From contig CAJQUW010009196.1 of NCBI GenBank assembly GCA_907163375.1, positions 1 through 64,000 of the forward strand: a DNA stretch of 64,000 nucleotides. The letters are read 5' to 3'. A model generated the notes under the pieces. That model did no database searches, was not told the origin of the DNA, and saw only the letters and a program-made list of their open reading frames with translations. Positions 1 to 64,000 of the stretch are shown here, in pieces. How positions within the stretch are numbered: position 1 is the stretch's first letter; every line of letters starts with the position of its first letter. The DNA is from Prostheceraeus crozeri. Lineage: Eukaryota > Platyhelminthes > Polycladida > Euryleptidae. The position numbers and the translations under genes are program-made.

Positions 1-609
1 GTAAACTTAAGTTTTGACGCCCCCTTTTGCAGATTTTTACATAATCGGTAACATAACCCATTCCAAGTTACAATTATATTAAATTTTTAGAAAAATCAGA
101 CGGCAATGGGTTTTCGGAGGGATAAGACGTCGCGATCCAAGCCGATGTTTCCTTGTTCCTGTGAAACACGAAACCGCACGACGTTGGAGCCATTGGTAAG
201 GCTACATGTGGCCGTCGGTAGCGTCAAGAGTGACGAATGGGGGCCGTATTCTCAACTGAATTCCTGGGATACACCCATCCACACTGTGAATCACAGTGAA
301 CATTTTGTTTGCCCAACTACGTAGTTCACACTAACCCACATCGAAAATATGTGGATAGCGTCTAAGCAAAGAAGTTTCGTCGCATGCCACGGATCCAGTC
401 CCAACCTTTTCAATTCTTATTTGGAGGAAGGCGTGGGTTCAGCGCAATCCAAACGTTGAGATTCCAAGGAATTGTGAACTACCATTCGAGAAGAATACAA
501 TCTCTTATGAATATGTACTATTTTATAATATAATTGTAACTTGGAATGTGTTATTTTACCATATTTAAAAATTCTGCAAAATGGGGGGCGTCAAACTTAA
601 GGTTCACCC
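1..609. repeat. Non-autonomous inverted-repeat element (MITE-like)
   Basis: The first ~90 bases are repeated as an imperfect reverse complement at about 515-609. Both ends share the core AACTTAAG(T)TTTGACGCCCCC followed by TTTTGCAG, then CATTCCAAGTTACAATTATA. The inside holds no recognisable protein; a 72-codon open frame at 106-324 has no family features. The right arm carries a few more outer bases than the window shows on the left, so the left end is probably cut by the window edge. Confidence 0.6.
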
Positions 610-1379
610 AAAATTCTTTTTATCATGATTTGATTTTACCAAAGATAAAACAAATCTACGATTAAAACGAAAAAGCTTTGTTATTTGTATGGTATACCAT
701 TGCATGCAACCCAGTAAGTGATCTGTAGCTTAACAAGGGTTGGAATGGAACGATGTCATCATGTTTCCAAGGCAAGCAACCAAAGCTTTGACATTTGATT
801 GAATGGCAACTTAGCTGAACAAAATAAGTAATTGTCCACCCGTGATAAATGCAATGTTTCAGTCAGTATTTGCTACTAAGATCTTTTTACAGGAGGAGAT
901 GAATTTAGGGGCTATGAATTCCCGCATAGTAATTTATTAGGCGATCAATTCGAATTTTATGTATTTTACTAATATTTGTAATTTTATTAATCAAATTATT
1001 CAAACACTTCATCAGTAATTGATTAGAAAAAAATTTGATGAAATCAGTATAAAATATTAATTAGGTTTATCAATGCAGCTCTGTTTGAATCATCTTATAA
1101 ATTTGAGTCAAATATTTGATAATATTTTGATTAATTAATCAAATATTGCTGATTTCACTGTTTAATCAAATATTTATTTCACATTTGTAAAATAGGTAAA
1201 AGTTTTACAAATATTTGTCTCACGTTCCTGGTTTTTTCAACCCGGGATATACTACTTCTACTTTTTCAATTGGTAGCACATGTTCCAAGTTTTCTAAATT
1301 TTTCGGTTTACAAGCTTAGGTGATTACAACAGGGTGATGACAATTAGTGGAAAGCATGGTAAGTAGGAACCATAGAGTA
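610..1379. other. Non-coding, AT-rich stretch
   Basis: No gene seen. Around 940-1200 the sequence is dense in ATCAAATATTT and TTGATTAATTAATCAA words that are mutually complementary, so it could fold, but no ends or target duplications are visible. Confidence 0.5.
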
Positions 1380-2245
1380 AATAGGCCTATGTTAGGTAGA
1401 GTGGCAACTCAGCATTTACTAAATCCACAATGTGTATACAATTTCGATTTCAATAAATGAACTTGAGTCGAGACCCAGTATCACCTGTGAGATGTGCAAA
1501 CTTTTACACTTTTGGAGAAATGCACACGAATTTGATTGACCATGCGGTAGCAGTACAAATTAAAGAGCAGCATTCCACAAATCCCCCCATGTCAGAACAA
1601 CTTCGAAAGGCAATATGGTTTGTTAGATTAGCAATTCGATGAGCAACCATTAGCCTGCTAAAAGCTCAGCTTTATTACAATAAGATTATTTTCTTTAGCG
1701 TGATCATATCGCAAACTGCCATTGATAGAGCAAAACCTCGTAATCGAAGAAACTGATCACAATGAGCTTCAAATGATGTAAATGGGTCCATATTACTATT
1801 CAGATTCAAGAAATGACGCCTTGTGAATCACTCATCTGAGAAGCTCTCAATAAGATCTCAACTTTCCCTTGAAGACTTAAGGGGACTTTCGTTATAAAAC
1901 AGTTCATGCAATTCCCTTGATCATCAGCTTAATTTCCGCTTGATTGAGATGCTTGTTAGCAAATGTTCATTCCGTTTGATATCCAACTTTTTCATACTAC
2001 AAAGGGGCTTCATGTCGGCAATACATAAATTTGCAAAATTTTAGCTTTTTGAAAACTGCTCAAATAATTTTATCACAGCAGGAACTTATTCTCCGAAAAA
2101 ACTGAAACTTTTCATATGAAAAGCTTCACTGTATACTTTTTTTTAGTCGACACCATGGAGTAAGTATATTAGGGTCAGCTCCGCATTTATTAAATCCCCA
2201 ATGTGTACACTTTCGATTTTATTAAATCAACTCCAGGTAGTGATG
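1380..2245 (+). repeat. Interspersed repeat, single copy of the 54-kb foldback family
   Basis: About 1690-2160 matches the arms of the palindrome at 53985-55330, in the same order. Shared words include TTTAGCGTGATCATATC, TCAGCTTGATTTCCGCTT-like and TATCCAACTT. A short sub-repeat (GCATTTATTAAATCCCCAATGTG-like) occurs near 1410 and 2190 and again inverted near 55640-55700. No coding potential is evident. Confidence 0.6.
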
Positions 2246-2530
2246 CAAATGGAAAATTTTCCACTTGAAAATTTTGAAATTTATTTTTCGGTGATTGATG
2301 TTTTTTCCTTTGTTTTGGAGACTTATTTTAGTCATTTGAAAAGACTATGTAATATTCAAAGACCGAAAACTTCTCTATCATCCCTGTATGTCAACTTTTG
2401 TAACCAGCACCATTTCCATGCCCAAGTAGCACAGCCCAGTCGGCCCCAACATGGGAAGATACCGTTTTGCCCAATGGCCCCGTGGGCTACCCGAATGGTA
2501 GCAGGTGCCGGCCAACATCAGGAAATGGCC

Positions 2531-2847
2531 GTTTTCCCAGTCGAAAATATCCATTTCTCAAATGAAAATGACCATTTCTCAAATGAAAATGTCTATTTCT
2601 CAAATGAAAATGACCTTTTCTCAATTGAAAATGACCTTTTCTCAATTGGAAATGACCACTTCTCAATTGGAAATATCTATTTCTCAATTGAAAATGTCCA
2701 TTTCTCAATTGGAAATGACCAATTTTTTTTCATTTTTTCTTTAGCCTTAACAAGTTTTTTCTCTTTGCATTAGGTGATACGCGTTAAATTTATCGTTTAT
2801 CTGCAATGTCTGCTATTCATTGTGGGTATCTATGACCGAAAATAAAC
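2531..2847 (+). repeat. Left 317-bp terminal inverted repeat with internal tandem array
   Basis: Matches 4257-4573 inverted over its full length. The outer part (about 2550-2725) is a tandem array of roughly eight to nine 21-bp units, consensus near CATTTCTCAAATGAAAATGAC, with an AAATG/AATTG alternation. Because 21 is divisible by three, the array stays open in several frames and gives repetitive spurious ORFs. The inner part is unique sequence ending AAAATAAAC. Confidence 0.85.
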
Positions 2848-3046
2848 CACATTAGTTACATAGCTAACTGTAACAGCTTTGGTTTAATGATTAATGTAAT
2901 TTATTTTCCAGTCAATGATGAAAGAAAAACGAACCATTTTGCTAATATGTGAGGGTCATAATTTGATTGCAAAACAAGAAAAATTACAGAACGTTATGAT
3001 TTAACTCCACAATCAGTTAAAAAACAGGCATCATGGCCTCAACAGG

Positions 3047-4119
3047 CTACAAGTCCTCCATGTCAATCGCTTTAGGAATGAAGGACATTTGATGTCGATC
3101 ATAATTTGCACAGTCATACGATGGCATCGAGTTCTTAGCCACCTCCCGCCGCTGTTTTAAGCATATTGAATCGGTGCATTGTAAGTGAAGAATCGGCGGG
3201 TCGCTCGTACAAATCTGATCTGCGACTTGTAGATGACGTTTCAACACAGCTTTGAACGATGAAAAATATTCTTCAATTGGGTTGAACATTGGGAATATGG
3301 GGGCAAATACTTCACTGAATGATTAGAAGGCAGGTTGACTTCACTTGTCCGTTTATGGGCAGGAGCGTTGTCCATGATGAAAACAACATCTCTGTCTAAT
3401 AGTTTTTGAGAGCAAACACTTAGAAATTCATTGAAAGTTACATGAGAAACTTTCGTCTGAGTCTCAAGTGGATGAGCCCAGAATATCAATAAGCTGCAAT
3501 GATATTCAAATTCGCACCTCTTGTTGATGGTCGACTCATCGATGCTGGTACACCTCGCTGGGAGCGGCCAAATGATCGAGAAACCCATATATTAGTTAGT
3601 TTCATCGATATATATTCTTTGCGTATGCATGGCGTTGTCCCGCAACCAGATAGCGAAGTCGTGGCGGAGATGTTTGGTGCGTTGATTATTTCTTTCCTGA
3701 GGCTGGACGACAAGCTTCTTCAAACTGTATTGCATGCCATCAAGATGACGATCAACAGTGGATGTACTAACTCTCAGATGAAAATTCCTCGAACAGCTTA
3801 TCTTGTAATTTTTTTAACGTCAGTGTTGGATCGGCGTCAAGTTTGTCTCTTAAAAAAAAGCTGTATGAAGATCAGTAAGCTTCTTTTCACGATGACCACG
3901 TTCGCGTTCTGGAGAATAATCCTCTCGTGCAATACGTTTCGCCGTACTATATTTGATTCCTAAGCTTCTCGACAGGGCAAAAATATTTTCGCCTGATCTC
4001 GAAGCCGTTAAGATACGATCTTTGTCTTGACGTGAAACTTTCTTGTATTCGCGTCGTTGTTCAGCCCATTGTAAGACGAATTCGTCGATGAAATGATGCT
4101 TCACTTGCACAGATCTCAC
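3047..4119 (-). pseudogene. IS630/Tc1-type DDE transposase, broken by frameshifts
   Basis: Read from 4119 leftwards, the N-terminal ~85 residues have a helix-turn-helix look (SRQDKDRIL... FALSRSLGIKYSTAKRIARE). A central piece around 3486-3713 holds the first catalytic aspartate in an ISMKLTNIW/RSFGRSQRGVPA context, typical of the DDE_3 fold. The next piece (3241-3588) holds the second aspartate in VVFIMDNAPAHKR, followed by VKYLPPYSQ. The last (3047-3289) holds the terminal acid in FNPIEEYFSSFK. These lie in at least three frames, so no full-length product can be made. Motif order and context support the superfamily; the exact family is not determined. Confidence 0.75.
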
Positions 4120-4256
4120 GTGACCTTATCCAATGCGAAACGAGGGACGCGTGCAATTGACTTTCTTTGTGTTGCTATTAGTGTTGTGTTCGAGCAAACG
4201 AATTAGATCGATGAGGTTACTAAAAACTACGAGAGGTTGCCATTGCCAACAATGGT

Positions 4257-4573
4257 GTTTATTTTCGGTCATAGATACCCACAATGAATAGCAGACATTG
4301 CAGATAAACGATAAATTTAACGCGTATCACCTAATGCAAAGAGAAAAAACTTGTTAAGGCTAAAGAAAAAATGAAAAAAAATTGGTCATTTCCAATTGAG
4401 AAATGGACATTTTCAATTGAGAAATAGATATTTCCAATTGAGAAGTGGTCATTTCCAATTGAGAAAAGGTCATTTTCAATTGAGAAAAGGTCATTTTCAT
4501 TTGAGAAATAGACATTTTCATTTGAGAAATGGTCATTTTCATTTGAGAAATGGATATTTTCGACTGGGAAAAC
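4257..4573 (-). repeat. Right 317-bp terminal inverted repeat with internal tandem array
   Basis: Reverse complement of 2531-2847 with the same number of 21-bp units. The identical lengths indicate that both arms were copied or homogenised together. Confidence 0.85.
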
Positions 4574-4732
4574 CTGTAGTTAATCCCACGTAAGCCCACA
4601 TGCACCGGCGTGTAAACGACGTTGGCCCAGCAAAAGTTGCCCAATGTTGTCACAAAATACCCATCGTCAGCGCGCATGCATTTAACGTGCACGCAGCGGC
4701 TCCACACCGAGCCGACGCCGAAATGAGGTGCT

Positions 4733-5082
4733 ACCCATGAAGTGCCGAGTCTTCGGGTGCGTCAATCTTGCGATTTTCTTTCTGCAGTACCGCATTAGTT
4801 CCATTCCCGATTATCTATCTGGGCCACAACAACAATGCCGTGACACTAGTTATGGCGATACATATAAAAGCTGCGCTAATGATGTACATACACATCGCCC
4901 GCCATATTTTGAGCCAGAGAAACGGGGATGTGTACATCAGTAGCGCAGCTATTATATGTATCGCCATAACTAGTGTCACGGCATTGTTGTTGTGGCCCAG
5001 ATAGATAATCGGGAATGGAACTAATGCGGTACTGCAGAAAGAAAATCGCAAGATTGACGCACCCGAGTCGGCACTTCATGGG
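4733..5082. repeat. Near-perfect foldback palindrome (~350 bp)
   Basis: The arms at about 4733-4895 and 4920-5082 are reverse complements with few differences, including a 3-base gap near CACCCGA(AGA)CTCGGCAC. A ~25-bp spacer lies at about 4896-4920. Both strands have open frames simply because of the symmetry. No transposase is present. It is most likely a hairpin-type non-autonomous element. Confidence 0.8.
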
Positions 5083-5565
5083 ATAATCAAGCTGACTGCA
5101 ATTCAAAACTCCCTTCCTGATTTAATGGGTTAAACTTACGAAGCGGATAGCTGTGCTATTTGTGAGATAAAATACAATTCTGAAGTTCAAATGTGTATGT
5201 TCTCATCATAAAAAGGGGACTGAAACAATCGCATAATCACACAAGTATTAAAATCTGATACAGAATTACATGATATGAGACTTGCCAAAATGAACACGCT
5301 GAATTTTATTTAGACATCAAACACAGAGATTCTAGAATAAATTATTTATACGTATATACAGCACTTATTAGAAATATCTGATGACCTAGTTTTCCAACAA
5401 CCAGCATAATCACTTAAAAATGAAAGAAATAGCTAAATAGCTATATGAGCATGACTGCAGTTGGCCATCCTTTCTTGCATTAGCATAAATAAATTGACAC
5501 TGCCATCAGTGCTGAATCGGAGAAACTCGGAGGCTTTTGCAGAGAAAAGGATCAATTAGCTCCCC
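5083..5565. other. Non-coding stretch
   Basis: No gene, repeat family or structural motif recognised. Confidence 0.4.
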
Positions 5566-5566
5566 A

Positions 5567-6018
5567 CTACAAAAAGATTCGTCGGAAAGACGTCGGAACG
5601 AGGTATGGTAGTCGGAAAAAGGTCGGGAAATTTTTTTGACCCTTAACATGTTAATTCTGACCTCATTTCTTTGAATTTAAGCAGAAATTATGACAAAAAT
5701 GGTTTTTTTGATTGAGTTAATTGTAGCAAGACATTGAAGACATGAAGACGTGCGGATATGATTGTGATGATATTGATTACTCAAACAAGCTTCAGAAAGG
5801 AAAAGGAAAATATATAACACTTAATTCCTGATCAATTGACGTTTTCATGTAATTCCATAGACATCCTACTTGTGAAATAGCAGATAGGAGGCCTAGGGTG
5901 TCTTTTTTATAATGAGGCTTCGGTTTCCGACGTCGTACCGACCATCGGCCATGCGGACATTCTGTTCCTCGGAACGAGTTCGTTTTCGACGTCGGACCGA
6001 CGTATCTTTTTGTAGTGG
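5567..6018. repeat. MITE with CACTA-type ends
   Basis: The terminal inverted repeats read CACTACAAAAAGATTCGTCGG at the left and its complement, with one or two changes, ending at about 6018. Both subterminal regions are rich in GTCGGA/CGACGTCGG words. No coding sequence is present. The CACTACAAAAAG end is typical of CACTA (CMC) elements, but flanking duplications are not convincing. Confidence 0.65.
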
Positions 6019-6857
6019 GTCTTCAAAGGCAATCCTCCATCTGAAAAATCCAACCTCTAGCAGTCAGAAAATTTCAAAATGCTAATTTTCTACTAACTAA
6101 CTATCTATACCCAAAAACATCGATTCATTTCTATAGGATATGACGGACAACTAGTAAGCATTTTAATGTTTAGCTACTACAGTCTTGCTCAGCTACAGTT
6201 ATTATTTTTATTTGTTATTAAGTAGTTAGAAGAGAGCTATTCAATATTTCCATTAAGTACTGCATCTAACTATATCGTATGATGTCTAACAGAAAAGGAT
6301 TGATTAGACTTGAATAAAAAAACCTTTACAATAGCACGAATGTTGTGAAGAGTGTTCAATCTCCTCTCGAAGTGGCATCATGTACTAAAAGCCATCTATT
6401 TAAAAATTTCATTTTAACAAGTCTTAGAATTACTGTCCGGTAAAGAATACTGAAGCGTGGTAGTAAGTAAAAAAATTACGGATGAACCGTTGAATTTTGA
6501 ATGAGCTAGAGGCTTGATATGAAATTGAAATTAAGTTCGATCATATTATCAATGCCATTTAAGCAATGTCTAAGCAACAGCTTTAAGTAATACATTTCCC
6601 ACTTATTACAAGACAAAATGAAATTGACGTGACTTTTTTACAGAAGCTGCAGTTTAAGATTGCAGACGAATAACAGCTACGCGGTAATGATAGTAAATTC
6701 ACGAATATGTCTCAACTGCAATTACAGGAAAGATAATTAATCTGGATACGAATCATGATTATCAAGCAACCTGGAAAAATCTGAAAGGCAGATAATAATT
6801 ATAATATTAGCAATTCTTGGCAATTTTTATTGATCTGGTAAAGAAAGATTCTGATAT
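6019..6857. other. Non-coding stretch
   Basis: No gene or repeat recognised. The words around 6480 (GATGAACCGTTGAATTT) recur inverted near 7530, outside the palindrome that follows, hinting that a larger repeat unit may enclose it. Confidence 0.35.
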
Positions 6858-7362
6858 CATTTTCCTTTATAGTTGAAATCAATGAAATATTATTATTCTT
6901 CAGTCTTTCTACGCACAAAATCAATAAATTATGACAAAATATATTTCGTCGATCTGGTCTCATCAATTGAGATAGAAAGAAGTCCTAGGTAAAAATTTTG
7001 GAAGTCAAATGCTAGATCATTTGAAATCTCTGTAAAAAATTACAAACAATCAATGTCAATGTCGACATCTACCAAATATACACATATACCAAAGTTCATT
7101 GATTCAATTGTTGTACTGACAGAACTACGACAATCAATGAGCTGTGGTATATGTGTATATTTGTTAGATATCGATATTGACAGTTTGTAATTTTGTAGAG
7201 ATTTCGAATGATTTGGCATTTGACTTCCTGAATTTTTTCATATGATTTCTTTCTATTTCAATTGATAAAGTCAGATCGGCGAAATATAACTTGACATAAT
7301 TTATTAATATTTGTGCCCAAAAAGACTTAAAAATTCATTAATTTCAACTAAAAAGAAAATGA
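6858..7362. repeat. Imperfect ~505-bp palindrome
   Basis: The arms 6858-7100 and about 7125-7362 are reverse complements with scattered mismatches. Outer ends are TCATTTTC/GAAAATGA and the inner core is ATATACACATATACCA/TGGTATATGTGTATAT. No coding content. It fits a decayed foldback element. Confidence 0.65.
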
Positions 7363-8460
7363 TTAATGAAGATGAATTTCTTCATTTTCTGAGTCATGGG
7401 TACAGAGGTGATAATACCCGGAATACAATCTAAACAGGAAGCATAAAGAACTAATCTCCGATGAAATTTGTCATAAAGCTTCATAGCCTCAATAAACATT
7501 TTCACAAAAATAAGTTGAATAAAACTTGAAATTCAACGGTTCATCAGGCGATGTGATCAATGAAACTATAAAAAAAGCTACTGGCGCGCGTAGCGCATCT
7601 ATGAAAGTGAAAGTTAGAGAAGACCACTCAATAGTCCGAGTCCACTTAGTCCGAGTCACATAAATCACTGTGACTTAACTGCGCTTGGGTCTCCGCCTCC
7701 CTCATCTAAACTCTCGTTGTCGCCGCCCATCTTTGCGGTCCCTTGTACCACGCAGATACCTGCTGAAGATCTCCTCAAAATTCTTGGAAGTTATCGTTGG
7801 AAACTGCTGTTTCTTCACAGAATCTGTAACGGAAATGGAACTATTTTACACCCACATAGCTGCTATGTCACTGAAATGGTGTCGCTTTCATATTTCAAGA
7901 TAAAAGTTTACAACATCCGGTGGATATGACGATCCCAGTTGATTAAAATTCATCGGAGATAATGTATTCGCAGACATGTTTCAGTAGACAAGATGCCATC
8001 ATCAGTGACCGTGACAACGATAAATAACAATGATGCAATATATGCAGGACTTAATGGAAAGAAAAATCAATGCAAGAAAGGTGGTTGTGATTTGTTACAA
8101 TTATTCATGAAACAATGCGAATGAAGAAATGACTTCATGTAGAATGGTTGAACAATTTTTGTGTATGGACTGCGCAAACTGACCCCCGTTCAGCGTGGAC
8201 AAGGACGAAAAACGGGGAAGTAAGTAAGGAGTGTGCATGAGAGCGTACATTGAGCACCTTGAAACTTTTGTATTGTGCGCTATATGAATACCGTATTTTC
8301 ATAAACAAAATTTTCAATAAATGAGTAGGGCCTACTTTAAATTGCCTTTGTCGGGGATATCAATATGAAACGATTTTAGAAGGGAGTCGACCTTTCACGT
8401 GTTTGTTTATCGAAGCAGATAATAATAGACCTGTTTCACTATGAAAACTACCCGCAAAAA
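7363..8460. other. Non-coding stretch
   Basis: Short open frames near 7690-7930 and 8135-8317 show no domain features. No other structure is recognised. Confidence 0.4.
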
Positions 8461-8461
8461 G

Positions 8462-8850
8462 AAGGAATGATCATGGGATACTCCATTAAACCTCCTGTAG
8501 TTGAATTCTCATTAGACATTATAGGAAGCAGTGTCGGTTTTTACATAAAGTACATTGATGACACTTTAACTGTCTTTTCGGTCTGCAACCGAAACCCACA
8601 CTTTTTTTAGAACGGTTTAATGCTGTTGATTCATCACTTCATCTTACCATAAAAAATAACCGATAAAGAACTCAATTAATTTTCTAGATATGATGATTTT
8701 CATAAAAATGGCAAATTTGAAACCATTTGTATAAAGGAAACAAATACATTATTGTATACTCATAACCACTCCTACAGTCCCTATTCTTATAAGAACAACG
8801 CGATTAAAGCATTGTACAATATATCTCAAAAACTGCCTCTCAATGGTAAT
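8462..8850 (+). pseudogene. Penelope-like reverse transcriptase remnant
   Basis: In shifting frames the plus strand encodes YIKYIDDTLTVF, which carries the RT catalytic YxDD box, near 8550-8590. After a gap comes FLDM and then GKFETICIKETNT, followed by a tyrosine- and asparagine-rich stretch ending KNNAIKAL. This order matches the Penelope-like RT: active-site box, then LPFLD, then a G-x-T-x-x-x-(R/K)-x-T-x-T strand, then a HP..YK-like segment. Several stops and frameshifts interrupt it. Only the palm/thumb portion remains; no GIY-YIG domain is seen. Confidence 0.6.
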
Positions 8851-8978
8851 ACGCGGCAAATTTGCATTTTTTACGCAGGCCGAGTAAATTTATGCAGGTA
8901 AACTATTGCGTATGTGTAAAGAATGAAAGCACTGTATACATAGATAGAATTTCAATGTGATTACAACTTCCACGTTTA

Positions 8979-9155
8979 GTTGTTGGAGTGACCCCATGAG
9001 CCTGATAACAAAAAAGCAATTTTCATTCAGACGAGCGCTTTCAGATGGTCATCGACTACCATAATCATGCCTCATGGAAAAGCGCCCGTCTAAATACAAA
9101 TTGCTTTTTTGCTATTAGGTCTACCATCATGATAATGGGGTCCCTCCAACAATTG
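8979..9155. repeat. Imperfect hairpin repeat
   Basis: The ends GTTGTTGGAGTGACCCCAT and ATGGGGTCCCTCCAACAA are complementary. The inner parts also pair (GCAATTTTCATTCAGACGAGCGC with GCGCCCGTCTAAATACAAATTGC-like). No coding content. Confidence 0.6.
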
Positions 9156-10166
9156 AATACTGAAAGACCATCATTTTCAAAGAAATTCCACGTTTAGACT
9201 AGACGAATTTATGCATCTTACGATGTGGGAGATTGCATCCATTACTGGACCAGCTGGCATCATTACTGGGACAAAAGAAACATACTTGCGGGACAGTACC
9301 TCGAAAGGGAGGCTCAATTCCGGCGCAGCAAAACCTTTTTTGTGACAGGGATTTCTTGCAAATATGCTTTGACGGCTTCAATGAATTTGGCTGAAATATT
9401 ACTTCAATTCATTTTATATTAATTTCTTTTGACCGAGTGAAACTACTTTTGAGAAGCTGATAAATTTCGTAGACCGGTACAATAATCATGCTTTGTTTAC
9501 TATTTGTACAAATACAGTCATTTCTACTCTAGCTACAAACTTATTGAAAATATTATGCAAGTAACTGAGAAGCATTATTTGCACAATTAAAATTGCTAAC
9601 TGCTAATCAAATAAATGACGGTAATTTTCCAATCATGCCTCCACAGTCTTTTTCAATTATCAAACAGTAATGAAATATTAAAAATACGCAAAACCGAATA
9701 CAATAACGAAAACTGAATGAACTAGATAAACGAAAATTAAAATTCTGGGATGGAACATCACCAAACATTATAACTGAAGACTTCTGAAATCAAATAACCA
9801 CTAGCAATGTGCATCTAATCATGTTAACATGCAACAAGCAGACAATAGTTCAGAGCTTGTTTTTTAGTCTTGACATCTTAGCTTACCGAAAACTAGCTGT
9901 AAGAATGGGCCTTTCAAACCAAACTTAAATCCTTTGGATCCGCTCCTCCCATCTAAGTTGCACTGCAACTGTACGTTGTGCGATAACAGCGTGTCGAATA
10001 TTCTTTTCACCAATTCAGATTCATTCCTTCCACCGATAACGGAGAGACGACGGACCTAGAATAAATTAGGCTTAATTAGATAGTTTCAGCGACCGAATAT
10101 TTCCTTGTTACCGTTAATTAAAATATTTACGTGTCTATTAAGCTCCCGCACTGGTCATATTTTATG
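9156..10166. other. Non-coding stretch
   Basis: No convincing gene or repeat. Open frames near 9200-9420 lack domain features. Confidence 0.4.
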
Positions 10167-10454
10167 GAAACGGCCATGGAATTCTAGATAATAACACCTG
10201 GAATGGACACTCCCTAAATTTCTTCCTCTCGCTGGACGATGAGAGGCTGGCTGAACCATGGATTCCATGGCTGAACAAAGGAGAGGTTTTGGCTCGCTTG
10301 ATGATAATTGCTCGCTGGTCAGCACATTAAGTAAAAGGCGTTAGGATGGGAAGCTGAATAGATGATTCACCACATGTTTCCCTTAAATTACATCATCTGT
10401 GAGCGAAATGCACAGTTAGCAGATTCACTGTTTCACACTTTATCCAACGCCGTA

Positions 10455-11225
10455 ATGCCTTACAAGTGTTGTGCAGTGGGCTGCAAAACGCGATACGACT
10501 CGGAGTTAGAAAATACGACTGCAACTTTGCATCGATTTCCTCTGGAGAATCCTCAGATTCTGAAACTATGGCTTCGACGGCTATCTCGTGAAAACTTTGT
10601 GCCGACCAAGTATTCACGATTGTGCTCACGTCATTTCAAGGAATCGGACTTTTTAACTGATATCACGGACTCGAACAAGAGTAGGTTTCAAAAGTTCGGT
10701 GAACGTCGAAAGAAACTACTGCGAAGATTGAAATCCGGCGCTGTGCCGTCTGTTTTTCCGGAATTACCATCGTATTTCTCTTCGACTAAATCTGAAAGAC
10801 CTACAGAAAGAGCGACCTCGTCTGCGCGTCGGGATTTCCTAAATCAAAGCTTCGAGCAAATGGAAACTGAGCTCAATGAAGCTGACAAAGTGAGCTGTAT
10901 CGAAGACATTGCGATGAAGATCTCAAAAGAGACCCCTCCGTCTGGTTTTATCATTCACCGACAAGACAACATCATTTACTTTTTATACTGCGATCTGTCG
11001 TCCACTCCACCCCAAGTCAAAGGATCCATCATAGTGCACCCCAATTTGAAATTTGAAGTATATGATTCCAGTAGAAGTATTCCCTCCCACAAATTCAAGC
11101 ATATAACCTCCTCTGATACGATCTGCCGCTTGAGTATTCTTCTCAACCTCATGGCTTATGTAAAAAGCAGTCCCAGATTATCAGACGACGGAGATTTGAA
11201 AAATGAAGCAATTGACATATTACGA
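10455..11225 (+). CDS. THAP-domain exon of P-like element protein (exon 1)
   Basis: The open frame runs 10362-11261. I prefer the ATG at 10455 because the product then begins MPYKCCAVGC, the usual start of a THAP domain. The C2CH zinc module is visible: paired cysteines at the N-terminus, W in LKLWLRRL, then CSRHF. The AVPSVFPELP box closes the domain at about residue 110. The remaining ~145 residues are acidic and hydrophobic without a named domain. A strong splice donor (CGA/GTAAGT) follows base 11225 in phase 0. Joining to the acceptor before 12163 keeps the frame and yields about 518 residues in all. THAP domains give sequence-specific DNA binding to P transposases. Splicing is inferred. 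Confidence 0.8.
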
Positions 11226-11619
11226 GTAAGTCAAACATTTTCTGTCTATCCTTACCTCTAATGTTGGTTCATCATTCGTTTGTATATTGCACTGTGTTAA
11301 ATCTAGCTACATTTTAAAATAATTGTTCCAAGTTAGAAAATTAATTAATTATTGATGTTGAACAGGTACTATCATGATGTAATTTTGTAAGTATCAAACC
11401 TAACTACTTGACTCCTCCATTGATTTATTTCAATTATGTTGAAAACATGTATGTTCTTCATTTAGCTAATTTATGAAAACCTTTTCCTACATTTATTCTA
11501 AATAATTGTTTTTCTTTATGCATCATTTAATTTATCTCATCCATTCATTTATGCTAGGCGATCATGTTCCATAAATTACATGTAGGCCTATATATCCGAG
11601 TAAGTATTTGCATAAATTA

Positions 11620-12162
11620 CAGTCCGTTTCATAAAAAGTGGATCATCCTAAAGTTTGACTAAATAAAACAAACATAAGTATGATACAGAAAGCATTTTTC
11701 ATGTTATTTCATGTCCCTAATATATTTAAATGTCCTTATATAATCTGATAACCTATGATACAGTAACGGTTCTTAAGAATACTCCATACATTTTCTATGG
11801 GATTCAGATCAGGAGAACGAGCTGGCCAAGATAATGTCCTTAGCCCTAATTGAGACTTGCATAAGTTGACTCTACTACTCCTGTGACACGTAGCATTATC
11901 ATCCATAAATAACCAAATCGATGGATCACCAAGTTGATCTGTCATTTGGCCAATGTTCATTCGTAAAACATTCACATAGCGTTCAGAATTCATGGTTCCT
12001 TGAAGTTCCTTCACGTATGTGAAGTTCAGAGCGGCCATTGGTCCAAGTGCCAGCCCAAATCAGTAGAGTCGCACCACCTTGTACCCGGGGACGATGTAAA
12101 TGTCTCGGAATTTCCTGATCAGATTTTATCCATAATCTCAATCGACCATCACTATCCTTCAG
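11620..12162 (-). pseudogene. Antisense Tc1-like transposase fragment inside the P-like element
   Basis: On the minus strand two overlapping frames (12291-11983 and 12038-11736) carry Tc1 motifs. These are DGRLRLW, GGATLLIWAG, WLFMDDNATCHRS with the second catalytic aspartate, and WPARSPDLNPIENVWSILK with the final acid. The outer boundary at 11620 begins CAGTCCGTTTCATAAAAAGT next to TA, which looks like a genuine Tc1 terminal repeat. The other end is truncated where P transposase homology resumes at about 12163. A frameshift near 12040 breaks it. It lies wholly in the predicted intron and is present in both P-like copies, so it was captured before they spread. Confidence 0.8.
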
Positions 12163-12948
12163 ACGGAGGAGCATGACTTCAATTACCTGCTGTTGGGAAT
12201 CATTCAGTCCGACAACATAGAATCTCGCTTTGGATGGTATAGGCAGCTCAGTGGCGCAAATTATTTCATCTGCATGAAGCAACTGGAGCATAGTGAGCGC
12301 AAGATTCGGGCCATATCTCTACTGCGATTCTCCGGCTTCACTGTTAGTGATATCGACAATGCCATCGAATCGACTGAAACTTCGCAGATCGACCACAGTG
12401 ATATAGTGAGAGAAATTTCAGGCGAGCTCCTTTTTAACAGCATTCCGACAGACGAAGATCTTTTTGTCCTCACATATGTATGTGGTGCTTGTGCCCGCTC
12501 AGTCTACAAGACAAAAAAATGTGATTCCTGCAGAGCATCGCTTGTGGATAATGATAGACATTTATCCGTTGACGAAGACACATCGTCAGATGAGTTCCTT
12601 GACTCAATAAATAGAGGTGGTTTATTTTTTCCTCTGAATCATGTGATCTCACTTGGTGTATGTAGTTGGAAAATTTTTAGAGAGATAAATTCCTCTCAAA
12701 CTTTGTCGCTGAAGCTGTTTCAGTCTAAGCAGACGCGACAATGGTTTCAGTTGATTGTCGAAAATTTCTATTTTAACTATGACCCTGACGCTTTTGGTCG
12801 CACAATGTGTACCGCAGGACATGACCATGTTCATGAAATGACACATCGTCTGTATAACTGTTTTTTAAAAAATTACACGAAGCGCCTCTCCGAAAGAAAC
12901 GAGAAGGCAAAGACAAAAGCCAAGGCCTCAAAGTTTTCTGGGCGCTAG
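12163..12948 (+). CDS. C-terminal P-transposase exon (exon 2)
   Basis: An acceptor-like CTATCCTTCAG precedes base 12163. From there the frame is open for 261 residues in phase with exon 1. It begins just before NYLLLGIIQSDNIESRFGWY, a segment conserved near the end of P/THAP9-type transposases that holds an acidic catalytic residue. Next comes CGACARSVYKTKKCDSC, then a region with RGGLFFP, ending in a lysine-rich tail. Earlier catalytic aspartates and the GTP-binding insertion are absent. By analogy with truncated P products in Drosophila, it could act as a DNA-binding repressor rather than a transposase; that is inference. Confidence 0.7.
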   Translation, partial: TEEHDFNYLLLGIIQSDNIESRFGWYRQLSGANYFICMKQLEHSERKIRAISLLRFSGFTVSDIDNAIESTETSQIDHSDIVREISGELLFNSIPTDEDLFVLTYVCGACARSVYKTKKCDSCRASLVDNDRHLSVDEDTSSDEFLDSINRGGLFFPLNHVISLGVCSWKIFREINSSQTLSLKLFQSKQTRQWFQLIVENFYFNYDPDAFGRTMCTAGHDHVHEMTHRLYNCFLKNYTKRLSERNEKAKTKAKASKFSGR

Positions 12949-13215
12949 AGAAATACATGATGGATTAAAAACATGTGTTCTGTTATTGCTTCAAAAACGG
13001 CAAACCACGTAAATCAGGTGTATAAAAAACGGTTAAATGATATCACTTGTGAATTATAAATCCACCGTCAACGCACAGCGCAGTTGTCTTATTAATGTGC
13101 TGCCCATAGGATGAAATCAGCGACGCTAGGCGTCGAGAATGAATAGCCTCTCATCGTATTAGGGAAAAGAGAGTGTCCATTCCAGGTGTTATTATCTAGA
13201 ATTCCATGAAACGGC

Positions 13216-13972
13216 AAAGCTCTTCAATCTAATAAGCATTATAGTTAAGAATCTTTATCATTGTGCAATTTTCGAGCCTAAAACCAATGTTCTAGCAGAT
13301 GTCATTGACACTGATTAGCACGAGCTTTGTAAAGCAAATTGAAAAATGATTCTTATAGAAGAGCCCTGGGTAGTTGAAATGAAATAGAACACGGGTAATC
13401 TACTTTTGCTACATCTCCCAAGATGCCTAGGATCGCCTAGACCGCGATTTCGATTCAACGACATAGTATATAGTAGTTGCTTTATAATTCCATGCATTTT
13501 CAATGAATGGTCGAAGAAAATTTCTATGTCTTATAGGCCGGCCCCTCCGCATTTACAGTTCTATCAATGAGAGATTTCATTGCAGAAATTTCATATCTGC
13601 GAGGGCAATACAGGGAAAGTTGGATGTAAGATAACCAGAATAAGTAGGCCTACTTTTGATTTTCCAGCTGGCAAGTATACAATTAGGCATATATGTATGA
13701 AGATTTTAAAATCAAGCAAGTCATAACTGTGTATATCGTACATTCAATAGTAAATTTCACAAGAGTAAAAGAATTAATGAATGAGTAGATTGATTAAAAT
13801 CAATGTGCGTCTGGAGGCCGACAGAAATATAATCTAAATAAAGAATGGAAATGCTTTTTATTTTGATGAATCTGGGCACTCTTGATTTACCGCAATAATA
13901 GACACCATTACAAGTTACCAGCTTCAAATTCTCGGACTGCTCGAAGTCGATTTCATCAAATTCAAGCTATTA
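13216..13972. other. Non-coding stretch
   Basis: No gene or repeat recognised. Some TAGGCCTAC words, common throughout this window, occur here. Confidence 0.4.
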
Positions 13973-14405
13973 CACTGTAAACCGTTGACTGACAATTGAC
14001 AGACATTTATCCTACAAAATCTATTTTGTCGGTCATTGTTAGTTCTTGTAGGATGATTGCCACTGAACACTTACAATAACTGACAAAAAGCGACAAAATG
14101 AATGGCAATGAATTGTAGCTTAAGTTTTATCAAAAATGTAGGTAATTAATTAAATTATGTCAAATTAAATCATGGTTTTGCCACGCAATAATACAGATTG
14201 CCCAAAAGTCAAGCAAAAACTAATCGAAAAAATCACTAAATATTCAACAGTTTTTGTTTAGTTAAATTGCATACAAAGCATTTGTTTCGATGTCGGTGGA
14301 GAACCTACAAATTCGTCGCATATCGCAGGATATTGGAGGTGACAATCGTCGGTTGATTTTGTCAGTAATTTTGTAGGACAATTGTCGTTCTACGGTTTAC
14401 AGTGT
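13973..14405. repeat. MITE with CACTGTAAACCG ends
   Basis: The ends are CACTGTAAACCGTTGACTGACAATTG-like at the left and CAATTGTCGTTCTACGGTTTACAGTG-like at the right, giving imperfect ~28-bp terminal inverted repeats. The interior has many GACAATT/TTGTCAGT words and no coding content. Confidence 0.65.
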
Positions 14406-15037
14406 TTTTCATATCCACCAGATTTCATTTCAGTCATTATATACCAGTGCAACGAAATCTAGTACTACTTACTTATTTCATGCTCACCTCTCTCAGGGTC
14501 CGAAAGGGTTTCAAGTCGAAATGAGAGATTCAATAGTAATTCCATTTTCGGTAACAGTCAACAAAATCGCGTCGTGAAACAGCATTTTGAACACTTGGCC
14601 AAAACAGTGATGAGTTGATGTTATGACCAACCGATGATTTATCCACTGTCGTCCACGGAGTTTGAGAATTTGGAGAACCTGAAGTAATTTTGTTTTGAGC
14701 CGAGATTTACTGTGTTTAGTCGGCAATATGGATCAATCCTTAAAAATATGCACAAGTAACTGCGACGAAGTAATAGTGCGTGTTCATCACAGTGGCAGAA
14801 CATTGTGTCAGAAAAAAATGTATACGTAAATGGGATTTGTCTTGAAGCAAGCCACGAAAATGAAACTATGCACAATGTAGATAGAATGATTAAATATTTT
14901 ATTTTTTTTATTAGGAAACGTATATTTCATTGTAAAACGTTTAAGTAGAAACAAAGTCATGCAAAATTATGTCGAAGTCACAGATACAAAATTGGTGTAT
15001 ACAAATAAAAAAAGGGAAGCAAGTTCACAAGAGTGGG
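14406..15037. other. Non-coding stretch
   Basis: No recognisable gene. Short minus-strand open frames at 14511-14875 show no domain features. Confidence 0.4.
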
Positions 15038-15499
15038 CTACGTTCTCATGCCCGTCACCGAGTTCACCATTCGCGATGACAGATGGTGGATCTCATGATT
15101 ATTTGGACAGTCTTTGTATGCACGATGTCCTCGCAAACACATCTCCATCGATCGAATTAATGAGAAGCTGATCCTTGTTCGCAGCAGTGTCACTTCATGC
15201 GAATAGTTCGTGTTTCGCTTCAATGATAACAAGTGAGCAACACGTTTGATAGCTGCTCGAGCAGCTGGCCCACATCCCCCTGATGAGCAGAACACCATCG
15301 GGATAAAGCTAGCATGCTGCACTTCGCGAGCTCGCTCACCATATTGTCTCCTCTTCTCATTCTCATGGCGGGCATATGACTTCCTCGGTTCCATTTTATT
15401 GCTGCGACCGAACGGGGAGACCGAATATTGCGACCGAATATTGAGTTCCAAATTCAGTTGAAAAATAGAACAGACCTGAATAGCTGGCATTTCATCCAA
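15038..15499 (-). pseudogene. Retroelement ORF C-terminal fragment
   Basis: A 153-codon frame contains EKRRQYGERAREVQHASF, then a (G)G-rich segment, KRVAHLLSLKRNTNYSHEV, and RISFSLIRSMEMCLRG. This order resembles the region downstream of the reverse transcriptase in many invertebrate retroelement polyproteins (a REVxHxSF.PLVF..GG....KRLA..L.....LSF.LLRS...CLRG pattern). No RT domain is present, so this is a truncated tail. I recognise the pattern from memory of the family and cannot name the clade. Confidence 0.5.
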
Positions 15500-16410
15500 T
15501 ATCAGGAATCATCAGAATCCCTAGTTCACATATGTCAACATCGACATAACTCCCTATTTAAAGTCGCAGCCATGCCCGGGTAAATTCGAGATTTGCAATT
15601 AAGAAGTTATTTAAATTTCGACAAAATAACTATAACTTCGCCTTAACTATAATTTCGAAAATCAAGGTAGAGCCTAGCTATCCATAAAATGGCGAAACTT
15701 TTACACTAATATAGAATTTCGTCATTCGAACTAATAATACTGATAGGAGACATAACTTTTGTTGAGTAGACCTAGCATTTCAGCGAATTTTCTCAACACA
15801 GCGGATGGCGATTAGACCTACTTTTAATGATAAATCAAGAATATCAACTTTAAATTTCAACAACAATTTCCCAAACTCCTAAACTAAAGAATGGGGGCAT
15901 TTTGATACCTTTTAGAAGAGAGATATTCGGCCACTTAATATTTTACTGGAAAAGTGGATTCCACACTTTGAGAGCTACTTAGCGAGAATATGATTGACCG
16001 GTGGGCGGCATTTCGGTTCTCTTTCACTCTGCGTTTTAAGGAACCCTCTGCTTTTCCTATCACCAGTCCAGAAAAGATTGGTGTCAGCCGATCTCACTCT
16101 CTTCCACCACTGTGACAAAATATGATGGGGAAAGCATCATATCGCAACAATTTTTTTCTTCACTTCTTCTACGTGTAGAACTGCACCTCAATGACGATAA
16201 GACGAAATCTCTAGACCTAGGCTATAGAGGGTAGCCTAAAAGTTGGCGCTGAAATTTGAGACTTTGCGCCTCTCAACCAGTCTTAATTGAGTTTCTAAAA
16301 CATTACAATTGAAGGATTAAGTTACATCCAAAGGTTGTAGGTCATTGATCGTCTTGTGAAGTTCGCATATTGACATCAGTGTGCAACATAAAGTAAATGT
16401 ATGATTTACA
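15500..16410. other. Non-coding stretch
   Basis: No gene or repeat recognised. Confidence 0.4.
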
Positions 16411-17165
16411 TAACGTTTAAACATATATACATGCCATTTGAATATGACGAAGTGAACAAAGGTAAATATCATTCAGACTGCTTAAATAATTACTTCAAAG
16501 AATCTAATAGGCATACATCAGATCCCGCGGAAATTAAATTGCTTAAATAAAAAAACCACGGCGATATGAATGTTACAACATTGCCTGCAGGAAGTCCGAA
16601 GTAAATTCTTACTAGATAAGGCATAATGTAACTTAATATGAAATGAAAGAATTAATGTAACTATAATGAAAGCATGTGAATTTTTTGAAATACTGCTATC
16701 TAAATATCCGTGACAGAACGAATAATAACAAATCTAGCAGAAGACATAACTTTTTTCGGTAAAAGTTATTAGCACTGTATCTTTTTGTACATTCAACAAA
16801 TCTTAGCATCATGATGAAGCTGAATGATATCTCACACTGTTTGTCAGTTCTCATGGAAAAATTCGGTCGTCTTCATGCTAAAATCCTGCATCAAAGAAAC
16901 TCTCAATTATCTTTCGGAAAGCCTGCTGGCCACAACTGACCACTTACGAAAGTTAATTCAACACAAAAATTACACATGAAAATGGTTCGACTTTTTTGTT
17001 AAATTATTTATTAAACGGCTTGTGTGATCTGCACAGCAGTTAAACATATAAACACGAAATTTAAACATGACGAAGTGAACAGAAGTAAACATCATTCATG
17101 TTGCCTTACTATATACTTCAAAGAATCTGATAGGCATACATCAGACAACGCGGAAATTAAATTGC
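16411..17165. repeat. Diverged direct repeat pair (~130 bp, 620 bp apart)
   Basis: 16417-16545 and 17037-17165 are direct copies. Both contain TTTAAACAT(A)TA.., ATGACGAAGTGAACA, CTTCAAAGAATCT(A/G)ATAGGCATACATCAGA and GCGGAAATTAAATTGC. They could be the ends of an element with direct terminal repeats. The interior has no coding sequence, so a small solo-type or derivative element is possible. Confidence 0.5.
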
Positions 17166-18935
17166 GAGACTAAAAAGAACAACGCTAGGAACAATTTTTG
17201 TAATATGTGGTTTGCGTCTAAAATTATAGGTTAGAATCACAGAATCTAATTCTGTGGTTAGAATAACCTCCATTATTCCACGAGAAGGAGAGAAATGACC
17301 ACAGCGTACGACAACCACAGAACTAGATTAGGGAAAGACTTCCCGCTTTCATTCATTCACCGCTACTTGCACTGAAGCCGCGATTTTTTGTTTACATCGA
17401 CGGCCGCTGAAAATACTTGGGCAAGAAATTGGAGTTAGCCAGCAGCAAAGCATGAAATACCAGTAAATTATAATGTTTTGCTTGAATTACATCATGCAAT
17501 ATTGTGTTCAATTGCTAAATTAACAAATGTGCGGTACCTTAGGCATGCAACAGGTTGAATCGATATTTGAAGAGATCAAAATTTGACGCCCACATCTTTC
17601 TTTTATCATTGAAGCACTAAATTCTTGATTGACATGTTTTGACAACTTGTAGGAGTCTTCGTATTTGAAGTATATAATTTAACTTATAATTTTGTTTTTG
17701 ACTGATATTATTCAGAGGATATGTGTCATGTTGTATTCCTCGCTGCTAAAATCGAGCGATGAAATTTTCAACATTATCATTTCATTTGTTTCTGCGTAGT
17801 AATCCCGATATTCTCAAAACTTGACTGAGTAAAATATAGAGAAAGAAATTCATTCCCGCTAAAAACGTCTCATTCGTATGTAGTGCTCACTTCGTTTACA
17901 GCGATTATGAAGATAATTTGGTATCTCGGGAAGGAAAGGTGAGAAAGTCAGTTTCAGACGAAAACGTCTTTTGAAAAACACTGCAGTTCCCAGTGTTTTT
18001 TATGGTTATCCGTCCTAATTGAACACGACACTAAAAATACCTCGTCGTGCACCTCCAGATCGTTCCAACATCTCAAGTCCCAATTCTTTAACGGCTGTCC
18101 TGCCTTGCAAGGTTTTTTCAGGACTTTTCAATATTCAATCAGCTGTAGAAATGTAAATAGGCTAATGAATATAGCCTATCCCAAAGCTCTTCCGTGACTT
18201 TTCATGAATTGACACAGTGAAGCCACATGTAAAGTTTGAACCGCAAATTATTATTTGTTTCAATGCCACGACCTGAAAGTGCTTCACCTGCCTGGACCCT
18301 GTTACGGAATCCGTCAAGTTCTCTCTACAATCAGCGCTCCCTTAGAATATTTATTGATGTGTGAGTTTTGCTAGCACTGCATGATGATCAGATGTTGGTC
18401 TGATGAATGAAACTGTACTATATTGACGTTTCTTCTAGCGAAACTGTTCTCAGGTGAACGTCACTTGTGAGGAGTATAGGCCAAAATTAGACAGCCGGCG
18501 TGACGAATTCCCGCTATATTGAAGCGGTTGATTTCGAAGATGACGATGGCCAACAGTTAGACGACAAAACTGACCGAATTGGTGTGCTTTTAGACAGAAG
18601 ATGCAATATGAAGATTCCATCCTGGTGTTAGGTCTACCTGCAGATGCTTGTATCATCAGGAATTGTGTGTACGTTTCCGAAAGAAAAGGAATGCATATTG
18701 TGATCATATTCTAGAAGCAGAGTACAGGTACGGTAGCATGATGAGGTGCACAGGCTAATACAAACATACGAACATATTTTGAATCTATGGATTTTTCATG
18801 TAATTATGCTTTCGGTACAAAAGTTTTGCTGCATTCATAGAACGCGATTTAATTGTCTTCATCAAACTCAATTTTTCCCATTAAAGTGCTGATATGGATA
18901 TGCTAAATTGTACATCATTCTTTCTAATAACTTGC
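17166..18935. other. Non-coding stretch
   Basis: No confident gene. A decayed P-type element may extend leftwards into this region from the fragment at 18939, but no THAP motif could be identified. Confidence 0.35.
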
Positions 18936-18938
18936 AGA

Positions 18939-19412
18939 TGGCAGACCTAAACGGGAGTTTTAAACTGCACTTTGAATATGTGATGGATCATTTTCAGTTA
19001 TCAAAATAATGTTTCCAAGCAATGGTGTGCTTTGAAAGTTATGACTTTATTAAATTGAGTCGATTAGTTTGCATCAAAAAGTGACAATAATACATTAGAG
19101 TAATGATTATCCGGGAGACCCTGCTGAGCAGGTGAAGCAAAATTTTTTCTAGGGCAGGACAACCGTTAATAGGCCAACCGAAGTTATTGAATTTTTGATG
19201 CGTCTCATTTGCTTAAGTTAATGAGAAATCTATTGCATGACTATCAAATTCTTACTTACAAAGATTCTGATGGTGCATTTCATAAAATTGAATGGATTTA
19301 CATTGAAAATCTTCATGAATTGCAAACAATTGATTCATTGATTCTCGCAAATACGTTGGGAGTAAAACATATTCATTACAAACGGGCACTTATGAAGGTG
19401 TTCCTTTCATAG
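18939..19412 (+). pseudogene. Decayed P-transposase central-region fragment
   Basis: The best-preserved part is 19191-19412: IFDASHLLKLMRNLLHDYQI, then IEWIYIENLHEL, then LGVKHIHYKRALMKV. This matches the P/THAP9 pattern of a D..HL.K..RN box followed by an I.W..I..L strand and a K.....H....M.V segment. Upstream, after an acceptor-like TTGCAG at 18939, LNGSFKLHFEYV may be the preceding strand. Stops interrupt it. This is the region that the 3033-bp P-like elements lack. It lies only 143 bp outside the left end of copy 2 and on the opposite strand from that copy's gene. Confidence 0.5.
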
Positions 19413-19814
19413 AAGGAACGTTCATTTATAACTGCAAAAGCGCTTAATCACAGATATTTGAATTGATGAACTTCCACAGAAAGTTCTTGCAATTTTATCA
19501 AACTGCAATTACGATGACTGAATATGCAGATGAATCAGAACCCGTACGTACTACCATGGAATTCTAGATAATAACACCTGGAATGGACACTCTCTTTTCC
19601 CTAATACGATGAGAGGCTATTCATTCTCGACGCCTAGCGTCGCTGATTTCATCCTATGGGCAGCACATTAATAAGACAACTGCGCTGTGCGTTGACGGTG
19701 GATTTATAATTCACAAGTGATATCATTTAACCGTTTTTTATACACCTGATTTACGTGGTTTGCCGTTTTTGAAGCAATAACAGAACACATGTTTTTAATC
19801 CATCATGTATTTCT

Positions 19815-20600
19815 CTAGCGCCCAGAAAACTTTGAGGCCTTGGATTTTGTCTTTGCCTTCTCGTTTCTTTCGGAGAGGCGCTTCGTGTAATTTTTTAAAA
19901 AACAGTTATACAGACGATGTGTCATTTCATGAACATGGTCATGTCCTGCGGTACACATTGTGCGACCAAAAGCGTCAGGGTCATAGTCAAAATAGAAATT
20001 TTCGACAATCAACTGAAACCATTGTCGCGTCTGCTTAGACTGAAACAGCTTCAGCGACAAAGTTTGAGAGGAATTTATCTCTCTAAAAATTTTCCAACTA
20101 CATACACCAAGTGAGATCACATGATTCAGAGGAAAAAATAAACCACCTCTATTTATTGAGTCAAGGAACTCATCTGACGATGTGTCTTCGTCAACGGATA
20201 AATGTCTATCATTATCCACAAGCGATGCTCTGCAGGAATCACATTTTTTTGTCTTGTAGACTGAGCGGGCACAAGCACCACATACATATGTGAGGACAAA
20301 AAGATCTTCGTCTGTCGGAATGCTGTTAAAAAGGAGCTCGCCTGAAATTTCTCTCACTATATCACTGTGGTCGATCTGCGAAGTTTCAGTCGATTCGATG
20401 GCATTGTCGATATCACTAACAGTGAAGCCGGAGAATCGCAGTAGAGATATGGCCCGAATCTTGCGCTCACTATGCTCCAGTTGCTTCATGCAGATGAAAT
20501 AATTTGCGCCACTGAGCTGCCTATACCATCCAAAGCGAGATTCTATGTTGTCGGACTGAATGATTCCCAACAGCAGATAATTGAAGTCATGCTCCTCCGT
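19815..20600 (-). CDS. C-terminal P-transposase exon, copy 2
   Basis: The same 261-codon exon as 12163-12948 (FGWYRQLSGANYFICMKQLE, CGACARSVYKTKKC, RGGLFFP), with two or three amino acid changes. The frame is intact and the splice acceptor is preserved. Its upstream THAP exon is split by the Polinton, so no normal fusion product is expected from this copy. Confidence 0.7.
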   Translation of the reverse strand, partial: TEEHDFNYLLLGIIQSDNIESRFGWYRQLSGANYFICMKQLEHSERKIRAISLLRFSGFTVSDIDNAIESTETSQIDHSDIVREISGELLFNSIPTDEDLFVLTYVCGACARSVYKTKKCDSCRASLVDNDRHLSVDEDTSSDEFLDSINRGGLFFPLNHVISLGVCSWKIFREINSSQTLSLKLFQSKQTRQWFQLIVENFYFDYDPDAFGRTMCTAGHDHVHEMTHRLYNCFLKNYTKRLSERNEKAKTKSKASKFSGR

Positions 20601-21143
20601 CTGAAGGATAGTGATGGTCGATTGAGATTATGGATAAAATCTGATCAGGAAATTCCGAGACATTTACATCGTCCCCGGGTACAAGGTGGTGCGACTCTAC
20701 TGATTTGGGCTGGCACTTGGACCAATGGCCGCTCTGAACTTCACATACGTGAAGGAACTTCAAGGAACCATGAATTCTGAACGCTATGTGAATGTTTTAC
20801 GAATGAACATTGGCCAAATGACAGATCAACTTGGTGATCCATCGATTTGGTTATTTATGGATGATAATGCTACGTGTCACAGGAGTAGTAGAGTCAACTT
20901 ATGCAAGTCTCAATTAGGGCTAAGGACATTATCTTGGCCAGCTCGTTCTCCTGATCTGAATCCCATAGAAAATGTATGGAGTATTCTTAAGAACCGTTAC
21001 TGTATCATAGGTTATCAGATTATATAAGGACATTTAAATATATTAGGGACATGAAATAACATGAAAAATGCTTTCTGTATCATACTTATGTTTGTTTTAT
21101 TTAGTCAAATTTTAGGATGATCCACTTTTTATGAAACGGACTG
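20601..21143 (+). pseudogene. Tc1-like transposase fragment, copy 2
   Basis: Counterpart of 11620-12162, here on the plus strand, in two frames. It carries DGRLRLW, GGATLLIWAG, FMDDNATCH and SPDLNPIENVWS. It ends at 21143 with the terminal-repeat-like GGACTG next to TA. Confidence 0.8.
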
Positions 21144-21538
21144 TAATTTATGCAAATACTTACTCGGATATATAGGCCTACATGTAATTTATGGAACATG
21201 ATCGCCTAGCATAAATGAATGGATGAGATAAATTAAATGATGCATAAAGAAAAACAATTATTTAGAATAAATGTAGGAAAAGGTTTTCATAAATTAGCTA
21301 AATGAAGAACATACATGTTTTCAACATAATTGAAATAAATCAATGGAGGAGTCAAGTAGTTAGGTTTGATACTTACAAAATTACATCATGATAGTACCTG
21401 TTCAACATCAATAATTAATTAATTTTCTAACTTGGAACAATTATTTTAAAATGTAGCTAGATTTAACACAGTGCAATATACAAACGAATGATGAACCAAC
21501 ATTAGAGGTAAGGATAGACAGAAAATGTTTGACTTACT

Positions 21539-21959
21539 CGTAATATGTCAATTGCTTCATTTTTCAAATCTCCGTCGTCTGATAATCTGGGACTACTTTT
21601 TACATAAGCCATGAGGTTGAGAAGAATACTCAAGCGGCAGATCGTATCAGAGGAGGTTATATGCTTGAATTTGTGGGAGGGAATACTTCTACTGGAATCA
21701 TATACTTCAAATTTCAAATTGGGGTGCACTATGATGGATCCTTTGACTTGGGGTGGAGTGGACGACAGATCGCAGTATAAAAAGTAAATGATGTTGTCTT
21801 GTCGGTGAATGATAAAACCAGACGGAGGGGTCTCTTTTGAGATCTTCATCGCAATGTCTTCGATACAGCTCACTTTGTCAGCTTCATTGAGCTCAGTTTC
21901 CATTTGCTCGAAGCTTTGATTTAGGAAATCCCGACGCGCAGACGAGGTCGCTCTTTCTG
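21539..21959 (-). pseudogene. THAP exon of copy 2, 3' part after the Polinton
   Basis: Encodes the ERATSSARRDF...METELNEADK half of exon 1, up to the GTAAGT donor (on the plus strand, ACTTAC just left of 21539). The 5' half lies at 38145-38493. The Polinton insertion separates them within what was a single reading frame. Confidence 0.8.
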
Positions 21960-21965
21960 TAGGTC
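21960..21965 (+). repeat. Polinton target-site duplication, left
   Basis: TAGGTC, repeated at 38145-38150. Copy 1 contains its complement GACCTA once, at the matching position near 10799. Confidence 0.95.
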
Positions 21966-22539
21966 AGTAATGGGCAAAAGACCGTTCCAGGACACCGTAA
22001 AATTCAAAAAAATAGTATCTTTAAAAACGACATAAATTCATGAATTTGAACCCTTTTTCAGGTTATTAAGACTTAAATACATGAATTTAGTCCATTCAAA
22101 AAGTACCATTTTTTCAAAAAATGACATTTTTAAAAACGACATAAATTCATGAATTTGAACCCTTTTTCAAGTAATGAAGACCTAAATTCATAAATTTGGG
22201 CGTTTTTAAAAATACCCAATTTTCAAATTTTTCAAAATCTCAAATTTGAGAATTACAATTTTCACCCCCAAAATCATGACCGTTCAAGGACACCGAAAAA
22301 ATCATAAAAGTTAAGAATCTCAAAATTTGAGAATTACAATTTTCATTGCTTAAATCATGACCGTTCAAGGACACCAAAAATCATAAAAGTTGAGAATTTC
22401 AAATTCATGAATTTTATCCATCTTTCAGGTTTTCAAAATATATCATGTGACTAAAAATATTTCTTTAAAAATGGATGAAACAAAAGTGGAAGAAACCGCA
22501 AGAATATATCCTTCGTTATCATATGAACGTAGTTCTACT
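21966..22539 (+). repeat. Polinton left terminal inverted repeat
   Basis: 574 bp, matching 37572-38144 inverted with a few substitutions and indels. It contains internal repetition: AAAAACGACATAAATTCATG twice and AATTACAATTTTCA twice. A CATGACCGTTCAAGGACACC sequence also occurs twice and echoes the terminal GACCGTTCCAGGACACCG. It reaches into the first gene, so its last ~69 bases are coding. The internal repeats could be protein-binding sites for replication initiation. Confidence 0.9.
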
Positions 22540-23163
22540 TTAATGGACATTGAAAAAATGAATAAAGAAAAACACAAAGATAGAGTACGCTATATGAAAG
22601 ATAAGGAATCTCAATTATTATTAAGATTAGAGCATTATAAAAAATTAAGAAAGAGATGGACCAAAGTTAAGAATGTAACACAAGGAATTGGCATATTCTT
22701 AACAATAAGTTTAGGTGCTTTAACAATTGTCATTTCATCTGGCGTTCTTACAATTCCTGTTGTTGCTACAGCTTTAACAGGTACGGGTGTTTTTGCAACT
22801 TCACTTGTTACAATGTTAGATAAATCTTTAATAACTAAGAAACGAAAATCATTAAAAACTAAGCATTTACATATTAAAGAAGTCTATGATAAACTACATT
22901 ACTACTTTCAAAGAGTATGTGATGATAATGTTATTACGTTAGATGAGATTGAAAAATTTGATCAAATAGCTAATGAAGTAAATCAAACCTTTCAATTACA
23001 GTCCGAAAAAGTTGATGATAAAAATACAAAGGATGGCAAAATTTCTAGCGATGGTAAAATTTCTAATGAAGAAAATGACAAAATTTTTTTAGAAGAGCTA
23101 AAAACTTTAAGCGAAAATTTAAGCAAAACTTTATTAAACAAAACTTTATTAAACAAAACTTAA
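22471..23163 (+). CDS. Unknown membrane-type protein (first Polinton gene)
   Basis: 230 residues from the ATG at 22471, chosen because it follows the TTTAAAAATG context shared by this element's genes. No family is recognised. Visible features are a charged lysine-rich N-terminal third and a long hydrophobic stretch at about residues 72-118 (GIGIFLTISLGALTIVISSG then VVATALTGTGVFATSL). That stretch is long enough for two membrane passes. A charged helical C-terminus ends in NKTLLNKT repeats. The first 23 codons lie inside the terminal inverted repeat and are duplicated at the other end of the element. A small membrane or virion-associated protein is possible; function unknown. Confidence 0.65.
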   Translation: MDETKVEETARIYPSLSYERSSTLMDIEKMNKEKHKDRVRYMKDKESQLLLRLEHYKKLRKRWTKVKNVTQGIGIFLTISLGALTIVISSGVLTIPVVATALTGTGVFATSLVTMLDKSLITKKRKSLKTKHLHIKEVYDKLHYYFQRVCDDNVITLDEIEKFDQIANEVNQTFQLQSEKVDDKNTKDGKISSDGKISNEENDKIFLEELKTLSENLSKTLLNKTLLNKT

Positions 23164-23284
23164 AACGAGAAAACTTTAAACGAAAAGATGTCAGACAACA
23201 AAGCAATAAAAAAATAATTTGTTCAGTAAAATGTTTTTGTTGTATTCCAATGTTACCACAAAATTCAAATATTATATTTTAAAA

Positions 23285-24109
23285 ATGGATAAAATTAAAG
23301 CTGATAATCAAAAAAGAATTAAACAATTAGAAGAGTTAATAAAACAAAGAAATATTATGAAAGAAAATCATCTTCAACATAGAATGATAAAAGCTGGTAT
23401 TCAATCTGATATGTTTGAAAAAATGCAGCAAACCGAGCAAGTAAAAACTGATTTTGAAAAAACTATGGAACCATTTAAAACTCTTGAAAAAGAAAGTACA
23501 AATAATGATAAACAAATTGATATAACAGATCCAGAGCACAAAACTATATTAGATGACTATGGATTACTAGAATCAAACATTAATAAGAAATTACCAAAAT
23601 CTATGCAATTTGAACATTCTATTTCATTTATAGATGGAAAAACAATACCTAGATTTTATCTCGGTCAAAAAGAAATATTTCCACAACCTTTTCGAAGTAT
23701 AATTTTTTCACCAGATAAATCTCCTTTTAATTTAGATAGAAATTTTGTTAATCTTTTAAGAGGAGCAGATTTAAATAATTATGCTGTAGAAGATCTCATA
23801 AAATATAAAGCCATGTTAGACAGAGTTGGTGCAGTAAAATCTCTTAGACGTTATAAACAATTAGAAAATTTATTATCAACGGGAGTTAAAGTAGGGAAAG
23901 GTTTATCTGAAAAACAGAAAACAGAAACAACCATATTTTTACCAGATGATCCACAAGAATTACTAAATAGATTAAATATTTTAATATCTTCAATAAAAGA
24001 AGGACATAATTCTAGTTTCAATGAAATTCATGCTATATTGAAAAGACTGTTAGAAAAGAAGATTCTAAATGAAGAGGATTATAAAAGTGTAACGAACCGA
24101 ATGTTCTAG
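23285..24109 (+). CDS. Conserved Polinton-type protein of unknown function
   Basis: 274 residues from the ATG at 23285 (AAAAATGG context). The N-terminal ~80 residues are highly charged and likely coiled coil. The middle has a compact segment FRSIIFSPDKSPFNLDRNFV then NLLRGADLNNYAVEDLIKYK. This echoes a module I associate with an unnamed Polinton/adintovirus protein (a GLWELL...Y..EDL..Y pattern), seen here in diverged form. The last codons (TNRMF and stop) are made by a GC-rich double hairpin element at 24091-24120. It sits between the membrane protein and the penton gene on the same strand. No biochemical role can be assigned. Confidence 0.6.
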   Translation: MDKIKADNQKRIKQLEELIKQRNIMKENHLQHRMIKAGIQSDMFEKMQQTEQVKTDFEKTMEPFKTLEKESTNNDKQIDITDPEHKTILDDYGLLESNINKKLPKSMQFEHSISFIDGKTIPRFYLGQKEIFPQPFRSIIFSPDKSPFNLDRNFVNLLRGADLNNYAVEDLIKYKAMLDRVGAVKSLRRYKQLENLLSTGVKVGKGLSEKQKTETTIFLPDDPQELLNRLNILISSIKEGHNSSFNEIHAILKRLLEKKILNEEDYKSVTNRMF

Positions 24110-24120
24110 GGCTTCGCCCG
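24091..24120 (+). repeat. Palindromic mini-element A1, gene 3' end
   Basis: Two adjacent hairpins: GAACCGAATGTTC and GGGCTTCGCCC. It supplies the last codons and stop of the preceding gene. The same ~30-bp unit recurs at 28525-28553, 31165-31195 and 37043-37072, always in the sense orientation of the gene it touches. Confidence 0.8.
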
Positions 24121-24185
24121 TAGCTGAAATATGTTGTTTCTAATTTTTTTTTAAAAAAATATTTATTTAAAATTTTAACTAAAAA

Positions 24186-24955
24186 ATGTGTTCAGCAGAT
24201 TTAGACAAAATTAATAATCATTTAGAAAATTTGACAGAGATTTTGGGTTCATCAAAATTTAGTACGACGTTAAAAATTATAACAACTACTTCACACACTT
24301 GTAATTTAGAACCCATTCTACATTTGGAACAAAATAAAAATTATCAAATTGCATTGACTAGTTTCTCTACATTTAACACTATTCAAAACGTTATCAAAGA
24401 TGTGAATGATCAATTTAGATATTCTACTGATAAAGGCAAAACGTGGAAAGTACTAACTTTTCTTCCTGGTTCTTACGAAGTTGAATCAATATCAAATGAA
24501 ATTAAGAGACATTTAGGTATACCATTTAGAGATAAGAAACAATTACATTTTGCAGTTGAACCGGCAGTTAATAAATTTTCTCTTACTTTAGACGAAAATC
24601 ATCAAGTTGATTTTAATCATGATAGATCATTGTCAAAGCTATTAGGATTTAATAAACAAACCTATAGTCAAGGTTATCATTTAGGTGAGAAGATTCCAAA
24701 AATAACTGAAATAAATTCAGTTGTTGTACATTGTGACATTATTGAAGGAGGATATATAAATGGTAAATTGTCAAATTTAATATTCAGTTTTCCAGCTTTT
24801 ACTGTAACCATTGGTTTCCACAAACATTAATATATTTTCCTATTACAAGAAAAACTATTAACAACATTAACATTAGAATCACTGATGAGAAAGGACAAGA
24901 AATAAATTTTGGAGGTGAAGAGATTATGATAGATCTTTTGGTTCGAGAGGTATAA
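24186..24955 (+). pseudogene. Penton-like capsid protein, one frameshift
   Basis: The ATG at 24186 follows an A-rich leader. Visible motifs are YQIALTSFSTFNTIQNV, GSYEVESISNEIKRHL, VDF..., LLGF, and INSVVVHCDIIEGGY then NGKLSNLIFSFP. I recognise this succession as the penton-type single-jelly-roll protein of Polintons and adintoviruses, which would form capsid vertices. The first frame stops at 24830. The expected C-terminal strand (an IRITD...G.EI.F.GE pattern) continues in another frame to a stop at 24953-24955. A frameshift therefore lies at about 24800-24840. A hairpin cluster overlaps the true 3' end. Confidence 0.75.
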
Positions 24956-25000
24956 ACTCCCGTTCGGGAGGTATAAACTCCTACGCGAAGCTAGAGAAGT
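24945..25000 (+). terminator. Hairpin cluster at penton gene end
   Basis: CTCCCGTTCGGGAG at 24957-24970 is a perfect stem with a TTCG-type loop. It is embedded between two copies of GGTATAAACTCC, with GCGAAGC just after. The cluster overlaps the last codons and stop of the penton frame. A 3'-end role is inferred from position. Confidence 0.5.
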
Positions 25001-25067
25001 TTAATTTTCTTCTTCTTCTTTAGAAACAAAAAATTAAAAAATTAAAATTGAAATTTTTTATTAAAAA

Positions 25068-25816
25068 ATGAGTGAAGTACCCCCATTTAATAAAAAAAAA
25101 CTTAAATTTAATCATCATCCAAATTTATCTAATAAAGTTTTGTCAGTTATTTGTGGAAGATCAGGTTGTGGAAAAACGTATCTATTGTTTAAAATTTTAA
25201 CGACTCCAAATTTTTTGGATTATAACAATCTTATAATTTATACAACAACGGCAGAACAACCCGTCTATCAATTTTTAAAATATGGATTTGAAAATAATCT
25301 TAAAAAAACAGCAATTGCTTCATTATTCAAAGAATATGAAAAATCTGAAGATGAAGAAGAAATAAGTTCGTGGTGTGAAGAAGCAACAAAAATAATCAGT
25401 TAGTCGAAACCAATAAAAATAAGCATATAAAGATACAACTAATAGATGATAGTGGTAATATGCAAGATCCTAGTAAACTAGATAAAACAATGAAACATTG
25501 TGTAATTTTTGATGATTGTGTTAATGATAGAAATCAGTCAGTTCAGAGAAATTATTTCACAAGAGGTAGACATAATAACTGTAGTGTTTTTTATTTAACA
25601 CAAAGTATGTATTCATTAGACGGAAGTGTTATTAGAAAGAATGCAAATATATTTATACTATTTGAAATAAATGCAAGAAACTTAAGTGATTTGTTAAGAG
25701 ATGTATGTGTAAGAAATAAAGATGAATTTAAACAATCGTGTAACAATGCTTGGTCAAAAGATTATGGATTCATTACAATTACTATTGATAAAAAAATTCA
25801 TGATAGAGTTATCTAA
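25068..25816 (+). pseudogene. Packaging ATPase (FtsK/HerA-A32 type), one frameshift
   Basis: The ATG at 25068 follows TTTTTTATTAAAAA. Walker A is GRSGCGKT at about residue 29; Walker B is HCVIFDD near 25497. A later segment YFTRGRHNNCSVFYLTQS matches the sensor/arginine region of A32-like genome-packaging ATPases, which push DNA into capsids. The first frame ends at 25403. The second is open from about 25380 to 25816 in a different phase. A single indel, probably in the A-rich run near 25385-25395, separates Walker A from Walker B. Length is otherwise normal for the family. Confidence 0.85.
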
Positions 25817-25819
25817 CAA

Positions 25820-25850
25820 TTGTTCTCTGACTGAAAGTCGATAGAACATT
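25820..25850. terminator. Nested hairpin between convergent ATPase and PolB genes
   Basis: GACTGAAAGTC (25829-25839) is nested within GTTCT/AGAAC arms. It stands in the ~140-bp gap between two convergent genes, a natural place for a bidirectional 3'-end signal. Confidence 0.5.
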
Positions 25851-25952
25851 TGTTTACCGAGTGATAAAAAATATACAAATATAGTGTTATAATATTTTAT
25901 TATTTTTTATTTTATGTATATATCAAATTTGTCTATCTTAGAAATTAGAAAA

Positions 25953-28900
25953 TTAAAAAGGTTCAGTAGTTATTCCATCAGGTAAAATTTTTCTTTTATC
26001 ATCAAATGGATCTAATGCTAATTTATGTTCCTCTTTTAAATACATTTTATGTTTTTTTGAATTAAGTCTATAATTACATGCTGTTTTTATTTCATTATTA
26101 AATAATGCATTTTTATAATCTTGAAATGTCATTTGATTAGCCACTGATGCCTTTGAAATTCCTTTTAATGTTTTATGTGTTTTAATATTATTAGTTGTAT
26201 CATAACAGCAACATTCAGATTTTAAAAATATAGCTTCTGTTATGAAATCTTCATTTCCTTCTAATTCATCTTTTACTTTACATAAATCAGAAGGATGAAT
26301 GATATCTTTTATTTTATTAATTTCTTCATCAAGTGTAGAATTATACGGTATTGTTAATTCTAAGAAAACAGAATCGGTATCTGTAAAGTGTAATTTATAG
26401 TTTTTGCCATAAGCAGGTGCTAAATAATCATATATAAATCTATACATAAATAGTTTAGCTAATTCTAATATAGTGAAACCAATGAAATTAAACTTATCAT
26501 GTTTTACGCTAATTCGACGTAAATGTACAGCACATAGTTCATCACTAAATCTAGTAGTTCTTTTATATGTAGGTTTCCTTGTTAAATTTTGAAACCTATC
26601 TTTATCATGAACTATTTCAATATTTTGTCTATTACGCACATTTTCTAAAGTCTTCCCATAAAATGCATTATTCATTAATTTGAAGAACACGTTTCCAAAA
26701 TCATCTTTATTTCTTTTAGCTATTTTGCGTTTTTCAATATTGAACTCTATATAATTTTTTAACCACCTAGATTTTTGATAAAATAGTTTTCGATGTATTT
26801 TGGTGAGAATCATTCCATGATCTAAATACCAATCTAGCATTCTTCCTTCAACAACATACTTTCCTTTATTGCTTTGTGTTAACATAAGTTTTTTTGTTGG
26901 TCTGTATTTTTTAGGAATTAAAGATTTTTGATAATCTGAAAAATCTTCTATATTAGGAATTTTGTTTTCGGGACAGAAAGGAAAATATTTTGTTTTATCT
27001 TTTATTTCATCAGGGTATACTAAATCAACTTCATATATATAACCATGATTATAATTTCCATCATATGTTTTTTGATAATCAAGAATATTACACCATGACA
27101 TTTCACCTGTTGGTAATTCTTGTATCATGCAAGAAGAATATAAGCTATTAAAATCATAATATAACAAATAGTTTTCTCTCATGATTTCATCAACTGCTGC
27201 TTGACTATCTTCATTTGATATAAGTCCTTCTATATTTTGATTAAACAATTTTATAAACTGATCACTTTCTTCTGGAGATAAAGGTTTCATTATTCCATAA
27301 TCATCAGGATTTACTTTTTTATTGTAACACTGTACATAACGATTACCTAAAACTGATGAAACTCCACCTCTAATTCCAGATTCAAAAAATAATAATTTAT
27401 CATATGTATTTTCTTTATAATGTTTAAGTTTAACGGACTTTGTCCTAGAGCCATCGGCTTGAACACCAGTATGTTTTAATCCTGCTAGCCATGTTAAACC
27501 TGGTGTAGAATAACAATAACATGGATCTATTCCGTAATATTCTAAACACATGTCACGAAAGTTTTCGAAAAGATCAGCTAGTATTAATACATCTATCTGA
27601 AGATATTTCATTGTATAATCATACATTGTTCTACAATTTAACTCTCTCCAATTCTTTCCAGCTTCTGCATAGTCTTCGTCAGATAATTGTGATTGTTTTA
27701 ATGTTGATTTAAATTTATTTATTGGAGGAAGTTGTTCTTCTTCCATAATTTTATTCACAGAATTAAAATCTCCAGTTATATCAGTCTTCGACTGTGAGCC
27801 GCAGGCTATGTACTCATACGGAAATATTCCTTTTAAAGGTTTTAAATTATATTTATTTAATATTTTACATTGTTCAGATTTCAAAGTTTTTCCCATAACA
27901 TCTAATGAATAAGGAGTAAAAAATCTAAATGCATCTAAAATTCTAATACAACCTAATTGCATTGAAAAATATTCTTCTTCTGTTTTACAAAGTACATTTA
28001 TTTGTTGTTGTTGTAATTTTTCAGATGAAAATAAATCTTTCATTACTAGATGGAAATCATATTTAGAACCATTATAGAAATATAGAGGAACAAAGTTATA
28101 TTTAAATTTATTAGCATTAAGATTACAAGAGTTATGTGCTACACCTCTATATAATCCATTTAGATGATCATGATCTTTTACCTTATCAAGATATCTACCT
28201 TTGCCATTTTTATAATTTTTTGTAAATTCTTTTCCACAGTAATAACATTTTGTTTCATTAATAAAATTAAATTTTTCTTTTTCTGTTAATGGCATCATTG
28301 GAATATTTGTTTCAAGCAATTGTGAAAAATAATTTTGTAATTCTTCTACTTTCTTTGTAAACATTTCTGAACTATCTTCACCATAGTATTGAAAATATTC
28401 TGATTTAAATAATTCAGGATAATTTGAATGAATGTACATTCCCCAACATAATGGTTTTTGTTCAAATAAATATTTTTCTTTGCTTTGTTCAGGTGCACTT
28501 CTTTCAGAATTATCATTTTCAGAATCGGGCGAAGCCCTGGAACTTTCCGTTCGATTTTGTGTCATATTAACATTATATGCTTCAAAATCACAATAAATAG
28601 TAAAGGGTACTTTATTTTTAATATACCATTTATTATATTCTAAATAATCATCTTTAGGAAATGTGTTTCTGACTGCTTCATTTTGTTGGCAATTCTCCAA
28701 ATGTCTATTCATTTCTTCTTTAGTTCTAAAACTTGTCATACATTGGAGACAAGGAAAATTGGCATTATCTGAAGTTTTTGTGAATATAGAAACATCTTTA
28801 CACAATATAAAATGACCCTGATAATATAATATATTCGCTTGTGCTGGCTGTTTTGTCTGTTCTAGTTTTTCAAATTTATCTTTATATATTTCATGTGTTT

Positions 28901-30431
28901 CATCAATTTCTTTTGTAAGATTAAATGTATTTCGATGAAAATTTTGATTTAATATTTGTAACTGATAACTATATTCTTTATCATATTGTTCTTTATATTG
29001 TTGTAGACATTTTTTTAAAGATTCATTTATTTTTTGATTGGTTTCATTTTCTTCATTATTTAATTCTTTATTGTCTTCATTTAATTTTTGAATCGTTTCT
29101 ATCTTATTTTGATATTTATGGCCATATTCTTGTACTAATATTTTTGTTTGTTGTTGATAATCTGTTTTACATTTTTCTAAAATTTCATTTAAATTTTGTA
29201 ATTTTTGTTGATATTCTAAAGATAAAGATAAATAATCGGTATCATAATCATAATTATAATTACGTCCTTTATAATTATTATGACTAATCATTATTGGTGA
29301 TAGTGTTTTTATAATTTCAAATTTTTCAGTACATATTATATTTCCTTGGTAAAAAATATTATGATGCAAGTAATTTCCCCTATCATTATATACTATTTCT
29401 GATTGACATAAATTTTTATTATTCAAATAAAATTTTTTTGAATCTGAGTAAAGTGGAGTAATTTTACCAATAGAAACATAATTCACATTTAATTCAAAAA
29501 CATTTACTTCTATTAAATTTTTATTCTTTTTATGAAACTTTTTTAACCTATTATAATCATATGGAAATTCATCTAAGCCATCAGAAAGATCAAATTCATT
29601 TATGTATTCTTCTTTATTGTAATGACTTAGTCTTTCTTTGTGATATTTTGCAGGATGTAAATGTGCTATAATACTCCACAGAAAACAATAATCATCTTCA
29701 TTTTTTATGTTGATTATTTGTGGTGAACTGAAAGGCAAAGGAACATAACTACCACCAGCATTATTTTTATATTTATCAATTACTATTTTCTTAGATAGTA
29801 TTTTAACAAATCTCCAACCAGATTCACGTAACTGGGCTTCAATTATACAATTTTCTAATTTAAGTATCATCGATTCAAATATGGGTTGTATATCATTTAC
29901 ATTATGAATTTCTTGTGAATTTGTAAAATGTCCTTGTATTATTTCTTCAGGAATTCCATCAGGTCCATTTTTTGTATAAAGTACTTCTACATTCATATAA
30001 CATTTGAAAGATTTCTTAAATATATTATAAAAGTTTGTTAATACTTTATAAAAAGTTTTATCGGTTTCATTATGTTCAACAGATTCATTAAATAAATATT
30101 TTATATCTGTTACCGCTTCATCGGTTCGTTCAGCTTCATCAAATTCATCAGTATCGCTAAATAAATATCTTCCATCTGGTAGGGTCTCATATTCACTATT
30201 AAAAACTTTTTTATATTCCGAATGTGAATAATCATCAAACATTTTTTTAACTTTTATATCAGTAGGTAATGTTTCTAGATAGTTTTTATAACTATTTAAT
30301 TTTAATATATTTCCTTCATCAACTCGTTCTACATTTTGTAAATGCAATTTACTATTTAAATGAGATTGATAACTTCTTTTTGTTTGCAACTTTTTTTTAC
30401 ATAAGTTACAATAAAACTTGGTATTTTCCAT
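25953..30431 (-). CDS. polB: Protein-primed family B DNA polymerase with zinc-finger N-terminus
   Basis: The open frame starts at 30482. I prefer the ATG at 30431 (AAAAAAATGG context), giving 1492 residues. Positions below count from 30482. A C2H2 finger lies at ~24-44 and a second (CLQC...H...C) at ~575. Exo I is CDFEAY at ~631. A CYYC...DHDH...GVAHNSCN zinc/HNH-like module lies at ~746-785. Exo II is YNGSKYDFHL at ~804 and Exo III is YLQIDVLILADLF at ~960. Pol A is YYDFNSLYSS at ~1109, Pol B is NNAFYGKTLENV at ~1272 and Pol C is TDTDSVF at ~1369. All exonuclease and polymerase residues are present. It would copy the linear element from a protein primer. Three GC-rich hairpin insertions lie in its coding sequence. 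It is the longest intact gene here. Confidence 0.95.
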   Translation of the reverse strand: MENTKFYCNLCKKKLQTKRSYQSHLNSKLHLQNVERVDEGNILKLNSYKNYLETLPTDIKVKKMFDDYSHSEYKKVFNSEYETLPDGRYLFSDTDEFDEAERTDEAVTDIKYLFNESVEHNETDKTFYKVLTNFYNIFKKSFKCYMNVEVLYTKNGPDGIPEEIIQGHFTNSQEIHNVNDIQPIFESMILKLENCIIEAQLRESGWRFVKILSKKIVIDKYKNNAGGSYVPLPFSSPQIINIKNEDDYCFLWSIIAHLHPAKYHKERLSHYNKEEYINEFDLSDGLDEFPYDYNRLKKFHKKNKNLIEVNVFELNVNYVSIGKITPLYSDSKKFYLNNKNLCQSEIVYNDRGNYLHHNIFYQGNIICTEKFEIIKTLSPIMISHNNYKGRNYNYDYDTDYLSLSLEYQQKLQNLNEILEKCKTDYQQQTKILVQEYGHKYQNKIETIQKLNEDNKELNNEENETNQKINESLKKCLQQYKEQYDKEYSYQLQILNQNFHRNTFNLTKEIDETHEIYKDKFEKLEQTKQPAQANILYYQGHFILCKDVSIFTKTSDNANFPCLQCMTSFRTKEEMNRHLENCQQNEAVRNTFPKDDYLEYNKWYIKNKVPFTIYCDFEAYNVNMTQNRTESSRASPDSENDNSERSAPEQSKEKYLFEQKPLCWGMYIHSNYPELFKSEYFQYYGEDSSEMFTKKVEELQNYFSQLLETNIPMMPLTEKEKFNFINETKCYYCGKEFTKNYKNGKGRYLDKVKDHDHLNGLYRGVAHNSCNLNANKFKYNFVPLYFYNGSKYDFHLVMKDLFSSEKLQQQQINVLCKTEEEYFSMQLGCIRILDAFRFFTPYSLDVMGKTLKSEQCKILNKYNLKPLKGIFPYEYIACGSQSKTDITGDFNSVNKIMEEEQLPPINKFKSTLKQSQLSDEDYAEAGKNWRELNCRTMYDYTMKYLQIDVLILADLFENFRDMCLEYYGIDPCYCYSTPGLTWLAGLKHTGVQADGSRTKSVKLKHYKENTYDKLLFFESGIRGGVSSVLGNRYVQCYNKKVNPDDYGIMKPLSPEESDQFIKLFNQNIEGLISNEDSQAAVDEIMRENYLLYYDFNSLYSSCMIQELPTGEMSWCNILDYQKTYDGNYNHGYIYEVDLVYPDEIKDKTKYFPFCPENKIPNIEDFSDYQKSLIPKKYRPTKKLMLTQSNKGKYVVEGRMLDWYLDHGMILTKIHRKLFYQKSRWLKNYIEFNIEKRKIAKRNKDDFGNVFFKLMNNAFYGKTLENVRNRQNIEIVHDKDRFQNLTRKPTYKRTTRFSDELCAVHLRRISVKHDKFNFIGFTILELAKLFMYRFIYDYLAPAYGKNYKLHFTDTDSVFLELTIPYNSTLDEEINKIKDIIHPSDLCKVKDELEGNEDFITEAIFLKSECCCYDTTNNIKTHKTLKGISKASVANQMTFQDYKNALFNNEIKTACNYRLNSKKHKMYLKEEHKLALDPFDDKRKILPDGITTEPF
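27435..27459 (-). repeat. Double-hairpin insertion within PolB (B)
   Basis: GGACTTTGTCC (27435-27445) and AGCCATCGGCT (27449-27459) are perfect small stems 3 bases apart. In PolB they encode the ADGSRTKS stretch. GC content is far above the surrounding gene. Confidence 0.7.
27782..27807 (-). repeat. Double-hairpin insertion within PolB (C)
   Basis: CAGTCTTCGACTG (27782-27794) and AGCCGCAGGCT (27797-27807). In PolB they encode ACGSQSKTD between the catalytic blocks Exo II and Exo III. Confidence 0.7.
28525..28553 (-). repeat. Palindromic mini-element A2 within PolB
   Basis: Same ~30-bp family as 24091-24120, in frame, encoding RTESSRASPD just after Exo I. The unrelated protein at 30900-31910 carries RTEGSRVLPD from copy A3. 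Confidence 0.8.
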
Positions 30432-30551
30432 TTTTTTAATTTTTAAAGAAAAAATTTGTGTTTTAATTTTAGATATAAACATTTTAATATCAAGGACTTG
30501 AGTGTTATTTTATATTATTATATATTACACGTTCTTTAGTTATTTTTTTTC

Positions 30552-30640
30552 TTTATCATATTAAGTTTAATCACATTAAGTTTTATCATATTAAGTTTTA
30601 TCATATTAAGTTTTATCATATTAAGTTTCATCATATAATG
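30552..30640. repeat. 15-bp tandem array upstream of PolB
   Basis: About six units of TTTTATCATATTAAG with minor variants. It lies upstream (minus-strand sense) of PolB. It also overlaps the last codons of the reading-frame extension of the neighbouring gene. Confidence 0.75.
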
Positions 30641-31910
30641 TTTTATCAAAAGATAATTTAAATTTATTTTCACTAACTATTGATTCTTCATCATCATAAA
30701 TTGATTCTTCATCATCATCATAAATTACACTTTTTGGGATTGGATACCATTCCCTGATAGGAATATCTAATTCTAAATTACATTTCTTATCTGATAATAA
30801 TATAATAGAGAATAATATTGGTCTTTGTTCTCTTTTGGAAAATTTAATAACACCACTATAATCTGAATCACTTTTAGTTTTTATTAAAGATGATAAAATT
30901 TAAAATTGATTAGATGTAAATCCTAATTTAAATTTTGTAGACCCGACACATAGTTGTCTAGCAGTATCTTCAACTATACCATCATTATTATTTTCAATTG
31001 TAAGAAAATGAAATTTAGATAAATCTTTATAATTACTAATATTTTTATAATCTTTTTTACCATTTACACCATTTTCAGATATTTTTGAATCATCATCTAT
31101 ATTATCATCATCTATATTATTATCATCTATATTATTATCATTATTATCATAAGATTCTTTAAGATCGGGCAAAACCCTAGAACCTTCGGTTCGTTTATTA
31201 TGATTATGGTCATTGTTAATAGTATAAGGTGTAGTCCACATATAAATTTTCTCTTGTTGAGCTAAACCATTTATATAAGATTTTAATAAATTAATATTTA
31301 AGTTGGAATATAATCCTATATACGTATCATCATCATATCTTTGGGGCATTTCTAATGTTTCTTGTTTATAAATTGTGTCTCTATAATATACTTGACATAA
31401 TAATTCTTCATTATGTTTTTTACTCTCTATGTGAATGTTATATTGATTTTGTTCATCAACAAATAATCTTATTTTTTCTTTGGAAAAAGATTTTAATTTT
31501 TTAACTAATTCTTTAATATTGATATAATTAATAATTTTATTTTCTATCCAATCAGTATTACTAATCGGCAAAACTGCTCTAATAAAACCGAAAACATTAT
31601 TATGACCTATTATAACCATATTTTCTTTATTTAATTCAACATAAGCTACATCATTATATTTGCTTACAATCTCCATAAATTTAATAAATGGATCACCTGG
31701 AAATAAACAATAGTTAGTTTCTATAGAAGGTAAACCTTTAGTCTGTTCTCTAAATATTTCGGCTTGTAATTCCAACAAAAGATTAACATCTATACATGGA
31801 TTATTATTATTATTATCAAAACATTTATTTTCAAATCCCGTTGATCTCGTCGAATAAGAAGAACAGGATGATGCGGACGAATATAATTTTTTTAAATTTG
31901 GGGTTTCCAT
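30621..31910 (-). pseudogene. Unknown Polinton protein with an internal stop
   Basis: The frame from the ATG at 31910 (AAAAAATGG context) runs 336 codons to a TAA at 30900-30902. It then stays open in the same frame for 92 more codons to 30621. The downstream part (SLIKTKSDSDYSGVIKFSKRE then ...ELDIPIREWYPIP) reads like real protein, so the TAA is probably a nonsense mutation. I recognise no family. The middle (FMEIVSKYNDVAYVELNKEN...VIIGHN) has alternating strands loosely like a sliding clamp, but I do not call it. A polymorphic NNIDD repeat lies at about residues 252-275, beside hairpin element A3. It is divergent from the fibre-like gene, 46 bp away. Confidence 0.55.
31165..31195 (-). repeat. 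Palindromic mini-element A3 in coding sequence
   Basis: The hairpins GGGCAAAACCC and GAACCTTCGGTTC in the A-family arrangement. Encodes RTEGSRVLPD within the unknown protein, next to a low-complexity Asp/Asn tract. Confidence 0.8.
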
Positions 31911-31956
31911 TTTTTTATTTTTATTAGAAAAAAATTTATTTTTTTATTGTTAAAAG
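31911..31956. promoter_or_regulatory. Divergent promoter region
   Basis: 46 bp of almost pure A/T between the divergent starts of the unknown gene (minus) and the fibre-like gene (plus). It contains ATTTTTTTAT and ATTTTTTTATTG runs directed toward both ATGs, the same T-run/AT/A-run context seen before the other genes of this element. Confidence 0.5.
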
Positions 31957-32844
31957 ATGATGTTACCAAATGTTGGTGGAGGTGCATATATCCCGAATAA
32001 TCGTGAATTAGAAATAGAGATAGAAAATTATATCATGAAAACTGGAGACGTTTTATCTGGTCCATTGCATCTTTCTATTCTTCCGCAACAAAATACAGAG
32101 TTAACAAATAAACAATATGTTGATACACAAATCAATTATTTAAAAGAAAAATATATAAACGATGTTTTGGTTCCACTGATGAATGAATTGAAGTTGCTTA
32201 AACTTAATGACAAATCATTAAACGAAAAATTATTAAAACTTGATAAAGAGGATAGAGAGCTAGAAGCAGATATAGCAAAACTTTTTAAAAAGATTTCTGA
32301 ACAATCAAAAATTTTAATATTACTTTCTTTAAATTTAAAATCTGCTGTAATTAAAAATAAACATCAGATAAAAATGTTAAAAGAACAATTAGAAGATGAA
32401 ATAGAAAATCTACCTGAAAGAATTAAAAAAAATTTAAAGCAGTTACAAACTACATTCCAAAAAAGTGTTGATGAATTGAGTTCTAAAATTACTCAACAAA
32501 TGAAAAAGATGAATAGAATAATAAATGAAGTAAACTCACTTAATCAAAGAGTTGATAAAATGAAAACTCTTAAAATCAATTTAGAAAATGAATTAAAGAA
32601 AAATTTACAAGAAAACTCTAAAGAAAATAAAGAACAGTTAGATTCTGTTAAAAGACAATTAGATGTTCTTAAAATTAAGTTAAATGCTCTTAAAACGGCA
32701 TTGAAGATTAATCAGCAGAAAATGCAAGTTAATAGAAAAGAAATTAAAGTACATCACACGCCGCTTGACGCAATAGATAAAGTGCAACAATCAATTAATA
32801 AAGTTATCTCGAAGTTGTTGTCCATTCACAAACGTAAATCTTGA
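31957..32844 (+). CDS. Fibre-like coiled-coil protein with phage tail-fibre motif
   Basis: 295 residues. Near the N-terminus, residues 27-56 read MKTGDVLSGPLHL...TNKQYVD. This is the K-T-G-D-x-x-S-G-x-L ... N-K-x-Y-V-D signature found in bacteriophage tail-fibre and collar proteins. From about residue 60 to the end the sequence is almost entirely heptad-like Leu/Lys/Glu/Ile helix, consistent with a trimeric coiled-coil stalk. No globular head is apparent. Located between the unknown minus-strand gene and the pVI-like and capsid genes, it is a plausible receptor-binding spike of the virion. The motif is seen; the role is inferred. Confidence 0.65.
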   Translation: MMLPNVGGGAYIPNNRELEIEIENYIMKTGDVLSGPLHLSILPQQNTELTNKQYVDTQINYLKEKYINDVLVPLMNELKLLKLNDKSLNEKLLKLDKEDRELEADIAKLFKKISEQSKILILLSLNLKSAVIKNKHQIKMLKEQLEDEIENLPERIKKNLKQLQTTFQKSVDELSSKITQQMKKMNRIINEVNSLNQRVDKMKTLKINLENELKKNLQENSKENKEQLDSVKRQLDVLKIKLNALKTALKINQQKMQVNRKEIKVHHTPLDAIDKVQQSINKVISKLLSIHKRKS

Positions 32845-32846
32845 TC

Positions 32847-32904
32847 GGAGCGAAGCTCCTCAGGTTACTAGCCGATCAGACCAAAGGTCCTCAGGTTACT
32901 AACC
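32847..32904 (+). terminator. Four-hairpin cluster after fibre-like gene
   Basis: GGAGCGAAGCTCC, GGTTACTAGCC, GACCAAAGGTC and GGTTACTAACC in sequence, arranged as two repeats of hairpin + CTCA + GGTTACTA(G/A)CC. It starts two bases after the stop codon. Confidence 0.65.
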
Positions 32905-32948
32905 AATCGTAAATATTTTTTCTCAAAAGTCAAATTTAATCCTAAAAA

Positions 32949-33423
32949 ATGCCTATAATTTATAAACACAATCTTAAACATTTTGCTTCAAATCAAAAAA
33001 TTGCTCATGAACCACGTATGAATCCTGTTTATCATTATGATAATAGAGAAACAGTCGGAACACAAAAGTTCCTAGGCACCAGCTGGGATCTTCTCTGGTA
33101 TTGGTAGTATCGTTAACTTAATTAAAAATAATAAAGATTTGATTACATCTGCTGCAAAAGGAGCAGCTGCTATAGGTAGTACAGCTAGTGCAATATCAAA
33201 TGCTGTCAAGTCTCAAAACGAATTAAAACAACTAGAAGCTATTCGTAAACTTAGGAATGATTCCGAAGAACTAAAAAAATTAAAAAAACTTTCAGATGAA
33301 ACAAAGAACAAAATTGCTAACATTGCTGTTGGGGAAACCTTGAGGAGCGGAGCTCCGTCTGATAGTAAACATAATGAAAAAACAATTGAAGAAATAAGAG
33401 GTAATGGTCTAGCAAAATTCTAA
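32949..33423 (+). pseudogene. pVI-like membrane-active minor capsid protein, one frameshift
   Basis: The ATG at 32949 follows CCTAAAAA. The first frame (MPIIYKHNLKHF...) is open to 33107. The second is open from 33076 to 33423, so a frameshift lies at about 33062-33105. The second frame begins with a glycine/isoleucine-rich amphipathic segment (GIFSGIGSIVNLI). It continues ITSAAKGAAAIGSTASAISN and a charged helix. This layout, amphipathic helix then Ala-rich helix, resembles the adenovirus pVI-like lytic proteins described in adintoviruses. A GC hairpin (33344-33356) inside the frame encodes part of LRSGAPSD. Confidence 0.6.
33344..33356 (+). repeat. Hairpin insertion in pVI-like gene (H)
   Basis: GGAGCGGAGCTCC, a perfect 5-bp stem with a 3-base loop. 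It is similar to 32847-32859 and is in frame within the gene. Confidence 0.65.
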
Positions 33424-33516
33424 AATTATATTTTAGTAAAATTTTTTAGTAATTTTTTTAGTAAAAATTTTTTCTGTCTGTGAGAAAAACAAAAAGTCAA
33501 ATTATTTTTTATAAAA

Positions 33517-34851
33517 ATGTCTTCGCTTATCGAAAATAAATTTAGATTAGACGATCCTCCGTTCGTCAGTAATAATCAAAAAAAGAATGACTATATAAGA
33601 GTTGCTATGAATCCCGGATCTTCCAGTAGAGTAAATACTGGAGGTGATTTAATTTTTGAAGTTGATAATCAGCAGAGTTATATATATTTACCTGATTCGT
33701 TTTTACATTGTGAATATTCTTTATATAGTGATGCTAATTTTACAACACCATTACCAGAAACCGATAATATTGCACTAGAGAATATTTTTTTTCCAAGATT
33801 ATTTACACAAATGCGTTTAGATGTTGCAACTCAAAATATAGAAACAATAAGTGATTCTCCAGGTGTAATTGATACAATGCTTAGATTTATAACAATTGGT
33901 GAAAATAATAAAAAGCATGAAATCGAAGGTTGGTTTCCTGATACTAATGATGGTATAATTGTTGATGATTTAACTCACACTGGAACAGATGCAGCAGGAA
34001 TTGCGAAAGATGTAGAAAATATTGCAAAACATTTAAATAAAACAAATAATGATGCATATAAAGAAAGACGTGAATTTAACAAGAAAAGTAAACAGACAGT
34101 AAATTGGTCATTGTCTCCATTATTCGGATATTTAGATTATGACAAAATATCATATCAATTAAAATTTAAATTAATAATTCATCGTACAGCAAATAATGAA
34201 TTAATATTTTTTGGTGAGACTGGAAAAAAAGCATATTTAAAAATTGATAGACTTGAATGGTGGATTAAGCATATTACTCCTAGTTTAGAGATTGAAACAG
34301 CTATTGCAAAAAGATTAAATACTAACAAACCAATTCCAGTAAATTTTCTAAAGCGTACTGCTAGTTCAGTAACTTTTTCCGAACAAAGATTTAACTGGCA
34401 TTTTACTAGAACTGCGAATACTCCAAGATATTTATTGCTAACTTTTCAAAGAAATAATTCTCCAAGTTTTGATAAGAACAATAATCTCTTCCATATTAAT
34501 ACAATTCGAAGTTTACAAGTTTCATTAAATCAAACCCGATATCCAATTGATCCATTAAGATTCGATGATACCAATAATCAATTTATGGAAGGATATGATT
34601 CTTATCGAAATCTTTGTATAGAATTTGGAGTTGAACCACAATTAACTCCTGGAGATTGGAGACATTTATATCCAATTTTCTGTTTCGATTTAAGTGCACA
34701 ATCTAAAGATATTATTAAAAATGGTTGTGATGTAACAATTAATATTGAAAAGAAAGATTCCACAACTTCATTGATTGCTTATGGTTTATTGCTAGAAGAT
34801 GTAAAATATTCTATTGAAATTCTTAATGGAAAGATGACTAGGATAGGCTAA
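33517..34851 (+). CDS. Major capsid protein (double jelly-roll, hexon-like)
   Basis: 444 residues. The ATG follows ATTTTTTATAAAA. The profile is that of a Polinton/adintovirus capsid protein: an N-terminal arm (RLDDPPFVSNNQKKNDYIRV), then two beta-rich halves without membrane segments. Near residue 388 comes the characteristic LYPIFCFDLSAQSKD block, followed by a final strand series ending in ILNGKMTRIG. It would form the hexagonal faces of the icosahedral particle. It lies in the expected cluster with minor capsid genes. The frame is intact. The stop codon lies inside a GGCTAAAGCC hairpin. Confidence 0.8.
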   Translation: MSSLIENKFRLDDPPFVSNNQKKNDYIRVAMNPGSSSRVNTGGDLIFEVDNQQSYIYLPDSFLHCEYSLYSDANFTTPLPETDNIALENIFFPRLFTQMRLDVATQNIETISDSPGVIDTMLRFITIGENNKKHEIEGWFPDTNDGIIVDDLTHTGTDAAGIAKDVENIAKHLNKTNNDAYKERREFNKKSKQTVNWSLSPLFGYLDYDKISYQLKFKLIIHRTANNELIFFGETGKKAYLKIDRLEWWIKHITPSLEIETAIAKRLNTNKPIPVNFLKRTASSVTFSEQRFNWHFTRTANTPRYLLLTFQRNNSPSFDKNNNLFHINTIRSLQVSLNQTRYPIDPLRFDDTNNQFMEGYDSYRNLCIEFGVEPQLTPGDWRHLYPIFCFDLSAQSKDIIKNGCDVTINIEKKDSTTSLIAYGLLLEDVKYSIEILNGKMTRIG

Positions 34852-34867
34852 AGCCCAAGACTTCGTC
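34846..34867 (+). terminator. Double hairpin spanning the capsid gene stop codon
   Basis: GGCTAAAGCC (34846-34855) contains the TAA stop in its loop; GACTTCGTC follows at 34859-34867. Confidence 0.6.
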
Positions 34868-34878
34868 GATTAATTAAT

Positions 34879-35035
34879 TTTTTCATAACTAGCATAGATT
34901 AAAATTTTTGTTAACTTAAAAATTCTTAACTTAAAAATTTTTTCATAACTAGAATAGATTAAAAAAATTCTTAACTTAAAATTTTTTCATAACTAGAATA
35001 GATTGAAATTTTTGATAACTTAAAATTTTTTTATT
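34879..35035 (+). repeat. ~50-bp tandem repeat upstream of pX-like gene
   Basis: Three imperfect units containing TTTTTCATAACTAGAATAGATT and (T)TAACTTAAAAATT. It fills the gap between the capsid and pX-like genes and ends in the TTTTTTTATTAAAAATG start context. Confidence 0.75.
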
Positions 35036-35039
35036 AAAA

Positions 35040-35522
35040 ATGTCGCAACCGAAAAGTAATAATAATAAAACTATTGAATTAAAATTACGTAATATTGTTG
35101 ACAAAAATACCCCTAAAACTATTACGATTAACAAAAAAAAGTATTACATAAATAAACCAATGATAGAGAATATTCAATTACAAGAAGAAAAGAATGGCGG
35201 GATTCTCCCATTAATTCCCCTAATAATAGGTGGCATAGCAGCTGCAGGAAGTGTTGCAGGTGGGACAGCTGGTATTGTCCAAGCAGTAAATAAAAATAAA
35301 TCAGAGAAGGCAGCATTAGAAGAACAAAAACGTCATAATAGAGAGTTAGAGAAAGTTGCTAGGGGTGAAGGAGTAGTAGATAATTTTATTAGTAAATTAA
35401 AATTAGTTGATGAAGGAAAACGAGTTCTTAAAAATATTCTCCACAATGTTGATGATTTAATTGAAATTAAAGAAACTAAAGATGGTTCTGGAATATATCT
35501 AAGTCCTAGTATGATTCGGTAA
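35040..35522 (+). CDS. pX-like virion core protein
   Basis: 160 residues. A basic N-terminal third carries TITINKKKYYINKP. A glycine-rich hydrophobic segment lies at residues 53-83 (GGILPLIPLIIGGIAAAGSV then AGGTAGIV). A charged helix and a tail ending GSGIYLSPSMIR follow. The GG-x-LPLIP-like hydrophobic hairpin is what I recall for adenovirus core protein X homologues in adintoviruses. These are small processed proteins packed with DNA or membrane-active. A protease site after GG is plausible given the adenain-like enzyme encoded nearby. Moderate confidence in the name; the frame is certainly real. Confidence 0.6.
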   Translation: MSQPKSNNNKTIELKLRNIVDKNTPKTITINKKKYYINKPMIENIQLQEEKNGGILPLIPLIIGGIAAAGSVAGGTAGIVQAVNKNKSEKAALEEQKRHNRELEKVARGEGVVDNFISKLKLVDEGKRVLKNILHNVDDLIEIKETKDGSGIYLSPSMIR

Positions 35523-35531
35523 TAACCTCAG

Positions 35532-35572
35532 GACCTTTGGTCCGATCGGCTAAAGCCTCTGAACAAAGTTCC
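35532..35572 (+). terminator. Triple hairpin after pX-like gene
   Basis: GGACCTTTGGTCC, GGCTAAAGCC and GAACAAAGTTC occur in tandem starting ten bases after the stop. A 15-bp T-rich array (TTTTATCTTTTAAAT) then leads into the next gene. Confidence 0.65.
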
Positions 35573-35639
35573 ATTAGGTAAAACATTTATTTTATCTTTT
35601 AAATTTTTTTTATCTTTTAAATTTTTTTTATCTTTTAAA

Positions 35640-36989
35640 ATGAATTCTACAAATTCCGAAAATTTAATTAAATTAAAAATTTCTAATTTAGATTTATTGA
35701 ATTATCTATTAAACAAAAATGAAAACTCAAATTGTCAGCATATTGGAGGTGACAAGAACAAAGTTCCATACCACTTCGGTGGTGATATACAAAAAACATT
35801 AGAAAACTTTCCTGGCTTTATTTGGAGTAAATATTCGAAAGAAAAACATCTTCCTGGTCATTCATATACCGGTCCAGGAACTCGATTAGATATAAGACTA
35901 GATGAGAATAATAATCCGAAACCAGGTGAAGAACCAATAAATAGAGTAGATGCCGCAGCTTACAGGCATGATTTAGCTTATCGAAATCATGATCTAAGTT
36001 CTCGACATGCAGCTGATAAGAAAATGATTCAAGAATTGGATAGTATTCAAAATCCAACATTTAGAGAAAAAATTGAAAGAATGTTTGTTAAGAAAGCTTT
36101 ACAAGCTAAAATATTATTCGGACAGGGTTTAAATGAAACTAATAACTCTGAGAGCAACGCTCGAACCTACGCGTCCGAAATGTCGAATGACCCAAGCCGC
36201 TATGCGTCTGAAATTCATAAAGAATACAGAAGGCCTAAATATTTATTGAAAGTAAAAGTATTTAATAAAGATGATATTTGGAGTGCTGATCTTATTCATA
36301 TGCCGAATGAAAGGGACTACAAATACGCATTGACCGTTATAGATTTATATACACGATATGCTTGGGTAAAGCCTTTAAAAAATAAAAGTGGTCTATCAGT
36401 TAAATATGCGTTTGAAGAAATCTTTAAAGAAAGTAATAGAAAGCCAAGGAAATTGTTTGTTGATAAAGGGTCGGAATTTTATAACAGAAACGTTCAGCCA
36501 CTATTTGAAACTGTTTATTCAACTGAAAACGCAGGAAAAGCTGTAGTGATAGAAAGATTCAATCGGACGTTAAAAAATAAATTATTCAAGAAATTTACTG
36601 AGCAAAGAAATCAGAAATGGTTGAAGATATTACCAGGAATTGTAGAAGAGTACAATAATAAAGTTCATTCTGGTATTGAAGAAACTCCAAAGAATGCTTC
36701 TGTCGACCCTGATTTGATAAGAAAAAAAATATTCGAGAATAATAACTTGAATGAGAGTAATCCGAATTTGCAGAAACTTAAGCCGAAATTTAAAATTGGA
36801 GATAGAGTTAGAATATTTAAATATAAGAATAAATTTGAAAAAGGCTTCGTCGGATACTGGACGAAAGAGATATTTGAAATTTCTAAAATAAATCAAAGTT
36901 ATCCGATTACTTACGAAATCAAAGATTTAGATGATGAAGATATCAGAGGCCGATTTTATCAAAATGAATTACAACGAAGTGATTTTTAA
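35640..36989 (+). CDS. Phospholipase A2-like domain fused to retroviral-type integrase
   Basis: 449 residues in one frame. Residues ~43-160 are a parvovirus VP1-type PLA2: FPGF, the calcium loop YTGPG (76-80), P-x-N-x-x-D-AAA, and the catalytic H110-D111 with Y114 (AAAYRHDLAYRNHD). Residues ~195-449 are a Polinton integrase: W-S-A-D217, FVD275-KGSEF and E305 in VIERFNRT. A C-terminal chromo-like GDRVRIFKY...FEKGFVGYWT follows. The second D to E spacing is 29 residues, shorter than the usual ~35, pointing to a small deletion between them. The two domains are normally separate proteins. The join is a GC-rich linker (SNARTYASEMSNDPSRYASE) containing a small hairpin. PLA2 would breach membranes at entry; the integrase would insert the element. 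Confidence 0.85.
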   Translation: MNSTNSENLIKLKISNLDLLNYLLNKNENSNCQHIGGDKNKVPYHFGGDIQKTLENFPGFIWSKYSKEKHLPGHSYTGPGTRLDIRLDENNNPKPGEEPINRVDAAAYRHDLAYRNHDLSSRHAADKKMIQELDSIQNPTFREKIERMFVKKALQAKILFGQGLNETNNSESNARTYASEMSNDPSRYASEIHKEYRRPKYLLKVKVFNKDDIWSADLIHMPNERDYKYALTVIDLYTRYAWVKPLKNKSGLSVKYAFEEIFKESNRKPRKLFVDKGSEFYNRNVQPLFETVYSTENAGKAVVIERFNRTLKNKLFKKFTEQRNQKWLKILPGIVEEYNNKVHSGIEETPKNASVDPDLIRKKIFENNNLNESNPNLQKLKPKFKIGDRVRIFKYKNKFEKGFVGYWTKEIFEISKINQSYPITYEIKDLDDEDIRGRFYQNELQRSDF

Positions 36990-37072
36990 TTATCATTATT
37001 ATTATTATTGGAACTAACGTTTCGGGAATGAAATTCCCTTGTTAGGCGTAGCCATAGAACCTACGGTTCGTT
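36990..37072. terminator. Hairpin cluster between convergent integrase and protease genes, including element A4
   Basis: GGGAATGAAATTCCC (37024-37038) is followed by A-family element 37043-37072 (GGCGTAGCC + GAACCTACGGTTC). A4 provides the last codons (NEP) and stop of the minus-strand protease. A GGAACTAACGTTTC stem-like sequence precedes. The position suits a shared 3' end. Confidence 0.65.
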
Positions 37073-37518
37073 CAATTCTAACATTATATCTAGAAATGGT
37101 ACTCCTTTTTGTAATTTGTACAAAACGTATAAACATAATTGTCCACAATAGGTAGTGCCTGGTGTTTGAATTTGAAACGTATTGTATGTTCCCGTTCCAA
37201 GTAATTCTGTTACTTCATTTGTAGGGGGCAAACCGTATGAATCAAAATAATAGTTCTGCTGATGATTTTTAACGCCTGCTGACCAATGTACGCCTTTTTG
37301 GTCTGAAGTGTGAAGATTGGTTACGAAATTTACAGTTATTGATGGAACTTTGTTCCGGGAACTGAAGGTTCCTGTTGGCTTATTTTTTAGGAATTGTAAT
37401 TCGTCTCTCATTAGAACATGAAAATTCTTTATTCCTAATTCATTTGCAATTTTCTTTAGGTCGAAAATTGTCGTAGTTTGCGTTCCATATAATTTTAAAA
37501 CTCATTTATGTTGTTCAT
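37061..37518 (-). pseudogene. Adenain-like cysteine protease, one frameshift
   Basis: The start ATG at 37518 sits in TTTTTTTATTATAAAATG. After seven codons the frame stops, and the true frame resumes within a run of A/T at about 37495-37505, then stays open to 37061. Catalytic residues of the adenovirus protease family are visible: H in VHWSAGV, D in YYFDSYGLPP and C in TYCGQLCLYVLYKL. Length (~150 residues) is shorter than adenain but usual for Polintons. It would mature capsid and core precursors. A double hairpin (37344-37372) is inserted in frame ahead of the histidine block, encoding GTFSSRNKVPS. Confidence 0.8.
37344..37372 (-). repeat. Double-hairpin insertion in protease gene (J)
   Basis: GGAACTTTGTTCC and GGAACTGAAGGTTCC separated by one base, in frame. 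Confidence 0.7.
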
Positions 37519-37640
37519 TTTATAATAAAAAAATTTCTTAAGGGACCCCTAGAAGTTAGAAGGGAGGGGGTAGTAGAGCTACGTTCATATGATATTGAAG
37601 GATATATTCTTGCGGCTTCTTCCACTTTTGTTTCATCCAT
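37515..37640 (-). pseudogene. Orphan 41-codon ORF from terminal repeat leader
   Basis: It starts with the same MDETKVEE leader as the first Polinton gene because it begins inside the right terminal inverted repeat. It then diverges and stops at a TGA that overlaps the protease start as ATGA. The matching gene body is absent, so it is either a leftover of the repeat or a short upstream ORF of the protease transcript. Confidence 0.6.
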
Positions 37641-38144
37641 TTTTAAAGAAATATTTTTAGTCACATGATATATTTTGAAAACCTGAAAGATGGATAAAAT
37701 TCATGAATTTGAAATTCTCAACTTTTATGATTTTTGGTGTCCTTGAACGGTCATGATTTAAGCAATGAAAATTGTAATTCTCAAATTTTGAGATTCTTAA
37801 CTTTTATGATTTTTTCGCTGTCCTGGAACGGTCATGATTTTGGGGGTGAAAATTGTAATTCTCAAATTTGAGATTTTGAAAAATTTGAAAATTGGGTATT
37901 TTTAAAAACGCCCACATTTATGAATTTAGGTCTTCATTACCTGAAAAAGGGTTCAAATTCATGAATTTATGTCGTTTTTAAAAATGTCATTTTTTGAAGA
38001 AATGGTACTTTTTGAATGGACTAAATTCATGTATTTAAGTCTTAATAACCTGAAAAAGGGTTCAAATTCATGAATTTATGTCGTTTTTAAAGATACTATT
38101 TTTTGAATTTTACGGTGTCCTGGAACGGTCTTTTGCCCATTACT
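37572..38144 (-). repeat. Polinton right terminal inverted repeat
   Basis: Matches 21966-22539 inverted, ends CCCATTACT, and contains the same internal repeats. A few substitutions and short indels distinguish the arms. Confidence 0.9.
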
Positions 38145-38150
38145 TAGGTC
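38145..38150 (+). repeat. Polinton target-site duplication, right
   Basis: TAGGTC, identical to 21960-21965. Confidence 0.95.
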
Positions 38151-38493
38151 TTTCAGATTTAGTCGAAGAGAAATACGATGGTAATTCCGGAAAAACAGAC
38201 GGCACAGCGCCGGATTTCAATCTTCGCAGTAGTTTCTTTCGACGTTCACCGAACTTTTGAAACCTACTCTTGTTCGAGTCCGTGATATCAGTTAAAAAGT
38301 CCGATTCCTTGAAATGACGTGAGCACAATCGTGAATACTTGGTCGGCACAAAGTTTTCACGAGATAGCCGTCGAAGCCATAGTTTCAGAATCTGAGGATT
38401 CTCCAGAGGAAATCGATGCAAAGTTGCAGTCGTATTTTCTAACTCCGAGTCGTATCGCGTTTTGCAGCCCACTGCACAACACTTGTAAGGCAT
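38145..38493 (-). pseudogene. THAP exon of copy 2, 5' part with the zinc-binding domain
   Basis: From the ATG at 38493 it encodes the complete THAP domain (MPYKCCAVGC ... CSRHF ... AVPSVFPELP). It runs into the Polinton after STKSER. One residue upstream of the preferred start differs from copy 1. The DNA-binding module is intact but cut off from its partner exon. Confidence 0.85.
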
Positions 38494-38773
38494 TACGGCG
38501 TTGAATAAAGTGTGAAACAGTGAATCTGCTAACTGTGCATTTCGCTCACAGATGATGTAATTTAAGGGAAACATGTGGTGAATCATCTATTCAGCTTCCG
38601 ATCCTAACGCCTTTTACTTAATGTGCTGACCAGCGAGCAATTATCATCAAGCGAGCCAAAACCTCTCCTCTGTTCAGCCATGGAATCCATGGTTCAGCCA
38701 GCCTCTCATCGTCCAGCGAGAGGAAGAAATTTAGGGAGTGTCCATTCCAGGTGTTATTATCTAGAATTCCATG

Positions 38774-38924
38774 GTACTGCGTGATTACTTATATAAATGG
38801 AAATGGTGTATATGTCTACTTTTTCTCATATGAGCTTCTAATCGCTTTTATCAATGAATAATTGCCGCGACTTTAATAGTATCCGCCAACTTCTTGCCGA
38901 AGTATTTTTTAGACAAAAAATACA
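38774..38924. other. Short non-coding gap
   Basis: Nothing recognised between the P-like element and the gypsy target duplication. Confidence 0.4.
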
Positions 38925-38929
38925 CCCCA

Positions 38930-39286
38930 TGTTACGTATTGTATTTAACTGAAGCATGTATTGAAATGAATTGAATTGCCGAATTATGGATTATGAGCGG
39001 AATGCCGAAAGATGAGGTAATGTACCAATTGCTCTGACCTTATATAAGAAACTTAAAACTCACCGGAGTAATTCGAAGTAAATTATAATGTTCGAAGTTA
39101 AAGTTACGACGTAAAGCAAGGATGTCAAGTGCAACGGTTACAAGCAGAAATATTGAAAGTCTGATTTTAAAACCGACTTGTTCAGACGTTGTTAGACGTG
39201 TAGTATGACAACAATAATTAACGTAGATAAACAAGGAGTAATTGTTTATACTTGTGATCATAGAGTAAAACAGTCAAAGCGTCACA
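38930..39286 (-). repeat. Gypsy 3' LTR
   Basis: 357 bp, TG...CA. Nearly identical to 43519-43878. Confidence 0.9.
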
Positions 39287-39497
39287 ACACTTCCCCCTTT
39301 AAAGAAGGAACGAACGTAGTAGGTTAGTTAAATGTTAACGCAATGAAGTTACGAAATGAGGAGTGGAATGTTTAGTGAATTAGAGCACAGGCTGAGGAGT
39401 GAAATGTTGATTGGATTAGAGCACAGGGAATTTAAAAGGATTTGCGAACTGACGAATTGATCACGGATCGAAGATATCAGAAATCAGAATCACAGAT

Positions 39498-41570
39498 TTA
39501 GTCTGTTCGGCTTTTTCCGTGGACGTCCGTAACGTGACGTTGATAGCACCAATCCTCGCTCTTGTCCTGCGGCGTTGCATTGTCATTCACGGGAGGAATC
39601 GGAGACGAAGACGACACTGGAGATGCAAGAGTAGCAGAAACCACTGGTGATGCCGAAGACACAGCAGGAACAGGAAAGCCACGAGACGCAGTAGGAACAG
39701 CAGATATGGGAGACGGAACCGGAACCGGAGGTGCAGGAGTAGCAGGAGCTGAAGAAGCGTCGGACCAAGGAGATGTAACAGGTACTTGAGCGGCAGAATC
39801 CGAATTACTGCCCAGGCTGTCCAGGTCACGAGTTGCCTCGGAGACGAAGCGAAGTTGCTCCACATGTCGATTGTGGATAGATCCGTCCTCGACATCCAGG
39901 ATTGAGGCCATCTTCTTCCCCTTTCTCTTCAGAACTATTCCTCGACGGAATCGCATGTCGTTTCCACGCTGGAACATAACTCTTTGCTGTCCGATAACTC
40001 TGTTCTTCAAAACATGCCCTCGAAAAAGTACAGATGGTCGTTGATGAGTAGTGGCATGATCGGCATTTCTGTATTGGAATAGAAAGCTCAAAATGAACCT
40101 TTCCAGGTCGAAAAAGTCATGAAAGTTCTTAGATTCAGAAGACACAGCTTGTTTCAAAGTCTTGATGAAATTTTCGGCTAAACCGTTGGATTTCGGATGG
40201 CGTGGGGCACTATACAAATGAATTACGTTTATGGACGCTAGCCATTTGTTGAGCTTTGCTTCGGTGAAATGTGTACCGTTGTCGCTTACTAGTGTCTGAG
40301 GAATTCCTTCACGGGAGAAATTGGAGCGGAGGCATCGTTCAGTGAAGGCCGCATCCACTGTCTTCGTCAGAAATACTTCTGGCCATTTCGAATATGAGTC
40401 AACGAAGACGAGACAGTAGTAATTCTTCAAAAATGGTCCAGCGTAATCGATATGCAACCTCTGGTTTACCTCATAGGTGGCAGGCCAGGCACTCCAACTG
40501 CAAGGTGTATTTCTCACCTTTGTGACGCAATTGTCGCATCGACGAGCAAAATTCATTATATCGGCATTGATAGTAGGCCACCAACATAAAAGTCTCGCAA
40601 GGCTTCGCATCTTTTCCACGCCGACGTGTCCAATATGTAGATGCTGCATGATCTGTTTTCTCAAACAAGGAGGAATGACTGTCAGCTCTCGGAATGCCAA
40701 ATTGCCCTCGATTGTTATGCTCAATTCTTCACGAATGACATAGAATTCCCTGAATTGACGTTTGGCTTTAGATGACCAGCCAGCTCTAACGGCGCGAAGA
40801 ACCGGTTCATAGTAACGTTTCGTTTCCTGCGTAATTTCAGTGCAGTCGATCGGCAAGGGCTGAATGAAGAGTGTGTTGGTGGAGCTATCATCTTCAGATC
40901 GGGCATAACGCGAGAGGTAGTCAGCTTGGGGAATGTTGGCACCTTTCCAAAATTCCACGTCGTAATTGTACGAAGACAGTCGCCAAGACCAGCGTTGCAA
41001 CATATTCGAGGTCCCCTTCGAGATTGATCCTTGAGGATTGAAAATATGCGTGAGGGAACGGTGATCCGTCACAATGGTGAAACAGAGTCCAAACAGGAAC
41101 TTGTGCAAACGCTTGACGCACCAATGAATGGCCAAAGCCTCCTTTTGTGTCTGCGAGTATCCAACTTCGCTAGGACTCAACTTCCTCGAAATACAAATCA
41201 CCGGAGAGCCATCTTGTTCCAACATGCCGCCTATCGCCCTTTCTGATGCATCGCATACCAGACGCGTTTTAGTTGCATTCATGGAGAATGGCTTGAGCTT
41301 CTTGTTAAAAATCTCGTTCTTTAATCGTTTCAGAGCATTACGGTGCTTCTCTTGCCATTCAAATTCGCACCCCTTCTTGCATAAATCAAATAGGCATGCT
41401 GCAACGTAAGCGAAATTAGGGTTGAATCGGCTGTAGTACTGTAAGCACCCAAGTACGGAATGAAGTTCTTGTTGCTTGCTGGGCTCATTGGCTGTCATGA
41501 TGGGAACGAACTTTTCAGGGTCCGGCTGAATTCCTTCAGAGGTACCCGAGGTAGCGTATACTGGAGACAC
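39498..41570 (-). pseudogene. Gypsy pol, RNase H and integrase part
   Basis: 690 codons. It has an RT connection segment (LHSVLGCLQYYSRFNPNF), then RNase H with RLVCDASERAIGGML and TDHRSLTHIF. The integrase follows: HHCC finger (HLHIGHVGVEK...CDNC) and catalytic D in LHIDYAGPF, D in LVSDNGTHF and E in NGLAENFIKTLK. The C-terminal ~100 residues are Pro/Val/Ser/Ala-rich. It lies in a different frame from the RT segment at 41536-43152, with a frameshift at about 41540-41570. Confidence 0.85.
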
Positions 41571-43152
41571 CGAAAATACTCTTGGACTTGTTTATTCGCA
41601 CGTTGAAATCTATCAGGCGTTGGAGTAATTGCACAAGGACATCGTCATGCTCTTTCTTAGTCTTGGCGTAAATCAAGAGGTCATCTTGGTAAGAAATGAC
41701 ATTGGGAAGGTCGCTGATTATTTCATCAATGACAGACTGAAATATTGATGAAGACACGTGCCATCCGAAAGGGAGGAAACGCATGGAGTACAGTCCGAAA
41801 GGAGTTATTAACGTCGTTAATTCTTGAGACGCTTCGTCGAGAGGAATTTGCAGGATCGCATTCTCGAGGTCCACTTTGCTGAAAACTGAAGCTCCGTTCA
41901 AGTTTGAGAATAAGTCCTCTGGTTCCAGCGTAGTAGGGGCATGGTGCCGCAGAATTGGATTGATGGTGATCCGATAATCACCGCAAACGCGTGGTTGGCC
42001 ATTGGACTTCAACGGTGTAACGATCGGAGTGGCCCAACGAGAACTTGTGACCTTGACAGCGATGCCATCATCAATCCATTTGTCAAAAATCTTCTTGACT
42101 GGCTCCCTAAGACCGAAAGGAATAGGCCTACTCTTGAAAAATCTGGGTTCGCTACTGTCGTGGTCAACGTGGATGGGAGGAATCTTGATGCCGCCTGAAC
42201 ATGCTGATGCAGATTCGATCAATGTACTTATCCCGACGTTCGTTTCACTCTCTTGCGTACTGGTACTGGGATCAGCAGTTATCATCATCATTGCATTTTC
42301 GAATGCTTGTTGCACTTCGGGATGTAACCGGAAGGCGTCTTTTTTCCCCAAAATGTTGAAGCGGTCGCAAACCAAGAAGAGAACATCGTAACCATTAACT
42401 TTGAGATTGATTTCGCCGTGAACTTCAAGTTGATGCCCTGTAACACCACGAACGGGAGAACTTCTGGAAACTGGGAGGAGCTCAGCATCGAAAGGTTGGA
42501 TAGAGTCAGACCTGATGAACGAATGAACTACGCAACCGGTATCATAAATAAATTCAATCTGTCTTCTGTTGTGGGAGGAATCAGATACATCACATATTCG
42601 CTTTACATGTTCATCATCGTCTACTGCCAGGCAATATTCCTCGTCTGAAAGGGACTTGGCTTCTTCGACTAAGTGAACAACATCTTCTTTAGATAGTCTG
42701 CTCATACAGGCTTTGCTAATATGTCCTTGTTTGTGACATGAATTACATGTGGCATTGCGAAATTTACAGTTTTGCCTTAGATGGTCCTTTCCTCCACAAG
42801 AATAATAGTGGCCCTTCGGATTACCGTTACTGGAAGCTTGGAACGACTTAGATTGACGTTGCCTTGAATGAAAATTGTTGGACTGTGACTTATGGAAGTT
42901 ACTGGTAGGCGCGGACTTAGGTCTATACTGCGTGGTCTTCTTCTTATGAAACGTTGACAGAACTGGTTTCTCAACGTGGTGCGATCTTACGGCTGAGTCA
43001 ATGGAAACGTGAGCGTTGGCGATTGCTGTAGCAGATTCGAATGTCAAGTTGGCTTCAGTCAAAAATTTGCGTCGAATGTGATCGTCATTGATGCCTGCGA
43101 CTAACCGATCCCTCAGGTGGGTTTGCAACTCTGATCCGAAATTACAGTTCAT
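41536..43152 (-). pseudogene. Gypsy gag C-terminus, protease and reverse transcriptase
   Basis: 538 codons. Zinc knuckles come first: one degenerate (YSCGGKDHLRQNC, first Cys lost) and one complete (CNSCHKQGHISKAC). The aspartic protease motif is FIYDTGC. RT has KVDLENAILQIPLD, LPFGWHVSSSIFQ and the catalytic ISYQDDLLIYA. It ends where the frame changes into the RNase H part. Confidence 0.85.
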
Positions 43153-43208
43153 GGACTGTTTTTGTAGTTGAAGAATGAAATCGGCTATAGACTGGTTTGA
43201 CCTGCGAA

Positions 43209-43499
43209 CTAGAGTGTTGAAAACTGCCCTTTCGTGAATTTCATTATTTTAGGACGTAAATGATCCAGCAGGTACTTCTCAACTTCTGCCGGTTTGAGGT
43301 CAGCTGGCTTCTTAGGATGGCTCAATTCTTTTAGCAATTTGTAACCTGACTTTCCTAGAAGCGTAAGGAAATTGGCAATTACCTTTTTTGGAGAATCAAT
43401 AGTATCATTAGTGATAATGTACTGTTCGAATCTTTCGAACCATTCCTCAATTGAATCAACATCAGTTATGTCAATAGGTTCTAACGCACGTTCGGCCAT
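43209..43499 (-). pseudogene. Gypsy gag N-terminus
   Basis: 96 codons beginning MAERALEPIDITDVDSIEEW, directly after the primer-binding site. It shows the EWFERFEQY and FLTLLGKSGYKLLKEL features of retrotransposon gag. A frameshift at about 43230 moves the rest of gag into the frame of 41536-43152. Confidence 0.75.
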
Positions 43500-43518
43500 C
43501 CTGCTCGCGACGCCAATT

Positions 43519-43878
43519 TGTTGCGTATTGTATTTAACTGAAGCATGTATTGAAATGAATTGAATTGCCGAATTATGGATTATGAGCGGAATGCCGAAAG
43601 ATGAGGTAATGTACCAATTGCTCTGACCTTATATAAGAAACTTAAAACTCACCGGAGTAATTCGAAGTAAATTATAATGTTCGAAGTTAAAGTTACAACG
43701 ACGTAAAGCAAGGATGTTAAGTGCCACGGTTACAAGCAGAAATATTGAAAGTCTGATTTTAAAACCGACTTGTTTAGACGTTGTTAAACGTGTAGTATGA
43801 CAACAATAATTAACGTAGATAAACAAGGAGTAATTGTTTATACTTGTGATCATAGAGTAAGACAGTCAAAGCGTCACA
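43519..43878 (-). repeat. Gypsy 5' LTR
   Basis: 360 bp, nearly identical to 38930-39286, followed on the element's sense strand by the primer-binding site and gag. Confidence 0.9.
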
Positions 43879-43883
43879 CCCCA

Positions 43884-44734
43884 GTATATTTCTGACAAGA
43901 GACAATGACTTGCTTACCAGCTTCACGTGCTGATGATCAGAGCAGGCCGTCTTCGCTAATCCTGTGTCTGGCGACAACTGAAGTCTCGATTACTCACTCG
44001 AATAGTTACTTTCACCAAGTAAAATTTCATCACGTGATAGCGTTGGATGAAAAGCTGCATGAATATTATGAAAATCCAGATTTCCCTTTTCACGTTGCGC
44101 AATGTCATATTTCAGACTCGTGGCGCGTCTGCCCAGGTTTCTCTTAGCCTAACTAATAACTTTCTCGTCTGTATCAAACAGGTCGACCATCTCACAAGCT
44201 TCATTACGCAATTTCTACACAAAGTGACGTTATGAGTTTGTCAATGAAATTCTCTTTCAAGACAATAAACTACCACAAGTTTGGAAGACAACGCCCAGCG
44301 TACTCGACCTAGCTTACTGTGCAATAACCATTGCATGTACTTGTTGTATTATTCTTACTAGCAGCAGCACAAAGCTCAATCAATACTTGCCTCCGCACCA
44401 GTCAGTCGGTAATGATGTATAATAGCGGATTAGGAAGTAAGTCTGACAAACGTTTTCCAAGAATCCACAGCCTTGCAGAACCGAAATATATCTATTTGAA
44501 ATATGAGCACTTAAACAAAATACACCCAAAACTTCTAAATGTGCCGTAAGTTAATTGAGTACCGTTGTGCTTCAAAAATGTCTTCATAAACAGAAAATGA
44601 AGGGAAATTTCAGCGTCAACAAGTAGGCTCACTCTGTGTGAAGTAAGGGTGAAACAAGTGTATTCCGTTAGTGCTCACAAAATACGGGAATGTACAGTCT
44701 CTTGCAAAAGTTTAAGAACACTTGCAAAAAAACG
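43884..44734. other. Non-coding gap between retrotransposons
   Basis: No gene recognised. It may contain the missing outer part of the left BEL LTR, but no similarity to the right LTR start is seen. Confidence 0.4.
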
Positions 44735-44980
44735 CTACATGAACATTATTTTGTTTTAGTTCATCAAATGATTATTGTGTGCAGTGAAGAAAATGGACAA
44801 ACAGACGATATAGATACTTTCGAGTATACGAACACACTGTTAACCACGCTTTCGATCAATGCATTTGTTGCAATATGTTATAGTCCATTGACTCCGATCA
44901 TAATCGATGATTATCTGAATAATAAAGAATATCTCGATCCAGTGTTTTGACTTCCGAAACAAATAGAAAATGACATTACA
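44735..44980 (+). repeat. BEL 5' LTR, 5'-truncated
   Basis: 246 bp shared with the 3' LTR; ends CATTACA next to the primer-binding site. Confidence 0.8.
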
Positions 44981-45173
44981 TGGTGCCGCGACCCGGGAAG
45001 TGTAATTGCCCTTGCATTCACATCACGACGGAGAGGATTAGAAGTACATCGAATTCGCCACATCTTCTTTGTGTCACGGATCTTTATTGATTCTTCATTG
45101 TGTAGAACTCTTCTTTGATTGCCATTATTACTCTGATAATTCTGTCTGTATTTTGCAGTTCTGTGTACGTCGT

Positions 45174-46705
45174 ATGAGTAGTCATAACCTTAATATGGAT
45201 TTTTCTTTGAAAAAATATAAGTTGTTGAGGACTCCCATCAGGGCTAAAGTAACTAAGTATAAAAACTTATTAAAAGACTCAGCTAAGCAGGAAATTCCGC
45301 GCGACTCTTTGGTTCTAATTATAGCGAGTTTAGAGGACGCATCGAATGAATTGAAAAAGGCAGACGAACTCGTTACAGACCGATTGGCACAATTGAATTC
45401 TGAAGATCCAGATAGCTATCCGGATGATGATTTGGAGGAAGAGATATCTAAAAGCGCAGATATTCAACAAGATGTAGAGGAACTTATTTTGTCGGTCAAA
45501 TTGAATACTGTGTCAATGGAAAAGCATAGTCCGGGGGCAAATGTCCACCAACCACTGCTCACAGAACAGTTACCCTTAAAGGACCCAAGATGCCTGCTGT
45601 TAAAATCCCAAATTTCTCAGGTGATCTACTGTTTTGGCAAACATTCTGGGACACGTTCAGAGCCAATGTCCACGAAAATGTAGAATATTCAAAGGTTGCA
45701 AAAATGGCATTTTTGAAGGAGAATTTAAGGGGTGAAGCAGCTGAGGCTTTACAACACTTTCAAATCACTGACGCTTGCTATGATCAGGCTATCGATTTAC
45801 TCAAGTCTCGATTCGGTCGTGAACAGGATGTAAAATTCGCTCACATGTTGGAGTTGCTAAACATTACGCCTGCTACTAAAATGAATGAGTTACGATCTGT
45901 AATTGACAAAGTTGAGGGCCACCTGCGATGTCTAACAACCTTAGGATTTTCTGAAAAGGAAAACTCAGAATTGTTCACATGCGTCTTACTATCCAAGATA
46001 CCTGAACGTGTCAGAGCCGACTTCACTCGTAGAAAGGGTCATCTAGACTGGAACTTACCTTTGCTTCGTGAAATTCTTACCGATGAAATTCGAGCGCTTG
46101 ATAGTTATAAGCTTAGCAACAGCACCACCAAATATTCGAAGGATAAGAAACTTTACTACAATCCCCACCGCCCTCCGATGACAACCCAGGCTTTAGTCAG
46201 CAACGACGATAAGCACATCAGTTGTGCGTTTTGTTCTGAGAGACATTTCTCCGATGAATGTCAACGGTACAACACAAGACTAGCTAGGATAAATCGGCTC
46301 ACGGAAAATGAAGCATGTTTCAAGTGTCTTAAAAAATCTCACAAAGCTTCTAGCTGTAAACGATCGAAACCATGTTTCTATTGCAAACGAGAGACACATC
46401 ATTCGGCCATTTGTACACAACGGAAATCGAGTTCGGAAAGGATCAGGAGACCTACGGATGAACATATTAATGTCGCACCGGTGGTACCAGCAGAAGGTCA
46501 AAATTCTGAGCCATCACTGTCGCTGGTCTCTCCATCAAAATCGCTCCTTCCCCTAGCTACGGTAATTGTCAAACATGATCTCAACCGTGCAAACAGAAAG
46601 GATGTAGGGAAGGAAATGCCCATGAAATTGATACTCGATGGGGCAAGTGGTAGGTCCTATATCACTGAACGAGCGGCCAAAGCACGTGAAGTCGCACTCG
46701 TATGA
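45174..46705 (+). pseudogene. BEL gag and protease region, frameshifted
   Basis: The first frame from about 45174 (MSSHNLNMDFSLKKYK) is an acidic coiled-coil gag start. The second (45590-46705) has the DUF1759-type gag core (LPAVKIPNFSGDLLFW-like, with FAHMLELLN and LREILTDEI). Two zinc knuckles follow (CFKCLKKSHKASSC and CFYCKRETHHSAIC). An aspartic protease-like LILDGASGRSYI is next, with the usual D-(T/S)-G-A core changed to DGA. A frameshift near 45590 separates the parts. Confidence 0.75.
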
Positions 46706-49700
46706 CGTACTTACGTATGCATCATTTGGTTCGGACAAGATAACCTCTCGGCGGGTTCCTGTTGCTGATATCGCAATCAAAACGATCGATGACAACTGGA
46801 TCAAACTCAAAGTTACGATAGTACCGGTAATCACTAGTCCTGTAAACAAATACCCAATCGATAGAACCAAATTTCCAATTTTGAACTCGATTCAATTAGC
46901 TGAGCCTCTGTCAGCTTCAATGGAACGGACTGAATTGGATGTCCTTGTAGGACTTGATCATTACTTCGCAATCGTACTCAAGGAAAGAATAGACCTGACA
47001 ACAAATCTGGTGCTTTTGCACACTCGCATTGGTTGGGTACCTACGGGTTCGATCGAAAGGGGAAACGCTGAATCAACAAACCTGATTTGTCCTGAAATTG
47101 CGCTTCTAACTACTGAGTCGGACCGTCTCATGCAATCTGTTGAGGAGCTGTGGACTCTCGATACAATCGGAATTAAGGACTGCGGTCAAACTTCTGACAA
47201 TGACCTGGCTCTACATCAATTCAATAAGTCAATCCAGCTAATAAACGGAAGATACACAGTCAGTTGGCCATGGAAAAGGAAGTCGCCTGAACTGAAATCA
47301 AATCTTGGCCTCGCCTGGGGCAGACTGAAATCGCTGTTGCATAGTTTGAATAATCGACCGGATGTTCTCGCGCAATATCATGGAATGATAACCGAACAGC
47401 TCCAGGCTGGAGTAATCGAAAAGGTTGAGGAATCATTCCTGACGGCCAAACTGGCAAATGATGAAGAAAATCGTGTGGTACACTACCTACCACATCATGC
47501 TGTACACAAAGAAAACAGTCAAACTACTCGGTTACGGATAGTATATGACGCATCTTCAAAACCAAAACGATCAGATTTAAGTCTGAATGATTGTCTCCTG
47601 AAAGGTCCAACCATTTTGCAAGAGCTTCCTGGAATATTGATTCGATTTCGACTACACCCAATCGGACTAGTAGCCGACATAGAAAAGGCATTTCTCCAAA
47701 TTGGCCTTCACAATCCTGATCGCGATGTCTGTCGCTTCTTGTGGCCCAAAGATCCGCTTGAATCGAATTCCAAGGAAATTCAAATTTTTCGCTTTAAGAG
47801 GATCCCCTTTGGGGTGATCTCGAGTCCGTTTTTACTCGCAGCTACAATCAATCATCATATCAGATCAAGTCAATCTCCGTATGCTAAACAAATAACTTCA
47901 AACATGTACGTCGACAACCTAGTGAGTGGCCAGGGGAACTCCGAATCCGCCTTGCATTTCTACATGTCCGCCAAACAACTGTTTCAATCAGCCAACATGA
48001 CTCTTCGAGAATGGGGATCAAATTCGCCAGATGTTCTCAAGCAGATTCCTGAAACGGATAAGGTCACACAGAAGACCGTAAAAGTTCTAGGACTTCAATG
48101 GGATCAAATTGAAGATCAGATGTCATTTGCATCGCTCAATAGAGAAGTAGCGCAACCATTGACGAAAAGGAATATTCTACATAACGCATCAAAGATGTTT
48201 GATCCACTGGGATATGCATCACCGGTGACGGTTCGACCGAAACTCCTTATACAAACCATATGGAAGGATAGGTATGACTGGGATCAACCTCTACCACCGG
48301 AAATCAATGAACGATGGAATGGTATTCAGTCTGATCTCATTGAACTCAGCAACATAAAGTGGCCTCGGTTTGCTGGCATTATCAGAGATGACGATGTTGA
48401 ACTTCATGTCTTTGTCGACGCATCTAAGGATGCGTACGGCGCTTATGTCTACGTAAGGAAGGAAGAAGATGAATCAGATACAACAGTTACTTTACTACTC
48501 GCAAAAAATCGAATCGCTCCAGTGAAAGAAATATCGCTTCCCCGACTTGAGTTGATGGCTGTTGCCTCATGAAACACGTTGAAACGATATCAAGTCTGTC
48601 CATCAAACAGAAAACACTTTGGAGTGATGCAAAATGCGTACTTCATTGGATACAAAGCGAGAAGCCCAAACCAGTATTCGTGGAGAATCGAGTACGAGAA
48701 ATTCGACAAGGGGAAATTCATGAATTTCGATATGTACCAACGAAAGAAAATCCAGCCGATCTCCTCAGCCGCGGAATTTCAACAAGTGTGCTAATCGACA
48801 ATTCACTGTGGTGGTCTGGTCCACACTGGCTGAAGGATAGGCCTACCGGTTGGCCTGAGTCGATGACCGTGGATAACTCTGTGAGCGAAGAGATCGAATG
48901 TGTTGACACAAGTGCGCTAGTTACAAGCGAAGCAATCAGAAAGAAATCACCGTTTGATTTGAATGTTGCCGACTACTCATCCTTAAAAGGACTACTTAAC
49001 GTGATTGCTTGGTGTCTCCATGCTTCAAATGCCTTCTTCAAACGTGAAATTGAAAGAACGAATCATTTGCATTCCACGGAAATTAAAGAAGCGCAGAATC
49101 TTTGAGATAAATCAGTTCAAAGCACTGAGTTTCATTCAACAAAGGAAGACCTACAGAAAGGTGTCAAGTGCAAAATCATAAAACACCTTGATCTATTTGA
49201 AGACGAAACGGGTGCCCTGAGATGTGGTGGCAGACTGCGAAACTCTTCATTGAACGACTTAGCAAAGTTCCCTGTCCTATTACCAAAGAGCAATCATTAT
49301 TCCAATCTCGTTATTCAACAGTCTCATGAAAGAATCCTTCATCAAGGTACAAAGCATGCTTTAGCTACGCTGCGAGAATCACATTGGATTCCGTCAGGCA
49401 GATCACAGGTACAGAAGATAATAAGAAAATGTACTGTCTGCAGAAGACATGACGGTGGCTGCTTCCGTACACCTCCACCGCCACCCTTGCCGGAGGGTCG
49501 AGTAAACCGAAGATATCTATTCGCTGTAACTGGAACTGATTACTTGGGACCACTGCTAGTAAGATCAAATGAAAACACAGATCCCACCAAAAAGATATGG
49601 ATCTGTCTATTCACATGTGCCCCAGTAAGAGCAATACATTTGGAAGTTGTAGAATCGATGTCTACACACGATTTTATTCTTTGCCTACGACGTTTCATCG

Positions 49701-50632
49701 CAACTCGTGGAACACCTGAAGTAATAATCTCCGACAACGCTAAGCAATTTCGCCTCGCTGGAAGCGCGATGATCGAAAAAATGTGGATGAATACATTCAA
49801 TAGTAACGACGTACAGAGCTATGTTGCGCAACATGGCATTTCATGGAAATACATTGTACAAAAAGCCCCATGGATGGGCGGGTTTTATGAGCGCCTCGTC
49901 GGATCAGTCAAATCATGCATGGAGAAAGTATTGGGACGATCATTCATTTCTCTTCAACAGTTACAAACGCTAATTAAAGAAATTGAAGCGATGATAAACA
50001 CACGCCCACTGACATATGTGGACTCGGACATCGATGCCATTATAGCTTTAACACCCGCTGACTTCGTTGGAGGCAGGTCGTCAAGCCTCGGAATACCAGC
50101 TGCTTCACGAGTTAGAGAACCTCCACAAAGGAGCGTTGCAGTATTGATTGATTTATGGAAACGGGAACAACATTACGCCAATATGTTCTGGGAATCCTGG
50201 TTCAAACATTACCTCGTGTCTCTGAGAGAACGGAATGACTCGAAATCTCACCGAAATTCCCCCCCCCCCTTTACTCCGAAAGTGGACCAAGTTGTCATTC
50301 TCAAAGACATTCAACGTCCTCGCGGTCAATGGAAACTGGTAAAGATATCCACATTACATACTAGCCAGGATGGAAAAATACGATCAGCCACAGTTTCAAC
50401 GCACAATGGAAAACTATTACGTCGCCCATTACAATTGCTGATACCCTTAGAATACGACGATACCGAAGAATGTGACATCGAGGAAGACAACCCCGAAATG
50501 AAAACGCAGGAAGATGAAGAAATGAAAAGCTCAACCGAAGAAAACACATCTATCGCTTTGAATGAACCACCGAGTCGTCCTAGGCCTCCTCGCAAAGCTA
50601 AATCTTGTGCTCTTGCTCAACTTATGCCATAG
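46638..50632 (+). pseudogene. BEL pol: reverse transcriptase, RNase H, integrase, interrupted
   Basis: 46638-48572 covers the protease remainder, RT (RLRIVYDASSKPKRSDLSLN, PFGVISSPFLLAATI, MYVDNLVSG) and the start of RNase H (HVFVDASKDAYGAYVY, LPRLELMA). 48569-49105 continues RNase H (WSDAKCVLHWI, PTKENPADLLSRG) in another frame and ends at a stop. 49250-50632 is the integrase: HHCC finger, D in GTDYLGPLLV, D in IISDNAKQF and E in YERLVGSVK. A DUF5641-like tail follows (FWESWFKHYLVSLRER). At least one frameshift and one nonsense codon are present. A C9-11 homopolymer lies near 50262. Confidence 0.82.
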
Positions 50633-50644
50633 CTCAGGTGGGAG

Positions 50645-50937
50645 TGTCGGAAATATCATTCCGAATTTTTCTGTATCTGTTTCACCATACACTACATGAA
50701 CATTATTTTGTTTTAGTTCATCAAATGATTATTGTGTGCAGTGAAGAAAATGGACAAACAGACGATATAGATACTTTCGAGTATACGAACACACTGTTAA
50801 CCACGCTTTCGATCAATGCATTTGTTGCAATATGTTATAGTCCATTGACTCCGATCATAATCGATGATTATCTGAATAATAAAGAATATCTCGATCCAGT
50901 GTTTTGACTTCCGAAACAAATAGAAAATAACATTACA
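50645..50937 (+). repeat. BEL 3' LTR
   Basis: TGTCGG...CATTACA, about 293 bp; its last 246 bp match the left LTR. Confidence 0.8.
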
Positions 50938-53139
50938 GAAAGTTTTCCCCACGTTCGGAGCACGTCAAAAAGCCACGTTAGTCAAATTTAGCACTATCCC
51001 CACTGGCTTACATTTTATTATTATCTCTTATCTCTACCCCATTCTAGGTCAATTATGAAATTATTCAATGTACTAGTGCCTCTCATTTCTCTCAAAGTTA
51101 TCAAATTAGTGAATATAGCGTACTTGTTAAACATTTATCCTCAATCAAAAATGAATTCCGCACTTCTCATCAACCTTGTCACTTCTAATTCGCATTATAA
51201 AACTACTAATTACAGTCTACAATTATAGCTTTATTCGCGATCACCATTTCTTAGCCTGCAAACATTTAACATTTACATGAAATTTAGAAAAAACATTGTT
51301 GTTCAACGTCATACTGCCACGAAATGTTTCAAGGATTTGCAGCTCATTATAGCATCACTGCAAAACTATAACATTCGTAGACAATGACAAAAATGTGCAA
51401 GAAATCACTCATCTCTCAGAAACAAGTCCAGGCCTACACAGTGATCAAAAGATTCTCCCTCGCCATATGGACGAACTCGTGTAATTGATTTGGTTAAATC
51501 CATTCATATTTTCAGTATTGATTCTTGTGGGGCAGCGACTCTTGTCTGAAATACACAATAAAGATATTGTTTTGTACGCAAAAAACATAAGTTTGCAAAA
51601 CATCTTTCGAATGGCACAATTCGTTGCCATTCACAGTATATTGTAAAAAACAATTCACATCATTAAAACATTTACAGAGAATTTCAGAAATTCGTCGTCT
51701 TAGATAATGAAACAAACAGAGTTTTAAACAGATGATGAGACAATTCATAGACATATGGATTTGTATTCAATTTGCATGATGACTTACATATGGCACAACT
51801 GATCCACATACTGCGGACTGGTTCAAATTACACTCATGTGACAATTTGTAGGAAATAAAAAATAGATTTTCGACAAATGGATGCACACATAATCATAAAC
51901 ATACTGCATGCATAAGTCCAAAAATATTAAGAATTGTGTACACGCACGTACATATAACAGTAGTCTCAGCAATAATTATTAAGTTATTCCCGCGACTGGT
52001 GATCAATGTCATTTATCACAGAATATTCCAAGATTGAAGTGTGTCAGCCTCTAAATATGATAAATTATCTTAAGCGTGAGGAAGCAATCTTACTCGGATA
52101 GAATTCAAGAGCAAAGAAATTCGCAACAAATTAATTGATATCAGATGACGCTATCGTTTTATTGACAACAAAATCATATTTCTTTTATTTTTTGCGATTT
52201 CATGAAGCTTCAAAATTTAAATCATATAATTTCGTGAAAACATAAAGCATCATGTAGTTAATTCACTTAAACTTAGGCAATGAAAGGAGTATAAACATCT
52301 CACCTGCAAGCTTTGGCAATTGATTATATTAATCATCTAAAAACATTTTGTGGTCAGAATGCATCAAACTATTGTCTTGTCTCTAGCTATAACTAGCTAT
52401 AATCACGAGATGACACTCAAAGCCCTGGTTTTCAGCGACGAATGTAGGAGATAAAGTCAAGTCACTAAATGAGGTGAACCAAATCACAATAAATTTTGTA
52501 AGATGATAGCGACAAAAGCTAAGTCGGTGACTTGAAAATACAAAATAAATGATCTGTTAATTGATTGTGGAGGTCGAATGTGGTTCGCGGATTTGAGTTC
52601 CTCTAAATGTCCAAGTAGCAGATGTTTCACTAAAGCCGTAATGTTAGACATGAATCACGTTGAATGCGCAGAGTAGCCTGGAATGAAATGAAGACCGTTT
52701 GCACGTTTCCTTTCTCGCTGTCATGTGATTATCGATGGTGACGCGTCGATTGAAGGTCAGTCGCTCAGGCGGTAGTGGGGAGATAATCTGTGCGCAGTTC
52801 TCCTCTATTCAGAAATGAAATAGCGATGGGCATGCAATGACCGCTTTATCTTAACGCTGCGTAAACCATCGAAAGACGACTCAGTCCATGCATCGAATTA
52901 GCACAGCCGCAAAAAAGCCTTATTGTATGATAATATCAAAATGTTGTAATTGTAATATATTCCAAATGCAGTCGCAAAATTGTGATTCTTCAGATGCCAA
53001 GTATGAATCCTATTAATATAAGTGATGCATGGGTAGAAATTAATGATGAATTTTTATTTTATCTTACTTTCATTTATCATTACTTCTATTATCTTAGTAA
53101 TTTTTAGTTAACAATTCAAAAACAAATCATGAGAGAGAT
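50938..53139. other. Long non-coding stretch
   Basis: No confident gene, transposon end or repeat recognised over ~2.2 kb. Small open frames near 51445-51754 lack features. A regulatory or intronic role cannot be excluded. Confidence 0.4.
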
Positions 53140-53520
53140 GAAGGAAAGCTAGATTCAGAGACGTGAGGCGAGAAAAGAAATGAAGGAGGAAGCTAAAGAT
53201 GAGAATTGAAGAGAATTAATCAAGGAATAAGAAACAGAAGTAGAAAAAGGAGTGATGAGGAAAGAGAAGAATAACAGGAAGATAAAAGTGAGAAATGAGG
53301 AGACAGAGAAGAGAAGGAAGAAAATGAGGAGAAATCAAAAGAGAGAGAGAGTCGAAAAGAAGAGAAATACTGAAAGAGAAGAAAAATGAGGAGAAAGAGA
53401 AGAGGAGGAAAAAAGAAGAGAAATTATGACAGAGAAAAAGTATCAAGAGAAGCGAGGAGAGAGAGATAGAAAGTGATGGAAAGAGCGAGATAAAAGAGAT
53501 TGGAAATGAAAAAAGCTAGT
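53140..53520 (+). repeat. Purine-rich tract
   Basis: About 380 bases in which the plus strand is almost entirely A and G, with irregular GAGAA/GGAAGA words. No coding role is likely; the complementary frame translates to a spurious Phe/Ser/Leu run. Confidence 0.8.
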
Positions 53521-53754
53521 CTCAAAATTAGTGCAATTAAAGTGGAAATGATTCATCATAGCGGGAACGTCATAATTTCTTAATTCATCGCAGTTGTGGC
53601 TCGTTGATCATGTGTTTGGTCACACGGATGTACATGGGCGGTCATTCTGACGTCTCTGATGGGAGATCACTGACATCCCCTCTGGTCATAGACGTCTCAT
53701 GGTGACATCAATACAGGACGACACAATAACGTCATATGTGGCACTTTCTTAAAA

Positions 53755-53975
53755 AAATGTGTTAATAGCAAGTGCACGACACGTGCGAGACGTGCTGCGA
53801 ATTCACCAAAAATTGTGTGTTTTGACAACGTGTCACACACGTGGCCATCACGTCACGAATTCACCAAAAAAATTGCGTGTTTTGACAACGTGTCACACAC
53901 GTTGTCAACACGTGATGAATCCCCGGCCACGTTCGGAACGTGGCGGCCACGTTCCCTACACGTTTTGTGTTGCTT
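53755..53975. repeat. ACGTG-rich short repeat patch
   Basis: Two direct copies of a ~55-bp unit (CGAATTCACCAAAAA..TTG(T/C)GTGTTTTGACAACG then TGTCACACACGT). Further CACGTG/GCCACGTTC palindromes are dispersed to 53965. Confidence 0.7.
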
Positions 53976-53984
53976 GGGTACCTA

Positions 53985-55330
53985 ATACTTACTCTGTGAT
54001 TGTAATGCAGAAGGAATGATGGCATTTCACACATTCACATGACAGCCTTCGAGGTTTAATGTTTGCTAAATAAGCATTTCGATAGGTTCCTATTACTTTC
54101 ATACTCAACCTCAAGAGCATAATTCGACCTTTAGCGTGATCATATCATAAGCAACCTGCCACCTGCAGAGCAAAATCACATAATCAAAGACAATGATTTC
54201 AATCAACTTTGAAAGATGTAAATGGTTCCACATCACTATTCAGATTCTAGAAATGAAGCAGGAATTTAGTGATCGAATCATAAAATCATGCCGCGGAAAA
54301 TTGAATTAAAGCTGGACATTTCAGCCAAGAAAGCACGAATAATATCACGACTTTTTCATGAAGACTTCTATTATAATGCGGATCATGAAATTCCCTTGAT
54401 AATCAGCTTGATTTCCGCTTAGTTAGGATGCTTATTATTAAATATTCATTCCTTTTGATATCCAACTTGTTTCATACTACTTATATAGGAGAGTCATTTC
54501 GGTAGTATTTATATTGGCAAAATTTTGACTTTTTTAAAAGTGCTCGAATAATTTTTTAGACCACGGGAACGCACGCTCCGCAAAAAGCTGAATCTTTTGA
54601 TGTACAAATTTTCACTGTATACAGATACTTTTTTGAGTCTACACCATAGAGTATGGATATATAGGTAGGCTGTCGACTCAAAAAAGCACAGTGAAAATTT
54701 TTATATCAAAAAGATTCAGTTTTTTGCGGAGATCACGTTCCCGTGGTCCAAAAAATTATTAGAGCACTTTTGATAAAATTCAAAATTTGCCAATTTATAT
54801 ACTACCGAGATGACTCTCCTATATAAGTAGTACGAAACCAGTTGGATATCAAAAGGAATGAATATTTGATAATGAGCATCCTAACTAAGCGAAAATCAAG
54901 CTGATTATCAAGAGAATTTCGTTAATTGTATTATAATGAAAGTCCGTGAAAAAATCGCGATATTATTCATGCTTTCTTGGCTGAGATTTCAAGTTTTTAA
55001 GTCAATTTTCACCGCCATGATTTTGTGATTCACTAAATTCATGTTTCATTTCTTGAATCTGAATAGTGATGTGGACCCATCTACATCTTTCAAAGTTAGT
55101 TGGGATCATTGTTTGTCTTTGATTATGTGATTTTTTCTGCCAGTTGCAGGTTGCCTGTGATTGTATAATCACGCTCAAGAAAATACTCTTGAGGTTGAGC
55201 ATGAAAGTAATAGGAACCCATCGAATTGCTGCTAATTTAGTAAACATTACCTCTCCAAGGTTTTCATGACACTGAGAATCTGGAAAGTACCATCATTCCT
55301 TATGCATTACAATCATAATCACTCAATTCA
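53985..55330. repeat. Large foldback palindrome (~1.35 kb)
   Basis: The arms 53985-54660 and about 54665-55330 are reverse complements over nearly their full length with scattered mismatches and small gaps. The centre is near 54662 (TATGGATATATAGGTAGG). Matching words include CTCAACCTCAAGAG/CTCTTGAGGTTGAG and ACCATCATTCCTT/AGGAATGATGG. The arm sequence also occurs singly at about 1690-2160. Confidence 0.8.
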
Positions 55331-55600
55331 GTGAAAGTGAAATTTTTTTTCACTCAAAGCAAGTGAAAACTTTCTTTTTGTCTGATGCCTTTAGATGACT
55401 TTACACTAATTGACTTCTTTTATTTCTGTGTTTCTTGTATAAGTTTCTTGTGTAAATTTTTTTAATGTGTATTTTCTTTCTAGGTGTTCATTGTATTAGT
55501 TCGTGCTGTGAGCCATGAGGGTACAGCGCGTTATAAACTGCCCGAATAAATAAATACATAAAATTCCGTTGAAATTTCTTCAAAACTGCTAAAATTTGCA
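55331..55600 (+). repeat. Retroposon-like 3' tail
   Basis: GTACAGCGCGTTATAAACTG then CCCGAATAAATAAATACATA near 55520-55560 looks like the 3' end of a LINE or SINE with a short AATA repeat tail. The upstream boundary is unclear. Confidence 0.4.
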
Positions 55601-55734
55601 CATCTCACATTTGGAAACAATTCCTACTGTATTTCCCTTGAGTTCATTTAATAAAATCGAAAGCGTATACACATCGGGGATTTAATAAATGCGGAGTAAC
55701 CATTATTCCTGGCATACTTACTCTATGGTCTACA

Positions 55735-55985
55735 CTCCACCCATAGACATCGGCATAGACGGATTACATTATTAAGACTAATAACATAGAGTAGTATATT
55801 ATATCATATAGTAATATATTTACTCTATGAATAATAATGTAATCCGATGTCTATGACTCTACCTACATATCCCTACTCTATGATTACCGTATTTGGACAT
55901 CAAAGTTATCAGCATAGACATCTATGGTTACTAGATTATTAGAGGAAATTATTAGATCCTAATGTTGTAATTCGATGTCTATGAT
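55735..55985. repeat. AT-rich hairpin cluster
   Basis: CATCGGCATAGACGGATTACATTATTA-like pairs with TAATAATGTAATCCGATGTC around 55745-55850. Partial copies of GACATC(T/G)ATG and ATTCGATGTCTATG follow to 55985. Confidence 0.55.
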
Positions 55986-57054
55986 TAAACCTTTAACATG
56001 ACTGCTGATATAAGCTCATCCAGTTAAGTTCATGATCAGCTTGAGAACTGCAATGGGGGAGATAACAGAAATTCCAGTGTGCATAGAAATGGAGGAGTCA
56101 AACGGACATGTACATTGAAAACAATAGTGTGTTGTCTGCATGCCTTGTCACGACAACGGTACTGAAACGTTGCCGGCTTCCAGAGTTTGAGCACCGACTG
56201 TCTTACTACAGCATTCTGAAAATTTTCACATAAAAGCGCTCTCGTAAAATAGTCTGCAGCAAATCGTTCTGAGGAAACAATCGTGTGCTGACTCCTAGGA
56301 TCTGGCAACATTTGCCCAGGTTGGCGTCCAAATCATGTGGTCAAATGGACACCACCAAGTTGCGATTGTCCATTCTAGTGTGATTGACTTAAACAAAGCG
56401 AAAATAGGACTGATATGGGAGGAATTCAATGACTTACATTACTTATTTTGACAAAATGGCTAACATTTATGAGCAGCACACTTTTAGTCAATTTTTATTG
56501 TTAAAATTGTTGACATATGAAATAAGTTTTTAGTCACGTTTCTATGAGTCGTGTTTGTTTTTTGTTGAATCAATTTTCTCGAAAAAGCCGTGTCATGTAC
56601 AAGATGTGACAATTAGTTTAGATGTCAACCTCATCGCAGGTGGCGTGCAACCGTATTGTTTTGGTCGCTTAAATAAACAACTTAGATGGAATGTCTTGTC
56701 GAAAATTCCGAATGGTTATAGTGCTACGTGCTCACTATGTGCTCGTAGCATGCTTGCGAAATTGGTCTGTATACAGGGGCACATCAAATGTCTAGCAACA
56801 AATCAATCTTAGAATTTTTATGAGAATCCTCTAAGCTTGCTTCACTTGTGCAGCTGCAGAATAATATGTGCTGTTAGAGATACAAGTGTTGATATTACTT
56901 AGCTGATCATAAAAACGGACCACCCAAGTTATGCTGAAACTCAGTCGATTCTCAAATCTCTTCCAATCTAGTCGAACAACAAGGTGCCATGTGTCAGTCG
57001 AGAGATTGCATTCTCAGATTAGCTATAATTGATTTGTATCCGATAGTTTCACTT
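55986..57054. other. Non-coding stretch
   Basis: Open frames at 56036-56311 (minus) and 56555-56812 (plus) are unrecognised. The latter contains CSLCARSMLAKLVC, but no family match could be made. Confidence 0.4.
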
Positions 57055-57815
57055 TATAAATTGCAATTTTTCGAAAGGAACGCATGTGTGTGACAATGAA
57101 TCAAGCAATGGGAGGACGAGCATTTTCTGAGCATGTATTGATATTTTAGCCATGAACTATGAAAAATCGACATCGTGAAGTTATCACAAAATCATTGCTC
57201 TTTCGGCTGAAAGTGTCATATTTCCACTTTTACATGAAAAGAGTTCTTGTTTGTTATCTGAAGAATCCTTGCGATGTGAGGAGTGTGAACTGTGAATATA
57301 TAAGTTTTATTCAGATAAGTTCAAATGTTCTTTTTCAAACTTCCACAACATTATTGTCATTATCGCTAGTGCACAAACACTAGGTAAGGTACCGTAAACG
57401 AAGGTTCAAAACAAAACAACTAGCGAAGGCATTTCCTTGTTCTCTCTAAGCGACTACAAATTTTTTGTTTTGCATGGTTTTTGTGAACTTTAGCGATAAT
57501 GACAACATGCTGTGCAAGTTTGAAAAAGAACATTTGAACTTATTTGAATAAAACTTATGTATTCACACTCCTCACATCGCAAGGATTCTTCAGATAACAA
57601 ACAAGAACTTTTTTCATGTAAAAGTGGAAATATGACACTTTCAGTTGAAAGAGTAATGATTTTGTGATAACTTCACAATGTCACTATTTACATACTTCAC
57701 CGATTTTCATGGCCAACATATCAAAATAAGTTCAAAAAATGCTCGTCCTCCCAGTGCTTGATTCATTATCACACACATGCGTTCCTATTGAAAAATTGCG
57801 ATTTGTAAACGGAGT
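57055..57815. repeat. Foldback palindrome (~760 bp)
   Basis: The arms at about 57055-57375 and 57490-57815 are inverted copies: outer CAATTTTTCGAAAGGAACGC / GCGTTCCTATTGAAAAATTG, inner TTGTCATTATCGCT / AGCGATAATGACAA. The spacer is ~115 bp. No coding content. Confidence 0.75.
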
Positions 57816-58200
57816 GACTTACAAATTTTGAATACTGCCCAGCAAAAACAATTTCCGATACGTCAATCATGGCTCATTTCAGGGTGTCTACATTGCTTGG
57901 ATATCCTGGATAAATCCTGATTTCGTCGAAATTAAAGGTTGTGAAGAACGTTCTGAGCTACATCTTTAATGTTAACAATAATGTAAATCAAATGTAATTA
58001 TTCTTTTCTGCGACTTTAAATTAGTTCGTGCCTTTCGATCTCGTTTGCTAACATGAATTTGCTAAGCCTTTTTTCGCATACATGAATTTTCAAACGGTGG
58101 ATGTCTCCGACTTCGAAAATAGATTAGCGACTCCTATTTTGCAGTTGCTCTTGGCAGCATTCAATGACTATCAGCAAGTGAATCTTGTTCATCGGAGTTG
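57816..58200. other. Non-coding stretch ending in hAT flank repeat
   Basis: 58153-58200 is partly repeated at 63940-63990, on the other side of the hAT element (AATGACTATCAG, TGTTCATCG). Confidence 0.5.
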
Positions 58201-58989
58201 CAGGGATGGTCCGATGTGACAAAATGTGACAATTTAGGAATCTCGAAAAAACGTGACAAAATGAAATTCTACTGAGTAGGCCTATTTGTCGACATTTGCC
58301 CAGGTATACTTACATCTGATGACATTATGAATTAATTTCTTGAAACTTTGACATATTTCAGATAAGATGGACCTTTACAGATAAATGAGATGACCTTATT
58401 TTGTTGAATGTTATTTGAGAATGTATCTATGATTTTTATGAATATGTAGATAAATGAAAATAGACCTTGGGTATAGTCGTACCATATTCCTAATATTTCA
58501 CAAATCCTTTTCAGATGTTTCGTGAATGAACTCTCCATTCTCATGCTAACCGTTTCTCACTTCTGCTTCCTACGCTGGAAGTCAACATCAAAAACACAAT
58601 GTCTTCAAGCTGTAGGCCTATGCAAATTTCGCGCTTAAGTTTCAAAAACGCAATATGTGTGTGGGCAGTAAAGCATTTATGCCATGACTTCAGTGCTCAG
58701 TCAAGTTGTCACTCGCTTTGCTTTTTTTCAATTTTTTGTTCCAGTTTTCAGACATTGTTATTATTGTATTGGCGCTGTTTATCACCAATTTTGGTACCAT
58801 TTTACCCTGGTTGAAAATTCAATGGTTTGAAACAGGCTAGTTTGCCACGACAAACGTGAAGCATGTGATACTCTTTTCTACTTCAATTGTTCCATTTAAA
58901 GTTGATATATTTTCAAATGTGATGATATTTTAGTAAACAAGTGAACGAAATGTTCTTTGTTTTTAATTAGACGCATGTATAAATGAAAT

Positions 58990-59170
58990 TCGGGTATCGA
59001 TTTTGTACTAAAGCGGAGGCTAGTACATACGCTTTGTATCCTATCGCAATGACTAGACCTACCGTATTTCTTCGAATAAGCGCCGCGGCGTCTATTCGAA
59101 ACAACCCAAATTTTGCTACGGCGTTTATTCGAGGGCGGCGTTTATTCGAAACATGCTCAAAATCTACCAA
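58990..59170. repeat. GCGTTTATTCGA repeat patch inside hAT element
   Basis: The short unit (G)GCG(T/C)(C/T)TATTCGA(A/G) occurs at least four times on one strand with an inverted TTCGAATAAGCGCCGC neighbour. Confidence 0.55.
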
Positions 59171-60292
59171 GACTTTTTGATCTCTTTTATGTTTAGGAAC
59201 ATCTAGCAGCAGGGTTATTGCGATTTTTCAATAATACACCATTCAGGGAGATGTGCTTTGTCTTTGAAAGCACAAAATTGTCTAATTGTGCACGGATATG
59301 GCAAGCAATTGATTGCCCGCTTGCCTGGATTACTCAAAATCGTGAGACTCTTCATTATGTAGCTTCCTAACGTTGCTTCGCACATTCAACTTGAGGCAGA
59401 TGTGGAATACAATCAAAGAATTGCTCCTTAAATGAATCTGATTCCTCTATTGACATTGGCCTTCAAGAGGGGGTCCTTTTGCTTGTTTTAAGACACATGC
59501 CCAAGCAATTCAAAGTGTAATTGAAGTTTGTTGTGAATAAAGGAACGTCGTTTGTTATTATTTTGAATATTGCTGAAAACTGTGCAAGTTGGGTTAATCT
59601 AGAACTCATTGTCATTGCAGAGCCATGTACCCTAGTTAGACCTACATGTATAAGTCATTTGCCCCTGGCAGCCACACTTCAGATTTTTATCTTATTTTTC
59701 TACACTGCGTACATGTTGGGTTACGATTGCCTTTCTAGACTATAGGATGGATCAAGGTAAAAGCAGCAGGAAGTGTGAAATTTACTTCAACTGTTTCTTA
59801 TCGCTCTCTTTTTTGTCAAATAAAAGGTTGAGTGCGTGTGGGTACAACTAATAAAGATGTATGCTTTTAATACCGGAGTCGTTGAGAATGTGAGCAATGT
59901 TCAGTTCCTGAAAATGAAGCGGAAATGAAATAATGTGGTTAGATTTATGGATAATGTTAATATATGTAAATTCTAACCATAAGGCCGACCCTTCAGACCC
60001 ATATCTATGATGTAATGTTCCAATAAGTGATACACGTATATAAAATAGCTTACATATAAATTTCTATGCATTTTGTAATGAAAAAGCCGTTTTTTTTATA
60101 TTCTTGGCTCGTTCACATCGACTACCGCTTTGATTAAAACCCTGTATGTGCGTGAATTTGGCGTGAAAATGTCGATCGCGCACTTGTGGCAACACAGCAA
60201 ATATGCATGTATGAATGTTCGTTGTAAATATGTTTTATTAAGAACTTTGAACCTTTAATCCTTAATGGCACTTTCTCAATTTCAGACTCGAT
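59171..60292. other. hAT interior upstream of transposase, non-coding
   Basis: No recognisable gene; probable 5' non-coding part of the hAT element. Confidence 0.45.
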
Positions 60293-62720
60293 ATGGCGCG
60301 TAGACAGACATTCAAACTGAATATGGTATCTGGTTGTGATGGAAATGGCGATACATTGAATTCTTGGTGTACGAAGAGCAATACTGATGAACATTCTGCA
60401 TATTGTGTTCTATGTGAGGAAGAAATATCTGTCAAGGATAGAGGACGGGACGCATTGATTCGACATTCTAGGAAAAAGAGTCATATCACTTCAGCTAATG
60501 AGAGCCGCGATGCCAATTCGCAATTGAAACCGCTACGTTCAAAGCAAGTTACAATTGAGAGTTGTTTTCGGGAGGCATCACCTCCACAAGTTCCACAGCT
60601 AAGTCAGAACTTTCCTTTTTCGACAAAGTCGCCGCTGCTGAGGCTATGTGGTGCACAACCGTTGCTGTTACTCACCTTCATGTAAAGATTTCTGACACAG
60701 TGACCCCTGTTTTTGGTGCTATGTTCCCAGATTCCCAAATTGCAGCTTCTTTTTCATGTAGAAGGAGTAAAACGAGCAGAATTCTCTGACGGTCTAGGGC
60801 CACATTTTCATGAGGTAACTGCTAATGAAATACGAAACATTGCTCCAGCATATACATTGGAAATCGATGAAACAACGACAGCAAAGCACTGGCGACAATT
60901 AGAAATCCTCGTAAGGTACTACTCCGAAAATCGTGAACGCATTGTCGTTTGTCATCTGAGCTCCATTACTCTTGGAAGGGCTCAAGCTCATTCGCTATGC
61001 TCGAAAATCTCCGAACTGGCGACGCCATTGTATGCGTCAAAGCTTCTGCAAATATCGGGTGACGGTCCAAATGTCATGAAGTCATTGACCAAGCAAGCGG
61101 AGGATGAGATAAACCCGAATCTTGTAGATATCGGTCATTGTAACATTCACAAAGTGCACAACTCATTTTCCTCAAACTTACGAAACATTTGGGGATGACG
61201 TTGAACGTCTTGGGATTGAGCTGTTCCATTATTTCAAGGCATCACCTGTTAGACGAGAGGATTTTGAAAGTGTGCAGACAAAGTTTGGCATCAAGAAACA
61301 CGTTTTTCTCCGCCATGTCGAGAGTCGATGGCTTACCTTGCAGGAAGTCACTGTTTGTTTGGAAGAGCAATATGATGCAATCAAGTATTATTTCCTGAAA
61401 TCGAAGTGTCTTTCTCAAAATGACCGAGAAAATAACGAAAGAATCAGAAGACTGATTAGAATTGTGAACAACAACCTTCTCCTCATTGAAATGCAGTTTT
61501 TGAAATCGGTGATCGTGATTTTTACAAAAGTGACGCGGCCCTTCCAGTCGGAAGCACCATTGATTCATATACTTTATGAGGAATTATCAACCCTCGTCAC
61601 CACCCTTCTTCCTCGCATTGTGAAACCCGAGATTGTTGATGGGAAATATGGTGCGGACCGTTACAGCATTGATTATCGTCAATCATCCAACCAAGTGCGT
61701 ATTCCCGAAATCGGAAATGAAGCTTTGACAACATTGACGACGAAGCTGAACAGCCGCGAAATATCACAGCGTGATTACATTGAGTCTCTGAATCGAGCCA
61801 GTCTCTTCTACGAAAACGCCATTGCGTCTCTTTTGAAGACGCTGCCGCTAAAAAATAGCATTCTCCGTGACCTCCGAGTCCTACGTCCGAATTCGAGGAC
61901 AGAGGGTGCATCTGTCGAGGCATTAGGAAGATCAGCTGTTTCGATCAAGCTTTCCCCTCAAAAAAATATTGACAGGCTGATCGATGAGTGGAAGCTTTTT
62001 CGACATGAGACATTGCCGCCAATGGATTCCTCGTCTGAGCAGCAGGAGGAAAGTGATCCTGAAATATCGGACGACGATGTGGATGAAGAACTCTATGAGT
62101 GCATCGATGACTTCTGGAGCAAAGTGTTCCATTCAAAAAATGCAGCCGGATTTCAGAAGTATCCAAATATCGCACTCTTTATAAAAATAACCTTCACTTT
62201 CAGTCATGGAAATGCGGACGTTGAAAGGTCCTTCAGTGAAAACAAGTTGATACTCACTTCTCAGAGGACCAGAATGAACGATGCAACGTTGAACGGTTAC
62301 AAAGCAACTTCATCGTATATGGCAACATACGATAGAAGGCCAGAAAAATTGCCTATGACCAACCGTGTTTTGAAGGCTGTCAATGGAGCTCGATCTCGCT
62401 ACATCACTAGGATTGCCGATGAGAAGCGTACAAAGACTGAAGCACAAATTCAACAACAAAAAGAAGACAATAGAGATGATAATGAAAATGAAGCCCTTAG
62501 GAAAAAATCAGAGGAAGCAAAGGCAAATATTGCCGAGGGGAAGCATCTGAAAAGAGAAAGCATGGAATTGTTGGAACAGGCAATGCAATCAAAAGACTTC
62601 AGCAAAGTCAATGCTGCCAACGCTCTGTTGGAGCGTAGCCATGAACTTGCACAAAAAGGAGAGAAAAGAAAGAAAGAAGTGGAGGAGGAATATCAAGCTA
62701 AGAAGAAAAAGAATCCTTAG
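60293..62720 (+). pseudogene. hAT transposase, three frameshifts
   Basis: It starts MARRQTFKLNMV with a BED-like zinc finger (CVLCEEEISVKDRGRDALIRH...H). The frame shifts near 60610 into FFDKVAAAEAMWCTTV...GAMFPDSQIAASF. It shifts back near 60780 into the catalytic block (YTLEIDETTTAKHWRQLEIL, then GDGPNVM and NIHKVHNSF). It shifts again at about 61195 into the last 500 codons, with HVESRWLTL and the signature SHGNADVERSFSENK of the hAT dimerisation domain. The C-terminal ~90 residues are a Lys/Glu/Gln coiled coil. Domain order is complete, so the gene decayed recently or carries sequencing errors. Confidence 0.82.
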
Positions 62721-63899
62721 TTTGCTCGTAATGATGACTGGTCTAGTGATAATGATATGCTGATAGTGATCATCATCGTACGGATGATAATGATGACCGT
62801 AGCATTTTCTTCTTCTTGTTTCTCCAATGTCGAGAGAAATTGATTTTAAAATTCTGATAGTATTGAAATTTTACTGTTTGCTTGTTTTCCAAAGGTGAAC
62901 ACGTTTCTAGAACGCTTTAAGATACACATTCGTACACAATAAATCTGTTATGAATCTACACATATGTTTAGAAAGAGCTAGGAAGTACTGTTATCGATCT
63001 GTTGACTATTGAACCGAATCACTGTAATTGATTTCTGCCATTATCCTTGACACTTAATTAATCAAAGGAATCTTTCTTTGTACATAAATTAGTAGTTTCA
63101 ATCTTTCGGCATCTAAACATTGAAGTCGGTAGGTTGGGTTTCTGAGTGTTGAGGAATTTTAAGTTGGAAAATGTTTTTTGTGATTCGCTAGAATTTAGGA
63201 GGATATATATTAAAACCCATGCGAGTTACTATTATCCTCGCTCTTTCCAAATAATGCATGTATTTTGAGTAGCGGAGACATTTTCAAGATATGGATAATT
63301 AATTCATTCTTGATTACATTTTTTGATCATTTTTTTCTATATGTAATACTGTCTTCTCTTTGCATATTATGTCAGTGATGCAATTTGTTTATAAAATTGT
63401 TATTTTTTTGCTTTTACATTGTGGCCAAAGAAGTACAATCAAATTAGAAAAGACGACATACGCTTGTAGATGCTCTCTTGGATTTTTTTTGTCATTCCAA
63501 TTTTTGTAAATATAGATACGTTGTGAATTACTCTACTGTTGATATCAGCCTTTTGATCATGTACACTAGTTGGGATGGGATTGTGTACCACCTTTGATGT
63601 ACACAATACGCAGGTACTAATCTTAATGATATGAAATTCAGTACAGAGGTTAAGTGAAAACAGCTTTTCCGTCGCTGTAGCATTTAGACCGTAGAATGAG
63701 TGATTGATGTCTATATTTTGAGCTCCAGGTACCAAATACCAGAGATAAAGAAATAAAAGAATAGGCTTGCGCTGTGGAACTGCATTGCGCGCCTAGGATG
63801 TATTTTCACATGTCAAAATTGAATTTTGGTATGTGACAAAATGTGACAATTTGTCATTTCCGAAATGTGACACAAGCCCTGAAGTTGCGGACCATCCCT
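62721..63899. other. hAT 3' non-coding region
   Basis: No gene recognised. It contains the right subterminal GTGACAAAATGTGACAATTTG repeat before the terminal inverted repeat. Confidence 0.5.
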
Positions 63900-64000
63900 G
63901 GAGTTGTCACACGATGCAGATAAAAATGTTTTGTACCTGCCGGCAGAATGAAATGACTATCAGTGAATTTTGTTCATCGTAGTGTCCACGTTCCCACATC

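Follow-up and report, generated by a model that had tools for sequence, protein, structure and literature searches.

Short double-hairpin sequences recur in and at the genes of a flatworm Polinton

Why should one short palindromic sequence recur inside some genes and at the very end of others within a single virus-like element? The question arises from a 64,000-nucleotide stretch of Prostheceraeus crozeri DNA (contig CAJQUW010009196.1), here called the window, in which a Polinton carrying polymerase, capsid and integrase genes is surrounded by THAP, BEL/Pao and other retroelement genes. A sequence-only reading had described the host element as AT-rich, which its base composition bears out.

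21966..38144, unstranded: the host Polinton (27% GC), which has terminal inverted repeats

The same reading had placed four copies of a palindromic element of about 30 bp here, and all four were located as 26-nt cores, forming family F1, each with hairpins of 13 and 11 nt, in that order, separated by a 2-nt spacer.

24094..24119, forward strand: F1 copy A, spacer TA, giving the end and stop of ORF296
28527..28552, reverse strand: F1 copy B, read as RTESSRASPD in the PolB frame, within a length-variable linker
31167..31192, reverse strand: F1 copy C, read as RTEGSRVLPD in the ORF336 frame
37044..37069, reverse strand: F1 copy D, closing the protease ORF and supplying its stop, with a protein-level empty site in the relative P0075

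Five of the six F1 pairs are identical at 21 or more of 26 positions, and the sixth at 20/26. Across the locus, eight pairs reach at least 21/26 (five in F1, three in a second family, F2), compared with none in 100 dinucleotide shuffles, and no F1 match outside the Polinton in the window is better than 17/26. The four copies are confirmed as a real sequence family, alike beyond chance. The two-hairpin layout proposed for them holds, but the exact words given for it do not: C carries GGGTTTTGCCC, D carries TGGCTACGCCT with the outer pair broken, and the inner pair of hairpin 1 is broken in A and B. Standard pairs, G-U included, occupy 33 of the 36 F1 pair cells; compensatory change was not seen within F1 alone, where no pair is altered on both sides. 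Folding returned the two-hairpin structure in all four copies, but only slightly better than in shuffled sequence: in 36-nt pieces, A to D have z scores of -0.45, -0.81, -1.27 and -1.39 against their own shuffles, of which 62, 33, 19 and 15 out of 200 fold as well, so that the fold energies are ordinary for their composition.

All four copies lie in the sense orientation of the gene they touch, as had been noted from the letters alone. B and C are read in the same frame without stops, and it is in these two that the proposed shared peptide is clear; A closes ORF296 with TNRMF-stop and D closes the protease ORF with NEP-stop, both in frames other than that of B and C. Three reading frames are used across the elements. 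B sits in a PolB linker whose length varies among relatives, and a search for relatives of ORF336 found none among 1844 candidates at E 0.001, so B and C are candidate insertions only. AAC triplets stand on either side of D (37070-37072 and 37041-37043). Its two flanks read ...LELN on one side and NKGISFPKR-stop on the other, and the C-terminus of P0075, LELNKGISFPKR, includes LELN-KGISFPKR, an exact reading of the flanks without D. This comparison supports insertion of D between the AAC triplets, with P0075 presenting an empty site at the protein level.

Comparison of PolB with its relatives, rather than a palindrome search, detected two further double hairpins.

27435..27464, reverse strand: P3, 30-nt PolB insertion (VQADGSRTKS) between GTT repeats
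27780..27809, reverse strand: P2, 30-nt PolB insertion (IACGSQSKTD) between ATA repeats

Each is a clean 10-residue insertion, flanked by its 3-bp direct repeats and absent from all 14 relatives that span the site (15 aligned). The hairpins of P2 are 13 and 11 nt long with 9/9 pairs formed, and at 11/26 it has no clear sequence likeness to F1. P3, on the other hand, matches the F1 consensus at 17/26 positions on the sense strand and in the frame of B and C, an identity that 0.04% of mononucleotide shuffles of that 50-mer reach (one strand). It is also the best non-F1 match of a model built from F1 only when both strands of the 64 kb are searched, again on the sense strand; by itself this match is weak (E 0.12), and of the 13 non-F1 matches at E 10, 8 fall outside the Polinton. 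P3 is a probable relative of F1, and its peptide may extend the one shared by B and C. A reading of P2 and P3 as antisense copies was dropped, since the model match and the frame place P3 on the sense strand and favour neither orientation for P2. PolB has three ten-residue insertions relative to P0001, one of which is AT-rich (GC 0.23) and forms no hairpin.

The protease ORF contains a further insertion, and another hairpin pair lies beyond its stop.

37340..37372, reverse strand: PRO-i, insertion in the protease ORF, two hairpins
37010..37038, reverse strand: E3, hairpin pair past the protease stop, reading as the P0075 tail KGISFPKR

PRO-i measures 11 residues (GTFSSRNKVPS, 33 nt) against P0074 and 13 against P0073. 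Two of nine close relatives have it (P0071, P0072) and seven lack it (P0073-P0079). Its adjacent hairpins have near-identical arms, and its direct repeat matches at 2/3 bases. Like P2 and E3, PRO-i shares the double-hairpin plan with F1 and little of its sequence. On the protease tree, presence and absence of insertions are scattered, and the key forks are weakly supported, for which reason we give no count of gains. Near-identical protease relatives (P0084/P0089/P0088 and P0087/P0083) differ mainly by an insertion of 10, 14 or 22 residues. The palindrome potential of relatives' inserted peptides, judged through synonymous codons, was set aside as not discriminating, given that 12-25% of shuffles match the known positives.

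A second family, F2, occurs in both orientations.

32847..32873, forward strand: F2 copy 1, 13-nt hairpin, TCA, 11-nt hairpin, directly past the ORF295 stop
32878..32904, forward strand: F2 copy 2, in tandem with copy 1
35517..35543, reverse strand: F2 copy 3, at the ORF160 stop, in the opposite orientation
33331..33356, reverse strand: possible F2 copy 4, an assignment made by eye in the frameshifted, minor-capsid-like region; elsewhere inside the Polinton it finds no ungapped match better than 16/26

F2 matches reach 22/27 inside the Polinton and up to 19/27 outside it, and this Polinton has at least two double-hairpin families, F1 and F2. Neither F2 nor P2, P3 and the PRO-i hairpin pair figured in the sequence-only reading.

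Counted over nine copies, some of them picked for being palindromic, Watson-Crick pairs fill 73 of 80 pair cells, where composition would predict 25%, and 7 of 9 pairs use two or more Watson-Crick types; the cells were counted by a fixed layout, and MAFFT misaligned F1 with P2 and P3. A strict double-hairpin scan, which misses F1 copies with imperfect stems, found 3 in the Polinton interior against 0.05 in shuffles, and in the flanks 2 against 0.4 and 3 against 0.95. A permissive scan was overwhelmed by AT hairpins: at its three thresholds the interior gave 102, 66 and 32 and the shuffles 100, 52 and 20, and the flanks likewise exceeded their own shuffles. Restricting the scan to stems of at least 5 with no fewer than 4 G/C pairs left 4 in the interior (0.15 in shuffles) and 8 in the left host flank (2.2). 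Since that flank is also enriched in GC-rich hairpins, an excess of hairpins does not by itself set the Polinton apart, and the sequence families are the stronger evidence.

We consider a short, mobile-like double-hairpin DNA element of 26-27 bp, multiplied within this Polinton lineage, the best explanation, with a probability of about 0.74. Such an element would consist of a 13-nt hairpin, a spacer of 2-3 nt and an 11-nt hairpin, and its copies would insert leaving a 3-bp target duplication, so that a 27-bp element adds 30 nt and keeps the frame, whereas a 26-bp element adds 29 nt and shifts it. Copies would survive where tolerated, either in frame within proteins, presumably at loops or linkers, or at stops, where they would replace the last codons. 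The events would be gains and not precise losses, the double-hairpin fold would be what is mobilised, and a putative enzyme acting in trans would make a 3-bp staggered cut. Protein alignments show empty sites corresponding to D, P2, P3 and PRO-i. At the first three, where a relative defines the size of the insertion, the element lies between 3-bp direct repeats. Insertion into or beside genes, as originally proposed, is backed by relatives for these three, those covering the sites being without the residues, and B and C stay candidates.

Three other explanations bear on the same data. That the residues descend from ancestral coding sequence, the palindromes being coincidental, would fit the in-frame, stop-free reading of B and C and may hold for those two, but is highly improbable overall in view of the relatives that lack P2 and P3 at every site covered, PRO-i in 7/9 cases and D in P0075, and of the different frames of A and D. 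Scarcely better is a local hairpin-forming mutation (quasi-palindrome correction or polymerase template switching) making GC-rich palindromes in place without movement; differing families on a common plan and the near-identical arms of PRO-i's neighbouring hairpins would suit it, but one 26-mer shared by four sites as much as 13 kb apart and exact 30-nt additions between 3-bp repeats are left unexplained, and for F1 it is already disfavoured.

The hairpins cluster at stop codons, which makes a role at mRNA 3' ends a rival or a second role. Here the hairpins would be 3'-end signals of Polinton transcripts, following the hairpin rule of mimi- and marseilleviruses, with the stop-codon copies functional and the intragenic ones strays or incidental. 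Near 12 stop codons the most stable 50-mer fold has a mean of -9.7 kcal/mol, compared with -6.6 (sd 0.9) when placement is random; 0 of 2000 random sets are as low, and start codons have a mean of -3.7 kcal/mol. For 7 of 12 gene ends this fold ranks within the most stable 5% of single windows, a count in which one stretch serves both of the convergent INT and PRO ends. In the viral account, as far as drawn on here, palindromes are enriched at stop codons and polyadenylation falls inside one (PMC5413956). Five of the 12 ends, that of PolB included, nevertheless lie outside the most stable 5%, and five hairpin pairs (B, C, P2, P3, PRO-i) are wholly within ORFs. The rule predicts neither shared sequence nor 3-bp repeats nor presence and absence among relatives, and tolerance of insertions past a stop would yield the same placement. 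We regard the 3'-end explanation as rather unlikely.

A bolder version of the mobile-element reading, which we put forward tentatively, is a Polinton clade with its own actively spreading 26-30 bp double-hairpin parasites, moved by the Polinton replication or integration machinery with a 3-bp target duplication. If so, new peptides, C-termini and stop codons would arise from them again and again, with a possible second use as mRNA 3'-end signals; the insertion differences among the near-identical protease relatives would be their recent traces, and to our knowledge few mobile elements would be smaller. Such elements in a Polinton with its own polymerase and integrase, and with close relatives that differ in which sites are filled, would offer a new system for tracing mobility; they also suggest how a virus-like element could acquire short peptides and new C-termini.

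Mini-elements with a double hairpin are known from mitochondria, and palindromic ones that insert into genes from Rickettsia; the parallel first drawn was with the latter. It is a loose one: in-frame insertion into unrelated genes with an added peptide is common to both (here P2 and P3 in PolB, PRO-i in the protease ORF), but the Rickettsia elements (RPEs), in the account cited, are bacterial, about 150 bp long and carry a conserved peptide ORF (PMC10969869), whereas these are 26-27 bp, use three frames and have a peptide clearly common to B and C only. On our best reading, the element appears closer, both in its size and in its arrangement, to the GC clusters and double-hairpin elements (DHEs) of fungal mitochondria. 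The GC clusters of yeast mitochondria, according to the source consulted, are short GC-rich hairpin repeats in an AT-rich genome, with presence/absence differences and short direct repeats (AG or ACT), as found here at D, P2 and P3; GC42 is 42 nt long and the clusters are mostly intergenic (PMC4478555), whereas several elements here lie inside genes. DHEs, likened here by description and not by sequence, are portrayed as paired adjacent GC-rich hairpins, mostly intergenic with a few in rRNA genes, and thought mobile (PMC10085805); the F1 cores are similarly GC-rich (54-62%, against 27% for the Polinton). Both known types reside in mitochondria, and the present elements in a Polinton. The hairpins of Marseilleviridae and Mimivirus resemble ours in their place beside stop codons, but the portion of that account used here gives no shared-sequence family or mobility (PMC5413956), and ours also occur inside ORFs.

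Among the viral contigs scanned there was no relative and no pattern match, and the genome contigs scanned yielded four remote loci at 25-27% identity. The F1 model found no match in their 54,289 bases (E 10, default filters), and a hairpin excess is not clear in them (2, 10, 4 and 35 against shuffle means of 2.7, 6.0, 5.1 and 28.8). These loci contain 1, 6, 4 and 11 repeat pairs, the top ones mostly lying close together.

The four copies of a palindromic two-hairpin element that the sequence-only reading had placed in the Polinton were all recovered where it had put them. Their 26-nt cores (family F1), each made of a 13-nt hairpin, a 2-nt spacer and an 11-nt hairpin, align without gaps and agree with GAACCGAAGGTTC TA GGGCTTCGCCC. 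When GC-rich 26-mers from the interior of the Polinton were compared all against all, eight locus pairs reached at least 21/26 identity, as against none in 100 dinucleotide shuffles; five pairs lie among the F1 copies and three belong to a second double-hairpin family (F2). Outside the Polinton, within the window, the best F1 match is at most 17/26, and F2 matches reach 19/27, versus 22/27 inside. GC-rich perfect hairpins number 11 in the Polinton interior, where 100 shuffles average 1.9 and peak at 6; the left flank has 20 (average 11.9, peak 20) and the right flank 17 (average 17.9), so the enrichment is present in the left flank as well as in the interior.

24094–24119, plus strand: F1 copy A
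28527–28552, minus strand: F1 copy B, in PolB
31167–31192, minus strand: F1 copy C, in ORF336
37044–37069, minus strand: F1 copy D, at the protease gene end
32847–32873, plus strand: F2 copy
32878–32904, plus strand: F2 copy
35517–35543, minus strand: F2 copy
27780–27809, minus strand: P2, insertion in PolB
27435–27464, minus strand: P3, insertion in PolB
37340–37372, minus strand: PRO-i, hairpin-pair insertion in the protease
24767–24955: penton-like frame, frameshifted
25379–25816: ATPase-like frame, frameshifted
32949–33423: minor-capsid-like frame, frameshifted

Residues 500–1000 of PolB retrieved 70 relatives, 15 of which were aligned; the relative P0001 is 69% identical over the searched region, and relative to it the PolB of the window carries three insertions, each exactly ten residues long. 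Two of these, IACGSQSKTD (P2) and VQADGSRTKS (P3), were located through protein comparison, independently of the motif already noticed, and each is missing from all 14 relatives that cover its site (P0026 lacks the first region and P0006 stops short of the second). Their DNA forms two hairpins, AGCCTGCGGCT CA CAGTCGAAGACTG in P2 and AGCCGATGGCT CTA GGACAAAGTCC in P3, and the first triplet of each 30-nt insertion, ATA and GTT respectively, is repeated immediately after it, a pattern that fits a 27-bp element duplicating 3 bp on insertion. Since P0001 has Leu and P0002 Ile at the P2 site, the ancestral ATA there is only inferred. The third insertion (NYKNGKGRYL, 28188–28217) is AT-rich and contains no hairpin.

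A protease search gave 104 relatives, 30 of which were aligned. The C-terminus of P0075 is LELNKGISFPKR; in the window, LELN is encoded before D, and NKGISFPKR and a stop codon after it, from the second AAC, so that D reads as a 26-bp insertion with a duplicated AAC, 29 nt in total. It shifts the frame, and the protein now ends at NEP; the tail of P0074, LELNEP, with its two residues and stop, is compatible with the presence of D. Among the nine close relatives P0071–P0079, the D site is empty in P0075 and seven have other tails. PRO-i, also two hairpins, accounts for 11 residues relative to P0074 and 13 relative to P0073; it occurs in two of the nine (P0071 and P0072) and is missing from P0073–P0079, and the more distant P0083 has a different insertion at this position. 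Near-identical proteases differ by 10 (P0089 versus P0084), 22 (P0088 versus P0084) and 14 residues (P0083 versus P0087), mainly through insertions at two sites, which are possible recent insertion hot spots. A codon-level test on the relatives' inserted peptides was uninformative, and each event may be read as a gain or as a loss.

Flanking triplets are identical at D, P2 and P3, the three insertions whose size can be read to the exact codon from a relative; by chance, a match would be expected once in 64 per site. At PRO-i they match at two of three bases. The evidence for clean insertion comes from D and from sites beyond those first listed; the sequence-only reading was right in what it observed and mostly right in its direction, and the set of elements is larger than it described.

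It had also taken RTESSRASPD (B) and RTEGSRVLPD (C) for insertions, which the data are consistent with and do not prove, because B lies in a PolB linker whose length differs among relatives and none of 1844 candidates proved to be a relative of ORF336. A covariance model of the four F1 copies alone ranked P3 first among its other matches in the window (sense strand; 14.3 bits, E 0.12); of the 13 non-F1 matches at E 10, five are inside the Polinton and eight outside. P3 agrees with the F1 consensus at 17/26 positions, a level reached by 0.04% of shuffles, and P2 at only 11/26. Four of the six readings of the consensus are open; B, C and P3 nevertheless all share one.

Folding the copies with their flanks recovered the two-hairpin structure, with energies unexceptional for GC-rich pieces (z −0.45 to −1.39 for A–D, −0.75 for P2, −1.85 for P3, −1.09 to −1.44 for the three F2 copies and −3.60 for PRO-i). 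F1 alone gives no covariation, because no pair changed on both sides. Across nine copies (F1, P2, P3 and the three F2 copies), a set partly chosen for being palindromic and drawn from families that may not share a common origin, 73 of 80 pair cells are Watson-Crick, and seven of nine pairs show at least two Watson-Crick types.

Near 12 stop codons, the most stable 50-mers average −9.7 kcal/mol, against −6.6 kcal/mol (sd 0.9) for random placements, none of 2000 sets being as low; start codons average −3.7 kcal/mol. At seven of the 12 ends the best fold ranks in the top 5% of single windows for stability, INT and PRO, which converge, having one stretch in common; the five ends that do not reach this level are ORF1, PolB, ORF336, minor-capsid-like and MCP. 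This excess fits tolerance of insertions after the stop, and also a 3′-end signal; the two are combinable. Further hairpins at the penton-like, ATPase-like, capsid and ORF160 gene ends (24939–25001, 25829–25854, 34847–34867 and 35548–35571) group with neither F1 nor F2.

Most likely, a short self-complementary unit is copied and then inserted through a 3-bp staggered cut, surviving copies being those that keep the frame or land at a stop. For copying and inserting, the Polinton polymerase and integrase are candidates only by virtue of their presence; insertion of Polintons themselves leaves 5–6 bp, a length that would speak against the integrase working in its normal mode.

By anatomy, the closest kin are mitochondrial double-hairpin and GC-cluster elements. 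Yeast mitochondrial GC clusters have direct repeats (AG or ACT) and are present at some sites and absent at others (PMC4478555), double-hairpin elements are described (PMC10085805), Rickettsia elements measure ~150 bp (PMC10969869) and marseillevirus gene ends carry hairpins (PMC5413956). Among the open-licence papers listed, and in passages from PMC11071308, PMC10675110, PMC12220804 and PMC5799277, there was no description of such elements in Polintons or adintoviruses, which is no proof of absence in print; a wider search of that literature for palindromic or hairpin insertions in viral ORFs likewise showed none.

The host Polinton is ~16 kb long, with terminal inverted repeats at ~21966–22539 and 37572–38144 and a GC content of 26.7%. 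It encodes a 1509-residue ORF, part of whose relatives contain PF03175, which we take to be family-B DNA polymerase, as well as a double-jelly-roll capsid protein and an integrase fused to a phospholipase-A2-like domain; protease, ATPase, penton-like and minor-capsid-like are tentative names that follow Polinton anatomy. Because three genes are frameshifted, this copy is probably a degraded fossil. Both terminal repeats contain an ORF start (MDETKVEE...), so that the gene's beginning lies at both ends. PolB contains a 138-residue Gln/Lys/Glu-rich, coiled-coil-like stretch (~28850–29260, minus strand), missing from P0001 and 14 other aligned relatives; 15-bp repeats lie upstream of PolB (30552–30656), and tandem repeats (34876–35040) separate the capsid and ORF160 genes. 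THAP-domain genes occur in the host flanks, together with genes of BEL/Pao and other retroelements; a second THAP ORF is at 10362–11261, and the Polinton may sit inside a THAP-domain transposon that has inverted repeats of its own (19546–19595 and 38733–38782; also 38140–38586).
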